This document shows, piece after piece, positions 1 through 64,000 of a stretch of 64,000 bases of DNA; position 1 is the stretch's first letter; each line of letters begins with the position of its first letter. A program made the position numbers and the translations under genes. The notes beneath the pieces are model-generated. The model was not told where the DNA came from, ran no database searches, and was given only the letters and a program-made list of their open reading frames with translations. This DNA is from Gautieria morchelliformis (Eukaryota; Basidiomycota; Agaricomycetes; Gomphales; Gomphaceae). The DNA is taken from the NCBI GenBank assembly GCA_015179125.1, contig WHVA01000078.1:124001-188000 (forward strand), read 5' to 3'.

Positions 1-2900
1 TATTTAGGTCTACAAATGATAAATAAGCCCGGCGCACAAGAAAATCAAGTTACACTGGGAAAGAGACGGGGTTGATTGTGAATGAAGACTAAGATAGCTT
101 CATAGGTTGCCCAGCCAATTGCCGAGCTCAATACCTTGCGAGACAGCCTGAGTGAAATGCCGTAAAAAAAACCCATGATGCCTCTGCCCTGGAGCCACAA
201 CGCACATTAGCTAAAAGCGACAAACAGAACAATAGAAACACACCATCCAGATGGTCCGGATGGTACTTTCGCAATGTATGGTATCGATCTTCGTTGCGTA
301 CCTGCAATTTGGTGTGTACGATTTTGGTTCAACTGAGGCGTAGATGGAAAAGGACATTTGAGCTCACTTAGAGGACATCAAAAGGGTGTGGCAGCAGCAC
401 CTGCGAACCCGTTGACTGGTGCGGGTCGAAGAGTATGACAATGGCTGTACAAAGGCAGCTGCGAATGATCAAGTTAAAAATGGAAACTTATTGAAGATTA
501 GATGAAACGCACCGCCCTCTTGCTTGAGCTGCTCGTATGAGACGAGGCAAAGTCCTGCGTATGGCGCATCACGCATGGCAGAGGCGGTTGCGCCACGGAA
601 GAGATGTGATGGGCCACCACGTGCAACCGAACAGAATGCCGGCCATAAGCTTCGGTATGCATAGAGAATCGCTCTGAGACGAATTATCAACGAGGGTTAA
701 TGTACTAGCGGCGATCCATACCTCGTAATGCGCCTTCAGGGTAGTTAACGGATTCAAAATCGTACCGACTACAGTTCGCGTCTGACAGGGCCGTGTCAGA
801 TAGTTTAGGAGAAGAACAAAAGGTAGCTCACGACAGCTCCTGCAAGGAGATCACCCTGGACAGTCAAGGTAGGCAGGACAGATGAAGACAAGGCCGAAGG
901 TGAGGACTTTGCAAAGTATGCTGTTTTGGCCATGGCTGATCTGGAGCGTTGTCATGTACAAAGCTACCACAGGCACATTCCTATGCGCACAAGGGTCAAC
1001 ATTTGCCTCCGGGTATGTTAGTATGAGTCATAACTGAGGGTGGGCAACGTGCCTTGCCGCAAGGCAAGGATGCCATCTCTGGCTATAACGTGACAGGAAA
1101 TTCCAGGGATGCCCAAAGCACGTCTGGGAGTGCAGTAGTGGACAACTTCAAACATAATGAAGCACGCATGCATGGTCATCTAGAGCTAACACTGGATATA
1201 TGTGCTTCAGAAAGGCCGTCTGGCGGTGAGACCTAGCTATCGGAATGTATAGCGTACCTTGTTCGTACCGAAGGAATGAGTGGGGCTAGTATCGATGGAG
1301 CTTGAATGCACGAACAGCCGCAGGACTAGAGCACCGAGCGTGCTCAATGCTCATCCGATTCAGAATCTATTTGAGTGGAAGAGATTGGTGACAGGAGTTC
1401 CCGAGAGATGAAGGCGACCGTATCACTGTACGTCCAGAGTCCAATAGTGCTTTAACCGTTGGGATAGCCAGTTAGAACGTGGATCGAATGCTGAGATCAT
1501 GTACGTCGGTGTCTGACTCTGGTTGACAGCTAGCGTAATGTTGATGTAAAATGGACAACCTAGAAACTGAAAAAAAACAGTATGTTTGACCTACCCCGTG
1601 TTAGATGGTCGGCGCTACTCACGGGTGAGAAGAAATAAACGCTGCAGTATACGTACTTATCCGGCACGGTGGTACCATCGGCCAAGGCTATATTGAGGAC
1701 CGCGCGGGCGGCTGTCATGGACCCTGCTTTCGTCTTGACCCGAAACCCGTGACAGCCAGCACGCGTATCCCGGCCTAGCTGCAGCAAAACTTGAAGTAGC
1801 GCAATAACTGTCTGGCTCTCTTCCAGCTCTCACGGCCTCGCGTCACGCCATCGTTCCTACTCCTAGGATGGTTCCGATGGTTCCAGGCGTCACTTGGCGC
1901 ACAAGCTGCTCGTGATATAACCGTGGTACTGTCGGCCATGCATATCAACAAGCTGAAAGTGGTCAACAGTTTAATCAGTGGGAGACTTATCGGGCAGGCA
2001 CGCACCACACTTCACTCGTCAGGAATTTCGACGCTGCTGGTCCTGGTTGGTCAATGGACGATCTTCGACCTTTGAGCACAGGAGGGAGGCTGCGCACTAG
2101 GCCTGTTTGTTGCTTGTCGCCTTCATGGCAAGTCATATCTTTAACTTTCCAACCATCTTCTGCCAGTTTATGCCTCCCATTGACGGGTTCCACAGCTAGG
2201 TCGCCCATTGCCATTGCATACTCTCCCAAGATCATGGCCGGCTGTCTAATGCCAGAGGTTTAACCTGTGGTCAGATACTCGGCGAACCACAGGTGGAATT
2301 ATGTTGACATGCTTGTCGAGTGATCATGTCCCGTCGCCGCGGTCAGTCGTCTCAGTGAAATGTAAGGTATTTGCAGTTTAGCAACTCGCGCCTGATATGT
2401 ATGTTCAGTACCATACATGGGCCTTTCTCCAGGCATGGATATCAAGCTAGCGTGCGACGCGTCGTGAGCTTTTCAAACACTGTACTTGGAACGGTATGCG
2501 ATACTTGCCTGTTTACTGTCTCTCCCCGGCGGAAAGCGGTGAGCACTGCACTGCACTGTTCTACACCCCAATCTTTCCCAGGTCGTATTCCTGCTGATAA
2601 CCTGAAGATATTACGGGGAGATCAGCGCTCATATTCCATGGAAACTGGTAGACTTTCTTACCCCAGGTCCTCTAGAGAACTTTTCCCGGAAAGTTCGTGA
2701 AAATACTGCTGTCATCATTGAGTTAAATTTTACGAACAGGGTCAGTCCATACCTATACTTGAAGGGGGTATGGTCAGCTGATTTCTATGCGAATCGACGT
2801 TCGCGATGGGGTTGTATCTGTGACCCGGCCGTGACTCTATTCGAGGTCGAGTAACAATGAAGATAGCATGCACAATAAGCCGTTGTTAGTGCCATTTATC
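1..2900. other. Intergenic stretch, nothing recognised
   Basis: No reading frame here exceeds about 110 codons and none shows a recognisable motif. I see no transposon ends, no tRNA-like box pair and no long repeat. It could hold a fast-evolving small gene or long noncoding RNA, but the sequence offers no positive support. Confidence 0.5.
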
Positions 2901-2904
2901 GCAG

Positions 2905-4255
2905 AAGCGCTTTACTCATCGGTGCCACTACATTTCTAAAGGCTGACATCGGTAGCCGCCGCGTGTGTTGCAGGCTGGCTCGGGGCACCATATATCCGTT
3001 CTTCTTCGAATTTCTGCGTGTCAGGACCGTGTGATTCGGTTTCTTCAATAAAGGCCTCATCCCAGAATGTCTGGTCTGGCCTCTGTATCGTAAGGCGTCA
3101 GGAATTCCGGTCCATCGAAATGACTCCTGGTCACGTCTTACCCAAATCAGGTCCCCAACGTGCTCCGATGCTTTGTGGCAACGTGCACATTCACTCCACG
3201 CCACGTCTGTCAGCGCTCTGGCTCCTCTCAAAATTACAAGGCACGCACGTTAAATAGCTGCCTTACCCGCAGTAGAGCGCTGACGTCGCTAGCCGTCGCA
3301 TGTCTTGCGGGCTGGCTCGGAGCACCGTATAAGCACGTTCTTCTGCGAAGTTCTACGTGTCAGGAGTGTCGGATTCGGTTTCCTCAACAAAGGCCTCATC
3401 CCAGAATGTCTGGCCTCTGTATCGTAAGGCGTCAGGACTTCCGGTTCATCGAAATGACTCCTGGTCACGTCTTACCCAAATCAGGTCCCCAAATCGGGCT
3501 CCTATGCTTCGTGGCAACGTGCACGTTCACTCTACGCCACGTCTGTCAGCGCTCTGGCTTCTCTGAAAATTACAAGGCACGCACGTTAAGCAGCTGCCTG
3601 ACCCGCAGCAGAGCGCTAACCTCGCTAGCCGCCGCATGTCTTGCTGGCTGGCTCGGGGCACCATATAACACGTCCTTCTACGAAGTTCTACGTCTCAGGA
3701 GTGTCGGATTCGGTTTCTTCAACAAAGGCCTCGTTTCAGAATGTATCACGGAATCCACCGTAAGGCGTCACGACTTCCGGTCCATCAGAATGACTCCTGA
3801 TCACGTCTAACCTAAATCAGGTCTTAAAATCGTGCTCCGCTGCTTCGTGGCAACGTGCACATCCACTCCACGCCACGCCTGTCAGCGCTCTGGCTTCTCT
3901 CAAAATTACAAGGCACACACGTTAAACAGCTGCCTGACCCGCAGTAGAGCGCTGACGTCGCTGGCCGTCACATGTCTTGCGGGCTGGCTCCGGGCACCAT
4001 ATATCTACATTCTTCTACGAAGTTCTACGTGTCAGGCGTGTCCGATTCGGTTCCTTCAACAAAGGCCTCATCCCAAAATGTCTGGAGGAATGTATCGTAA
4101 GGCGTCAGGACTTCCGGTCCATCGATATGACTCCTGATCACGTCTTACCCAAATCAGGTCTCAAAATCGTGCTCCGATGCTTCATGGCAACGTGCATATG
4201 CACTCTACGGCACGCCTGTCAGCGCTCTGGCTTCTCTCGAAATTACAAGGCACGT
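2905..4255. repeat. Tandem array of about four 336-base units
   Basis: The anchor GGCTGGCT followed by CGG(G/A)GCACC(A/G)TATA recurs at 2973, 3310, 3646 and 3982, giving a period of 336 to 337 bases. The flanking sequence of each unit aligns along its full length with scattered substitutions. The left unit is the most diverged. Because 336 is a multiple of three, an open frame runs through several units (3160-3810), but it shows no protein family and its repeats are at DNA level, so I treat it as a satellite-like array. Family unknown. Confidence 0.85.
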
Positions 4256-4276
4256 CAGGGTCGCTCAGGTGTAACG

Positions 4277-4345
4277 TATATAATTCGGCGGTTTTCTTTC
4301 AGCACCCTCTTTATCCATACACACCCCACTCCCTCTCCTCCTCAG
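4277..4345 (+). promoter_or_regulatory. TATA-like box followed by CT-rich tract
   Basis: TATATAA at 4277-4283 is followed by a strongly pyrimidine-rich stretch with CCCTCTCCTCCTC, a layout common in basidiomycete core promoters. It lies directly after the last 336-base unit. No supported gene follows, so it may be an orphan or chance promoter. Confidence 0.3.
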
Positions 4346-4854
4346 TTTTTTTCTTCTACTTGCTTCCCTCCCTGCCCCAACAGCACCTGCGTCCTGCCAA
4401 GTTGCCGGTACGTTCATTCAGCGCCCCGTGGGGCGGCTTCGTCGTTGGAGGCATCACTGTCAGTGGGCTGGCATGTTCTGTACGTCTTTTTAGCGTGAAA
4501 GGGCTCGAACTGATTGTTGCTCGTCTACGATCCTTGGTATTCGTGCTTCAGCCTGGCCCGCATTCTCACTCGCGCGCAGTATGGGCTTATAGACATGCTT
4601 GGGACGTGGTGGGGAGTGGGAGTGGCGGCGGAGAGGCAGGCGCATTATAAGCTGCATAAGAGGTACGTGTGTAGCTGGCGAGCTGCGATTGTGTGCTTTT
4701 TTTTTGTTGCGGTTCTTTTTTGGAGGCTGTGGTGGTGCTCGGTCGCGATCGTGTGCGCACGGAGCAGCGAGCAGCGTTTGAGGCGTGTTTCGGTGTGCCC
4801 GTTCGCAGCTGTGATGTTTCGGCGTTTCAGGCGTGTCCGGCCCACGCAGAGGAA

Positions 4855-5990
4855 TGACGTGCATGCGCCGGTCGCGCCGCGCCTTTGTTGCCCTGGCTCC
4901 TGGATGTGTTTGGGTTTTGCCACCGTCGCTTTGCCTTTTTTTTCTTTTTTTTTGGGGGGGAAGTGGAGCGGGCAGCGCTAACCGATGCATTTCACAGACG
5001 TGGTGCATCGTTCCCTACAACGAAACACACACAATCCGGCCTCAACCTCGCATACTAGTATACACCCACGTTGGTGGATCACAATATTCAATGTGGGGCA
5101 CGAACTCCTTGTAGTGACTCACTACAGGGAGTTCATACAGAAAATAGAGCGTAAGCGTGAACCCTTCGAAGCGAGGTGAAACCTTCAGCGCCTCCAGCAG
5201 GCTATTGTTTCCCTCGATTCAAGAAAGGGGAAGCCATATTGTATATGATATGGCTTCCCCTTTTCTTCAATCCAGGCAAGTTAGCCTCCTGGAAGCGCTG
5301 AGGCTTTCGCCGTCGCGCTTACAGGTGAATCACTAAAAGGAGTTTGTCCAGAAAATGAAGTTAGAAGGGAGGGTGTATCCCCTCCTTAAGGATCTGTGAG
5401 TCCCGGCGCCACCATCATTCGTAACGTCTTCCAAACATATTTGCTCCAGCGTGTTCCCAACGCCGATCGCGCCGCGCCTTTGTTGCACTGGCTCCTGGGT
5501 TTTTCCAGCGTCGCTTTGCTTTTTTTTCTTTTTTTTTTTTGGACGTGGAGCGGGCAGCGCTAATCGATGCATTTCACAGACGTGGCGCATCTTGCCCTAC
5601 AACGAAACGCACAAAGCCGGCCTCAACCTCGCATACTAGTATCCACCCACGTCGGTGGATCACAATATTCAATGTGGGGCACGAACTCCCTGTAGTGAAT
5701 CGAGCCAGTGCAACAAAGGCGCTAGGAATGATGATGGCCCCGGGACTTACAGTCCCGGCGCCATCATCACTCATAACGTCTTCCGAACATATTTGCTCCA
5801 GCGTGTTCCCAACGCCGGTCGCGCCGCGCCTTTGTTGCAGGGTTTTTCCAGCGTCGCTTTGCTTCTTTTTTTTCTTTCTATTTTTTCTTTTTTTTGCTGC
5901 ATGTGGAGCGGGCAGCGCTAACCGATGCATTTCACAGACGTGACGCATCGTTCCCTACAACGAAACGCGTCTGCAATCCCTCATATTATA
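4855..5990. repeat. Tripled block with T-tracts
   Basis: Three diverged copies of one block are present, roughly 4855-5130, 5395-5705 and 5747-5990. Each contains a CGCGCCGCGCCTTTGTTGC core, then a 15 to 30 base T-rich tract, then GAGCGGGCAGCGCTAA and GATGCATTTCACAGACGTG. Copies one and two also share a tail reading CACAATATTCAATGTGGGGC. The copies are spaced unevenly because other sequence, including a hairpin, lies between the first two. No coding function is apparent. Confidence 0.75.
5168..5325. repeat. Long imperfect hairpin (fold-back element)
   Basis: The arms at about 5168-5238 and 5247-5325 are imperfect inverted copies of each other centred near 5243. The innermost stem is nearly perfect over about 17 bases (GGGGAAGCCATAT against ATATGGCTTCCCC), with an 8 base loop. 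Direct repeats of about 35 bases, at 5113-5148 and 5325-5358, flank it. It resembles a small fold-back or MITE-like element. No transposase is present. Confidence 0.6.
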
Positions 5991-7024
5991 GCGAACGGGC
6001 TTCTCTTGGGTCTTATGGATGCGGGGGGTGGATGGTTGAGTGTATGGTCCATGATCACATCCACCGCCAGTTGTTCATGCAGAGCGAGCAGTAGTCCTTT
6101 GGGAGCATTTCTCTCTGATGAGCACTATTTTAGATATATTGTAGAAACCTGGTGACCGCCATCTGAGGCTTTACATATATACACAAAACTCTGGTCTACA
6201 CTCATGACCCTCCCGGGTAAAGCTGAGCACTCATAAAGCTGCTGCCGGTAAGATGAGAAGATAACACATTGTCTTACAAAGCTGGCACTAGAAAGTAGAA
6301 GTATATTCGATCTCAGTCTCAACCCCGCATGTGAACTCCGGCCAACAAGCGCGGGAGATGCTCTCGGTATCTAGCCGAGTCGTAACAATCGACTGGTCAC
6401 TGGTCGGTGACCGACGCCCATGACGCGTTGAGATCTGCGGAAGAACGGATGCAGGGTCACGCTGGGGACCCTGGATGGTGATGGTGATCTGCCGTTGGTC
6501 ATCCGGCGCGTTCTTGTTGAAAATAGAGTAAATCTTACCAGATTTCGTGAAGCGCTTGAGTCAGCGGCGTCTCTTACATGGATGTCCATCGTATGTAGAA
6601 GCTTGCAAGCCTTTTGACTCTTCGGAGTGAACTCATCCTCGGCAGATTGACGGAATATTGGACGTTGGAGTTCCAGATTCGCCTGGGGTCACGTGACTCT
6701 GAATCACGTGCCCTGGGTGCTCCCGTCAGAACCGAGGGTCGATCGAGTCGCCCTCCGAGTCACCTACGTCTGACGTCGGGACACCGCGTAGCCAGCTGCG
6801 AACGTCTCCCCAAAACCGCGCCAAGGTTTCAGTAGCGCCGTCCATACCTTGCCCACTCAAGTCCTACTTCAGCCCAATTAATCAGCTAAAATAAGCTTTA
6901 TGGAAGCCTCATCGCTACGTCCGCTCGAGGCGAAGCGCGGGCGTCCATTTAAGTATCCGTGTATGGCGCCACTACGGATTATGTCAGGTCTCACCACCGA
7001 CTGCACGTCCTCCCCTCCTGCACC
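5991..7024. other. Intergenic, upstream of the C4-hydroxylase gene
   Basis: Short frames only and no repeat recognised. The last few hundred bases are the likely promoter region of the gene starting at 7025. No clear TATA box was seen, and a CT-rich stretch precedes the start codon. Confidence 0.4.
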
Positions 7025-8164
7025 ATGAACCTGCTCAACCTATCTCTCCCTCACTTCACGGCCGACACTAACACACCCTTATCCCAGGCCCTCCTCGACG
7101 TTCCCGTCCAATTCCCCTGGTACTACCTCCACCGCGAGTCTGTCATTCCAGGCATTTCCGACGGCATAGCGTCGCTGCTTGGAAATGTCCTCTCATACTG
7201 GGTCGCGTCCTTGATCTACCACGCGCTCGATATCTCGGGGTGGCAGTGGCTCGAGAAGTACCGTATCCAGGACTTGGAAGAAGTCAAGAACAAAAACCTC
7301 GTCACCAGAGGCCAAGTCGTGCGCACAGTCGCCTTCCAGCAGGCATTACAGACCGCCTTTGGCATCTCTTGGTTGACGCTGTTCCCCATCCCAGATCCCC
7401 CCACAAATCATGCCCACGAGTTACGGGTCCTGTCGCTCAAGATCGCCCGAGCCGTCTTCTACGTTATGGGCGAACAAGGCGGACGCCAATTTCTGGCCAA
7501 ATACTGCACGAATATGGCGTACAATATGTACTGGTGGATCATACCCATTGCTCAGTTCATTATGGCCTTGTGTGTCGCCCTCTTTCTTCTCTCCACCGTT
7601 CGGTTCTGAATGCCACTCGTAGCTTGATCCTCGACACATACCAGTACTTCCTTCACCGCACATTCCACGAGGTCCAGTTCTTCTACAAACACTTCCACTC
7701 AATGCACCATCGTCTTTACGTCCCTTTCGCGTTTGGGGCCCTATACGGACACCCGGTTGAAGGCGCCATACTGGACGGATTCGGTGCGGGCATATCGTTA
7801 ACCCTGGCAGGCATGACTGTCCGTCAGGGCATCCTGCTGTTCGCGTTTGCCACGTACAAAACCGTCGACGACCACTGCGGATATTATTTCCCGTGGCACC
7901 CCGTCCACATGCTTTTCGGGAACAATGCGGAATATCATGATGTCCACCACCAGGTGCGGGGCCATCGAACGGCTTGCACCATGCTTCCTCTCGTATGCTT
8001 ACGCCTCTGATTTTGTTTACGTTTCATAGCAAGCTGGCATAAAGTCGAACTTCTCGCAACCCCTGTTCATACACTGGGATGTCATTCTTGGCACCCGCAT
8101 GACGATGCAAGAGCTGCGTGCCAAGAAAGGAAAGCCGAAGGAGAAGCATCTCAAATCTCAATAA
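7025..8164 (+). CDS. SUR2: Sphinganine C4-hydroxylase (SUR2 type)
   Basis: Membrane di-iron enzyme of the fatty acid hydroxylase superfamily. It adds the C4 hydroxyl to sphinganine to give phytosphingosine in the endoplasmic reticulum. Exons are 7025-7569, 7623-7953 and 8030-8164, with GT-AG introns of 53 and 76 bases. The joined frame closes at 336 residues, close to the family length. Histidine boxes are H193-x3-H197 (HRTFH), H207-x2-HH (HSMHH, 210-211) and H287-x2-HH (HDVHH, 290-291), all intact. Family signatures HHRLYVPFAFGALYGHP and KTVDDHCGYYFPWHP are present. The splice choices are supported by QFIMA-F-LILDTYQYF across junction one and HHQ-QAGIKSNFSQP across junction two. The ATG at 7025 is chosen because an upstream GTG in frame has no family match. 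The C-terminus is lysine-rich (KKGKPKEKHLKSQ). The next gene is convergent. Confidence 0.95.
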
Positions 8165-8815
8165 CCCGCCCAAAAAAACCGCACCGACGTCGTCGAATAC
8201 TAGTATTGTGGCGGCGAGTAATCCACATTGATGCCAGTCCATATAAATATTGTATGCTATTGTAAGCAAATGCTTGATAAGACTGTGCTCGGATAATCAC
8301 GCCAAGTTCATGCAGATATAATCACATTAACGTCCATTATTGGGGATGTATACCTGGTACCATCTGTCTTTTTGACTATTAGTTAATATGAAACCGTTTC
8401 CGCAACAAGCATACACCCGATCGAACACCTGTTCAAACCATAAAGCGGTCGTGCCTGCGCACTAGGGCTTGGCAAGGAGCATTGCTGAGTTTGTTCTTGT
8501 GCGTATGTTTTCAAGTCAGGTTATTATCTCCATTCTTGATCAGGCAAGAGACTAGTCAAGTGTCTTTGGGCATCACTCATACTTAAACCCCCGACATGGT
8601 TTTTGTGTCTGGGCAGGAAACCCATTTCTAATAGGGTAAACATGATCCAGGGTCATACTATTATTTATCGATGAAGTGCGCCCATTCGATCCGGATCTAA
8701 GGGAAGGTGCCTGCCTCCAGTAAAAAAGGTAGCATGCCTGCCTGTACCAGACTCGCATTCAAGAAATAATTTCAGGGCCATACAGTAAATCGGTTCGGGC
8801 TATACGCATAACTAG
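8165..8815. other. Convergent intergenic region
   Basis: Lies between the 3' ends of the SUR2 gene and the membrane protein gene on the other strand, so it should hold both terminators. No gene or repeat was seen in it. Confidence 0.4.
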
Positions 8816-9732
8816 CTAGACGGATTCCGCAGCTCGCATCTGAGGCGCTGCGGATGCGGATGCGGAGCCCTCAGGCCCGAAGTCTGAGGTGCGCATGCCC
8901 GGGGTGTGGCCGAACAACAGTCTATCCGACCAGGCCCCGTGCGCGTGCTCGCGCCACGCCCTGTTCCGCGTGGCGGACACGGTGGTGATGAGCATGATGA
9001 GGGTGAGGCATATCCAGCCGAGGTACGCGAAGGCGATCATGGCCTGGAGGTTCGTGCATGCGCGGAATTGCACGCAGAAGGAGAGGTCGGGCCAGACGTT
9101 CTGAGAGGGCAGAAGGTAAGCGAATACTAGTACAGTGTGGTGGTTCCAGCAGGCATGGGACGTACGGTGGCGGCCGCGGTGCTGGCTAACCATATGATCC
9201 AAATCAGGACGGCGGCGCCCAGCTCGAAGGCGACGACCGTCAGGAAACCGTGGACATACTCTGCATAGAGTGTGTAGAGCCTGTGAATAGAGAAACGCGT
9301 ATGCACAAGCTTGGAATGCGAGTGATGATGGGATCGGGTTTCACGCACATGAAGGGCGCGAAGATCAGCCCCATCAGCGAGGAGACGAGCAATGCCACCA
9401 CGCTGGGATCTACATAGGACATAGGTAGGAAGTGTCGATGTCAATTATAACAATATCTCCGAGAATATTTCGATCACAATACCGACCGAAGAAGTCGATG
9501 CCGCCATTCAAGGGGTCGCCCTGGGGGATGTTCTCTGTGTATGATAGTCGCGCAACGCTCAGGGCAAACAGGAGTATCGTCCAGAGGAGCTGCGCAGAAC
9601 ATAAGTAAGTGATGCGCGATACGACCGTAAGCTGTCGGTTCCACAGCGACTGGATAAGATAGGCATAAGATAGGCACTCACGAAAAACCAATAGAGATAG
9701 ATTCTAGCCCTGTAGACGGTGAGATCCATCAT
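8816..9732 (-). CDS. Four-helix membrane protein, MARVEL-like
   Basis: Small integral membrane protein of unknown role with the layout of fungal MARVEL-domain proteins, which sit in plasma membrane or vesicle subdomains. Exons on the minus strand are 9682-9732, 9487-9589, 9349-9409, 9166-9280 and 8816-9100. All four introns are GT-AG and 65 to 92 bases long. The exons sum to 615 bases and close in frame at 204 residues. Predicted membrane helices are at about residues 10-33, 54-77, 85-107 and 132-153. The loop before helix four carries two cysteines (SFCVQFRAC), as MARVEL loops often do. A charged then Ser/Ala-rich tail of about 50 residues is probably cytosolic. The start could be either of two adjacent ATGs (9732 or 9729). 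The donor after exon two (GTCGGT) is the least certain junction. Confidence 0.75.
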
Positions 9733-10353
9733 GTGCGGTATTATTGACTTCTGACTCCCGGGCAAGGTCAGATATAGAGGCGGTCAAGACAGAGGCGGTG
9801 AAGAGGAGCGTGGAGAAAGGGCGGGCTGCGAGGGAATGGAAAATGCATGGTTCTCGGTTCTGCACGAGGAATCGCAGCAATCGTCGTGACAGCCTGCAGG
9901 ATCCCACGTGTACGTCAGTCGGAATTGAACGTACGGCCAACTCCGACACGGACGCGGCGCTAAGTTTACGCTCTGAACATGCACGGACGGTACGTTGGAC
10001 GACTGTCACTGAGAGACACTCGTTATTTGCACTGCGATCGTGTTGGCACTGCTATGGCCACAACGATCTGCTGCGGCCGCGGTCTCAACTTGAGGATCAG
10101 CGGCACGCCGTGCTCTGGTGAATTGGCACACCCCTCTCGCACCCAGGCTCAGCTAAAGAACATGTCATGACGAACTGCACGATGCTGCATTCAACAGCAA
10201 AGCTCTGTTGGGAACGTGTTTTCCGGTCGATTTTCCACGAGCATCTGGTACCGTATCCTGAAAGATCCAACTCCTCCGACTCGGATGTCTTGCGCACCGA
10301 TCCAAAACGAACGTCATTTACAATAATGGCTGCTTACGGTAAATAATTCAACT
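9733..10353. other. Intergenic, nothing recognised
   Basis: Contains the promoter side of the minus-strand membrane protein gene. Open frames here overlap on both strands and show no motif. Confidence 0.4.
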
Positions 10354-10588
10354 CTTGTCTCTCTCTCTTAAGCGCAAAGTGGACGAATATCGACAATGTC
10401 CACTAAGGGTGTTCTTTGTGTGGTCGTGTATGATAGGGAAACACGCGAAGACCCTAGTGGACATTGTCGATATATATATAAGGTTTGTCACTTATCGGCT
10501 CTTGCGTGTTTCCTTCCCTATCGTACACGACCACGCAAAGGACCCTTGGTGGGACATTGTCCATATTCGCGCTCAGTTAAGAGAGACA
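10354..10588. repeat. Fold-back element with arms of about 95 bases
   Basis: The left arm (10354-10450) and right arm (10501-10588) are imperfect inverted copies, sharing for example GTGGTCGTGTAtGATAGGGAA and the terminal GTCTCTCT/AGAGAGAC. The 50-base centre holds TATATATATA. A nested inverted pair (ATATCGACAATGTCCACTA near 10387, its complement near 10453) means the core GGACATTGTC occurs three times. No transposase and no clear target duplication, so it looks like a MITE-like non-autonomous element. Confidence 0.7.
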
Positions 10589-11241
10589 ATACTGCACTGC
10601 CGGTTGGGCTGGGATAACTGCCTTGAATGCCAGCATGCCCCGGGCCTCTGCGCCCCCACTGAAAAAAAAAAAAAACGGTGCTTTCTTCATTGCTATGCTT
10701 CAGAGACTCGAGCCTGGATGGATATTGCGAGTTGAAAATTTCACACCGCAAGGTGCTGCTGGTCACCGCTGGGCAAATAAACCTCTGAAGCTTGAAGGAG
10801 AGATTGTCGCCGCAATAAGCTGGCATTAACTCTTGGTAACTCTTGGACTGACCCAAGCGACGCTAGAACGCGTCGCATTCCCAACGTGGGCATATAAACC
10901 ATTAAAAAAAAACAGATATTCTGCAATCGGTCATGTCATGCAGGATAAAAATCGGCACGTGACACATTTTTATTGGTGGATGTTGTAATAACAGCTGGGA
11001 TGCAGACTGAGGACCGTGGCGCAACTGATGCTTCCGTTCCGCCGTTATGGCAAGGATAATTTTGGAGCGAGTAAGGCATTGCTTCTCCAAGAAGGTTCTG
11101 GCACCTTTGGAGTTGGGTCCAGTGGTTGGCATGATATCTCGGCCACAGACAACACCAAATAGTCCTTTTTCCTCCAGGGACCGTGACAAAAGTATTCCAG
11201 TGTGCCGCAGCAGTGACTGTGAGCTCGCAAGCTATTTCGGT
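10589..11241. other. Intergenic, nothing recognised
   Basis: Holds two short A-tracts (about 10660 and 10905) and no supportable gene or repeat end. Confidence 0.35.
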
Positions 11242-11303
11242 GTGCCTATTACCGGTCAAGAAACGGCTTCCCTATCGTGGAAGGGACACACCAAAAGTGT
11301 ACA
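11242..11303. repeat. 62-base dispersed duplication, copy 1
   Basis: Matches 11532-11593 with 3 mismatches in 62 bases; both contain CTATTACCGGTCAAGAAACG and GAAGGGACACACCAAAA. In both copies one frame reads CLLPVKKRLPYRGRDTPK, which may mean a duplicated exon or a piece of a mobile element. The family is not recognised. Confidence 0.8.
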
Positions 11304-11531
11304 GCCTTTCCCGGCTCTTTGCTACTTCTTGCGGAGTGCGCTTTTTGCGTCTTCAAGCTCGGAAAAAAGTGGCACGCGTTGCCCGCCTTTCATCTTGCAT
11401 ACTTAGGTGAGCCTGAAACCCCGTCCTATCGGGCGGCGAGGTGATTTGATTCGATACAGAACAGGGGTTTTATTCCTGCAAGTTTTTTTTTAAAGGGTAA
11501 CAATGAACGGCGTCGCCAAGCTTCCGCCTGA

Positions 11532-11593
11532 GTGCCTATTACCGGTCAAGAAACGGCTTCCATATCGCGGAAGGGACACACCAAAAATGTACA
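11532..11593. repeat. 62-base dispersed duplication, copy 2
   Basis: Second copy, 290 bases downstream of the first in the same orientation. The flanks differ, so this is not a simple longer tandem duplication. Confidence 0.8.
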
Positions 11594-13080
11594 TCGGTGG
11601 CGTCGTCCGAGTCTACCTCTCGAACCCGCCGGCATCGCCAGAGAGTTGGGATTACTGTAAACCGACGAGGGGTGGTGATCTACTACTGCCTTATTCGACC
11701 CTGCGCGCAGCATGCATGTCTGTCCTGCTGTCAATATTTGGGTGTGATGAACCAAACGTACCCTTCATGTGAGCATCGGACATACTAGTCTGGATAGATC
11801 TGATGTAGCAGGCACCGCACCGGGCTCGGGCAAGATCTTCGAGCACGAAAGTCAATGCGTTGCCGACCTGCCAATTGTTAACTGTGCAGTGAGAGGCAGG
11901 GGCCGGTTCTTATATATATATTACTAATGACTGGGACGAGTCTAGTGCGTACTGGGGCTGGGGGTGATGGGAAGAGAGCGTCAGACACATTCGTTTAGAC
12001 GACTCGTCGTGACAGAGATCATCATCACGTATTACACAGAGCATCGAGCGGACAACTCGAAGGACAGGGTGCGGTGCAATATTACTGTAATAGCTGATGA
12101 CAAGTTCCTCGCCGCCGGATGCTTAGAGTTCAAATAGAGTACGTACTTATATTCTGTGTGTTGTAACCGGCCTCCTTCCAGTATCCTAAAGAGGCAGGAA
12201 ATGCAACTGGTTAGTTACGTAAGTATAATTGATGATAGAGTTCCTTGCAGGTACCGTAGCAATATCATCAGCGGGGATGAACGAAAGAATCGGTCTCTTT
12301 TAACACAGTCGGTTGGATATGGATATAAGTCTGGAAAGAGTGTACAACCGGTCGCAGTTGACCTCTGCCAGTGCATCAGAAGTTGGCTACTGTAAGCTGG
12401 TGGTACCTAGATCACCTGCAGCACCCACCACCCCCGGCCGTCCGTTTCGTCCAATAGCACGCCTTCGATGTCTACATACGGAGATACCCTGCAGGTACTC
12501 ACGCTATATACCGGAGGAAAACCACCGGTGTGCAAAAGTGTTATGGGCGTGCTGGAGCTAAGTTTGATGCAGTTTTGTGTGAGTGAACGAACGTGAGACA
12601 CTAATATAGAGGTGACATCTCAAGATTAAGTTGAAAAAGTGGTGAGGCGGCTGTGGTAAGGCGGTGCAGGCTCCCCAAAGAACGTAGCACAGCAAGGGGT
12701 GTTCTGATCTCCCGGAGGTGTACACCTCCGGAAATTTTGTTCAGCTATCTTTGAAGTCGACACCTCACGTCCATCGTTTAGGAGCGCGCTTGCGGCGAAA
12801 TTAAAGTCAAGCTACGACGAAGACATGAGAAGGAAGCCCCATCAGCGTTTCGTTATGATAGATAGGGTGCACAGTACCTTGCCAAAGAGTCATTTCTAAG
12901 TTCATTGATTGGGGTTAGGAGGCGGCGCGGCGATACTGTGACGGAAGCACGTCGCTATACGGGGAGACACGTTGGAAACTGAGCACAAAACATGACTGGA
13001 TCAACATGATGTATATGCAACGATGGGTATGGACAGCAAAATAGCTGTGATATGATACAATGAGTTAGCGAAATGTTCAA
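11594..13080. other. Intergenic; only a short perfect palindrome
   Basis: No gene is supported. A perfect 20-base palindrome lies at 12712-12731 and is listed separately. Confidence 0.4.
12712..12731. repeat. Perfect 20-base palindrome
   Basis: CCGGAGGTGTACACCTCCGG reads identically on both strands with no spacer. It contains CGGAGG/CCTCCG half sites that a dimeric zinc-cluster regulator could bind, but no regulated gene is evident within 1 kb. Confidence 0.6.
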
Positions 13081-13521
13081 TCAGGTCCACGTCGAAGGGT
13101 TGGCTGTCGTCATGATCATGTAAAGTACAACGCAAGACCCCCGCCGAGCAACGTCGTCACGAAAGAGGTCGCAAAGTCCCGAGATGCGATGCTGGATGGC
13201 GGTGTCACGCCACTCTAGAACAATCACATGCGTTGCGTAAGAATACTTCGCATGAAAATGCAGGGAAATAGACGGGGCGCACCAACGGGAGATGAAGAGG
13301 CTCCTCAATGGCGTCCGGGAGGAATACAGGGATGGGGCTTTGTAGTGCGATGCCAGCATAATCACTCTTGGCTAACTCGACCACACGCATGGGAAATGGA
13401 CTCCCAAGAGGATACGCTATCGAGCATACAACATGAGAAAGTCAAGGATATCTTCATGCTCGAAGAATGACAGACCATTGGCAAGGGGAATCAAGACGGA
13501 CAGGATCGCGATGAAGTGCAT
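13081..13521 (-). pseudogene. Possible small secreted-protein gene or remnant
   Basis: From the ATG at 13521 (minus) the sequence encodes MHFIAILSVLIPLANG, a good signal peptide with a plausible ANG cleavage site, followed by LSFFEHEDILDF and a stop after 35 residues. Downstream minus-strand frames (13205-13390 and 13081-13365) could supply more protein, but the only junction that joins them needs a 29-base intron, which is too short. It is therefore an unresolved model or a decayed host gene. No family was recognised. Confidence 0.3.
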
Positions 13522-13897
13522 GGTGTGTACAGGGACAAGCAGGTTCGACAAAGTTGAGGTGCGACAGTGATCATACGAGAGGCAATCTGGATGGTTATAT
13601 ATCCTCCCAGAAGATGCGAGGGGTAATGCAGATTGCACTTATTTCCTTTTGACCAGGACAGGCGCCAAGTTGTGGCTTTTAGTGGTGTCCTATCCCACGC
13701 AGAAGCCTGCCGTCGCGCCTCATCTATCCAAAACTAAAGCGCCAAAGTCTTAAGATCTAAATTTGCGGTTCTACTTATATAGGAATGAGTGTCAGAACAA
13801 CTGATTCAAATACTTCAAATACGTAGGACGAAGGAAAAATATAGTTCAAACTCAGTCAGCCACGCGCCTACTCCGACTCTATTCGACCACCACGTCA

Positions 13898-16298
13898 ATG
13901 GCGAGTCAGTCTAGCGTACATGACTCTAGCGACGAAGATCATAGCGTTCTCGTGGAGCCAGAAAGAGAGATCAAGTGCCCAGTGCACGGCTATAGTGAAA
14001 ATCCGACCTCCTCTGTGCCACTGAACTGAATTTCTGACTGCGCACCGTGCTCTCAAGTCTCCGTATCCAGATTGATTACCTCCATAATTGACACGTAGGT
14101 GGATGTGTATGGTACAATCTTGCGATGGAAGGCTGAGTGAATCTCGATCGTTGTAGACCCCAGTTTCAACGGCTGCGGTATGTGATTCATGTCTGGCATT
14201 CTACACAGGATTTCGCTCATTTGAATCAATCAAACGCCACCAGGTACCTCAAACAATTAGGCACTTCATATTTTGTCTGGCCGGGAGCTTCCCACAATCG
14301 GTTTGAGCATAGCCTAGGTTTGTCCTCTTCCTTCAAGCGAGCGGGATCTTCACGTCCGTTTGGCGCCTCTAGGCGTCTTTCACCTCTCGAAGATGATGGT
14401 CATGAGGCTCCGCAATGCACAGCCCCACCTTAACATCACCGACCGCGATGTCCGATGCGTCGAAGTTGCGGGCCTCTGCCATGATCTCGGGCATGGCCCA
14501 TTCTCCCATGTCTGGGACAATGAATTCATCCCTAGGGCTTTGTACGTTGAGGGGAACTCAATATATGCTTCCCAGATGCTTATTACTTTCACCTAATGAT
14601 AGGCCTGGTATTAAGTGGGCACACGAGGATGCAAGCGAAATGATGTTGGACTATCTCGTCGACGATAACGACATCCAACTCACACCGGACGAGGTGCGCT
14701 TCATCAAAGACCTCATAGCTGGAAAGAAGAAGCATACAATTAAACAGTGAGTAAACCAAGTTGGTGCGTAGCTCATCTCATGCATGTTTAGCTCGCCACC
14801 GGAAAAGGATTACCTATTTGAGATTGTTGCCAACAAACGCAATGGCATCGATGTTGACAAGCAAGTTTTTTTTCGTTCGATTTCCCACTATAATTTCTCA
14901 ATTCACAGCCAGGTTTGACTACATTGCGCGAGATAAACATGCTGTTTCTTCTGGGACAGTTACAGACCTCCTAAGGTTCCCTTTTCGCTTTCATCTTGAA
15001 AATACCCCGAGTCTGATTTTTCGTAGATTAGTCAATTCCGCGCGCGTCATCGATGGGGAGATTTGCTACTCAGAAAAGAACATGGCTACCGTATACGGTC
15101 TTTTCCAGGAGCGTTTCAACCTCCACAAGACGATATATCATCATAAAACTGGTGAGTAGAGCGTTTTTGAACTCCGGGATCCACCTAAGTTAGCCGTTTC
15201 AGCCAAATCTATTGAATTGATGATTGTGGACGCTCTTTTGAAAGCGGACCCATATCTCAAACTTGCCGAGCGTATCAATGACCCTAAACGATTCATGCAC
15301 TTGGATGATAGTATTCTTCTAGAAGTCGAACGATCTGAATGCCCCGTAAGTGACTGCTCCTATTGCAAGCCTCAGGCTCCCCAATCTAGGTACAGGAGCT
15401 GGCGGAATCACGTCAAATCATGCGAAGGGTTCGCAAGAGGGACTTATATAGGCTTGTGGATAAGGCGTTCATTTCGTGGGACGACCGTCATTTGTGGAGC
15501 CATGACTTTACCCCTGAGAGTATCGTGGAGGCGGCCAAGAATCTGAAGGTTCCCGATGTCGACGGCACGGACGTACAGCAGCGCATTAGTGAGCTCACAG
15601 TGGAGCATGTAATAGTCGAGATGTCTGAGTTACACCATGGGATGGGAGATAAGTTTCCGCTGGACAATTGCAAGTTTTATGGCAAATATAGCCCGGACAG
15701 TATGATTCTTTCATATTCATATAGGTAATATTAAGGCTCATCGTTCCTTTGCAGAAGCACATTCTCCAAAGCGTGAAGACATTTCCCATTTGCTTCCGAG
15801 CGGTTTTGGAGAAGTGTGGAATAGAGTGTTTACTCGAGACTCGCGGTAAGTGCCCGCGGTAAGCCGTCCTGGGTTCCACTGACCATACCGTCCAGCTTTT
15901 ACGGCGTGATTCAAGCAGCAGCGCGTGCGTTAATTGTGACAATTGAACCGGATCGCCTTCCTCCTTCTGTTCAGCCTCATACACCAGAGGCGCCCCGCAC
16001 CCCACGCGCCACGTCTTCTATGTCTTCCATCATTTCCGATGCCTACACTGAACGCGGTACTGCCTCAGAAACTGTCCCGAAGACGCCACGTGCCGGATAC
16101 TCCGGAAGCGCCGGCAGCCATCCTACCCCATTCCGAAATAATTGTTTGACTGTCCCAGTGAATTTTAGCCCTAGTGTCATTGAGAGCTCCCAGGGGTCTG
16201 GCAGAAAAAGGAAGGAGGCGTCAGAGGACGAGGTAGAAGGCCCTGGCTCGACTACTGCTAGTGGGAGTCCGAAGAGGAGAAGGAAGAAGAATGCGTAA
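13898..16298 (+). CDS. SAMHD1-like HD-domain dNTP triphosphohydrolase
   Basis: Predicted dNTPase that hydrolyses dNTPs to deoxynucleosides and triphosphate and so limits nucleotide pools. Thirteen exons: 13898-13994, 14057-14093, 14157-14177, 14244-14317, 14373-14541, 14603-14746, 14792-14860, 14913-14975, 15027-15151, 15203-15345, 15396-15699, 15755-15845 and 15896-16298. They sum to 1740 bases, giving 579 residues. Metal ligands equivalent to human H167, H206, D207 and D311 are H74 (RFEH), H113-D114 ([13 protein letters not shown]) and D203 (DVDKFDY). Allosteric-site residues matching human D137, Q142 and R145 are D44, Q49 and R52 (IIDTPQFQRLR). K204 and Y207 match K312 and Y315. The N-terminus before the HPD-like segment is only about 30 residues, so the SAM domain of the animal protein is absent. 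The last 125 residues are Ser/Thr/Pro-rich and end in a basic PKRRRKK nuclear-signal-like tail. Exon 3 is 21 bases long and intron 7 is GC-AG. Confidence 0.93.
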
Positions 16299-16943
16299 TA
16301 ACGTTGCTTATAGGCGCTGGTGGTCTCAACTGGACTCGAACAAGGGTTTCTTGCACTGATCTTTTGATCTTTCTTGCTACATTGCTATCCGTCGCGCTAT
16401 TAATTCGTCTGTTAGATCACAATGTATCGTGTCGAGTTTCAGTCTGTCCGTCCATATGTAGTATAAGTAGATACTTCTACTTCGATCGCATTAGACTTGT
16501 TTTGTGTCTTATAGTAGAAAGAAAATGTTAGAAGTAAGTACTAGATATTACTTTTCAGAAAAAGAATGTTTTTGTAAAAGAGAGAGCAGTCTTCTAAGTG
16601 CTTGTTTAGTAATGTGTAGCAGTGCTTGCTACTTAGCTTTTCCCTTACTTCCTGCGAACACAGAAGCCCCATGGCGACTTCTAATACCGCTTCAACCTAA
16701 AATACAATCAAGGCGCCTCCTCTCCCCTTTTTGACTTCATGAACGCTTATGAGGTATATCAACGTGATGGATGTTGCGTGGTTAATGCTGCCCTGTGTTG
16801 GTCTGTGTGCCTTGGGCTGAATCGGACTTGCTGTCCATAGAAACGGTATCATGTTCTGAGTCAACGCTCTGGCGTTTAGGACGTTGCGCATCACCCTCGA
16901 CGTGTGATTGTTCATTTCCCTGTGTTTCTGACGGGTCATCCGG
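16299..16943. other. Convergent intergenic region
   Basis: Lies between the stops of the SAMHD1-like gene and the coiled-coil gene. It is A/T-rich, with stretches such as AGAAAGAAAATG around 16515-16580 that suit 3' ends. No gene was seen. Confidence 0.4.
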
Positions 16944-18065
16944 CTACTCGGTAAGATCGATGACTTCATAAGCCATGGCGGATGAGCTAGATGGATTGAT
17001 ACGACCCTGATGTGATACCGGAGGTGGGATTGTACTCGGGGCTGGACTAACCAAAGGTGACGCAGATGACGCAGCCGCGGCATTGCCATCTTGTCTCTCA
17101 AGTGTAGGTGAGTGTTTGGGGCGATAATTGCCGCTAAAAATGTGGCTGGCAGAATTGTTCGAAGAAGGGACTTCGTCTTGGTCACCAGCACCATTAGCTG
17201 GAGCCTATTGGATGATCAGTTCAATACGAATCAGTCTTTATGCCGGTGTCCTTCGTTTGAGGAACAAAAATCACTTCTGTTAAAACCGTGTCGCCGTTAT
17301 GGCGCTTCTGGAGCTCTTCTTCGAGTTCCCTCACGCGGGCTTGCGAGGCCACATAAGCGCTCTATTATACAAAGGCTCAGAGTGCAGTAAGAGCTCATAA
17401 CAATACATAGCGTACGCGGAGGTTTTCGATAGCATCCTGTGCTGCCTTACGGACTGGTGAATATGACCGTCAGCACCAGTGAGACTGATCCTATGGCCCC
17501 CTAACGTACCAGCGCCATTCCTGTCTTCTAACTCGTTTTTCAAGGCAGCCACCAGAAGTTTGATCTGCTCATTGGTCAGACCACTGGCTTGCTGGATTTC
17601 CTGTGTCTGTTTGGATATGGTGGTGGCGGATAGAGCTCGCTCCTCAGCCTCCTGTAGCTTGATCCGGAGACTCGCCACCTCAGACACAGCGCCCTGATAA
17701 TTCGCCTCCAGGCCGCCCATCTTGTTTTGCAACTCTTGAAAGCGGGACAACGCCATCTTCAATTTATGATGATCATTTACGACCTGGATCAACAGGTTCT
17801 GCTTCTCTGCAACAGAACCTTCTAATTCTGCGCGCTGTGCTTCCAACGAGTTGATCTTGTCAGATTTCTCCTGGTTTTGCCTGTTAAGTATGTTTACGTT
17901 CTCTTGCAGAGATTCGATGTCTTGCGTTTGACGCTGTAAGATCTGGATCAAGAATTCGAGCGTACGCTCGGTGTCCTGCCAAGTGGAGACGAACGATCCT
18001 TTCAGCGCATCAAGGAAGGTCTTCGCTTGTGAGAGGTCACTGGCTCCTGGCGGCGGGTGGCTCAT
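16944..18065 (-). CDS. Coiled-coil protein with C-terminal SIM-like motif
   Basis: Function unknown. Exons on the minus strand are 17510-18065, 17416-17453, 17287-17361 and 16944-17204, with GT-AG introns of 54 to 82 bases. They sum to 930 bases, giving 309 residues in one closed frame. Residues of about 35-165 form a long coiled coil (LQENVNILNRQNQEKSDKI, then a Gln/Glu/Leu-rich stretch). A second helical segment (about 185-220) ends in RVRELEEELQKRH. The last 87 residues are Ser/Pro-rich and disordered. The protein ends AYEVIDLTE; VIDLT is the canonical hydrophobic core of a SUMO-interacting motif followed by an acidic residue, so SUMO binding is a reasonable inference. The start at 18065 is the first ATG and opens with MSHPPPGASD. 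It is divergent from RNA14, with 486 bases between the start codons. Confidence 0.75.
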
Positions 18066-18551
18066 ACCCAGGGTGTACCAGACGGGGAAGGCACAAGACC
18101 GTCGGGTCGGACATTATAACTTATTAACGAGCCTTTAGGAGAAACACGTGATCAGATCTGAGCTCTAACTGAATCAGGATGCGCCAGGCAAGACATGATA
18201 CTAGTTATGGCCATAAGCCAAACAGCCAAACCGTACAGTATGTATGTATTCATGTCTGCTCCAAGCACGAACTAGGGAGTGCTGGCCCGCTAGGCAGCCT
18301 GGGCTACAACAGGCAGCGACTCGAATGTGCATAATAGATCGCAGCAGGCAGCACCTTAAGTCTACCTGCGAAGACAAAAAATGCATGGTGAAACATGGCC
18401 GTCGTGTGTGGTACTGTAATATTTTCAAGAAAAAAACTTAAATGCAAACGTCGAATCTCTTCCCACGATGATTCCAGCTCCGTTTCAAACTTTTCATTGG
18501 TTCCACCACGCCTGTCCAGCTCCCCACGACCGTACTTTCTGCCTATGAGAG
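18066..18551. promoter_or_regulatory. Shared divergent promoter region
   Basis: Separates the starts of the coiled-coil gene (minus) and RNA14 (plus). Both promoters must lie in these 486 bases. I saw no clear TATA box next to either start. Confidence 0.5.
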
Positions 18552-21500
18552 ATGGGCATGGATGATATGCAGCCAGAATACCAAGACGATCAGGTAGCGA
18601 GTGGTCTACCAGCACCAGATGTGGAGTACGAGCAGACGTTACCACCTACAACTGAGCTCAAGACAGAGGAGTTGCAAGACCCATTGAACCAGAGTGTTGT
18701 CGATCCCCAACCTAGTGGTTCTCAGGAGGAGCCTCCTTCGCAACTGCAGCAGGAGCACGCCCAGCCTGAAGTCATCAACCAGGAAAGTCCCGACGTGGCT
18801 GTCGAGGCAGAGCCACCGCCAGTGTCAGAGTACGAATCCCTGCAGGCCCATCTGGCCCAAAATCGTTTCGACCCGGGCTCATGGAACAAGCTGATCGAAC
18901 TTGCAGAGCAGTCTGGTGATCTGCCAAAGGTCAAAGAAGCGTATGAAAGCCTGCTCCAAGCGTACCCCAATACCGTACGGCTCTTCTTTCTTTACATTGT
19001 GTGCATCTCGTGTTGTCTGACTCGTATGAATGGATGTGAAATCGGTGCATTCTATTCTATTCCCTGTTTGTTTGAAGGCCGAAGCACAGATTGCCTACTT
19101 GGAGCATTATTTGCATCCTGGATTGTTCCCCACCGCTGAGAGCCTCTTCAATCGGTTCTTAAGACCCTCCCCCTCGGTTAGGCTTTGGAAATTTTACTTG
19201 ACATATGTTCGGTGAGCTTGTGGTACTGGAGCATTAGACCCGCTGTACGGTGTGTTCTCAATGTGATCTCATGTTTTCCCCAAAGACGTATGAATGCGGA
19301 TCCTTCCACGCGGGAGATGGTCAGCAAGGCTTACGATTTCGCTCTCTTGTACATCGGCCAGGATAAGGATAGCGGCGAAATATGGCGAGAGTATATTGAT
19401 TTTGTCAAGGCCGGAGAAGTAAGCACGGCGAGTTGTGCGTGACCAGCGTGACGTCTGACGTGTGATGGCACCCAGACACATACGACATGGGAAGAACAGC
19501 AAAAGATGGATGCGCTCCGACGCATTTACCAACGAGCTGTGCAAATTCCGCTGGAGATTTTGGAGCAGCTGTGGAGTGAGTATAACGCTTTTGAGGTTGG
19601 ACTCAATAAAATCACTGTATGTTATTTGTTAAGGCCCCTTGACGTGTTTCTGAGACCTCTGCTCCCTCAAGGCTCGAAAATTCATTCAGGATCAAAGTAA
19701 AGCATATATGACTGCTAAAGAGGTTTTGAAGCAATTACGGTCGCATCTCGCAATCCTGTTTCCACCACCTGCACATAGCAACACAACAGGACGGAAGCCG
19801 CTGAATTTGCCCGAACCAACGTCACCTCACAGTGAAGGTCACCGTATGCTCGCCAAGTCTTGGAGAGCTTACTTGCAGTGGGAGGAGAAAAATCCGCTCG
19901 ACATCGAAGACAAACCATTACTCACCGCGAGACTTCTTGCCACATATAAAAAGGCAGTCATACGGATGCGCTTCAATCCCGAAACATGGTAAGAAATCGG
20001 TATAGATGGATGATTGAATAGAGCTGATGCGCGGAGGCAACAGGTTCATGGCGTACATGTGGACCGAGAAGCACACAAAGCCGGAAGAATCCATGTCGTT
20101 CCTCAAAGCTGGTCTAGAAGCAAACCCTGCAAGGTTTGTCCCACGCATAATAGCTGTTATGCAACTAATCAGTCATCCTAGTTTTCTCCTTAATTTTGCT
20201 TATGCAGAGGCACAAGAAAATGCAAAGAATCATGCCGAGGTGCATACCATGTTCACCAAGTTCATTGAAGTCCTGCATAGCGAGATTGAGAAGGTAGAAA
20301 AAACGGTAGAAAAACCGGTTACCACCGAAGCTTCCTTCGCGTCAAATGGCTCTGTCGCCACACAGCCATCTACATCATCTTCACTTTCATCAACGTCACC
20401 GCAACGGGAGCTGGCACGTCGTCGAACGGAGCTCGGTATTGCCTGGATTGCTTATATGCGTTTCGCGAGGCGTGCGGAGGGTTTAAAACCGGCGAGGAAC
20501 GTGTTTGGGAAGGCAAGGAAGGATAAGTGGATTAGCTGGGAAATCTATGAAGCTGCTGGTTTGGAACTTTGTTGTCGACCTCCTGCAGTGTTCTTACGCA
20601 ATGCATTGCACACAGCATCTATGGAGTACCACTTCACCAAGGCTACAGACGTTGCGACGCGGATATACGAGACAGGCCTAAAGCAGTTCGGTGAAGATGC
20701 AGAATATGTCATTCGGTATCTAAAATTCTTAATCTCGATCAACGACGAAAACAGTTCGTACCCTTTCCACGTGCCCACAGCCAACTAATGTCATGATTTT
20801 TATAGATGCTCGTGCCTTGTTTGAACGAATAGTTGGAACGTTTTCTCCTGATAAGGCTCGTCCGATTTGGGAAACATGGGCAAACTATGAGTATAACTTT
20901 GGTGACCTCGCTGCAGCGGACAAACTTGAAAAGCGCATAGCCGAAGTTTATCCAGATGGTACATCCCATATGTTTCTCTCCTGCGCCGCTGAGATTTTCC
21001 TCATTCACTTTGTGGCAGACCTTCCCATGCGGCGCTTTGCGCAACGGCATGTATACTCCAATCACGACGCCATTGCTATTCGGGATCTTGGTTGGATGCC
21101 TGCTGGAAGCTCAGGTTCAAGTAACGGTTTACTTAAACTTGATAATGGCCTTGCCTCCATGAATTCGAGCGTCTTCCTCGGTGGAAATGCTGTTCAGAAG
21201 CGGCCAGCGGCGTCACCAGAACGGGGAAGGTCTGGTGTTGACCGTTCTGCGTCGCAAGACATGGGTCCCCCCCCACCGAAGAGAGCGAGAGAGCTATCGC
21301 CTCCGCCAAGAGATAGGGATCGAGATAGGCGAGACAGAGATAGAGACCGGAGGGATATGCCTCCCCCTGCAAGAAGGAGATACGGGAGTCCGGATTGGGG
21401 AAGAGGCAGCCCACCTCGAAGAGGTGATCCTCGTGGAGATTGGGACAGAGACGGCCCTGTGCACGATGATAGGGCACCCTCTACTATCCCTGCAGCTCCC

Positions 21501-21817
21501 TCGTTCTTTTTGGACCAGTTGCCCCCTGCAACGACCTTTGACGGTACGTCAAACGCAGTTTGGGGTTTAGTTGCGATAGTTGATCTTGTGATTAGGTCCC
21601 GTTTTCAGGGTAGACGACCTAATGCAAGTGTTTCGGAACGCCACTATTTCCAATCCAGGAGGTCCCCCACGCCCTCGGTCTCCTCCTCCACGGGGTGCGC
21701 CATTCCAAACATACTGACAATGCAGCAGCTTCATTCACTATTCTTGTAGGTCGACCTCCACCTGACTATGGCCCTTACCAGGGACCTGGAGGAGGACGTG
21801 GCGGCCGAAGGTACTGA
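18552..21817 (+). CDS. RNA14: mRNA 3'-end-processing factor RNA14 / CstF-77
   Basis: Scaffold subunit of the cleavage and polyadenylation machinery in the nucleus, built from HAT helical repeats. Twelve exons: 18552-18974, 19078-19211, 19286-19418, 19476-19616, 19672-19988, 20044-20133, 20182-20558, 20616-20753, 20806-20958, 21019-21543, 21596-21694 and 21750-21817. They sum to 2598 bases, giving 865 residues. An acidic Gln/Pro-rich leader (1-95) precedes the HAT repeats. Family-typical segments include WNKLIELAEQ, LWKFYLTYVR, KMDALRRIYQRAVQIPLEIL, LWSEYNAFEVGLNK and ARPIWETWANYEYNFGDLA. The C-terminal part carries an Arg-Asp/Arg-Glu run (RDRDRDRRDRDRDRRD) and an FDGPVFRVDDLMQVFRN segment of the kind RNA14 proteins use to bind RNA15/CstF-64. 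It ends Gly/Arg-rich (GGGRGGRRY). Every junction keeps the frame. The long RD-rich insertion is more than the yeast protein has. Confidence 0.93.
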
Positions 21818-22019
21818 ATGCGCAAGCATTTGGCATCGTCTCCGACTCGTTCTTGTATATCTACAACTACGATTTATATGGTCATCTTTCCCACATGCAT
21901 AAATTATGCCTTAGATTAGTCGCTGGCATTTCTAAGAGTGAGTTCATCAAAAGTACATGCATCATATGTATACTTTGGCGCAGAGCCATTCCTATGAAAT
22001 AAATGCGTAAATCAGGTTA
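21818..22019. other. Boundary between gene island and transposon region
   Basis: Carries the 3' flank of RNA14. From about 22020 onward nearly everything resembles mobile-element remains. Confidence 0.4.
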
Positions 22020-23507
22020 TCTTCCGAATGTCGTGGAAGCCTGGCCTGCGCTTCGCTTTGGCCGTTATTTGAGGTGAGGAGGATGTGTACATCATAGAAT
22101 GATTTCATCATAAACAATGTTTCTGTGTGATCTAGCTTCGCCCTTTGAAAAGCAAATGCGAACGTCATCTCTATGTCGGACACATGATAAAGCGGTGTAG
22201 AGTTGACCAAGACGGGGGTGGAAAGGTCTATAGCTACATGATCAAGTGTACGACCTTGACAGCTATTGAATGTTGCAGGACTCAACGGAAATTGCCTGTG
22301 AAGAAGAGTGTAGAGGGCAGGAAAGAGGAGAACGTAATATGGGGAAGGAGGATGCTTTCGTGGTCAACATAGTTAAGTCCAGCCTGGACACGCAAGGTGT
22401 TACAGTAACGCTTATGAGCTTCTTCCCCAAGTGGGTGACTACAACTCTGCAGTTTTTTTACCAAGCCCCAGGCAATGGAAAAATTTTGCATTATGTGATA
22501 TAGACCACCAAGATGGATGGAGAGTGTGTGACTTGGCAAGCCTGGAGGAGTTTGGCAGGCTACGTAGTTGAGGATTCCTTGAGGAGATAGGAGGATGGCA
22601 TCATCAGTCTCTTTGATAGAATCAGCTACAGTGTATGTTTTCTCAAGAGTATTCAGCTTGTGAAGGCAGATGGGGTTATACATGTCATGTTGAGCATTAG
22701 TGGGGGAGAGGATTGATCGGGTGAGGCATTGAGAAGCATTAGACAATAATACTTCATGAGGAAAGACAAAGTTCACGGTGTAAGTTGTACTTGTTATATG
22801 AATCATGTTCAAGGAGACCTTGGATGATGGCTCATTGCCTATGTTGTCAATGGTGGCTGCAAATTCAGGGTCCTGAGCATTCTGGATAGGAGTTGTCAAA
22901 GAATGGATTTGGAAATCATTCCATAGGGGTGAACTGTGGATAGACACATCAATTACATCCATCTTTGATCCTTTTTAAACTATGGGACATGTTTGTCAGA
23001 AGTCTCCTGGGAGGATGATAATCTTTCCTCCTAAAGGAAGAGTGTTTTGTTGCAGGGTGTCATAGACACAGGTGAGGACGGCATGATTAGCCATGGGGGC
23101 TTCATCCCATATAATAGTAGAGGCTTCTTTTAGTAGCTGGCCTCGTGGGTCATCTAATTCAATAGGGGGGCAAAGGAATTTACATTGTTCATCAACAGGA
23201 ACCTTTGGATAGGATGTAAGCTTTCAAAGCAGGATAGGAAAGAACCTTGAGGATACTTTGAAAGCTGCATTTGTGGTCCTCCCCCCAGGATAAACTTGAG
23301 CTGCAAATGCTGATGATGCTGTGGGTAAAATGACTTCTTGTTTGCTGCAACATGAGGCACAAACTGTATTGGTGAGGAATGTGTTCCCATGTCAGGTCTA
23401 TCAATGAATAAGCATAGCAGTGTTTTAGTATCAGCAGCTTGTTCAATTTTGGAAAAGATGGCATTCTGTTCATTATTGAATGAAGCCTGGCATATTTGAG
23501 AGCAGCA
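22020..23507 (-). mobile_element. Decayed Helitron-type (Pif1-like) helicase
   Basis: Minus-strand pieces of a rolling-circle transposon helicase. 23154-23507 retains FNNEQNAIFSKI and a damaged phosphate-binding region (FIDRPDMGT in place of an FxDGPxGTGKT-like loop). About 22985-23160 reads EASTIIWDEAPMANHAVL, the Walker B motif, and LPLGGKIIILPGDF followed by TGA where GGDFRQ-type helicases have arginine. 22282-22962 covers the following domain (MDVIDVSIHSSPLW, then LSPQGILNYVACQTPPGLPSHTL). 22020-22285 holds SCQGRTLDHVAIDLSTPV, the helicase C-terminal SQG motif. At least two in-frame stops and a frame change make it a pseudogene. The RepHel nuclease part is not visible, and the 5' side is cut off by a G1 LTR at 23508. 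Confidence 0.75.
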
Positions 23508-24412
23508 TGTCATGACCTGTCTATTTCCCTTACCTCGCTGTCTCTATGTTCCCCCTCATCGCTCCTCCTGCAGCTTCGCCTGAGTTTGCCCTACCCTTCG
23601 ACCACTCCTCCTCTATGTTCGCTCCATTCGCTCTTCGCCCCATTCGCCGAACGACCATTTGCTGCTGGCATCATTTGCCACCAGGTACGCCATCAAACAT
23701 GATTGACACCCTCTACCCGGCGTGATGGTTCATCACTGGCCCCATCATCTTCCCGATCCAACCCCTTTAGGTGTTTGTATGGCTGGAATGCATTCATGGG
23801 ACGTCCTACCCATAGGTCGTGTGGGATCAACCCAACAGATGAAGAGTCCGTGCAGGGTAACATATATGCAGGTCCCAAGGTGTGTTTTCATACATAAGTA
23901 CCTTCGTCCCCTTTCCTCCCTGTCGTTTCATGTTCGCACTCCTCTTCCATTCTATTGTATCTGTGTTTCATCTATTTGTATCATGACTGTGCACCCTATC
24001 CAACCCTGACTCCAGATGGCCTCTTTCCTATTCGCTGATATCATATGAGCATTCGATATAAGTAGTTTCCATTCACATGTATATTCCCCAGTTCAATTAT
24101 CATACGTCCATTTTGTGCAAAACTTGACCTCACTGTGACCATCGTCTTGAGCCCTCTCCTGTAGATTTCTATCTTTGACCAGAGGAAGACTTAAGCATCA
24201 CTGGTGAGTTTTCATACTTCACCTTCATTACCTTAGCCTTTGAACTATTATCTGTGCTGTTGGCGAAGGGCTCCAAAGGAGCGCCTTGGCTGGCGAAAGG
24301 ATTGTTGCGACTTACACAACCTTTCCATGACACCTTGCACATTACATCGTCAAGTGCCATGGGCTATTTTGCTATGACTGTAGATAGGGCGAGCTCGGTT
24401 AGGGCAGCCCTC
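23508..24412 (+). repeat. G1 gypsy LTR, partial copy (chain member 1)
   Basis: Begins TGTCATGACC like the other copies of this LTR and runs about 900 bases, then stops where another copy begins. It aligns with 24991-26020 over most of its length, for example GATGGTTCATCACTGGCCCC and ACTGTAGATAGGGCGAGC. The usual TTGACA end is absent. Confidence 0.8.
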
Positions 24413-24990
24413 TGTCATGACCCGTCTATTTTGTATACCCAGTAGCCTCGACACCCCACTTTTATGTTCTCCCTGTTCACTCCTCGCCGAATTCGCTGAA
24501 CATTTATTTGCTTTCATGTCATTTGCACGTAGCAGCGCTATCTGTACCCTATCAATGCCTTCTCCCCATCACAGGTCCTATCACCTCCCTGGCTCAAACC
24601 CTGTCGGATGCTCCTCTGATTGGATGGCGTAACTCATTTATCTCCTGTACCCAGTTAACCCTATTATCCATTTCCCCAGTCCTCCTCTATGTTCGCGTGG
24701 CTTCACCTTCCCCTTGGGCCACACCTCTTCTAGGATCACTCTATTTGCCCTTCGCCGCATTTCGCTGAACGACCATTCGCTGCTCGCATCATTCGCCAGC
24801 AGGCACACCATCAAACACGATCGACATCCCTTACCTGGCATGATGGTTCATCACTGGCTCCATCAGCTTCTCGATCCAACCCCTTTAGGTGTTCATATGG
24901 CCGGGATGCGTTCACGGGATGTCCTACCGGTAGGTCGTGTGGGATCAACCCAGTAGATGAAGAGTCCGTGCAGGGTAGCATGTATGCGGG
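24413..24990 (+). repeat. G1 gypsy LTR, partial copy (chain member 2)
   Basis: Starts TGTCATGACCCG directly after member 1 and aligns to the first half of the LTR, with an internal duplication of the start region near 24640. It ends where member 3 begins at 24991. Confidence 0.75.
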
Positions 24991-26020
24991 TGTCACGACT
25001 GGTTTATTTCTCCTACCGTGCTACCTCTATGTTCCCCCTCGTCATTCCCTAGCATCTTCGCCAGAGTTCGCCGCACCTACCGACCACTTCCCCTCTACGT
25101 CCACCCTACCCACTGTTCGCCCCATTCTCCGAACCGCTATTCGCTGCTCGCGCATTCCATCAGCAGGCACGCCATCGAATATGATCGATACCATTCACCT
25201 GGCATGATGGTTCATCATTAACCCCATTATCTTCTTAATCCAACCCCATTGGGTGTTCGTATGGCCAAAGTGTGATCGTAGGATGTCTCTCCCATAGGCC
25301 GTGCGGGATCAACCCAGTAAACGAAGAGCCCGTGCAGGGTAGCATGTATGCGGGTCCAAAGACATGGTTTTGTCCATAAGTGCCTTCGCTCCCTTTATTC
25401 TCTGTCCTTTCATGTTCGCATTCTCCCCTCACTCTATTGTATGTTTATTCCATCTACCTAGTATCATGACTGCGCACCCCTATCCAACTCTGACTCACAA
25501 CGGCCTCTTTCGTATTCGCTGATACCTTACAAGCATTCGATATAAGTAGTTTACATTCGCATGTATATTCCCCAGTTCAATTATCATACGTCGTTCATCT
25601 TGTGCAAATTTGACCTCGCTGTGATCATCGTCTTCAGCCTTCTCTTGGAGATTTCTATCTTCGACCAGCAGAGGACTTAGGCATCACTGGTGAGTTCTCA
25701 TACTTCATCTTCGTTACCTTAGCCTTCGAACCATTTTCTGTGCTGTTGGCGAAGGGCTCAGAAGGAGCACCTTCGCCGGTGAAGGGATTGTCGAAACTTA
25801 GACAGACCTTTTGTGAGACCTTGCACGTTACATTGTCAAGTGCCACGGGCTATTCGCTACGACTGTAGATAGGGCGAGCCCTGTTCGGGTAACCCTCTTA
25901 CCTTGTGAACATTCATTGGTTCATCTATTCGCTGAACGGCATACCTATTCGCACAAGTTATTCGGGCATTCACTGTGTTCACTAATACACGATATTAACG
26001 CCTAAAAACCAATCTTGACA
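24991..26020 (+). repeat. G1 gypsy 5' LTR, full copy
   Basis: 1030 bases, starting TGTCACGAC and ending CCAATCTTGACA, so it has the TG...CA ends of an LTR. It is followed at once by the internal sequence GTATAATTGAACTAAC, which also borders the LTR of the second G1 copy in reverse (44617-44640). Confidence 0.85.
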
Positions 26021-27183
26021 GTATAATTGAACTAACAAACTACAGTCAAAGCATTCATTCTATCCATCACCTTTTTTTTACGCCACATCCACTTGCTAGA
26101 TTCCTGCCCCACTTGGCAGGCCTGCCCTATTCTCCTTCGTGGGACAACCTCTTCTTCATCACCCCTCTCTACAGATTCCTGCCTCGCCTGGCGGGCCTGA
26201 GCCTCGTCTATTCGCGGGATAGCCTTACCCCTTCATGAGTCGCCCTCCCCCGTATCAATCCTTCGCACAGCTTTCTGCCCTACTTGGCGGACCTGGATCA
26301 TCTCTCCTATTAGACTCTGACTCATTCTCCGCAACTCTTGCCGATGACCATCCTACACCTCCGAATGCCAGCCCTATTGACTCTGTACCACCAGCGTGTT
26401 TATTCGCCTCTATTAGCTCTCATTCCGATTCGTCCTTCATCATCCATGTACACCTTCCCGGTCTCTCTAACTCAATCCCTACTCTCATTGACTCTGGTGC
26501 CACTTCCAATTTCATTGATAGCTCCTTTTCCTCTCGTCCTGGTTTCGTATGTACATCACTCCATTCGCCGATCGCTCTCTCCCTTTTTGACGGAAAGCCA
26601 GCCACTGCTGATTTCATTCACGAATACCTAGATACTAGTCTCACCTTCAGCGACTCCTCTTCGCAGGATGTTTCGCTACTTGTCACAAAGTTACACCCTT
26701 CAGCCGCAATCGTTCTTGGGCTTCCGTGGCTTCGCTCTACGAAACCCACCATCGATTGGGGCTCTCTCTCAATTACCTTTCCTTCCAGCACCGGTTTCAT
26801 GCTCCCACGTATGACGGTCACCATGTCCTGTACGATGATTTCTCCGCCGGCTATCTTCGACAGTATCCCCGAACTCCACACTGCGTCGATGACATCGCCA
26901 CCGCCAGTTCCTGGTTCGCACCCATCCCTGCCATCCTTGGGTTACATCCTGAACATGGCGATTGGACCACTCTCCTACGTCCCGGTCCTTCCACCGGACG
27001 TCGCTTCTTCGCCCACTCCTATTCCGAATCTTTCTGGTTACGAACAGATGTTCGACGTGGATGGTGAACCCTTGCTTCTCTCAACCAAGCCGATCAAGGA
27101 TCACTCCTCTGAGTCCTCTATATCACTTCCTAACAATCTCATTCGTCCATTTTCAGTCACGAAAAAACCGATTATAGAAACCG
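26021..27183 (+). mobile_element. G1 Ty3/gypsy copy A, internal part
   Basis: Fossil retroelement on the plus strand. The coding part 26235-27188 begins about 215 bases after the LTR and encodes a retroviral-type aspartic protease region (TLIDSGATSNFID near residue 83, then IVLGLPWLRSTKPTIDWGS). No gag capsid or zinc-knuckle region is seen before it. The copy is interrupted by copia C1 and resumes at 32398. It is broken. Confidence 0.8.
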
Positions 27184-27660
27184 TGTAGAGGACAGGAATT
27201 ATAGGCAGTAGGACTGGACTTGGTGCTCAAAAGAAGACTAGAAATTAATTCACTACAGGATTTCTAGGTCAACAAATTGAAAGGAAACAAGACTAATTTA
27301 CTTGCCTCTCTCAGTGAATTTAGTTGTCACTGAGAGAGGAGAGAAATGTGTTTCATGCGCATGTACTACTAGCCGGCGCTTTAGCGCCCGTGGTGCCACG
27401 GTGTGCCATGCTAAGCGCCCGTAGAACGTAGCGGTGGTGAACAGCCGCAGCTCAAAAAGGAAATTTGTCCACAACTACCCACAAAGGGTCGGTTGGACAG
27501 AACATGAAAAGAAGTAGAAATACAGCTTCGAAAAATCAAAGAAAAATTTGACAAATCATAGAATGAATGTCAGCATGGTTTCAAGTCAAAATCAAAAGAA
27601 ATATGAATTCTGGAATCTATTTGGCTTGATTTTGGTGCAGGAGCATAAATGCACCCAACA
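27184..27660 (-). repeat. C1 LTR (3' LTR)
   Basis: 477 bases, TGTAGAGG...ACCCAACA in plus orientation. It contains a 13-base perfect inverted repeat, CCTCTCTCAGTGA with TCACTGAGAGAGG, separated by 9 bases, which could form a stem-loop in the transcript or DNA. Confidence 0.92.
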
Positions 27661-30593
27661 CGCCCCCTCAAGCCTAATATATTCCAAGCTTCTCGTTGAG
27701 GATCTTCACTCTAGGACTAGGAAGTCCTTTAGTGAGAATATCTGCCAACATTTGTTCTGTTGGCAAATAAACGAGTTTGGCTTCTTGATTTTTGATTATA
27801 TCTCGAAGGAAATATAATCTGATGTCGAAATGCTTGGTTCTCGTGTGTTGTTGAGTGCCATACGTGATTGCAATGGCTGATTGATTGTCTGAATAAACTT
27901 GGATGGGTCTGTTCAGCGGTTGGAATATTTCAGAAATAAAATGGCGCATCCAGAGAGCCTCTTTGCCCGCATGGGTCAGGGCAACGAATTCGGCTTCAGT
28001 TGATGAGAGGGCTGCTATCCATTATTTCTGGCAACTCCATGAAACAGTGCCCCCATCAATCTGAAATAAATATGCCAAATATGAACGCCTATGACTCTGA
28101 ACCCCAATCCACATCTGAATACCCCATCAAGCCGTCTCGATTTCTTCTAAGTGTGAGTTTGTAATGCTTCGTGCCTTTCAAATATTTGAAGACACGTTTA
28201 ACTGCATTCCAATGTGTGCCACCTGGATTTTCGAGGAATTGCGAGAGCAATGACACCGCAAATGCAATGTCAGGTCGAGTGGCTACAGCTGCCCACATCA
28301 GTGATCCTATGGCTTGCCTGTATGGAAACTTTGACATGGCTTTCTTGCCTCTCTCTGTAGAAGGACATTGGTCTTTAGATAATTTAATGGCTGGATCAAG
28401 AGGTGTAGCATAAGTCTTCGCATCTTTGAGATTGAATTTTTTGATGATCTTCTCGATGTATGCAGGTTGTGAAATTGCAATGGTTTTCTTCTGCCAGTCT
28501 CTTTCGATTTTAAGGTTCAATAGCCAATGAATCTCACCTAGATCTTTCATACTGAAGACCTGAGCAAGATCTCGTTTGACTTCATCCAGGACTGACTGAT
28601 TCTCAGCTGTGATGGTGAGGTCGTCCACAGCCGTTGCAATGATCACATGCCCCTTTCCGCCATGTCTATAAAATACAGCCCCATCTGTGGCTGATGTAGT
28701 GAACCCTAACTTGTGGAATTCACCACTTAGACGTTTGTACCATTCCTTCCAGATTGTTTGAGGCTGTAAAGTGCTTTCTTCAAAAGTAGCACTTTGTCTT
28801 TGTCTCTGGACTCATATCCATACGGCTGCTTCATGTAAATAGGTTCAGGAAATGTAGCATTGAGGTATGCATGGTCCACGTCCATTTGATGAATAGGCCA
28901 GTCGTTCCTAGCAGCAATGGCGCATATAATCCGTAGGGAGGATAACCGAGCAACAGGTGAGTATGTCTCATCATAGTCGACTCCAAACTTCTGTGTGAAG
29001 CCTTGGGCGACCATTCTCGATTTAGGCATTATTGGTTTCCCTTCTGGATTACGCTTCCAAAGGTAGACCCATTTGTTACCGACAATATTGGCTCCAGGAG
29101 GTGGTTTGGCTCGTTCCCACACTCCCTTGTCGATTAGGGCCTCGTACTCTTTGTCCATTGATTTCTTCCACATAGGATTATTCAGAGCTTCGTCTGCATT
29201 GCTAGGTTCAATTTGACTCAAATCTGGCACCTTGTTATTGTTTTGACCGTCGGTTGGAAACGCACTGATGGCAAACTCATAACTACTGATGCCATCAATC
29301 TCGGAGGATAATTCTTGGTCGAATAGATTTTCTTTATGGTCCTCAACGTCCTAGTAAGCTAGCGTAGTCATATGTGCGCCAGCTTGTCTCTGAGTTTGAG
29401 ATCTTGTTACGGGACCTATTGGGGCCAGCTGCACTTGTTGTTGACGGATCCTTTCGCTTCTCCTTATCGGTTCAGCTTCTCTAGGTCTGTCATCAACTCC
29501 CTGAATAGGTTGCAGCTCTTCAAGATATTCCTCTGGTGCACTTTCATCAATTTCTTCGGTCTTTGCCTCTTCGCTGACTAAGTGACCGGGCACTGGGACT
29601 GATGCCGGAATGGCCTTCTTCTCTTCTATAGATGTAGGTAGCTTGGATTCCTCAATAGAAATGATTGGGACCTTTCCCTTCTTCATCTCTGAATCAAACA
29701 CAATGTTCCGTTCGACAGAAACTTTGTGCGAGTCAGGCCAATAAATATAATGACCATGGCTCTGCACAGAAATTCCTATCCACCGAGCTCTTTTGGCATG
29801 AGCTGCCAATTTATCTCCCTGATTGACCTTAACATAGACTTCAGCTCCCCACATGAATGTCTTTGAGATTTGGTTTCTCATGGTGAATCATTTCATAAGG
29901 CGTTTTATCCGGTAGAGCTCTTGTATGCATCCTGTTCCTAAGATAATTGGCATGCTGTATCGCATAGCCCCATAATATCTTAGGAAGGCCTGATTCGAAT
30001 AGCATGGCATGAGTTCTCTCAGTGAGAGTTCGGTTCAGATGTTTGGCAACACCATTAGACTCTGGTGTGTCGTGTACCGTCAACTGATGCTTCGTGCCTT
30101 GTTTGGCCAGGTGCTGTTCGAATTCAGAGCTCGTATATTTGCCCCCTCGGTCAGAAACAAGTGCCTTGATGTGCACATTTCTCTGTCGAAGCATTAAAGC
30201 CTCATAGAGCTTGTACTTTGAGAATGCTTCTGATTTGTTCGCCATGAGATAGATCACCGATTCTCTTGAGTAGTCATTGATAAAGGAGACATAATATGAC
30301 TTTTTATCGATCGTGAGGTGTCTTGCAGGTCCCCAGACATCAGAATAAATTCTGTCACCGAATTTTGATGTTCGGTCTCTGGGTTCTCGAGGAAGAGGTT
30401 TACGTGCAATCTTGGCTTGAATGCACGCATCACAGACAATCTTATCGCCTGTGGAGCTCAGTTCAATGCCCAATATCATGCCACAGTTAAGTAAGTGTTG
30501 TAGGGACTTCTGTGAGATATGCCCCATCCTCTGATGAATTTCCATGGCAGACAAACACATATGGGCTTGAGCACTTGGTGACTGGAGGTCTAG

Positions 30594-31913
30594 TCAATAT
30601 AAGCCATTGACCTTCGGTGCTTGCATCAATATCTTTCCAGAAGTGTTAGATATTGTGCATTTCTGGCCACCGAGTCGAATATCGTAGCCAGCATCATCGC
30701 ACCGACCGATCGAGACGAGGGTAGCAGCAATCTTTGGTGCATAGTATGTATCTTGCAACATGACTTCTACTGTTTTATCTCCAACCTTATTGGATAATAC
30801 GAGCAGTCCTGAGCCGAAGGCATCAAAGGTGCCTTTGTTGGCTGCTCGGATAGTCCTCGGCTGTGAGAATTGGCAGTAGTTCCTCAATAAATGTTTATGA
30901 GGTGTCATATGCGATGTTGTTCCGGTGTCGAGTATCACTACAACTCCTGAGGATGTGCTCGAATTAAAATTAGAGCACTCGTCGAAATTGGTGAAGGCTA
31001 AATGCCCATTATCACTTTCCTCAGAAGAGGTCTCTTCTTCGGCAACATTCGCTTTTGCTTTACCCTTCTTCTTCTTTTTGCCTTTGGCTTTTGTCTTCTG
31101 ACGTGGTCCTTGACCTTCTTTACCACCTCCTTTAGCCCAGCAATTTTCGATAGAATGCCCAGGCTTTTTGCAGTTGGTGCATATATGCGCCTTCTGCCCC
31201 TTGTGGTCCTTCTTAGTAGATGAACCAATAAACACCTGCTCTTCTTGCGGGAGTGTTTTCTTCCTGTCATACTGAGCCTTTAGTACCCTAACAATGTCAT
31301 CAGGGACTAATGGTCTCTCGCATTCTTCAAGCGAAGTGGTGAGGGCATTCATGACTGCCTCATAGGATGGTGGAAGTGACGCAAGGATTATGTCCATAAA
31401 TTCTTCTTCAGAAACTCTGGCTCCCATCTCATTAAGACGAGCATATAGGTCTTGGGCCTTGTCCAAGTGGTCTCTCAAGTCTCCATCCTCAGGACATCTC
31501 ATACTGCGGAGTTGTCTCTGCAGGCTGGTGAGGACCATCTTGGGCTTTTTGGTCATTTCATTGACCAGTGCATCCCAAGTCTCTTTTGCTGTCTTTTGCT
31601 TCTGTAGCATCAGAGCTAGTGACTCTGACACTGAGACGATGATTTGGGTCTTGGCTTGTCCTTCTCTAGCAAGATATCTCTCCAGCTTCTCCTCAGCCTT
31701 ATCCATCTGAGTTTCCTCAGCTTCTGTAAGAATATGGCCTGGGGGCATGACTGGAGGATCAGGAGGTCGAGTGACTCTCCCTTCTACATGCTTGAGTAGA
31801 TTTTTGGACTCGAAATAGCTGATGAGAGTGGCTCGCCACAATGGCCAATTACTTCCATCAGTAGCAAGCTTCTCAACACCCAATAGCTTCTCAGAAGTGT
31901 CTCCGGGGCCCAT
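30594..31913 (-). CDS. C1 gag and protease region (fossil part)
   Basis: A 439-codon stretch beginning near the 5' LTR. It has a copia-type gag (DNWPLW-like start, residues 20-26), CCHC zinc knuckle CTNCKKPGHSIENC around residue 243, a Lys-rich linker, and the protease motif ILDTGTTSHM. It belongs to the C1 element. Confidence 0.88.
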   Translation of the reverse strand: MGPGDTSEKLLGVEKLATDGSNWPLWRATLISYFESKNLLKHVEGRVTRPPDPPVMPPGHILTEAEETQMDKAEEKLERYLAREGQAKTQIIVSVSESLALMLQKQKTAKETWDALVNEMTKKPKMVLTSLQRQLRSMRCPEDGDLRDHLDKAQDLYARLNEMGARVSEEEFMDIILASLPPSYEAVMNALTTSLEECERPLVPDDIVRVLKAQYDRKKTLPQEEQVFIGSSTKKDHKGQKAHICTNCKKPGHSIENCWAKGGGKEGQGPRQKTKAKGKKKKKGKAKANVAEEETSSEESDNGHLAFTNFDECSNFNSSTSSGVVVILDTGTTSHMTPHKHLLRNYCQFSQPRTIRAANKGTFDAFGSGLLVLSNKVGDKTVEVMLQDTYYAPKIAATLVSIGRCDDAGYDIRLGGQKCTISNTSGKILMQAPKVNGLY

Positions 31914-31918
31914 AACCC

Positions 31919-32397
31919 TGTAGAGGACAGGAATTATAGGCAGTAGGACTGGACTTGGTGCTCAAAAGAAGACTAGAAATTAATTCACTACAGGATTTCT
32001 AGGTCAACAAATTGAAAGGAAACAAGACTAATTTACTTGCCTCTCTCAGTGAATTTAGTTGTCACTGAGAGAGGAGAGAAATGTGTCTCATGCGCATGTA
32101 CTACTAGCCGGCGCTTTAGCGCCCGTGGTGCCACGGTGTGCCATGCTAAGCGCCCATAGAACGTAGCACGGTAGTGAACAGCCGCAGCTCAAAAAGGAAA
32201 TTTGTCCACAACCACCCACAAAGGGTCAGTTGGACAGAACATGAAAAGAAGTAGAAATACAGCTTCGAAAAATCAAAGAAAAATTTGACAAATCATAGAA
32301 TGAATATCAGCATGGTTTCAAGTCAAAATCAAAAGAAATACGAATGCTGGAATCTATTTGGCTTGATTTTGGTGCAGGAGCATAAATGCACCCAACA
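31919..32397 (-). repeat. C1 LTR (5' LTR)
   Basis: 479 bases and the partner of 27184-27660. In the element's sense strand the LTR is followed by GGGTTATGGGCCC, a sequence also present after the C2 5' LTR (39479 onward), which suggests a shared primer-binding site of the initiator-methionine tRNA type. The primer assignment is inference. Confidence 0.92.
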
Positions 32398-32565
32398 AAC
32401 CGAACTTATCTGACCAAAAACAGAGCCCATTCCGAGTCATTCTCGTCCCTGTACACCATGTACAGAATTACTGATCGATGACCACCTCCCATTCCATTCT
32501 TCACCTCCTGATCCACCTGCGACGAGGAGGGTAACGCCATATATAAGCCTAATCAGCGCAGCTGT
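32398..32565 (+). mobile_element. G1 copy A, continuation after C1
   Basis: Begins with the second AACCG duplication and matches the corresponding part of G1 copy B (43262-43420 reversed), for example GACCACCTCCCATTCCATTC. Similarity ends after AAGCCTAATCAG, where an unrelated LTR-like sequence starts. Confidence 0.75.
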
Positions 32566-32860
32566 AAGGGCAACCCTGGCTGGTTGTGGAGATCACACTA
32601 CCACACAACTGACAAGGGGAAATCCAAAGTATGTATAAATGAACAGAGTATACAAGAGAGGGGATTTTCACCTGAATGGGAAATCCAAAGAGAAAAGTCT
32701 AAGGGCCCCCAATGTCAGCGAGCCCGTATTATACTACGCTGCGCAGCCAGGGACAACACTTGGCACCCACCATCAACCCTGCATCCCCCTGACCTCCCTG
32801 ACCCTTGATTGACCCTTGATGCCACCTATTATGCGAGTCGCTTGATTTCCGACACTGTTC
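32566..32860 (-). repeat. G2-type LTR fragment
   Basis: Starts TGTAAGGGCAACCCTGG and shares phrases such as GGGAAATCCAAAG and AAGTCTAAGG with the LTR-like blocks at 48158 and 58252. Orientation is inferred from 48158, where the same sequence abuts a gag gene. The boundaries are uncertain. Confidence 0.5.
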
Positions 32861-32864
32861 TGGG

Positions 32865-33045
32865 AGTGGAAGTCGGAAATTGGAGTGGAACTGGCAAGGC
32901 GAACAGAACTGGTGGAAGTTCTCCCAGAAGCGGAATCATTTCCAAAAGCGGGGGCGGAGATGGAATCGGAACTGGAAGCGGAGTTGGAAATGGAGTCGGA
33001 ACTGGGTGTGGTGTCAGAACTGGAAATGGAAGACGGGGTGTCCCC
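32865..33045. repeat. GGAA-rich degenerate minisatellite
   Basis: Irregular 12 to 18 base units on the plus strand such as GGAACTGG, GGAATCGGAACTGGAAGCGG and GGAAATGGAGTCGGAACTGG. The plus strand has almost no cytosine in long runs. It resembles, without matching, the CGGAA arrays of gypsy G4. Confidence 0.65.
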
Positions 33046-33363
33046 TGACACACACAACCTATGGGTAGGATGCCCCACGAATGTGTCCTGGCCATATGAA
33101 CGCCTATAGGGGATGGATTGAGAAGGTGATGGGGCCAGTGATGAACCACCATGCCGGGTAAAGGGTGTCGATTGTGTTTTGATGCTGTGCCTGCTGGCGA
33201 ATGATGTGAGCAGTGAATGGTCGTTCGGCGAATGTGGTGAAGGGCAAGTGGAACGAACATAGTGGGGGAGTGGTCGGAGGGTATGGCAAACTCAGGCGAA
33301 GATGCAGAGGGATGATGAGAGGGGAACAGAGACAGCGGGGTAAGGGAAATATACAGGTCATGA
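33046..33363 (-). repeat. G1 LTR fragment (reverse)
   Basis: Aligns with the first 320 bases of the G1 LTR in reverse, from ACACAACCTATGGGTAGG to ATACAGGTCATGATA. It may be what remains of the 3' LTR of G1 copy B. Confidence 0.7.
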
Positions 33364-33623
33364 TAGTACCCCCCTCCTAGCTTCGGAGTCCAATGACGTT
33401 GCATCCTTGGGTGGGGAAAAAGCATTAAAGACGTAATGGGTCCCCCGATGGGATCTCTGAGGTCTGGGCCCTGCCTCGCTGCGTGGTCCGTGCATGGTCC
33501 TGCCTCCTGTTTAAAAACGCTGCATGGAGCGGGACTACGGGACTCATCCAAGCACTCAGGTTAGACGTATGGGTCCTTATAATGACTCCTAGGTCCTCAA
33601 CACTCCTCGATCGATCGCAGGCA
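33364..33623. other. Unassigned sequence
   Basis: No repeat partner elsewhere in the window. A possible splice acceptor (CGATCGCAG) lies just before the ATG at 33624. Confidence 0.3.
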
Positions 33624-34025
33624 ATGCTGAAGGTTCGGCGTGAGTTTCAGGGGGAGTCGCATGAAGATTTGGAGCGGTGGGTGGACGATGCAGTGGAAGT
33701 TCAGGTGAGTAGTTATTTTCCCGCCCCCATCAGTTGTTCGCTCATTCGTGAGGTGTAGGGTGAACTTCGGAAGGTGCTGCACGTTGAGGAAGTGGTTGAC
33801 CCAAGGTTTGAACAACCACCCAAAGCAGAGGAGTTGGCAAAAGAGATACAGGAAGTGAGGGTGTGGCTGGAGAGTCCAGCGTGTGTCCTGCACCCGAGAC
33901 CCATGGAGGCTGAGATCGATTCAGCCACATGTTCCGTTCTGTCGCTATACCCATCGAAGGGGTCTGAAGGGGCTGAAAGGACTGGAGAAGGCTCAGACGG
34001 TATGGGTCTGAAATCCCTTGTGTGA
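33624..34025 (+). CDS. Small predicted protein or gene fragment
   Basis: Two coding blocks, 33624-33704 and 33759-34025, are separated by a 54-base interval with GTGAGT...TAG ends and stay in frame, giving 115 residues. The protein is acidic and helical (LERWVDDAVEV, then KAEELAKEIQEVRVWLES) with no recognised family. A likely acceptor just before the ATG suggests an earlier exon is missing from the model. Its place among element remains means it may be a piece of a gag or a captured host fragment. Confidence 0.35.
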
Positions 34026-34632
34026 TGGGGAAGCTAACCGCACTCTTGATCCCGGCAAAGTTTCCCTGCATAGCTCACAACCGGTCACAGCTCCAAGAGA
34101 ATCGCCACCAGCTGTAGAACCCATCATTTGGCAAAGCGACTGCATATGTTCTTTTGCCCTGCCAATGAAGGTGTATGGGATCCTGCTTTGCCGGTCAATT
34201 AGGAGAAATTCCATGTATTTTCGATATAGTGACCTTAAAATATAGCATACAGGTATTGCTATCATTGGGGATGAACTATTTAAACTTCCTCTAATTTCCT
34301 ACCATTTCTTCGCCATTTTTAACGAAGTCTTTGGCTCAAAACACTTCTATTCTGTTGCAGCAGAGTTATGAATCCACATGTATCCACAACTCTGCTTATT
34401 CAAACTCCGATGCGCGCGAACCCGAACTCGAGCCTGTGGACACTTACGCACCCACAAACTCTGGCCAACCTACCGGTTCAGACTCAGCACTCTGGAAATA
34501 GCAATTTATTCCCAAGCCTCCACAACACAGTTTGTGCAATACAAACTCAGCCCAACCTATGCTACCATAGCAACAAGGCTATGCTAGGCTGTGCTGTGCC
34601 ATGACTACACTCCTAAAATAGAATTAGGGTCA
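34026..34632. other. Unassigned sequence
   Basis: No gene or repeat was recognised between the small predicted gene and the TGACTCA array. Confidence 0.35.
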
Positions 34633-35169
34633 TGACTCACTGCCAAGCTGGAGTATTATTGGTCCAAAGTCTTGTGACTTGGGAAATGACTCCTGCATGA
34701 CTCAGAGCCTGGCTCGGCACATGACTCATGCTTGAACTCTGGTGTATCATTGGCTGAGAGGCCGCTTACCAATGAAAGGCTGTGTTGAGCTAATCCTCTT
34801 TAAGAATAAGGGTGTATCTTATTCTTAGACGTGACTCATGCCTGACTCACTACCCCATTTCTGCATGACTCACCCCCTAATCGTGGGGTGCGATTGGTCA
34901 ACACGAGTTCTGACTCATTACCCTTTTTCACTCTGACTCACTACCCCATTTCTGTGTGACTCAGTGCATGACTCACTCCCTAATCGTGAACCGTGATTGG
35001 CCAACACATGCTCTGACTCACTACCCTATTTCTCTCTGACTCACTACCCCATTTCTTTGTGACTCAGTGCATGACTCACACCCAAATCGTGAACTGCGAT
35101 TGGCCAACACATGCTCTGACTCACTACCCTTTTTCTCAATGACTCACTACCCTATTTTTTCGTGACTCA
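34633..35169. promoter_or_regulatory. Array of 17 TGACTCA sites with CCAAT boxes
   Basis: TGACTCA, the Gcn4/AP-1-type palindromic site, occurs 17 times in 537 bases where chance predicts well under one. GATTGG(C/T)CAAC, a CCAAT box in reverse, occurs three times near 34888, 34994 and 35098. These sit in three tandem units of about 106 bases containing CTGACTCACTACCC(C/T)ATTT. A TATA box follows at 35200. Confidence 0.8.
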
Positions 35170-35199
35170 TTCTAGTCTATTAATAGATGGTAGATACAA

Positions 35200-35207
35200 T
35201 ATAAAAG
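35200..35207 (+). promoter_or_regulatory. TATA box downstream of the TGACTCA array
   Basis: TATAAAAG lies about 30 bases after the last TGACTCA. The order upstream sites, CCAAT, TATA is that of a strong RNA polymerase II promoter pointing right. No intact gene follows within 700 bases, so this may be the U3 part of an unrecognised LTR. Confidence 0.6.
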
Positions 35208-35209
35208 GA

Positions 35210-36125
35210 GGCCTTACTGCCACCTTTCATCAGCCAATACATCATCATCTACTATCCACGTACCTCGTGTGACTTGCCAAGCTTGCACAGCTTACTAAGC
35301 TGCTAACCCCAGCTAGGGTTATTACACTTACTTAGTGTATTAATTCTCAGTTAAGTAGTTGCGTTTCTACTTAGCCACCCGGACTAACACTCCAGGTGAA
35401 ATTCTGCAGAGTGAGTCTGACAATCGATTTCCTTGTCAATTAGCTCTCCAATACCCGAGACGAACTGATCAGTGACTTTCCTGTTCAGTGACTTTCACAA
35501 GTCACTTCTTAAACCCTAGTCGCTCGTTTATTGCAGTGCATTGACGTTAATTGGGTCAGTCCACTTACAAACTCTCCTGTGAAGCCATTCCTATCTTTTT
35601 GGAATACTTGGACCCCGATAGTCGTCCTTGAACCTACAGACTTTTAGTTTATTGTTCAGTGCTGCTAAGAAACGTATTGCCTTCCATCCGTATTAACTTG
35701 GACTAGTTTTTACGCGGATTGCAACCAAGGTACAAATATTAAATTATTTCCGGAGTTGTGCTGCAGCATTGTTTAATATTCTTTGAGTTTCGTATACGAC
35801 ACGTTCTGATAGACCAAAGTGTTAGCTCTGACACCAAAGTCTTGAAGGGTTCCAAAACAGAAGGTGATGTGCTGAGGCAGAGGAGTCTCTTTGAGGCGAT
35901 GGCTAGATATCACAAACGGCTCTTAACATTCCTGTGAGCCGCCGAAGGGCTGGTGGAGAAGATGGTGCAGAGGTTGAGGTGTCTGATGGTGGAGGAGTCG
36001 AATGAATTAAAGGGGTTTTTAGCAGAATAAGGGGGGCCTAGGCGATAGTGAGGGGAGGATTAATGAAGTCGAGTCTTTATATGTAATATGAACAGAGGTG
36101 TATTTTCTTGGGTTTCTACGAGGTT
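35210..36125. other. Probable retroelement noncoding sequence
   Basis: Follows the TATA box and may be its transcribed leader. The right part (about 35870-36125) is probably the 3' untranslated end of G1 copy B. No protein is recognised. Confidence 0.35.
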
Positions 36126-39100
36126 CTAAGCTTTGGGCTTCTTGGGGTACTTTGCATGGAATTCGGCAAGTCTGTGAGCTGAATTAGTAACATTCGAAGA
36201 GGGTTCCCAAGACGTAGCCTTGGGGGTGTGTTTGTATCCCTTCCATTCTACTAAGTATTCCAATCTCTTTCAGCGAATGTGGCTATCAAGGATTTTCGTG
36301 ATTTCATATTCGTTGGTGGAGTTGATTTTGATAGGCGGTGGAGGGTCTGCATATCAACCTGGGATAGTAGATGTTGTAGCGGGTTCGAGAAGGGATACAT
36401 GAAACACGGGGTGGATCTGGCGAAGGTCCAAAGGTAAGCCTAAGCGAAACGCATGAGAAGATATTTTAGCTGTGATAGGATATGGGCCAAGTCTTTGGTG
36501 GTCGAGTTTCTTCAAAGGCCTTTTTGTGCGAATATTTCGTGAGTCGAGCCATACTCTGTCACCGACCTGAAACTCAGGGATCGGAATGGGGCGACTGGTT
36601 GTGGCTGAAGTGTACTGGGTAATTGATTTCTTTATTTGATCTCGAAGGTACTGGTGAAGGTCCTTGAGATCTGCCAACTGGTGATAAGCATCTTTGGAGG
36701 TGACTGAACTGAGAGATACTTCAAGCTTCAGATGGAAGCCCTTGTTGGTGAAGAAGGGTGTGACCTGGGTTGCCGAATGGCTGTGTTGTTGTAGGCCAAT
36801 TCAGCGAGGGGGAGGAGGTCGACCCAGTCATCCTGCTGGTAGTTGATGTAGACTCGGAGGTACTGCTCTAGGATTTGGTTCACTCTTCGGTCTGTCCATC
36901 GGTTTGGGGGTGGTAGGCTGTAGAAAGGTTGCCTTTGATGCCGAGGATTTTGCAGAGCGAGGTCCAGAATCAAGACATGAAGTGCTTCCCTCAATCGGAG
37001 ATGATGTTTCTGGGACTACTGTGTTTAGTGAATATGTGGCGAAGGAAGAGCATGGTGATGTCTCCTGAATCAATGTCTGAAAATGTCAGAATAAACAGAG
37101 CCATCTTCATGAGCTGGTCAACAATGACCAGGATCATGTCATGTCCATCTGAGGGTGGAAGTCCTTCGATGAAGTCCATGGAGATCAAATCCCAAAGGTG
37201 TTGGCTGATGGGCAGGAAGTGAGGAGGACCGAAGGGTTTGTGATGAATGGACTTAGCATGGCGACACTGGGAACAGGAGCTGATGTAGTTGATGATGAAA
37301 CTGGACATATTTGGCCAATGATACTGTCTCCGAATGTTCTTCATCGTTTTGCTGATCCCTGGGTGCCCTGCTAACTGATGATCATGCAACAAGCGAAGGA
37401 TGTCCAAGCGAATATCATTATGATCGGGACATACATTCGCTATTTGTACAACAGCGTTTTGCCATCCTCTCCAAGTGACTAGGGGTCTGGCTTCACATTC
37501 GAAGGGGTGTTCGCCAACGACTGAGACTGAAGACGAGTGATGTGAGCTGAGGACAAGGGGTCGGTCAACTGGCCCTGTTGGATGGATGTCAACAGTGATG
37601 CAGAGTCAAGGATGATGGCGCGAATGAGTTGCCTGGTCTTAAACATCGATTGAAAGTTGTGAGGATTCGCTAATGCATAAGCACCATCCCCCCTTTTAGG
37701 GTACACGTCGCCCCGACAGGTCAATGCATCAGGCTTTGTGCCAAGTCACCCGTCTCGGTAGCGAATGATGTAATTGAAGCCTGACAGATGTTTGGACCAT
37801 TGAACCTGGCGTTGGGTCAGCTGCTTCATAGTCGTGAAGTACTCAAGGTTCTTGTGGTCGGAGAGGACGAGGATGACGTGGGATGCTCCTTCGAGGTAGT
37901 TTTGCCATTGCTTGAAGGCGCAGAAGATGGCGAGGAGCTCCTTGTTGTAGATCTCATAGTTCATCTCGGCTGGTGCCATTCCTCGTGAATAGAAGGCGAT
38001 CAGATGGATATCACCATCGGAGGGGGTGATCTGGGAGATGATGGCAGCGACGGCGTAGTCAGAAGCGTCTGTTTCGATGACAATGGGGTTACTCAGGTCG
38101 AAGTGAAAGAGGACTGGGGCTTTCGAAAATGCAGCTTTGAGTGCTTCGAAGGCCCCCTGCTGCTTCGTTTCCCAGGCGAACAGAGTATCCTTTCTGGTCA
38201 AGCGAGTGAGTGGCAGGACAATGTCTGAGAACGAAATGATGAATCTTCTGTAGAAGTTCGCGAAGCCCAGGAATGATTGGACTTCGCGAATGTTCGTTGG
38301 TACAGGACACATTATGATAGCAGCTGTCTTTTCAACGTCCATGGAGACCCCAGCAGGAGAGATGATGAATCCAAGAAATTCGACCCAGTCTAAATGGAAG
38401 AGGCACTTTTCTGGCTTTATGAAGAGGTTGTGCTTCCAAATATGGGCAAGGACCATTCGGACATGCTCTAAGTGATCTTTCCTGTTCTTCGAGAAAATCA
38501 GCAGGTCATCGAGGTAGACTACAACGAAGACGTCAGCCATGTCTTGGAAGATGTCATTCATGAAGTGCTGGAAAGTAGCTGGGGCATTCGCCAAGCCCAA
38601 CAGCATGACGAGGTACTCGAAGGACCTATATCGGGTTCAGAAGGCTGTCTTCCACTCTTGGCCAGAGGCGATCCGAACATTGTTGAACCCAGCGCGAAGG
38701 TCAAATTTGGTATAGATGTTCACGTTTTGAGTTGGTCAATAAGGCTTGGAATGAGTGGGATAGGGTACTTGTTCTTTCGTGTGATACGATTTAACCCTCG
38801 GTATCCACACACATTCGCAGTGTACCATCCTTCTTTTTCGCGAACACAACAGGGGCACCCCTGGGTGATTGGGAGGAGCAGATGAATCCCTTGCCAAGCA
38901 TATCTTCGAGGGATTCGCGGAGTGCTTCTAATTCGCTGTTCGAGAGTGGGTATATAGGGCCATGAGGTGGTGTACCATCATTTTCGATCTCGATGGTGTG
39001 GTCATAAGGGCAATGTGGGGGCAAATCTTTGGCTTTAGCACGCAAGAAGATATCGAAGAAGTCATGGTACTCCTCTGGTACCACGGTTCTGAACATTTCT

Positions 39101-39254
39101 AACTTGTCCTTCAGTAGGGGGTTTTCGTGAAGGAGTGTAGTCAGAGCTGGTGCGTTGCCTACAGCGTGAAGTGACATTGGTTCGGGGATGGTCGGATGCA
39201 TGTTTAACATGAATGTTTCTTCTTCGCCGAGTTTCATGATTACCTCGAAGGTGG

Positions 39255-39478
39255 TGTTAGTAATTGGGATGATGACATGGCCGAGGCAGAGCCGGCACGC
39301 ACTTAGCCGGAAGTTCGAGAACGCTCTCGACTCCGGGATGCTGGTGCACCGGCATGGCATCGGCACAGCATCAGCTCGAAGGATTAGTAATATAGGAACA
39401 TCGTATTTAGTATATAAGGACAGACGATCTTGTGTAGATCATAGAATAATCAATCTATTATAACTCCTTCGTTCCACA
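39255..39478 (+). repeat. C2 5' LTR
   Basis: 224 bases, TGTTAGTAAT...GTTCCACA. It contains GTATATAAGGACAG, a likely TATA box. It differs from the 3' LTR at 13 sites, all transitions. Confidence 0.92.
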
Positions 39479-42400
39479 GGTTATGGGCCCCGTGCATAAC
39501 TAAACTACTACAAATCTAGCTTACTCCAACTACACTCTATACTCCATCAACTCAATACCGATCAACAATGTCGAGTAGCAATAACACGTACAAGATCGAT
39601 CCCTTGAACGGGGATAATTACGCGGTGTGGTGCGGTGGCTCGAGTGGATACTTGATGATTTAGATCTGTGGGACGTGGCTATTGGCATGGAGATGGAAAC
39701 GAGACTGGCAGATGCTGACAACGTCACTGTGACTGAGCAGCAGGAAATCGACGATTGGAGAAGGAAGGACAAGAAAGCTAGAAAAGAGATTTGCCTCAGA
39801 GTCGCCGATGAACAACTAGTTTACATCAATCAGACAATGTCTGCATTTGCTGTATGGACCAGTTTACAAGCGATATTTGAATCTAAGGGAGCCATGGGGA
39901 TCGTAAATCTCCGAAGAGATTTCTTCCGGACGCTTGCCGAGGATGGCGCGAACATGGAGGAGCACGTACGCAAGCTCTGCGGCATTCAACAGGAACTCAA
40001 TGCACGAGGACATTACATCAGTGACACCGAGTTCTCGAACACATTGCTGATGTCACTACCAGATTCTTGGTCAGCGTTTATTATGGCAGTAAACGCCAGT
40101 GGAGCCAGGACAACAGCTGATATATTAATAGCTCGGGTCCTCGATGAGGATCGAGCATGGAAAGCTGGATTGGCACGGCAGACGGTGCTTAAGGCGCAAC
40201 AACGTCACAGGCCCAGGAAAGATGACTCAGGAGCAACAAAGGGAAAGTGCTGAAATTGCGGCAAGAAGGGTCATTACATGAAGGACTGCTGGGCGAAAGG
40301 TGGCGGCAAGGAAGGCCAAGCACCGAAGTGGTTCAAATCAGAGAACAAAGAAATGGTTAAACAAGCGGAAGAAAAGGAGTTTGCGTTTGTATCTAAGGAG
40401 GTAGCATACAGTGCTATATCTGCATCTGACTGGCTAGCTGATTCAGCAGCAACAACACACATAGCTCGAAGCCGAAACGATTTCGCTAGCTATGCCGAGG
40501 AACCGTCGGAAATTGAAGGAATTTCACCCGGTGCGGTACTACATACACAAGGCCGAGGCACTATCTACATGGAATTCAAAGTCAGCGCCAAGATGAACAC
40601 GATCGAGCTACGTGACGTCAAGCATGCACCGGATGCACCAAACAACCTTATCAGTGTAGGGCGTCTAACTGATAAGGGCAACACGGCCACATTTACAGGC
40701 ACCGGCATAAAATTCAAATCACGCACCGGAGTTATTTTTGCACAGGGACAGAAGCACAGGTGGCTGTTCTGTATGAAGGCACGAGTCACTTGATCAGTCG
40801 AGGCACGGGATTTTGCCGCAGCAGCAAAGGGACGGTCATGGGACAAATGGCACAGGATACTCGGGCATGTCAACATAAACTCTATAAAGATGTTGAAATC
40901 TAACGATCTAGTTACTGGACTTGAGATCGACGAGTCAAACGAGCCGAGCCAGTGCAAGGCATGCATACAAGGCAAACGGCATGTGGAGCCGTTCCCCAAG
41001 AGAGCCGAGGACACTGTCGATCAGGTCGGTGACCTAACAGTATCCGATGTATGGGGGCCTGCCCAGACTGAGGGGCCATCACGTGAAAAGTATTTTTATT
41101 CTTTCATGGACATCAAATCCAGATACACGGTCATTTATTTCGGGAGCGCCAAAGATGAAGCGCTCAAGCACTTTGAGATGTACAAAGCATTCCTTGAGAT
41201 CCAAACAGGTCAGAAACTGAAGAAGTTTCGCTCGGATAATGGAGGGGAATATGTCAATAAAAATTTCAAGGAATTTTGTGCAAAAAATGGCATTATCATG
41301 GAAACCACAGCCCCATACTCCCCAGCCCAGAATGGAATTGCCGAACGACTCGACCGGACCTTACTCGAGCACGCACGGGCGATGATATTTGCCAAGAACC
41401 TGCCAAAAATACTCTGGCCCGAGGCCGTGGCTTACGCGTGTTATATCAAAAATTGATCACCCACACGAGCACTTGGAGATGATGCAACGCCGTTCCAGGC
41501 ACTATTCGACAAGAAGCCGAACATAGCACGTCTAGAGGAATTCAGGACAAACTGTTGGGTCATGGTGCCGGATCAACGCCGGGCTAAACTTGATCCAAAG
41601 GCAGAAGAACACATATTTGTTGGAGTAGCTGAACATGCAAAGGCTTGGAGGTATTACAATAAAGCCTCAAAGCATGTTCAAATCTCAAGAAATATCACAT
41701 TCGATGAAAGTGACAATAAACTCTATCCTATCCCGGATAACGATGATGACGACAGTACTATGGCACCGCTCAAGGGGGAGCACTCACCGCGCGAGCATGT
41801 GCCGGACCTGATCCCATCTACCCCGCAGATGTCATCACCCCAGACGACGCCGGTTCCTGATCCACCTGAACAAGCGCCAGCTCCACAGATTTGATGGAGC
41901 GCACATATCACTCAAAGGCCGGATTACCGGAAACTGAACGATTCAGGACGCACTGAGCAGGTTTACATAACGAGAGAAATCGTTACTGAACCTGAGAATT
42001 ACAGAACGGCAATATCACATGATGATGCGCTGATCTGGGAGAAAGCGATGGAAATTGAAATGGACCAACATAAGACGCTAGGAACATGGGAATTAACAGA
42101 ACTACCACCCGGACGAGTAGCTATCGGTTGCCGATGGGTATACGCTGTCAAAACACAGCTGGATGGACAATTAGATAAGGCCAAAGCAAGGGTTGTGGCC
42201 CAAGGGTTCACACAAAGGCCAGGGATGGATTACATCGACATCATACTCGATCGATTCAACATGATGACGGCCCACTCCGTATCTACACCTCTACACAAAA
42301 TGATCAAACTCACAACACCCATGGGCTCAACGGGTCCAACTACCGAAGTACCCTATGCTAAAGCAATCGGATCACTAATGTATGCGGCACTCAGTACATG

Positions 42401-43030
42401 ACCAGATTTGGCTTTTACCGTACAACACCTAAGTCAATTCACTACTACTTACGGAGCCGAGCACTGGACGGCAATCAAGCACGCACTCAGGTACCTCAAG
42501 GGGTCACGTGACGACGGCATAACCTTCCGACGAGACGCTGGTCTCGACCTCGAAATATTCGTTGACTCGGATTATGCTAATAGAAATGACGCACTGTCTA
42601 TTAGTGGCTATGTAGCTATACTAGGAGGGGGAGCCATCGCATGGAGCTCGAAGAAGCAACGAACGATCACATTATCTACTATGGAGGCCGAATACATGGC
42701 ACTCACCAAGGGCGCCAAGCAATTGATCTGGCTAAGGCGCCTCATCGAGGAGCTAGGAATAGATCAAACACAGCCCACATCACTTCGATCAGACAATCTA
42801 GGCGCTATCACACTATCGCATGACACAATGTACCATGTGCGTACCAAACATATCAATGTCGCATATCACTTCATCCGTGAGAAAGTGGCCTCTCACGAGG
42901 CAACACTTACGTACATACCGACGAAGGTGAACGTAGCGGACATATTTACGAAGGGACTGGACTTACACCAGCATAGGTATTTATTAGGGAAATTAGGATT
43001 TTGTTGAAGGGACTTCTCGCTGAGGGGGAG

Positions 43031-43254
43031 TGCTAGTAATCGGGACGATGACACGGCCGAGGCAGAGCCGGCATGCACTTAGCCAGAAGTTTGAGAACAC
43101 TCTCGACTCCGGGATGCTGGTGCACCGGCACAGCATCGGCACAGCATCAGCTCGAAGGATTAGTAATATAGGAACATCGTATTTAGTATATAAGGACAGA
43201 CGATCTTGTGTAGATCGTAGAATAATTAATCTATTATAACTCCTTTGTTCCACA
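43031..43254 (+). repeat. C2 3' LTR
   Basis: 224 bases, TGCTAGTAAT...GTTCCACA, the partner of 39255-39478. A polypurine tract (GCTGAGGGGGAG) precedes it, as expected for plus-strand priming. Confidence 0.92.
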
Positions 43255-44640
43255 GGCGGCCCCACTGATTAGGCTTATATGTGGGGTTGTCCTTCATGTC
43301 AGGGGCGGATCAGGAGGTGAAGAATGGAATGGGAGGTGGTCATCGGTCAGTGATTCTGTACATGGCATACAGGGGTGAGAATGGCTCGGAACGGGCTCTA
43401 TTTTTCGTCGAATAGGTTCAGCTTCTATTATGTTTTCTTTTGTGGCTGAAAATGGATGGATGAGAGTAGTAGGAAGCGGTTTGGAGGACTCAGAGGAGTG
43501 ATTCTCGATAGGCTTGGTTGAGAGAAGTAATGGTTCGCCATCCATGTCGAACGTCTGTTCGTAACCAGAAAGATTCGGAGTAGGAGTGGGTGAAGAAGTG
43601 AGATCCGGTGGAAGGACCAGGACATAAGAGAGTGGTCCAATCACCGTGTTCGGGACGTAACCCAAGGATGGCAGGGACGAATGCGAACCAGGAACTGGCG
43701 GTGGCGAAGCCATCAAGGCAGTGTGGAGTTTGGGAATACTGTCGAAGATAGCCGGAGGGGAAATCATCGTGCAGGCCATAGCGACTGTCATCCGTGGAAG
43801 TATGGAATCAGTGCCGGAATCAAACGTGATTGAGAGAGAACCCCAATTGATAGTGGGTTTTGCAGAGCGAAGCCACGGAAGCCCAAGAACGATTGCGGCC
43901 GAAGGATGTAACCCTGTGACAAGTAGCAAAATGTCCTGTGAAGAGGAGTCGCTGAAAGTGAGACTAGTATCTAGATCCTGGTGAATGAAACCAGCAGTGG
44001 CTGGCTTCCCGTCGAAAAGGGAGAGAGCAATCGGCGAACAGAGTGATGTACATACGAAACCAGGGCAAGAGGAAAATGAGCTATCAATGAAATTGGAAGT
44101 GCATAGCACCAGAGTTGATGAGAGTAGGGACGGAGTTAGAGAGACTGGGAAGGTGTACATGGATGATAAAGGATGAATTGGAATGGGAGCTAATAGAGGC
44201 GAACAAGCACATGGGTGGTACAGAATAGATAAGGTTGTTATTCGAAGAAACAGAGCAGTTATGTGTAAGAGTTGTTGAGAATGACTCGGAATCCAGTGGG
44301 AGAGAGGGTCCAGGCCTGCCAAGTAGGGCAGGAATCTGGGAAAAAGAGTGGTGCGGGGGAGGGCGACCTGCGAAGGGGTAAGGCTGTCCCGCGAATAAAC
44401 AAGGCTCAGGCCCGCCACGTGGGACAGGAATCTGTGTAAAGGATTGTTGCAGGGGAGGTGTCCCACAAATAGAAGTGGCGCAGGCCTGCCAGGTGGGGCA
44501 GGAGTCTGTGTGAAAGGCTGTGGGGAGGTTGTCCCACGAAGCGGTGAGGTTGTCCCACGAATAGAAGTGGTGTAGGGTGCATGTGAGAGTGACGAGTAGA
44601 TGGGATAATTCTTTGACTGTAGCTGTTAGTTCAATTATAC

Positions 44641-46162
44641 TGTCAAGATTGGTTTTTAGGCGTTAATATCGTGTATTAGTGAACGCAGCAAATTCCCGAA
44701 TAACTTGTGCAAATAAGTATGCCATTCGGCAAATAGGGTGAACCAATAAATGTTCAGAAGATAAGAGGGTTGCCTGAATGGAGCTCGCCCTATCTACAGT
44801 CATAGTGAAATAGCCCATGGCACTTGACAATGTAACGTGCAAGGTGTCATGGAAAGGTTGTCTAAGTAGCTGTTGGGTGAATTTATGCTCCTGCACCAAA
44901 ATCAAGCATAATATATCCAATTTGTTGTGTGGTTTCTCAATTTCTTCTCATTTTGTTCTTGTATCATGCATCCATTTCTCTGGTTATTTTCGAAATTTTC
45001 CACTCACTCCCTGTCTCTCCATTTCATCTTGTTATTTCTATTTTCACAAGTGGCTGCACCCAGCGGAGTCTGAAATGACTTCGACGTGCGAACTCTTGGG
45101 CGCTAAAGGGCCGGGTAGTAGTACATGCACAGTGAAACATTTTCCCCCTCTCTCAGTGACAACTAAATTCACTGAGAGAGGCAAGTAAATTAGTCTAGCA
45201 TTCTTTCGATTTATTAACCTAGAAATCCTCTGTAGTGAATTGTTTTCTAGGTAGTGTACAATATATTTACAGTGACAACTAAATTCACTGAGAGAGTGAA
45301 TTGTTTTCTAGTCTATTCTTTTGAGCAACAAGTCCATACCTACTGCCTATAATTCCTGTCCTCTACAGTAGCGACAATCCTTTTGTCGGTGAAGGCGCTC
45401 CTTCGGAGCCCTTCGCCGACAGCACAGAAAATAGTTCGAAGGCTAAAGTAACGAAGGTGAAGTACGAAAACTCACCAGTGGTGCTTAAGTCCTCGATAGG
45501 AATATTCAGGTGAGGGCTCAAGATGATGATCACAGTGAGGTCAAGTTTGCACAAGATAGACGTATGATAATTGAACTGAGGAATATACATGCAAATGTAG
45601 ACTACTTATATCGAATGCTCATATGATGCTAGCGAATAGGAAAGAGGCCATCTGGAGTCAGGGTTGGATAGTGGTGCGCGGTCCGGATACATAATAGATG
45701 AAATAGACATACAATAGAATGGAAGAGGGGTGCGAACATGAAACGACAGAGAGGAAAGAGGACGAAGGCCCCTATGTATGAAAACATGCCTTGGGACCTG
45801 CATATACACCACCCTGCATGGACTCTTTGTCTGCTGGGTTGATCCCACACAACCTATGGGTAGGATGCCCCACGAATGTGTCCCGGCCATATGAACACCT
45901 AAAGGGGATGGATCGAGAAGGTGATGGGGCCAGTGATGAACCATCACGCTGGGTAAAGGGTGTCAATCGTGTTTTGATGGCATGCCTGCTGGCGAATGAT
46001 GTGAGCAGCGAATGGTCATTCGGTGAATGTGGCGAAGGGCAAGTGGAACGAACATAGTGGGGGAGTGGTTGGAGGGTATGGCGAACTCAGGTGAAGATGC
46101 AAGAGGGATGATGAGAGGGGGAACAGAGACAGTGGGGTAAGGGAAATATACAGGTGATGACA
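44641..46162 (-). repeat. G1 copy B 5' LTR with a nested solo LTR
   Basis: Runs TGTCAAGATTGG... to ...GGTGATGACA in plus orientation, about 1.0 kb once the nested 497-base C1 LTR and one duplicate are set aside. Bordered on the left by GTTCAATTATAC, the start of the internal region. Confidence 0.88.
44871..45367 (+). repeat. Solo C1-type LTR inside a G1 LTR
   Basis: TGTTGGGTG...CCTCTACA in plus orientation, which is the C1 LTR reversed relative to 27184-27660. Flanked by the target duplication GTAGC (44866-44870 and 45368-45372). It includes an extra local duplication around ACAACTAAATTCACTGAGAG (near 45160 and 45280). A solo LTR is the usual product of recombination between the two LTRs of an element. 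Confidence 0.9.
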
Positions 46163-46790
46163 TAACCCAAACCCCATAGTTCATCCCAAATGGGACCTCA
46201 CATCCTCTTGGGCTGAATACTTCATAGTTGACCTTGACCAGCTTCATGCTACCCTAAAAGAGCAAATTAAATTTACTCAATGTATCAGGTGTTGGCTGAT
46301 GTGTGTCATGCTCCTGCTCCTGAGTTCATGTTTGGATCCTTTGCGTTTGTAAAAGCGCAGTTCTTCCAGACAACCTGGCCCTTGAGGAAGCTGGCCGAGA
46401 AGTACCTTAGGTCGCTTCAAGATCATAGGCCAGGCCAGAACCTGAGCTTAGGCTTCTGGACAGCCTTTGGGCAGTCCACCTGGTCTTCCATGTCTCCATG
46501 CTTGAACCTGCAATCCCAAACACACTTCTGAATCAGGTTCAGTCTCCACCACCTCCAGTTGAGATTGTTGGTGAGACAGAGTATGAGATTTCTGAGATCC
46601 TAGATTCAAAGATTCACCATGCTGAAGACCTTGTAACCTCCTGTACCTTGTCTGTTGGGCTGGTTATGAAGGTACTGATGAGGAGATGTCATGGGTCCTC
46701 ACAACTAAGCTCAGCCATGTGGTCGAGTTCGTGACTGATTTCCACTCGGCCTACCCTGCCCTAGACCCCAAGTTTGAACCCAAGCTTTGG
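46163..46790 (+). mobile_element. G2 Ty3/gypsy fragment: integrase tail and chromodomain
   Basis: Plus-strand remnant. Around 46320-46440 it encodes FVKAQFFQTTWPLRKLAEKY, the integrase C-terminal region, and at 46495-46610 SMLEPAIPNT, then PPPPVEIVGETEYEISEIL, the start of a chromodomain. It is similar in arrangement to the end of G4 pol. Old and broken. Confidence 0.75.
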
Positions 46791-46916
46791 CTCCCTATTT
46801 TCTTTTCACTCATTTATGGTCATCTTCTTAGTTATACAATCACACTCTTTGTTATGTTTTATCTCAGCCATTTTGCCAAATACATACACTTGTAGTTCTT
46901 GGCATTTTCTGTCTGT

Positions 46917-46972
46917 GTCTTGTGTCTCTGTGTCTCTGTGTCTCTGTGTCTCTGTGTCTCTGTGTCTCTGTC
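46917..46972. repeat. Microsatellite (TGTCTC)n
   Basis: About eight to nine copies of the 6-base unit TGTGTC/TCTGTG form an almost pure run. Confidence 0.9.
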
Positions 46973-47384
46973 TCTTTTTCCAATCTTCTGTCTTTTCTAT
47001 TCCTGTTCCATTTCCAAAACAAACACCAAGAAAAAAGATTAAATTTCCGAAAATTAACTAAACAGTCTATCATTGTCTATCTCTACATCCCTGTCCCCCA
47101 TACTTTCTGAATCACTTTCCCCTCCCTGTTTCCTAGGTTTTCATGGGTTTCCTTCTGTTTCCCCTTTCCCCTGTCTTTCTTTTAATGACACTCCAACTTG
47201 TTTCAAGGAAGGCCTCATTTGCATCTCAGTTTTGGGACACCTTCCGAGCGGCCTCATACCACCCTTCGGGGTGGTTGGGGTCCAGGGCACTGTCTCTGAG
47301 TAGTGCGACCTTGTATTGCAAGCTTGGGTCAATCCCTGGCAGAACTTGATGACCTTTATCTTGACATCCTCATATTACACCAGG
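46973..47384. other. Unassigned, between G2 fragments
   Basis: No motif was seen. It probably belongs to the same decayed element region. Confidence 0.3.
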
Positions 47385-48157
47385 TCAATCAGCTCCCAGG
47401 TTGATGTAGTTGTCGATTGGGTTCTTGGCCTGGTGCCAAGCAGTACCTTCAAGTTTGGTGAGGGCAGTGAGTTGTTTGTTCCTTGGACAGTACTGGTCTG
47501 TGAGCTCTTTCTTGAATTCTGCCCAAGTCTGGAAGTGTGGAGCTAGGGTTTTCACCTCGGAATGCAGAACTTTGTTCATGAATTGTGCAGCCCTGCCGGA
47601 CTTGAAGAATGATAGGGCCCAGTGGATGTGGGCCTGGTCCAGAGGGAATGCATCTCTGCTGACCACAAAATACAGGGCAAGGGTGTTCAGGAAGGCTCAG
47701 CCTCTCTCTCAGTCACTGTTGAAATCTGAGGGTGTCACTGGCTTGACCCTTCCTCATTTCGGACCTGCTCCCAGCCGCTTGGCTTCCTCTTCTGAGTCTT
47801 CAAATCCTCTGAACTCTTCAGCTCACACCTCTTCTTTTCTCAGCTCTTAGGCCATCAATATTACATCTAGTTTCATCATGATGAGGTGTAGTGTATTTGC
47901 TGTCTCCTCATTCTTTGCTCAGCTGGCCTGGAGCTCCTCTTCAATATTCTGAATCCCCTCAGACTGATCCATCATCACAGGATTCAAGGGGACACTTGGG
48001 GGCTGACCTGAACCGGAAGGAACAACACTGAAGGAAGGGGGGTTGAGTGTAGCATGCTTGGAGGGTGTTCTGAAATCCAACTTGGAGTCACTGATGCCGA
48101 AGTTGCCTATGGAATTACTATACAACCAACCACTGGTCCTTAGGGAAGAGCTTTTCC
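47385..48157 (-). mobile_element. G2-type gypsy gag remnant
   Basis: Minus-strand frame 47385-47666 reads QAHIHWALSFFKSGRAAQFM and TWAEFKKELTDQYCP, typical of the gypsy gag (retrotransposon gag) domain. 47919-48125 is probably its Pro/Ser-rich N-terminal part. It points opposite to the chromodomain fragment at 46163-46790, so two G2-like pieces meet here. Old and broken. Confidence 0.72.
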
Positions 48158-48671
48158 TGCTGTAAGGGCAATTCTCCCTGGACAGTGGAACTCATGCAAC
48201 CTGGTAGAGGGGATCCAAAGAGATGAATAAAGGCTATCTACATGACATACAACTCACCAGGTAGAGGAGGATCCAAAGAGGAAAACCTAAGGTCCTCTGC
48301 TACTGGCATGCTACTTATATAAGGTAGAAGACACCAGGAACCAGCACCCCTTAAATAAGCTACCAGGCTAGCACAGCTGCCTCTTGACATTCTCAACTCC
48401 GCCCACTCACATCATATTTGGCATATCTAAGTCTTTAGGGGTTTTCTAAATATATCTAGCTTGAACTTGTAGGAAAGGATTTAGCCAAATAAGGCATGAT
48501 AGCTGAGTTATACTCCCTTGAAGTACATGTTAAGAAAAAAAAATTCTTTTTTACCAATTACTTTATCTCGTCCTTTGGGACTGTTTTGGACACTTTTGGT
48601 ATTTTGCACACTTGAAATTTTGGCATGTCATGTGACATGATTTGTCATCTTTCTCAGCACTTGGACCTTGG
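48158..48671 (-). repeat. G2 LTR-like block
   Basis: TGTAAGGGCAATTCTCCCTGG starts right after the gag remnant and would be the end of its 5' LTR when read on the minus strand. It contains AGGAGGATCCAAAGAGG and a TTATATAAGG box. Resumes at 49677 beyond a solo G1 LTR. Confidence 0.6.
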
Positions 48672-49671
48672 TGTCAAGATTGGTTTTTAGGTGTTAATAT
48701 CGTGTATTCGTGAACACAGCGAATGCCCGAATAACTTGTGCGAATAAGTATGCCGTTCAGCGAATAGATGAACCAATGAATGTTCACAAGGTAGGAGGGT
48801 TGCCTGAACGGGGCTCACCTATCTACAGTCGTAGTAAAATAGCCCGTGGCACTTGACGATGTAACATGCAAGGTCTCATGGAAGGGCTGTCTAAGTTTCG
48901 ACAATCCCTTCGCCAACAGCACAGAAAATGGTTCGAAGGCTAAGGTAATGAAGATGAAGTATGAGAACTCACCAGTGATGCCTAAGTCCTCTGCTAGTTG
49001 AAGATAGAAATCTCCAAGAGAAGGCTTAAGACAATGACCACAGCGAGGTCAAATTTGCACAAGATGAACGACGTATGATAATTGAACTGGGGAATATACA
49101 TGCGAATGTAAACTACTTATATCGATTGCTCGTAAGGTATCAGCGAATACGAAAGAGGCCGTCGTGAGTTAGGGCCGGATAGGGGTGTGCAGTCATGATA
49201 CTAGGTAGATGGAATAAACATACAATAGAGTGAGGGGAGAATGCAAACATGAAACGACGGAGAGTAAAGGGAGCGAAGGCACTTATGGACAAAACCATGT
49301 CTTGGGACACGCATACATGCTACCCTGCACGGGCTCTTCGTTTACTGGGTTGATCCTGCACGGCCTATGGAAGGGACGTCCTGCGATCACACTTTGGCCA
49401 TACGAACACCCAATGGGGTTGGATTAAGAAGATGATGGGGTTAATGATGAACCATCATGCCAGGTGAATGGTATCGATCATATTCGATGGCGTGCCTGCT
49501 GACGAAATGCGCGAGCAGCGAATAGCGGTTCGGAGAATGGGGCGAACAGTGGGTAGGGTGGACGTAGAGGGGAAGTGGTCGGTAGGTGCGGCAAACTCTG
49601 GCGAAGATGCTAGGGAGTGACGAGGGGGAACATAGAGGTAGCATGGTAGGAGAAATAAACCGGTCATGACA
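48672..49671 (-). repeat. Solo G1 LTR
   Basis: Exactly 1000 bases, TGTCAAGATTGG...GGTCATGACA in plus orientation, flanked by the target duplication CTTGG (48667-48671 and 49672-49676). No internal region is attached. Confidence 0.93.
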
Positions 49672-49743
49672 CTTGGCTCTGATAATGCATGACCATTCTG
49701 GGGGATCCTGTGACATGTGACACAGAGCATTGGTCAAACATGG

Positions 49744-50246
49744 TGTTACGTATCGAGATTTCCGCTAAGTTGGAACTGGAAAGGACAGCGGCTTCAACTT
49801 GTAGGTTGTGCCCCCAATGAACTATCATCCTAAGTATTTCAGAAATGAGTCGGAAGTCGGAAAGTACTGAACTAGAGGTTGGTCGGAACTTGAGTCGGAA
49901 CTGAGGCGAAAGGCGGAAGACAGAAGGCGGAAGATGGAAGGCGGAAGATGGAAGGCGGAAGACGGAAGGCGGGGAGAGACTGAGATCTTGCTAGACTCGC
50001 TGTACTAAGAACAGGAGATGGAGCGAAGGAAATAAAGTATCGAAGGCGATTATCTGATTGCAGAATAACAGACATACATGATAGGCTTTTATACAAAGAG
50101 CTGAGACAACAGGTAATGGGGTAGTACTATGCAAATTCCGGGGGAAGCGGAAGTCAAGTAGACAATGCGTGGGAACTAACTAATTGGGAACAATGGGACT
50201 ACAAGGGGGGTTCAGGGTAAGGTAGAACAATGGCAAAGAATAAGGG
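49744..50246 (-). repeat. G4 3' LTR (shorter copy)
   Basis: Matches 56130-57199 except that the 14-base minisatellite is represented by only about five degenerate units (49908-49972). Similarity stops at about 50246, just upstream of the antisense gene. The last 200 bases seen in the other LTR are not found here. Confidence 0.85.
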
Positions 50247-50311
50247 GTTGGCAACGCGTCCGGGTTTAAAAAATAGGCTGAGGAACAAACACGTCTTCTT
50301 CCCAATCCAAC

Positions 50312-51519
50312 ATGAGTGCTCCAGTCGATTTCTCCAAGATGACGAGTGCCAAGATGAAACAGCATTTCGCTGACATGCTCGCACAAAAGGAACTGGCCGA
50401 AAAACGCGAGGCCAAGGAAGCTGCGTGGAAAGAAAAGGAACGTCGGGAGAAAGAGCGGAAGGAACAGGAGAGGAAGGACCGTGAGCGCCGTGAGGAGGAG
50501 GAGCACGTCCGTGAAGAGAAACGGAAACGGAACGTGGCATGGAAGGCTGCTGAGGACAAGGCTGCCGCGGAGAAGGCTGCTGCGGAGAAGGCAGAAAAGG
50601 AACAGGTGAGTCGGGAATGTCCGGCGGAAATGTCCTTGTATTAACCGAAAAATTCTTCCAGAAAATTGTTCAGGACAAGTCAGAGTCAGATTCGGAAGGT
50701 TCGGCGGAAAGTACACCGTCTCCCGAAGGAAAAGGGAAACAAAAGGAAATCGCTCCTTCGGTGAACCTTGTGGCGGAACGGAAACGGCGGGCAGATGAAT
50801 TCCAGAAGGCTCGAAAGAGCAAGTTAAATCGGATGCTGGAGTTGCGTGAGCTAGGACCGGAAAATCCCGCGACTAAGAAGCGGAAAACGCGGGATGACAA
50901 TGAAGAGGAGAAGGCTCCTTGCGACCCATGCGAGTCTAAGGGGCTGGATTGCACGTGGTCGAGTAATCCACAGGAAACGTCGTGCGATCAGTGTCCTGAC
51001 AAGAAAAAATGCTGTGTCGTGGACGGGTGCGCTTCGAGGGTGGAGCGAAAGAAACAGAAGGTTGAGGAGTCGAATCCGAAGTCGGAACCGGAAGCGAGCG
51101 GAGGGAGGTCCGAGGAATCGTTTCCAGTGACCGGAAAATCGGGACAGGCGGTTTTGAACCGATTTACAATGTCTTATCCCCTCCTTGATATTGCCGGGTC
51201 GCTGAGGGCCATGCGGAAACAGCAACGCAAAATCCGGGACATCATGATCGATATGGCAGAGGTTCAGCAGCATCAGGTTCTGTCAATTCAGAACCAGATG
51301 ACTGTCATGTCTACAGTCCTGCAGCAGTTGATGCGGGAAATGCGGTGGCGGAATGATCTGGTCCGGGACCAAATGGATGTGCGGCTGCGGGAGCAGGGAA
51401 TTGGGGCGGAAGCGGGTCCGAGCGGGGGGGGCGGAAACGAGGGAAAGGGTGGAAACGGAGTTGGTGAGTGTCGAGGTAGGAGATGCGGAAAAAGAGCCGG
51501 AAGCGGAAGAAGAAGTTGA
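50312..51519 (+). CDS. Antisense accessory gene of G4: coiled coil, Zn2Cys6-like cluster
   Basis: Not recognised as any standard gypsy part. Two coding blocks, 50312-50605 and 50662-51519, are separated by 56 bases with GTGAGT...CCAG ends, a typical short intron here. The first block is a highly charged Lys/Glu/Arg helix (ADMLAQKELAEKREAKEAAW). The second has an acidic Ser-rich part, a basic KKRKTRDD stretch, then a cysteine cluster at 50920-51030 of form C-x2-C-x6-C-x10-C-x2-C-x6-C (CDPCESKGLDC, then CDQCPDKKKCC), a second basic patch (VERKKQKV), and a Gln/Met-rich coiled coil (LSIQNQMTVMSTVLQQLMRE). That order matches fungal zinc-cluster DNA-binding proteins, although the spacer lacks their usual RxRK basic motif. 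It starts about 65 bases inside the LTR edge and converges on pol. It looks whole. Confidence 0.75.
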
Positions 51520-51673
51520 GGCAGAGACAATGAGGGAGGAGTAGGGGTCTAAGAGACTTGTAACATAATTTCTTGAAGTGTCGGAAATATCATAACGGAA
51601 TTTAATCGGAATTGTGTTGTGACTTGAGAGCTGTAAGAATGAATGAGGGTATCGGAAGTGAAATCGGAAATGA
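51520..51673. other. Convergent gap between the accessory gene and pol
   Basis: 154 bases hold the 3' ends of two oppositely directed genes of the same element. CGGAA occurs several times. Confidence 0.45.
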
Positions 51674-52262
51674 CTAGGGCGCGGAAATGGGGCCAGGCTT
51701 ATCGGGATATGACTTGTGAAAATCAGAGATGAGGTCAGAGGCGTGATCGAGTTCCATGGCGGAAATCCAGGAAGTCTCTTCGTCGGTGTTTTCATAACCT
51801 GCCCACTTGACTAGGTACTGGAGTTGGCAGCGGTATCGTCTGTCAAGCTTGGAGTTGAGAATTTCTGAGATCTCATATTCCGGTTCTCCGTCGATGACGA
51901 CTGGCGGAGGCGGAGGTTGTATTCGGAACTGCGGGCTCAAGCATGGAGACATGGAATACCAGGTGTACTGCGCGCATATTGTCAGGAAGTCTGAGGGTGA
52001 AAGAACGACTGCCGGCCTTAGCGATGATCTCGTAAGGGCCAAGGTATTTCTCAGAGAGCTTCTTTGAGGGGCGAGTGGTGTGGAAGTTTTCAGCTTTGAC
52101 AAAGACTTTGTCGCCTATCTCGAATGCCGGTTGCGGAAGTCGTTTCCGATCGGCGGAAGTCTGGTATCTCTTCTGGGGGCGGAAATGTTCTCTCGGAGGT
52201 GTCGGTGAAGGTCGTCGAGTTCCACAACGAAATCTCGGGCTCTGGCAGAGGCGAGGTTGCAT
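51674..52262 (-). CDS. G4 integrase end and chromodomain (fossil part)
   Basis: Encodes KVFVKAENFHTTRPSKKL, LVFHVSMLEPAVPNT and the chromodomain YEISEILNSKL, LQYLVKWAGYENTDEETSW. Chromodomains on gypsy integrases are known to direct insertion to marked chromatin. Confidence 0.85.
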
Positions 52263-54493
52263 TCAGGGTGGATGGCGAGATTCGGGTGGTAGCCCTTGTT
52301 GGCATAAAAGGGTGAAATTCCAGTGGTAGCGGAAGGCGCGTTGTTGTAGGCAAATTCCGCGAGTGGAAGGAGGTCGGACCAATTGCTGTGTTGGTAGTTG
52401 CAATAGACGCGGAGATACTGCTCAAGGGTCTGATTAGTACGTTCCGTCTGTCCGTCTCCTTCGGGGTGATAACCAGAAGTGAAGTGGAGTTTCATGTCGA
52501 GAGCCTTGCCGAGTGTGCGGAAAAAGGATGACACGAATTCTGATCCACGGTCGGAAGTGACATGGGAAGGGATTCCATGCTTGGAAAAGACGTGGAGCAC
52601 GAAGAGTTGTGCGAGTTGGGCGGAAGTGATGGTGTCGTAGGTCAGAATAAAGATGGACTGCTTTGTAAGGCGGTCAACGATCACTAGAATGGTATCATAG
52701 CCAGATGACTTAGGAAGTTTCTCAATGAAATCCATGGATATCGAATTCCACGGTTGTTCCGGGATCGGAAGTTGCTTCAAGAGGCCGTAGGGTTTGTGAC
52801 GTTGGGGCTTGGCGCGCATACAGGTGGTGCATGACTTGCAGTAGTCTTGGACCATCGTGCGGAGAAGAGGCCAAGTGTAGGTACGTCGGATTATGTCGAG
52901 GGTTTTGTTCTGGCCTTGGTGTCCTGAGAGCGGATGATCGTGGCTTTGCTGGAGTACGCGAAGTCGTAGATCATTGGTATCCGGAACGTAAATCCGGGAC
53001 TTGTACCGGAGAAATCCGTCGGAATCAAGGGACCATCCAGGACTGGTGGGGTCATCGAGGTGGGTTGCGGAGATGGGGTTGGAACGGAGTGCGGAACGGA
53101 TGTCGGAATGGAGAGACTTGGTGTCCATAATGATTGAGGCGCGGAGTAGCGGAAACTGCAATGCTGTGGCACGCAAGGACGATGCCAGTTGCTCAGTGGA
53201 AAATACTGGGCGGAAATTGTGCGGATTAACGCTGGCATAGTTGCTACTTCCCTCTTTTGGGTAGACGTCCCAACGTCTAGTGAGTGCGTCGGGTTTTGCT
53301 CCAAGCTTTCCGGGGCGGAAGCGGATCACCATGTTGAACTGTGAGAGATATTCAGACCAGCGGACTTGACGGCGAGTCAAAATCTTAGTAGTCGCGAAAT
53401 ACTCAAGGTTCTTATGATCTGTTACAACGTCGATAAGGTCGGAAAATACGTCATTCATGAATCGCTGAAAAGCGGCGGGAGCATTGGTTAGACCGAAAGG
53501 CATGACAACCCACTCAAAAGCACCGTAGTGGGTGTGGAAAGTGGTTTTCCACTCGTCACCTTCCCGGATGCGGACAAGGTGATAAGCGTGCCGGAGGTCA
53601 ATTTTGATGTAGATCTTTGCCCTGCGGGGAGTGTTGAGTAAGTTGGAAATGCGCGGAAGTGGATATTTGTCCTTCTTAGTGAGGGCGTTGAGTCCGCGGA
53701 AATCGACGCAGAGGCGGAGAGATCCATCCTTCTTCTTGACGAAAAGGACCGGAGCGCCGTGCAGAGACAGCGAAGGGCGGATGAAGCCCATGTTGAGATG
53801 TTCATCGACGAACTCGCGGAGAGTTAGGAGTTCACTTTGCGAAAGGGAGTAGATCGGTCCAAGGGGCAGAGATGCTCCTTCTTCCAAATCTATCTTCAAA
53901 TCGTAAGGTCGATGTTCAGCTGGTTTATCGGCCTTGGCCTTGTTGAACACGTCCGGGAAGTCACGATATTCTTCCAGAACTGAGCTCATGTCGACCGGAG
54001 CGGAAGTCGAGGCGGAACGAGCCTTGACTGAAGCCGAATCGGAAAGGTGAAGCTGGAAAACGGTCGTATCCTCTTGCCATTGCAACACGTGGAAAGCGGT
54101 GGCGGAGACGAGCGCAATTCGAGGAGCTTCGAGGGGCAGAGATGCTAAAGCGGGACCGGAGTGCGGAACTGAATCCATGAGCGGAGTTGCAGAAGAGGCC
54201 TGAACCATCTTTGCGGACGACATCGGAATAGACGGAAGTTGATCCGGGGTACGGAACTGTATTTGACCCAATGTCCAGTTAATCGACGGATTATATCGGG
54301 TGAGCCAATTGTGTCCTAGTACAACGGAACAGCTAGCATCTAGCGGAGTAACGTAAAATGTAACTTCATGGTTGTCCCCAGTAGCGAAACGGATAGACAG
54401 GTCCACGACTTGGGAAATTGCCATGTTGGAAGACCCGTTGAAAAGGCGGAGCGGAATAGTCGGAATGTTGCGGGTCGGAAGTTTATGTTTCAA
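52115..54493 (-). CDS. G4 pol region (fossil part)
   Basis: A 792-codon frame with aspartic-protease-like flank (SVVLGHNWLTRYNPSINW), reverse transcriptase (VLFVKKKDGSLRLCVDFRGL, MPFGLTNAPAAFQRFMNDVF), part of RNase H (DHKNLEYFATTK), the zinc-binding integrase end (HDHPLSGHQGQNKT, CTTCMRAKPQRHK) and the integrase core (SMDFIEKLPKSSGYDTILVI, SDRGSEFVS). Confidence 0.9.
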   Translation of the reverse strand: MKHKLPTRNIPTIPLRLFNGSSNMAISQVVDLSIRFATGDNHEVTFYVTPLDASCSVVLGHNWLTRYNPSINWTLGQIQFRTPDQLPSIPMSSAKMVQASSATPLMDSVPHSGPALASLPLEAPRIALVSATAFHVLQWQEDTTVFQLHLSDSASVKARSASTSAPVDMSSVLEEYRDFPDVFNKAKADKPAEHRPYDLKIDLEEGASLPLGPIYSLSQSELLTLREFVDEHLNMGFIRPSLSLHGAPVLFVKKKDGSLRLCVDFRGLNALTKKDKYPLPRISNLLNTPRRAKIYIKIDLRHAYHLVRIREGDEWKTTFHTHYGAFEWVVMPFGLTNAPAAFQRFMNDVFSDLIDVVTDHKNLEYFATTKILTRRQVRWSEYLSQFNMVIRFRPGKLGAKPDALTRRWDVYPKEGSSNYASVNPHNFRPVFSTEQLASSLRATALQFPLLRASIIMDTKSLHSDIRSALRSNPISATHLDDPTSPGWSLDSDGFLRYKSRIYVPDTNDLRLRVLQQSHDHPLSGHQGQNKTLDIIRRTYTWPLLRTMVQDYCKSCTTCMRAKPQRHKPYGLLKQLPIPEQPWNSISMDFIEKLPKSSGYDTILVIVDRLTKQSIFILTYDTITSAQLAQLFVLHVFSKHGIPSHVTSDRGSEFVSSFFRTLGKALDMKLHFTSGYHPEGDGQTERTNQTLEQYLRVYCNYQHSNWSDLLPLAEFAYNNAPSATTGISPFYANKGYHPNLAIHPECNLASARARDFVVELDDLHRHLRENISAPRRDTRLPPIGNDFRNRHSR

Positions 54494-54677
54494 AACAAAG
54501 TCGGAATCGAGGAAACAATCAATGCTGTGAACGGGGGTGCGGAAATGGTGTCGGAAGTGAGCGGAACAGAGAGGGAGTCGGAGGACGAAAGAGCGGATGC
54601 ATTGAGTTTAACCTCGTTTGTCGCACGAATGGGGTCAACACAGCCCTCAGCTCGTGCGGAGGCCGGAGGACTGCTGA

Positions 54678-56096
54678 CTATTTTTTTGCATCCGTAGCGG
54701 GAGCCGCTTCGGATTTCTCTTCCACCTTCGCTGCGCGGCCCTTGGCCTTTGCAGCGGAAGCGGAAGCTCGGGTGCAATCGCGAGCGACGTGACCGCCTTT
54801 GCCGCAGAAAAGGCAAAGGTTGTTGTCCATGCGACGCTGGCGTTCTACAGGGGTTAGTTTTCCGTCCTTCCCAAGTTTGTCGGAAAGGTCCGGAGTACTT
54901 TTCCGGGCGTTGGTGTTGGAACCAGAGGCCTGGTTGTTGCGAGGGGTGGAGTTGTTGTTCCAGTTGCCGGAGTTGGAGCCGGAACTGTTGTTGTTGCTGT
55001 TGTTTCCGGAGTTGTTGTTTCCGGAATTAGTCTTCTTCTTGTCTTTGTCAGACTTCTTGTCGGAAGACTTGTCGTTCTTGCTCTGGGTGGAAGTTTCGCG
55101 AGCGATCTCGGAATGTCTTTCCCAGTAGCGCGAATCGATAGATTGGGCAAGGTTGCGGAGGTCGGTAAGGGTGGCGGGTTTTCCGACGCAGGCAATTTCA
55201 TCCTTGATCCGGGATGGCAGGCCCATGTAAAACTGGTGTCGGAGTGTGGCTTCTCCCCATTGGACTGGAGGAGCGAGCTGCTGGAATGTGACGATATATT
55301 TAGCTATCTTATGAGTGTCTTTCATACGAAGCTTATCGAGTTCATTTTCCGCATCGGCTTCCATATCAAATGGTCCAAAGTTGCTGCGGAGTTCGGAAAC
55401 GAAGTTGTGGTAATTGTCGGCCCAGTCGACGAGAGCGAACGGATCCATGAGGGCGGGTTCGAAGTAGTCGAGAGCCGTGCCTCGGAGATAGGAAAGGGCG
55501 TAATTGGCCTTTCGTTCGTCATCGGGAAAGGCGTCAGGACAATCACGGAAGTTGAGTTGAAGCTGGACCAGAAATGGCTGGAGCTTCTTGGGGTCGGAAC
55601 CGTCGAACTGATCTGGTTCGCGGACCTTTGTCTTGGGGCGTGGTGGTGCTTGGGCCGGGCGCTGAAGTTGTCCGGCTAGCATGGCGATGTCTTGTGCAAG
55701 ATCCGGAACTGGCGCGGGCGGAACTGGGTTGGCGGGAATTGGAGGTGGAATTGGAGGTGGAGGACCGCCTGGGGGACTGCCGGGTGGGCCGCCATGAGGG
55801 CCGCCTGGAGGTGGTCCTGGTGGAGGTGGTGGTGGTGGAGCTGGGCGTCGGAATGACGCTGCTGTTTGTTCGCTGCTGCTGCTCGTCGAATTCCCATCAT
55901 AGTCGGGATTGTCGTCGGGATTAGCGTCGGGAACTTCTTCGAATCGTTGGGGAATAGCATCGGAGAGCTCATCATCGGCACGAGAGCTGCCGCAGGGTTC
56001 CGCGTGCCTTGGTGCTGTGGATCTAAGACTGCCAAAATAAGAGAGAGCTTCGACAGCTCCTGCTCGAGCTGAAGTAGCTGTGGTACGAGGAGGCAT
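54678..56096 (-). CDS. G4 gag (fossil part, looks whole)
   Basis: 472 codons. A proline/glycine-rich N-terminal section (residues 85-135, PPPPPPPGPPPGGP) is followed by a gag domain (KLQPFLVQLQLNFRDCPDAF, then LRGTALDYFEP), an Asn/Ser-rich linker (NSGNNNSGNNSNNN), a single zinc knuckle CLFCGKGGHVARDC near residue 437 and an Ala/Lys-rich tail. The start codon is only 33 bases from the LTR edge. Confidence 0.9.
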   Translation of the reverse strand: MPPRTTATSARAGAVEALSYFGSLRSTAPRHAEPCGSSRADDELSDAIPQRFEEVPDANPDDNPDYDGNSTSSSSEQTAASFRRPAPPPPPPPGPPPGGPHGGPPGSPPGGPPPPIPPPIPANPVPPAPVPDLAQDIAMLAGQLQRPAQAPPRPKTKVREPDQFDGSDPKKLQPFLVQLQLNFRDCPDAFPDDERKANYALSYLRGTALDYFEPALMDPFALVDWADNYHNFVSELRSNFGPFDMEADAENELDKLRMKDTHKIAKYIVTFQQLAPPVQWGEATLRHQFYMGLPSRIKDEIACVGKPATLTDLRNLAQSIDSRYWERHSEIARETSTQSKNDKSSDKKSDKDKKKTNSGNNNSGNNSNNNSSGSNSGNWNNNSTPRNNQASGSNTNARKSTPDLSDKLGKDGKLTPVERQRRMDNNLCLFCGKGGHVARDCTRASASAAKAKGRAAKVEEKSEAAPATDAKK

Positions 56097-56129
56097 AGCG
56101 ATAGTTATCGGGTGGGAATCAGATAATAC

Positions 56130-57397
56130 TGTTATGTATCGAGATTTCCGCTAAGTCGGAACTGGAAAGGACAGCGGCTTCAACTTGTAGGTTGCGCCCC
56201 CAATGAACTATCGTCCTAAGTATTTCGGAAATGAGACGGAAGTCGGAAGATGGAAGTCGGAAGACGGAAGGCGGAAGACGGAAGGCGGAAGACGGAAGGC
56301 GGAAGACGGAAGGAAGGCGGAAGACGGAAGGCGGAAGACGGAAGGCGGAAGACGGAAGGCGGAAGACGGAAGGCGGAAGACGGAAGGCGGAAGACGGAAG
56401 GCGGAAGACGGAAGGCGGAAGACGGAAGGCGGAAGACGGAAGGCGGAAGACGGAAGGCGGAAGACGGAAGGCGGAAGACGGAAGGCGGAAGACGGAAGGC
56501 GGAAGACGGAAGGCGGAAGACGGAAGGCGGAAGACGGAAGGCGGAAGACGGAAGGCGGAAGACGGAAGGCGGAAGACGGAAGGCGGAAGACGGAAGGCGG
56601 AAGACGGAAGGCGGAAGACGGAAGGCGGAAGACGGAAGGCGGAAGACGGAAGGCGGAAGACGGAAGGCGGAAGACGGAAGGCGGAAGACGGAAGGCGGAA
56701 GACGGAAGGCGGAAGACGGAAGGCGGAAGACGGAAGGCGGAAGACGGAAGGCGGAAGACGGAAGGCGGAAGACGGAAGGCGGAAGACGGAAGGCGGAAGA
56801 CGGAAGGCGGAAGACGGAAGGCGGAAGACGGAAGGCGGAAGACGGAAGGCGGAAGACGGAAGGCGGAAGACGGAAGGCGGAAGACGGAAGGCGGAAGACG
56901 GAAGGCGGAAGAGGAAGGCGGAGAGAGACTGAGATCTTGCTAGACTCGCTGTACTAAGAACAGGAGATGGAGCGAAGGAAATAAAGTATCGAAGGCGATT
57001 ATCTGATTGCAGAATAACAGACATACATGATAGGCTTTTATACAAAGAGCTGAGACAACAGGTAATGGGGTAGTACTAAGCAAATTCCGGGGGAAGCGGA
57101 AGTCAAGTAGACAATGCGTGGGAACTAACTAATTGGGAACAATGGGACTACAAGGGGGGTTCAGGGTAAGGTAGAACAATGGCAAAGAACAAGGGGTCAG
57201 GAAAACATGTCTGACAACGAAACACAAGGAGGGCCGGACGTACGATCTTGATGAACGGTGAGGTGGGTCCGGTGGGTCCGAGTAATAGAGTTGAAAGAAC
57301 AAGGGAATAGAACAATGGGCAGAATGTCGGAAATATCGGAGGGGCGGAAAGTGTTGCGGAACTGAAGGTCGGAAGTCGGAAATGAATGGGCGTAACA
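56130..57397 (-). repeat. G4 5' LTR (longer copy)
   Basis: 1268 bases, TGTTATGTATCGAG...GGGCGTAACA. Its extra length over the other LTR comes mainly from the 14-base minisatellite and from 200 bases at its far end that the other copy lacks. Confidence 0.9.
56262..56920. repeat. 14-base minisatellite, about 46 copies
   Basis: Near-perfect head-to-tail copies of CGGAAGGCGGAAGA inside the G4 5' LTR, with one short interruption near 56310. CGG triplets recur every 8 and 6 bases on the plus strand. Since 14 is not a multiple of three, all three frames read the same 14-residue peptide repeat; none is a real protein. Confidence 0.97.
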
Positions 57398-57402
57398 CAT
57401 GG

Positions 57403-57857
57403 GCAGAGTGCCTTGCCCAATAATATATTAGCAAGTCAAATCAAAAGTAGAGTAACTATAGACAAAGTTTACACAACTTCTATATATCAAAACTGATGGT
57501 CTGGCACACTTTTTGAAAAATCAACATCCAAGTCCTTTGATTTGGAGTGTCATGTGATCTAAGTGCTTGCTTACATCAGGGGTGCTGGTTCCTGGTGTCT
57601 TCTACCTTACCTCATGCCCCTGATTGAAGTCAGGGACACCTGTCCACTCCTGACATAAGTCTGAACCTCCATGGCACTTGCTTATGTAACATGCACAACT
57701 CAGCCCATGCCCTTGGCACCATTCTGGGGTAGTTGCCCAAGCTGAAGGTGTGGGAACTTGGTGTGTCCCTTGAAATGTGCTCAGGTCAGATCCGGACCTT
57801 GGGTCAGGGCCCAAGCTGTGAGTTTAAATTAGGTGGTTATTTATTGAATGATGTTGC
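57403..57857. other. Retroelement remnant, partly inverted G2 LTR
   Basis: 57570-57606 (GGTGCTGGTTCCTGGTGTC) is the reverse complement of part of the G2 LTR block near 48325. The rest is unassigned. Confidence 0.5.
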
Positions 57858-58166
57858 TTATCTGGAAATTGACTCGGGAGGGGATTCCCCTGATAGTTGG
57901 GGGTAAGTGTCAAAATGAAATGTGGCCTGGTAGATGCAGCCCAGATAGGGGGTGAGTAAATCTGCACAATGAATTAGTACTATGTTCAAGAGCCTGGATG
58001 GGCCTGTGGCCTTGTACAGGCTCATTTTCCCAATTACACTTTGGATTTGTTGAGCAGCTCTTGGCACATACTTGAATGCAGGCTCTGGGAATGGCACGTC
58101 AGGCTGCTGCTGGAGTTGCACTCCTTGTGAAGGGAAGAAGGCACACCTGTAAATGACTAATATCAT
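57858..58166 (-). pseudogene. LINE reverse transcriptase fragment
   Basis: Encodes AAQQIQSVIGKMSLYKATGP, then LNIVLIHCADLLTPYLGCIYQATFHFDTYPQ. This is the KAPGPDGIPN...LxKCADLLVPHL...FxxxxYP stretch at the start of the reverse transcriptase of Tad1/Jockey-like fungal LINEs, with the DG of PGPDG changed. Only about 100 residues remain. A related ORF1 piece lies at 60028-60640. Confidence 0.75.
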
Positions 58167-58249
58167 ATATACCAGGCTGTAGAATTAATGAGGTCCTGTT
58201 GGGCTGCATTGGACTTGTTAAGGTGTTGCTGTCATATCTTCAATGTCAT

Positions 58250-58590
58250 GAGTATAAGGGCAACCTAGGCAGACGATCTACACTCAAGCAGCGAAATGGT
58301 GGAGGGGGATCCAAAGTAAGATAGAGAACTATATACATGACACACCTGGCGAAGGGGGAAAAGAGAAAACTCTAAGGAACTCCTTCGCCAGCTAGCTGTG
58401 ACTATAAGCTGCAGGCATGCTAGCCCGATCACCGAATGCCTGAGTTACATAAGTGGTCACGGGTGATAACAGGGCCAGAAATATAAGAAAGGAATGATGT
58501 CAGAAGTGGCCAGAACAGGAAGGGAAATAAATGGAACAAAGACAGAAGGACACCGAAGGCTGGGAGAGGCTCGGGGGCCACCAATCACAT
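58250..58590. repeat. G2-type LTR-like block
   Basis: ATAAGGGCAACCTAGGCAG and GGGGATCCAAAGTAAGATAG resemble the blocks at 32566 and 48158. The boundaries are not resolved. Confidence 0.45.
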
Positions 58591-58760
58591 GTTGTGATAA
58601 AGTGCACACCATGGTAAGGTGCAAGTGGTGATAATGCACATGGCAATAAGGTGCAATCGAGGATAATGTGCACAGTGACAACACAGATCATGATAATGCA
58701 TTGGCAATAATGCACATGGTGATAATGCACCTTGTGATAAAGCAGTGTGTGATTGGGGTT
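58590..58760. repeat. Degenerate GATAATGCAC repeats
   Basis: About nine imperfect units of 15 to 18 bases around TGATAATGCACATGG. They may be the 3' tail region of the LINE or simple-sequence drift. Confidence 0.6.
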
Positions 58761-58771
58761 CCCCTGACAGT

Positions 58772-60021
58772 TGTCATGATGTGTTTATTTCCTATACCCA
58801 GTAGCTCTGTCCTCCCATTCTTCACTCCACCTCTATGTTCGCTCCGATCGCCTTTCGCCGAGTTCGCCGATCAGTCTTCGCTGTTCGCGTCATTCGCCAT
58901 AGCCATGCCATCAAAGCATGATCAACGTCCTTTAACCAGCTTAGTGGTTCATCACTGGCCCTATCACCTCCTCGGCTCAACCCCCTTTCGATGTTCCTAT
59001 GGTCGGATTGTCACGACTCGTGTATTTCTTGCACTCAGCTTTCCCTGTTTCCCCTTTCACCACTCCTCCTCCATGTTCACTCGGCTTCGCCCCTCCCTTC
59101 GACCATGCCTCCTCTGTGTCCTCTCCATTCACCCTTTGCCACATTCGCTGAACGACCATTCGCCAGCAGGCATGCTATCAAACATGATCAACATCCTCTA
59201 CCTGGCGTGATGGTTCATCACTTGCCCCATTATCTTCCCAATGCAACCCCTTTAGGTGTTCATATGGCCAGGACCCATTCGCGGAATCTCCTAACCATAG
59301 ATTGTGTGGGATCAGCCCAGCAGATGAAGAGTCTGTGCAGGGTAACATATATGCAGGTCTCAAGGTGTGTTTTCGTACATAGGTCCCTTCATCATCTTTT
59401 CCCCCGTCATTTCACATTTGCACTCCTCCTTCTTTCTATTGTATACGTGTTTCATCTATTCTGTATCCTGACTGTGCACCCTTATCCAACCCTGACCCAT
59501 GACGGCCTCTTTCCCATTCACCAATATCATATGAGCATTCGATATAAGTAGTCTACAGTCGCATGTATATTCCCCAGTTCAATTATCATATGTCCATCTT
59601 GCGCAAAACTTGACCCCACTGTGACTATCATCTTGAGCCCTCTCCTGTAGATTTCCATCTTCAACCAGAGGAAGACTTAAGCACCACTGGTGAGTTTCAT
59701 ACTTCACCTCCATTACCTTAGCCTTCAAACTATTATCTGCGCTGTCGGCGAAGGGCTCCGAAGGAGCGCCTTTGCCGGTGAAAGGATTGTTGATACTTGA
59801 ACAACCTTTCCATGACACCTTGCATGTTACATCATCAAGTGCCACAGGCAGTTTCACTATGACTGTAGATAGGGCCACCCCCGTTCGGGCAGCCCTCTTA
59901 TCTTCTGAACATTTGTTGGTTCACCTTATTTTCTGAACGGCATATCTCTTCACACAAGTTATTCGGGCATTTGCTGTGTTCACTAATACACGATATTAAC
60001 GCCTAAAAACCAATCTTGACA
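58772..60021 (+). repeat. Composite G1 LTR with target duplication
   Basis: Flanked by ACAGT on both sides (58767-58771 and 60022-60026). It consists of the first 237 bases of one LTR (58772-59008, TGTCATGATG start) followed by a complete second LTR (59009-60021, TGTCACGACTCG...CAATCTTGACA). One LTR inserted into another and later recombination would give this form. Confidence 0.85.
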
Positions 60022-60027
60022 ACAGTG

Positions 60028-60640
60028 AGGTTACTGTGCCTGGTTGTACTATTCATGAGAAAGAGGGCAGGGGGATGCAATTCTATCATTGAGGTTTACC
60101 CTAAAACCTAAGTAATTGAGCGATAGCTGGTGAGCGGATGATGTACTTCTTGCCTGGCTGCTGTGGGTGGTGGATTGCTGCCCCTGTGGGCATGGGTGAG
60201 GCCCTCCTCACGGTTGATTCCAATATGTCAGATGATGTTCTGGGCAGCCCGATAATGCACCAGCAGCAGGCCAAAATCGAGGGTGTATAGTTGGGGCTGG
60301 ATAATTGCATTCAAGCCCTTGCAAAGTGTGGACTATCTCCCATGACTGAGGGTCTTTGCTAGAGGGGATGAATCACATATTAGTCTCAGGATACTTATGC
60401 TGAATTTGTCGAGTGTGCTCCTCTAACTGAGGGCAATCACAGCCCCAGGTCGCATGCCCTATGTCATCACAGTTGGTGCACCTGTAGATCTTGGGGTCTG
60501 TCACTCTGCATTCCACTGTCCTATGGCCTGAGTTGCCACATGTGCTGCATGTGTCAATGGGTTGAGGACATTGCGCAGCCATATGTGAGACCCCTAGCTT
60601 TTGACACTTTAGACATCTTCTGGCTCCTAGTAGCATCTTC
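60028..60640 (-). pseudogene. LINE ORF1 end with zinc knuckles
   Basis: Minus-strand frame 60373-60636 has three CCHC/CCHC-like knuckles: CLKCQKLGVSHMAAQC, CSTCGNSGHRTVEC and CTNCDDIGHATWGC, followed by DCPQLEEHTRQIQHKYPETNM. This is the ORF1 type of fungal Tad1-like LINEs. The frame is lost afterwards (60101-60310 lies in another frame), so it is decayed. The composite LTR separates it from the reverse transcriptase piece. Confidence 0.78.
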
Positions 60641-60645
60641 CTAAC

Positions 60646-61632
60646 TGTAGTCCGGTGGATTTAGGCTTTAATATCACATATTAGTGAACATAGCAAATGC
60701 CCGAACAGCTTGTGCAATGACGTATGTAGTTCGGCAAACAATGTAAAGCAAATAAAGGTTTATGAGGTAAGGGGGCTACTCGAACAGAGCTTTCCCTGTC
60801 TACAGTCAAAGCAAAATAGCCCATGACACTTGACGATGTAACATACAAGGTTTCACGGAATGGTCATCTAGTAGTAACAATCTTTTCGCTGGCGAAGGCG
60901 CTCCTTCAGAGCCCTTTGCCAACAGCACCGACAATGGTTTGAAGACTAAAGTAGTGATGGCGAAGTATGGAAACTCACCAGTGGTGCTAAAGCCCTGCTC
61001 TGGTTTAAGAGAGTAGTCTATAGAAGAGGGCTTAAGACAATGGTCACAGTGTGGTCAAGTTTTTCACAAGATAGATGTATGATAATTGAACTGCAGAATA
61101 TACATGCAAATGTAAGCTACTTAGACCGAATGCTCATATGATATCAGTGAATAGGAAAGAGGCCGTTGTGAGTCAGGGTTGGATAGGGGTGCACAGTCAG
61201 GATACAAATAGATGAAACACATAAACAATAGAACCAAGGAGGAGTGTGAACATGGAATGATGCGGAGGAAAGAGGACAAAGGTACCTATGTAAGAAAACA
61301 CGCCTTCAGACCTGCATACATGTTACCCTGCATGGACTCTTGGTCTGCTGGGTCGATCCCACATGATCTACAGGTAGGATGTCCCGCAAATGCATTCCGG
61401 CATAGGAACACTGAAAGGGGGTTGAATCGGGAAGGTGATGGGGCCAGTGATGAACCATCACACCAGGTAAAGGATGTCGATCGTGTTTGATGGTGTGCCT
61501 ACTGGTGAATGATGTGAATAGCGAATGGACATTCGGTGAATTCAGCGAAGGGCGAACAGAGCGAACATAGAGATGGAGGGATGAAAAGGGAAAATGGGGG
61601 TAACTTGATACAAGAATAAATGGGTCATGACA
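60646..61632 (-). repeat. G1 LTR, diverged copy
   Basis: Aligns in reverse with the G1 LTR from a degraded left end (TTTAGGCTTTAATATCACAT) to GGGTCATGACA at 61632. It is more diverged than the other copies and no target duplication is visible. Confidence 0.8.
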
Positions 61633-63604
61633 TCCAGGTGCCAGTGATTAATTTTATGATTAATATTAGATTAAAATGTTTTTGATAAAAGACTCCTATT
61701 GCTTAGCGGCTAAACGGTCTATGAACTGATCAGTGGCCCTGCAATTGACAAGTGCAGGTCCTGACTTGACTTCTGCAGTGTCTGTTGTCTGGACTCTGGA
61801 TCTCGACCTTAATGACCAAAGACTTGGGGCCAGGGGTGGCAGCAACAAAATAACATTTTGGGAGGCATCTCTCCCAAGGGCAGATGTGGAGTGGGTGGGT
61901 TGTTGGAATTGGCTTTTGTGTGACTTCATCTGGTGGGTCTGCACAAAGTGAGGGGAGTGGGGTTTCTCATTCTCTAGATCAAACCCATTTCTCCATTGAC
62001 ACGGCCATGTGACCACCATCCATCAGTGACGGACGCGTCCCACAGAGCTTAGTCAGCACAAAGCGACGGGATGAATATAGCGGTAAAAAAGGACTATGTA
62101 CAGCAGAACCAACTGACTATGTGGAAGTTGCAACCTGCAATCCCAGTGTTCAATGTGGATGGAAGCCCTAATGAGGCAGGGTCCATCATGGAAATCATAG
62201 GCACAATTCTCTGCTACAATGGATATATGGAATGCACTTCCTTTGCAGTCACCAGCCTGGGGAAGCAAGACATCATCCTTGGATTTACCTGGCTGCAGGA
62301 GCACAACCCAGAGATCAACTGGCAGACTTGGAAAGTGCTGATGAGTCAATGCCCGACCAAGTGTCACATGTGCAGGTCGGAAGTGCAGAAGGAGCATCAG
62401 GAGCAGCAGAAGACCAAACAGCTCATACAGATATGTCATTCTGGCCCTCAACCACTGCTTTCAGAAGAGGATTCCGAAGCAGAATACGAACCAGCTCCCA
62501 CTCCTGATTCCAATTCTGCTTCCAACTCTGATGTCATCCAACTTGGCCCAGAAGACACTTTGGCGGAAGGGCAGTGTTTTCTGTATGTAAACCTTCCGCT
62601 GGAAGCAGAACACATCTGCGCCACCAGAAACATTTCGCAACGTCTAGCAGAAGCCTCCAGAAAGCATGATAAAGTGGAGGTGGAGATTCCAGAGTACCTG
62701 TGGGAGTTCGAGGATGTCTTTGCCAAGGAGTTGTTTGATACCCTACCTCCACGGAAGCTGTGGGACCATGCCATCGAGTTGGAGCCTGGGTCAAAGCCCA
62801 CCAACTGTAAGGTCTACCCACTGTCACCTAGGGAGCAGGTAGAGCTCGATGCATTCCTTGCAGAGAACCACCATACCAGGAGGATCCGCCCTCCAACTCA
62901 CACATGGCATCTCGGGTGTTCTTCATAAAGAAGAAGGATGGCTCACTCAGACTCATGTAAGATTACTGGGCCTTGAATGTGATCATGATCAAGAATCGAT
63001 ACACCAGTCCACTCATTTCTGAACTGATCACACAACTCCGCGGTGCAAGGTACTTCACTAAGCTGGATGTCCACTGAGGTTTCAACACAATGTTCAGATC
63101 CGTGAGGGAGACAAATGGAAGGCTGCATTCTGCACCAACCAAGGACTCTTCAAGTCCTAGGTCATGTTCTTTGGCCTTGCCAACAGTCTTGCCACATTCC
63201 AGATGATGATGAACAACATTTTCTGGGACATGATAGTGGAAGGGGTTGTCTGTGTCTACCTTGATGAATATTCATCTTCACAAAGACACTGACGGAACAT
63301 CAGGAGATTGTGCGGAGAGTGCTAGAACGGCTCTGGGAGTACAACCTGTGTCTCAAGCTGGAAAAGTGTGAATTTGAGCAGATGTGGATAGAGTATCTTG
63401 GGGTGATCATGTCAGAAGGAATGGTGGAGATGGACCCAGTCAAGGATTCTGGTGTGTCAGAATGGCCTACACCACAGAACCAGAAAGAAGTGCAGTCCTG
63501 TGTTGGGTTTGTCAATTTCTACTGGCGGCTCATTAAGGATTTCTCCTGCCATGTCTGTGCCCTCTTCAACCTCACCGGACAGCTGGTCTTGCTGTGCTGT
63601 GAGT
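61633..63604 (+). mobile_element. G3 Ty3/gypsy remnant
   Basis: Plus-strand fossil. 62071-62928 covers a protease-like region (DIILGFTWLQEHNPEINWQT) and the start of reverse transcriptase (YLWEFEDVFAKELFDTLPPRK). 62900-63600 continues reverse transcriptase (FIKKKDGSLRLM, LGVIMSEGMVEMDPVK, CVGFVNFYWRLIKDFS). Old, with many breaks, and cut off at about 63604 by a G4 LTR piece. Confidence 0.82.
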
Positions 63605-63738
63605 CAAGTCCGGTGGGTCTGAGTAATAGAGTTGAAAGAAGAAAGGATATAACAAGGGGTGGGTTTGTCAGAATTATCGGAATGTCGGAAAGGAGGAGGA
63701 ACTGAGTGTCTGAAGTCAGAAATGCATGGTTGTAACAC
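63605..63738 (-). repeat. G4 LTR end fragment
   Basis: GTCCGGTGGGTCTGAGTAAT through GGTTGTAACACA matches the far end of the G4 5' LTR (57262-57397), the very part missing from the G4 3' LTR. Confidence 0.75.
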
Positions 63739-64000
63739 ATATCCAGTTCATCGAGTTCATTCTTGCAGACAGTTGAGTTGCTAAGCTGCTTGCACAATTG
63801 ATACAGAACACTTTGCCTGCACATTGTCAGAATAACAATTTTGAGTAAAACCAAATGCCACATACTTTATCTTAAGACCAAACTTTGCCTCAAGTCATGC
63901 ATGCTGGCCAGGTGCAGGCAAACCTCAGAGCTTGTCCCCATACTGATTTTTACCTGTGATGTTGGGCATTGGCGGGTGCACTGGATCACGGATGCATGCC
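63739..64000. other. Unassigned window end
   Basis: No recognisable feature in the last 260 bases. Confidence 0.35.

Follow-up and report, generated by a model that had tools for sequence, protein, structure and literature searches.

A chromovirus of Gautieria morchelliformis dense in a strand-biased CGGAA motif and carrying a candidate antisense zinc-cluster gene

Introduction

How fungal retrotransposons evade methylation-based silencing is an open question. VANDAL DNA transposons of Arabidopsis encode their own motif reader, VANC, for which binding and loss of methylation have been demonstrated. VANC21 motifs are dense, family-specific and in the same orientation (PMC5735166), and the motifs of VANDAL21 and VANDAL6 differ (PMC5735166, PMC10398659). 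Antisense genes near a 3' LTR are described in two other systems. Retand, a plant Ty3/gypsy element outside the chromoviruses, has an antisense ORF between pol and the 3' LTR that encodes a TRP28-type putative DNA-binding domain with a proposed regulatory role, and about half of Retand elements have tandem repeats, placed between pol and the 3' LTR; the portion of PMC11963269 at hand describes no element-wide motif. HBZ of the retrovirus HTLV-1 is expressed from the 3' LTR, has a spliced form and encodes a nuclear bZIP-type protein that acts via host factors such as CREB-2 (PMC10186651).

In fungi, gypsy elements with an "add. ORF" of unknown function appear in the Figure 3 legend of PMC2864245, section 5 of which, as far as its text was available, says nothing on the orientation, domain content or motifs of this ORF. 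Among the matches listed for open-licence PMC papers, none in the text available describes an antisense zinc-cluster gene, or a motif spread through the whole element, in a retrotransposon of fungi, and the terms "antisense" and "zinc" were not found in the accessible parts of PMC3411680 (Laccaria elements) and PMC3248453 (fungal LTR elements). Here we describe an element, G4, in a 64-kb stretch of G. morchelliformis DNA (the window) that combines features of these systems.

Results

G4 is a defective chromovirus

The element at 49744-57397 on the minus strand is a chromodomain Ty3/gypsy LTR retrotransposon (chromovirus) with TG..CA at its ends, flanked by a 5-base target duplication, CATGG (49739-49743 and 57398-57402). 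Its features are as follows.

56130-57397, minus strand: 5' LTR, from repeat pairing with the left end of the element
56234-56922, plus strand: long array, 49 copies of the 14-bp unit AGACGGAAGGCGGA, 95 CGGAA on the plus strand
54678-56105, minus strand: gag (Retrotrans_gag and Ty3_capsid), 13 CGGAA on the plus strand
52265-54607, minus strand: pol with partial reverse transcriptase (RT) without YxDD, RNase H end and integrase (Pfam), 30 CGGAA on the plus strand
51873-52262, minus strand: integrase C-terminal SH3 of Tf2-1 type (Pfam), in a frame different from pol
51674-52114, minus strand: chromodomain frame, past a stop in the pol frame
51520-51673, plus strand: non-coding gap between the antisense gene and the chromodomain frame, 5 CGGAA in 154 nt
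49910-49972, plus strand: short array, 4.5 units of 14 bp
49744-50248, minus strand: 3' LTR remnant, matching the 5' LTR at 99% over 285 nt and 95% over 119 nt

The LTRs enclose sequences for gag, a partial RT, integrase and a chromodomain, and one LTR is internally truncated. The minus-strand Pfam matches that pass their cut-offs are Retrotrans_gag (40.4 bits), RVT_1 (72.7), Integrase_H2C2 (70.6), rve (32.8, cut-off 32.6), SH3_Tf2-1 (71.3) and Chromo (33.5, cut-off 25.1). This copy is defective: its RT is deleted, SH3 is out of the pol and chromodomain frames, and the 3' LTR is truncated beside the antisense gene. The catalytic YxDD of an autonomous copy is absent from the RT of 49744-57397; it is present, as YLDD, in the other gypsy pol of the window. 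On the antisense-gene side the 3' LTR lacks a counterpart of 57198-57397, for which the best match is 34 nt at 49832-49863 and the remaining matches are shorter (E ≥ 0.04). By blastn and tblastn, neither G4 nor the antisense protein has a second copy elsewhere in the window, apart from an LTR-end fragment and weak pol matches.

An apparently spliced antisense reading frame

A preliminary description of this DNA had placed a gene on the opposite strand at 50312-51519, and a frame with its ATG at 50312 indeed runs there on the plus strand before the 3' LTR, a position of the Retand type between pol and the LTR.

50312-50605, plus strand: exon 1, Lys/Glu-rich ORF
50606-50661, plus strand: predicted phase-0 intron of 56 nt, GTGAGT..CAG in the sequence
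50662-51519, plus strand: exon 2, ORF open to 51519, with basic patches, cysteine cluster and long helix
50920-51015, plus strand: cysteine cluster CDPCESKGLDC-x10-CDQCPDKKKCC (CX2CX6CX10CX2CX6C), Zn2Cys6 spacing
51145-51393, plus strand: predicted helix of 83 residues, candidate dimerisation segment (AlphaFold2, single sequence)

To judge from these signals, the ORF is apparently spliced. A G/A-rich strand could yield long open frames, and cysteines by chance, with no gene present. ORF length alone is weak evidence for a gene because 57 of 3000 simulations reach it, and the codon models are mixed, in that the frame is the best of the three plus frames under all three models and the best of all six with the copia model only. 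On the other hand, canonical intron signals connect two open frames, about 3e-5 six-cysteine clusters would be expected by chance in the region, and the cluster is the sole such pattern in the six frames of the window. We regard the absence of a gene as the least likely of the explanations weighed here.

The cysteine cluster resembles Zn2Cys6 in spacing

Zn2Cys6 proteins follow the spacing consensus CX2CX6CX5-12CX2CX6-8C (PF00172), which the antisense cluster satisfies. Its CX2CX6CX10CX2CX6C spacing, basic flanks and downstream helix are shared with Gal4-type factors, and the two basic patches reported earlier were located in exon 2 beside the cluster. The proposed Zn2Cys6 identity holds for the spacing but not for the profile search: PF00172 scored 14.4-17.7 bits across five cluster slices, short of the gathering cut-off of 21 bits, and did not match the second half of the cluster alone (the sixth slice) or the whole of exon 2. 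Profile positions 7-36 or 16-36 align to the first half of the cluster, which thereby falls on the second half of the profile. In the G4 cluster ESKGLD comes first and PDKKKC second, unlike Zn2Cys6 factors, in which the lysine-rich half leads; in comparison with Gal4 and Lac9, the halves are apparently swapped, in a register deduced from the matched ranges. The three PDB chains listed in a sequence search with exon 2 (E-value of 10 or less) include no zinc-cluster protein, and at the same threshold PF04195 (TRP28) matched neither exon. The single-sequence AlphaFold2 prediction did not model the cluster and was too poor there for a fold search.

The coiled coil that had been proposed stands as a long predicted helix, with pLDDT block means of 93-98 over about 60 residues, falling at both ends, but its heptad pattern was not clearly above shuffles (986/5000 for the helix core, 208/5000 for the whole helix). 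Eight pattern-matched stretches for exon 2 in IMG/VR yielded no confirmed relative, G4 pol had no matching stretch there, and two degenerate gypsy RT patterns gave 0 and 0 matches, so that IMG/VR supplied no gypsy element for comparison. Among 35 stretches from prokaryote genomes, tblastn returned one relative (29% identity, query residues 108-185), on a bacterial contig whose frame soon hits a stop, and we read it as a chance match.

CGGAA is element-specific and strand-biased

CGGAA is a real, element-specific and strongly strand-biased motif of G4. The element is packed with it, as had been claimed: 187 of the 234 sites in the window lie in G4, leaving 47 for the remaining 56 kb (left flank 0.8/kb, right flank 1.2/kb). 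The LTR array, earlier put at about 46 units, contains 49. In the internal region between the LTRs (50249-56129) the strand ratio is 74:13. Outside the arrays, the densest CGGAA is non-coding, with 32.5/kb at 51520-51673 and 24.1/kb at 49744-49909, and the density is 9.1/kb in gag, 12.8/kb in pol and low (3.6/kb) at 49973-50248. CGGAA also occurs in the LTR parts beyond the array (19.2 and 12.6/kb). Neighbouring sites lie 12 bp apart six times and within 15 bp 18 times, against 9.1 expected (7/5000); codon phase may account for these short spacings because most are multiples of three. The extended motif CGGAANTG, chosen post hoc and tentative, is found at 17 of 74 sites inside and 0 of 47 outside.

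Protein coding does not explain the CGGAA density in G4. In synonymous shuffles of gag and pol, TTCCG (CGGAA on the other strand) ranked first among 1024 words (43 vs 13.9, z 10.2), and it remained first under a strict null that holds codon usage and junction dinucleotides fixed (43 vs 24.5, 0/1000). In gag alone it was only seventh under the strict shuffle (5/1000). In the antisense exons, coded by the other strand, the word stays on the DNA strand that it occupies in gag and pol (16 vs 8.8, 2/3000; vs 11.4, 15/3000). Tested singly, exon 1 (431/2000), the SH3 frame (185/2000) and the chromodomain frame (639/2000) were not significant. The word points one way along the genomic RNA no matter which strand codes, as would be expected if it acted in RNA, with UUCCG in the sense transcript serving as packaging or Gag-binding sites or shaping the genomic RNA; gag zinc-knuckle matches, both below cut-off (PF14787, 24.1 bits; PF00098, 17.1 bits), agree with this. 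The presence of the word in both LTR parts beyond the array argues against it. So does mild enrichment of the reverse orientation in gag and pol (11 vs 6.5, 10/1000, strict shuffle), which, together with both orientations in the pol of a second gypsy family (13 and 11), suits DNA better than RNA, and we consider a role in RNA quite unlikely.

A second gypsy family has its own word

The second gypsy family in the window, B, is enriched in TTCGC in both its LTRs and its coding DNA. TTCGC ranked first in gag copy 1, third in gag copy 2 and second in pol in plain synonymous shuffles, and sixth, second and second, respectively, in strict ones. When only each family's top LTR word was nominated, that word was the coding-enriched one in G4 (array removed or not) and in B; this nomination is mechanical rather than blind because both words were already known from coding DNA, and the B counts omit two shorter LTR pieces near 24680-25005 and 58823-59010. 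The top LTR words of two copia families are not enriched in their own coding DNA. Cross-tests of the words between G4 and B were negative, and CGGAA is not equally enriched in this related element, which has no visible zinc gene (TTCCG in gag copy 2 and pol of B, 5 vs 3.1, 588/3000). TTCGC was retained in 0.385 of 244 comparisons of B LTRs, against 0.261 (of 4309) for the other words with one CpG and 0.377 (of 29916) for all words; this is weak support, the comparisons not being independent and several CpG words being retained better than TTCGC. No zinc gene is visible in B at 33371-36357, and its having a private word all the same makes a strict pairing of each word with such a gene less likely.

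These comparisons bear on whether the words have any function or were made by mutational or copying bias, such as heptad minisatellite slippage, template switching or strand-biased editing. CGGAAGN heptad arrays are present in two IMG/VR contigs, on one of which no gypsy gene was seen among the ORFs by reading, so that such arrays can arise elsewhere; the plus strand of G4 is G-rich (G 0.335 vs C 0.197), and a copia coding word, AGAAG, also exceeds the strict null (31 vs 21.2, 0/1000). Most dispersed CGGAA sites, however, lack the flanks of the array unit, the null already holds codon usage and junction dinucleotides, and bias would have to produce different words in two families with negative cross-tests while leaving the copia LTR words without coding enrichment. 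We judge bias alone an improbable origin.

Discussion

What is new here is a second gypsy family with its own word, a pattern resembling VANDAL/VANC that strengthens the analogy drawn in the preliminary description. Like VANDAL, G4 has a short, dense, family-specific motif in one orientation, with tandem repeats, and the word differs between families (TTCCG in G4, TTCGC in B), although pol of B has both orientations. Unlike VANDAL, G4 is a retrotransposon; its word is enriched in coding DNA (gag, pol and the exons of the antisense gene), whereas VANDAL21 words are mainly non-coding, and its reader is a candidate known from sequence. From Retand, G4 differs in being a fungal chromovirus with a cysteine cluster in place of TRP28, and from HTLV-1 HBZ in having no bZIP and no retroviral setting.

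CGG triplets are favoured by Zn2Cys6 proteins, and cysteine-cluster proteins of a similar kind are common in mushroom genomes. Our favoured reading, held tentatively, is that G4 encodes a protein that reads the element's own motif and acts in regulation or against silencing. The antisense accessory gene would yield a nuclear, Zn2Cys6-like DNA-binding protein that reads CGGAA; that the gene is expressed and spliced, and that its product binds zinc and DNA, is specific for CGGAA and has such a function, is inferred. CGGAA would have built up, mostly on one strand, in the LTRs, the non-coding gap and the coding DNA alike, and many weak sites in the same orientation could give family-specific recruitment, with word-bearing copies recognised in trans. 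The likely outcome would be control of LTR transcription or protection of G4 DNA against silencing, comparable to the action of VANC on VANDAL elements.

The word might instead be functional but read by the host, through a Zn2Cys6 activator or the silencing machinery, with the antisense gene serving another purpose. LTR elements commonly recruit host factors, and family B has a similar private word with no zinc gene visible. A host activator, though, would need sites in the LTRs only, yet gag, pol and the antisense exons also carry CGGAA, and the presence in one genome of two families whose words differ is more easily explained by element-encoded readers. A host reader seems to us unlikely.

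Returning to an element-encoded reader, a broader proposal, which we regard as doubtful, is that fungal chromoviruses each have a private address word, spread over LTR, non-coding and coding DNA and read by a fast-evolving antisense zinc-cluster protein, a retrotransposon counterpart of VANDAL/VANC in which coding sequence is bent to hold the sites. Each of the two words, CGGAA and TTCGC, includes a CpG. In two Pleurotus mushrooms, methylation favours the CG context (PMC5974365). If the antisense protein reads its own word, it would offer retrotransposons a sequence-specific route around silencing, and the co-evolution of element and reader could be followed directly by setting the clusters of different families against their private words.

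The G4 element and its word

G4, a chromodomain Ty3/gypsy LTR retrotransposon, is flanked by CATGG at both sides and runs in the order 5' LTR, gag, pol, integrase SH3 domain, chromodomain, 3' LTR. Gag, reverse transcriptase, integrase, SH3 and chromodomain were all matched above the Pfam cut-off.

Features of G4 and its antisense gene
49744-57397, minus strand: G4 element, outer ends TGTTAC..GTAACA
56130-57397, minus strand: 5' LTR
49744-50248, minus strand: 3' LTR
50312-50605 and 50662-51519, plus strand: antisense gene, ATG at 50312, second open frame to 51519, open frames joined in phase
50606-50661, plus strand: predicted 56-nt intron of the antisense gene, in-phase junction

This copy is defective: the reverse transcriptase stops short of the YxDD motif and continues into the end of RNase H, the SH3 domain lies in a frame different from that of pol and the chromodomain, a stop codon precedes the chromodomain, and the 3' LTR has no counterpart of 57198-57397. 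Outside the arrays the two LTRs share a 285-nt stretch at 99% identity and a 119-nt stretch at 95%, and the insertion is therefore not very old. The left flank holds 3.9 copies of a 336-bp unit at 2942-4254.

The element is indeed packed with CGGAA, as the preliminary description had it, since 187 of the 234 plus-strand sites in the window lie inside G4; for TTCCG, the same word on the sense strand, the plus-strand counts are 17 in G4 and 55 in the window. The flanks carry 0.8 (left) and 1.2 (right) CGGAA per kb. Densities within G4 are 9.1 per kb in gag, 12.8 in pol, and 10.2 and 18.6 in exons 1 and 2 of the antisense gene. The non-coding gap reaches 32.5; of the LTR parts free of array, three have 12.6 to 24.1 and one, 49973-50248, just 3.6. 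The leader, the gap separating gag from pol, and 50249-50311, all of them short, have no site. The strand ratio in the internal region is 74 to 13. A fragment at 63587-63740, beside gypsy-like sequence, matches the outer end of the G4 LTR at about 77% identity and has 2 CGGAA where the corresponding LTR end has 5. CGGAAGN heptad arrays also occur in two IMG/VR contigs, L001 (7805-7838) and L002 (10340-10373); no gypsy gene was seen by eye in L001.

Enrichment beyond coding constraint

The word was compared with two nulls, a synonymous codon shuffle that preserves protein and codon usage, and a strict shuffle that also preserves the first two codon bases and all codon-junction dinucleotides. 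In gag plus pol, TTCCG occurs 43 times against 13.9 expected under the synonymous shuffle, first of 1024 five-letter words, and those ranked just below mostly overlap it. Under the strict shuffle it is still first (43 vs 24.5, 0/1000), with 30 vs 16.4 in pol (0/3000), 13 vs 7.9 in gag (18/3000) and 16 vs 11.4 in the antisense exons (15/3000), although taken alone it ranks seventh in gag and third in the antisense exons. Exon 1 (3 vs 1.8), the SH3 frame (4 vs 2.0) and the chromodomain frame (2 vs 1.2) are individually too short to reach significance. The antisense exons are coded on the opposite strand, yet carry the word on the same DNA strand as elsewhere, and the word is a property of the element and not of any single protein. 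That it acts in RNA is quite unlikely in our estimate.

A second family with a different word

A second gypsy family, family B, has LTRs of about 1 kb, represented by at least seven diverged copies or sizeable pieces of 321 to 1031 nt (two shorter pieces excluded).

Features of family B
23508-26020, 33051-33371, 44641-46168, 48672-49690 and 59009-61578: LTR copies and pieces
26223-27185: ORF copy 1, beside an LTR, protease match just over the Pfam cut-off
43297-44625: ORF copy 2, beside an LTR, no Pfam match
36357-38636: gypsy pol, assigned to the second copy

The two ORF stretches share 84% identity across 1087 nt. From the layout, we infer that the pol belongs to the second copy, with a copia element lying between pol and ORF. 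Two copia elements (27179-32397 and 39254-43256, LTR pairs 97.7% and 94.3% alike) appear inserted into family B copies. Between the pol and an LTR piece, at 34862-35169, lies a tandem array of three 103-bp units, rich in TGACTCA, and TGACT is strongly over-represented there.

The top LTR word of each family was tested in that family's own coding DNA; because both gypsy words had already been seen in coding DNA, this cross-test is mechanical and not blind. The G4 LTR nominates TTCCG with the array included or removed, and the pooled family B LTRs nominate TTCGC, a word of that family's sense strand (47 vs 7 for its reverse complement). TTCGC is enriched in ORF copy 1 (8 vs 2.7; strict 8 vs 4.2, 14/3000) and in copy 2 plus pol (17 vs 5.2; strict 17 vs 9.2, 0/3000), and is not enriched in G4 gag plus pol (7 vs 8.7). 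Reciprocally, TTCCG is not enriched in copy 2 plus pol (5 vs 3.1, 588/3000; strict 630/3000), so that the CGGAA enrichment is absent from a related element with no visible zinc gene, as the link first proposed between word and gene would predict. The LTR-nominated words of the two copia families gave no coding enrichment (6 vs 5.1; 0 vs 0.9). Two observations count against the private-word pattern: AGAAG exceeds both coding nulls in the first copia element (28092-31961; 31 vs 15.0 and 31 vs 21.2) while not ranking among the first three in its LTR, and TTCGC is common in both orientations in family B pol (13 and 11).

Neither composition nor codon use readily yields words that are private to a family and shared by its LTR and coding DNA. 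We consider a mutational origin of the words quite unlikely. A self-recognition signal would be expected to look like this, with one word common to a family's LTR and coding DNA and another word in a second family of the same genome.

A putative reader encoded antisense

The antisense gene lies between the chromodomain and the 3' LTR. Its length by itself is weak coding evidence, with an equally long frame in any of the six found in 57/3000 first-order simulations of the region. Among the three plus frames the annotated one scores best with each of three codon models; among all six it does so with the copia model only. The strongest coding sign is the six-cysteine cluster at 50920-51015 (C-x2-C-x6-C-x10-C-x2-C-x6-C), the only such pattern in the window, with about 3e-5 expected in the region. 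At 51460-51543, an alternative plus frame gives a Glu-rich tail after a G run at the end of the ORF.

The cluster has fungal Zn2Cys6 spacing. The profile search gave a weaker picture: PF00172 reported no match with whole exon 2, scored 14.4 to 17.7 bits on five exon 2 slices, under its cut-off of 21 bits, and gave nothing on a slice holding the second half of the cluster alone. Profile positions 7-36 or 16-36 fall on the first half, a register deduced from the match ranges. In Gal4 and Lac9 the cluster opens with its lysine-rich half, whereas in G4 CDPCESKGLDC comes first and CDQCPDKKKCC second; with the profile ranges, this order makes the halves look swapped. We therefore describe the cluster as Zn2Cys6-like and do not class it as a family member. 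Single-sequence AlphaFold2 left the cluster unmodelled and predicted an 83-residue helix after it, about 60 residues of it confident. Of the coiled coil initially proposed, the long helix was thus recovered, but its heptad pattern shows no clear excess over shuffles, and a coiled coil is plausible for this predicted helix.

Comparable systems are known. Antisense ORFs of a putative DNA-binding type lie between pol and the 3' LTR in plant Retand elements (PMC11963269), and HTLV-1 has the antisense transcription-factor gene HBZ (PMC10186651). The VANC proteins of VANDAL21 and VANDAL6 go with different short words, dense and in one orientation (PMC5735166, PMC10398659); G4 resembles them in its dense, family-specific word of mainly one orientation, and differs in that the VANDAL21 words lie mainly in non-coding DNA (PMC5735166).

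We tentatively favour, at somewhat short of even confidence, an antisense protein that would recognise CGGAA throughout its own family and either control LTR activity or exclude methylation. The weak points of this reading are a putative binding, a putative zinc domain, a gene known from one copy, and family B, which has a word and no visible zinc gene (33371-36357). A host factor reading the CGGAA word is unlikely, though less so than an action in RNA. If the antisense protein is the reader, it would bind CGGAA on all copies of its family and, once bound, may control LTR activity or keep methylation off. Both CGGAA and TTCGC contain CpG. A 2025 survey found TET/JBP dioxygenases in fungal DNA transposons and in no retrotransposon (PMC12730594), and a different route in retrotransposons would fit.
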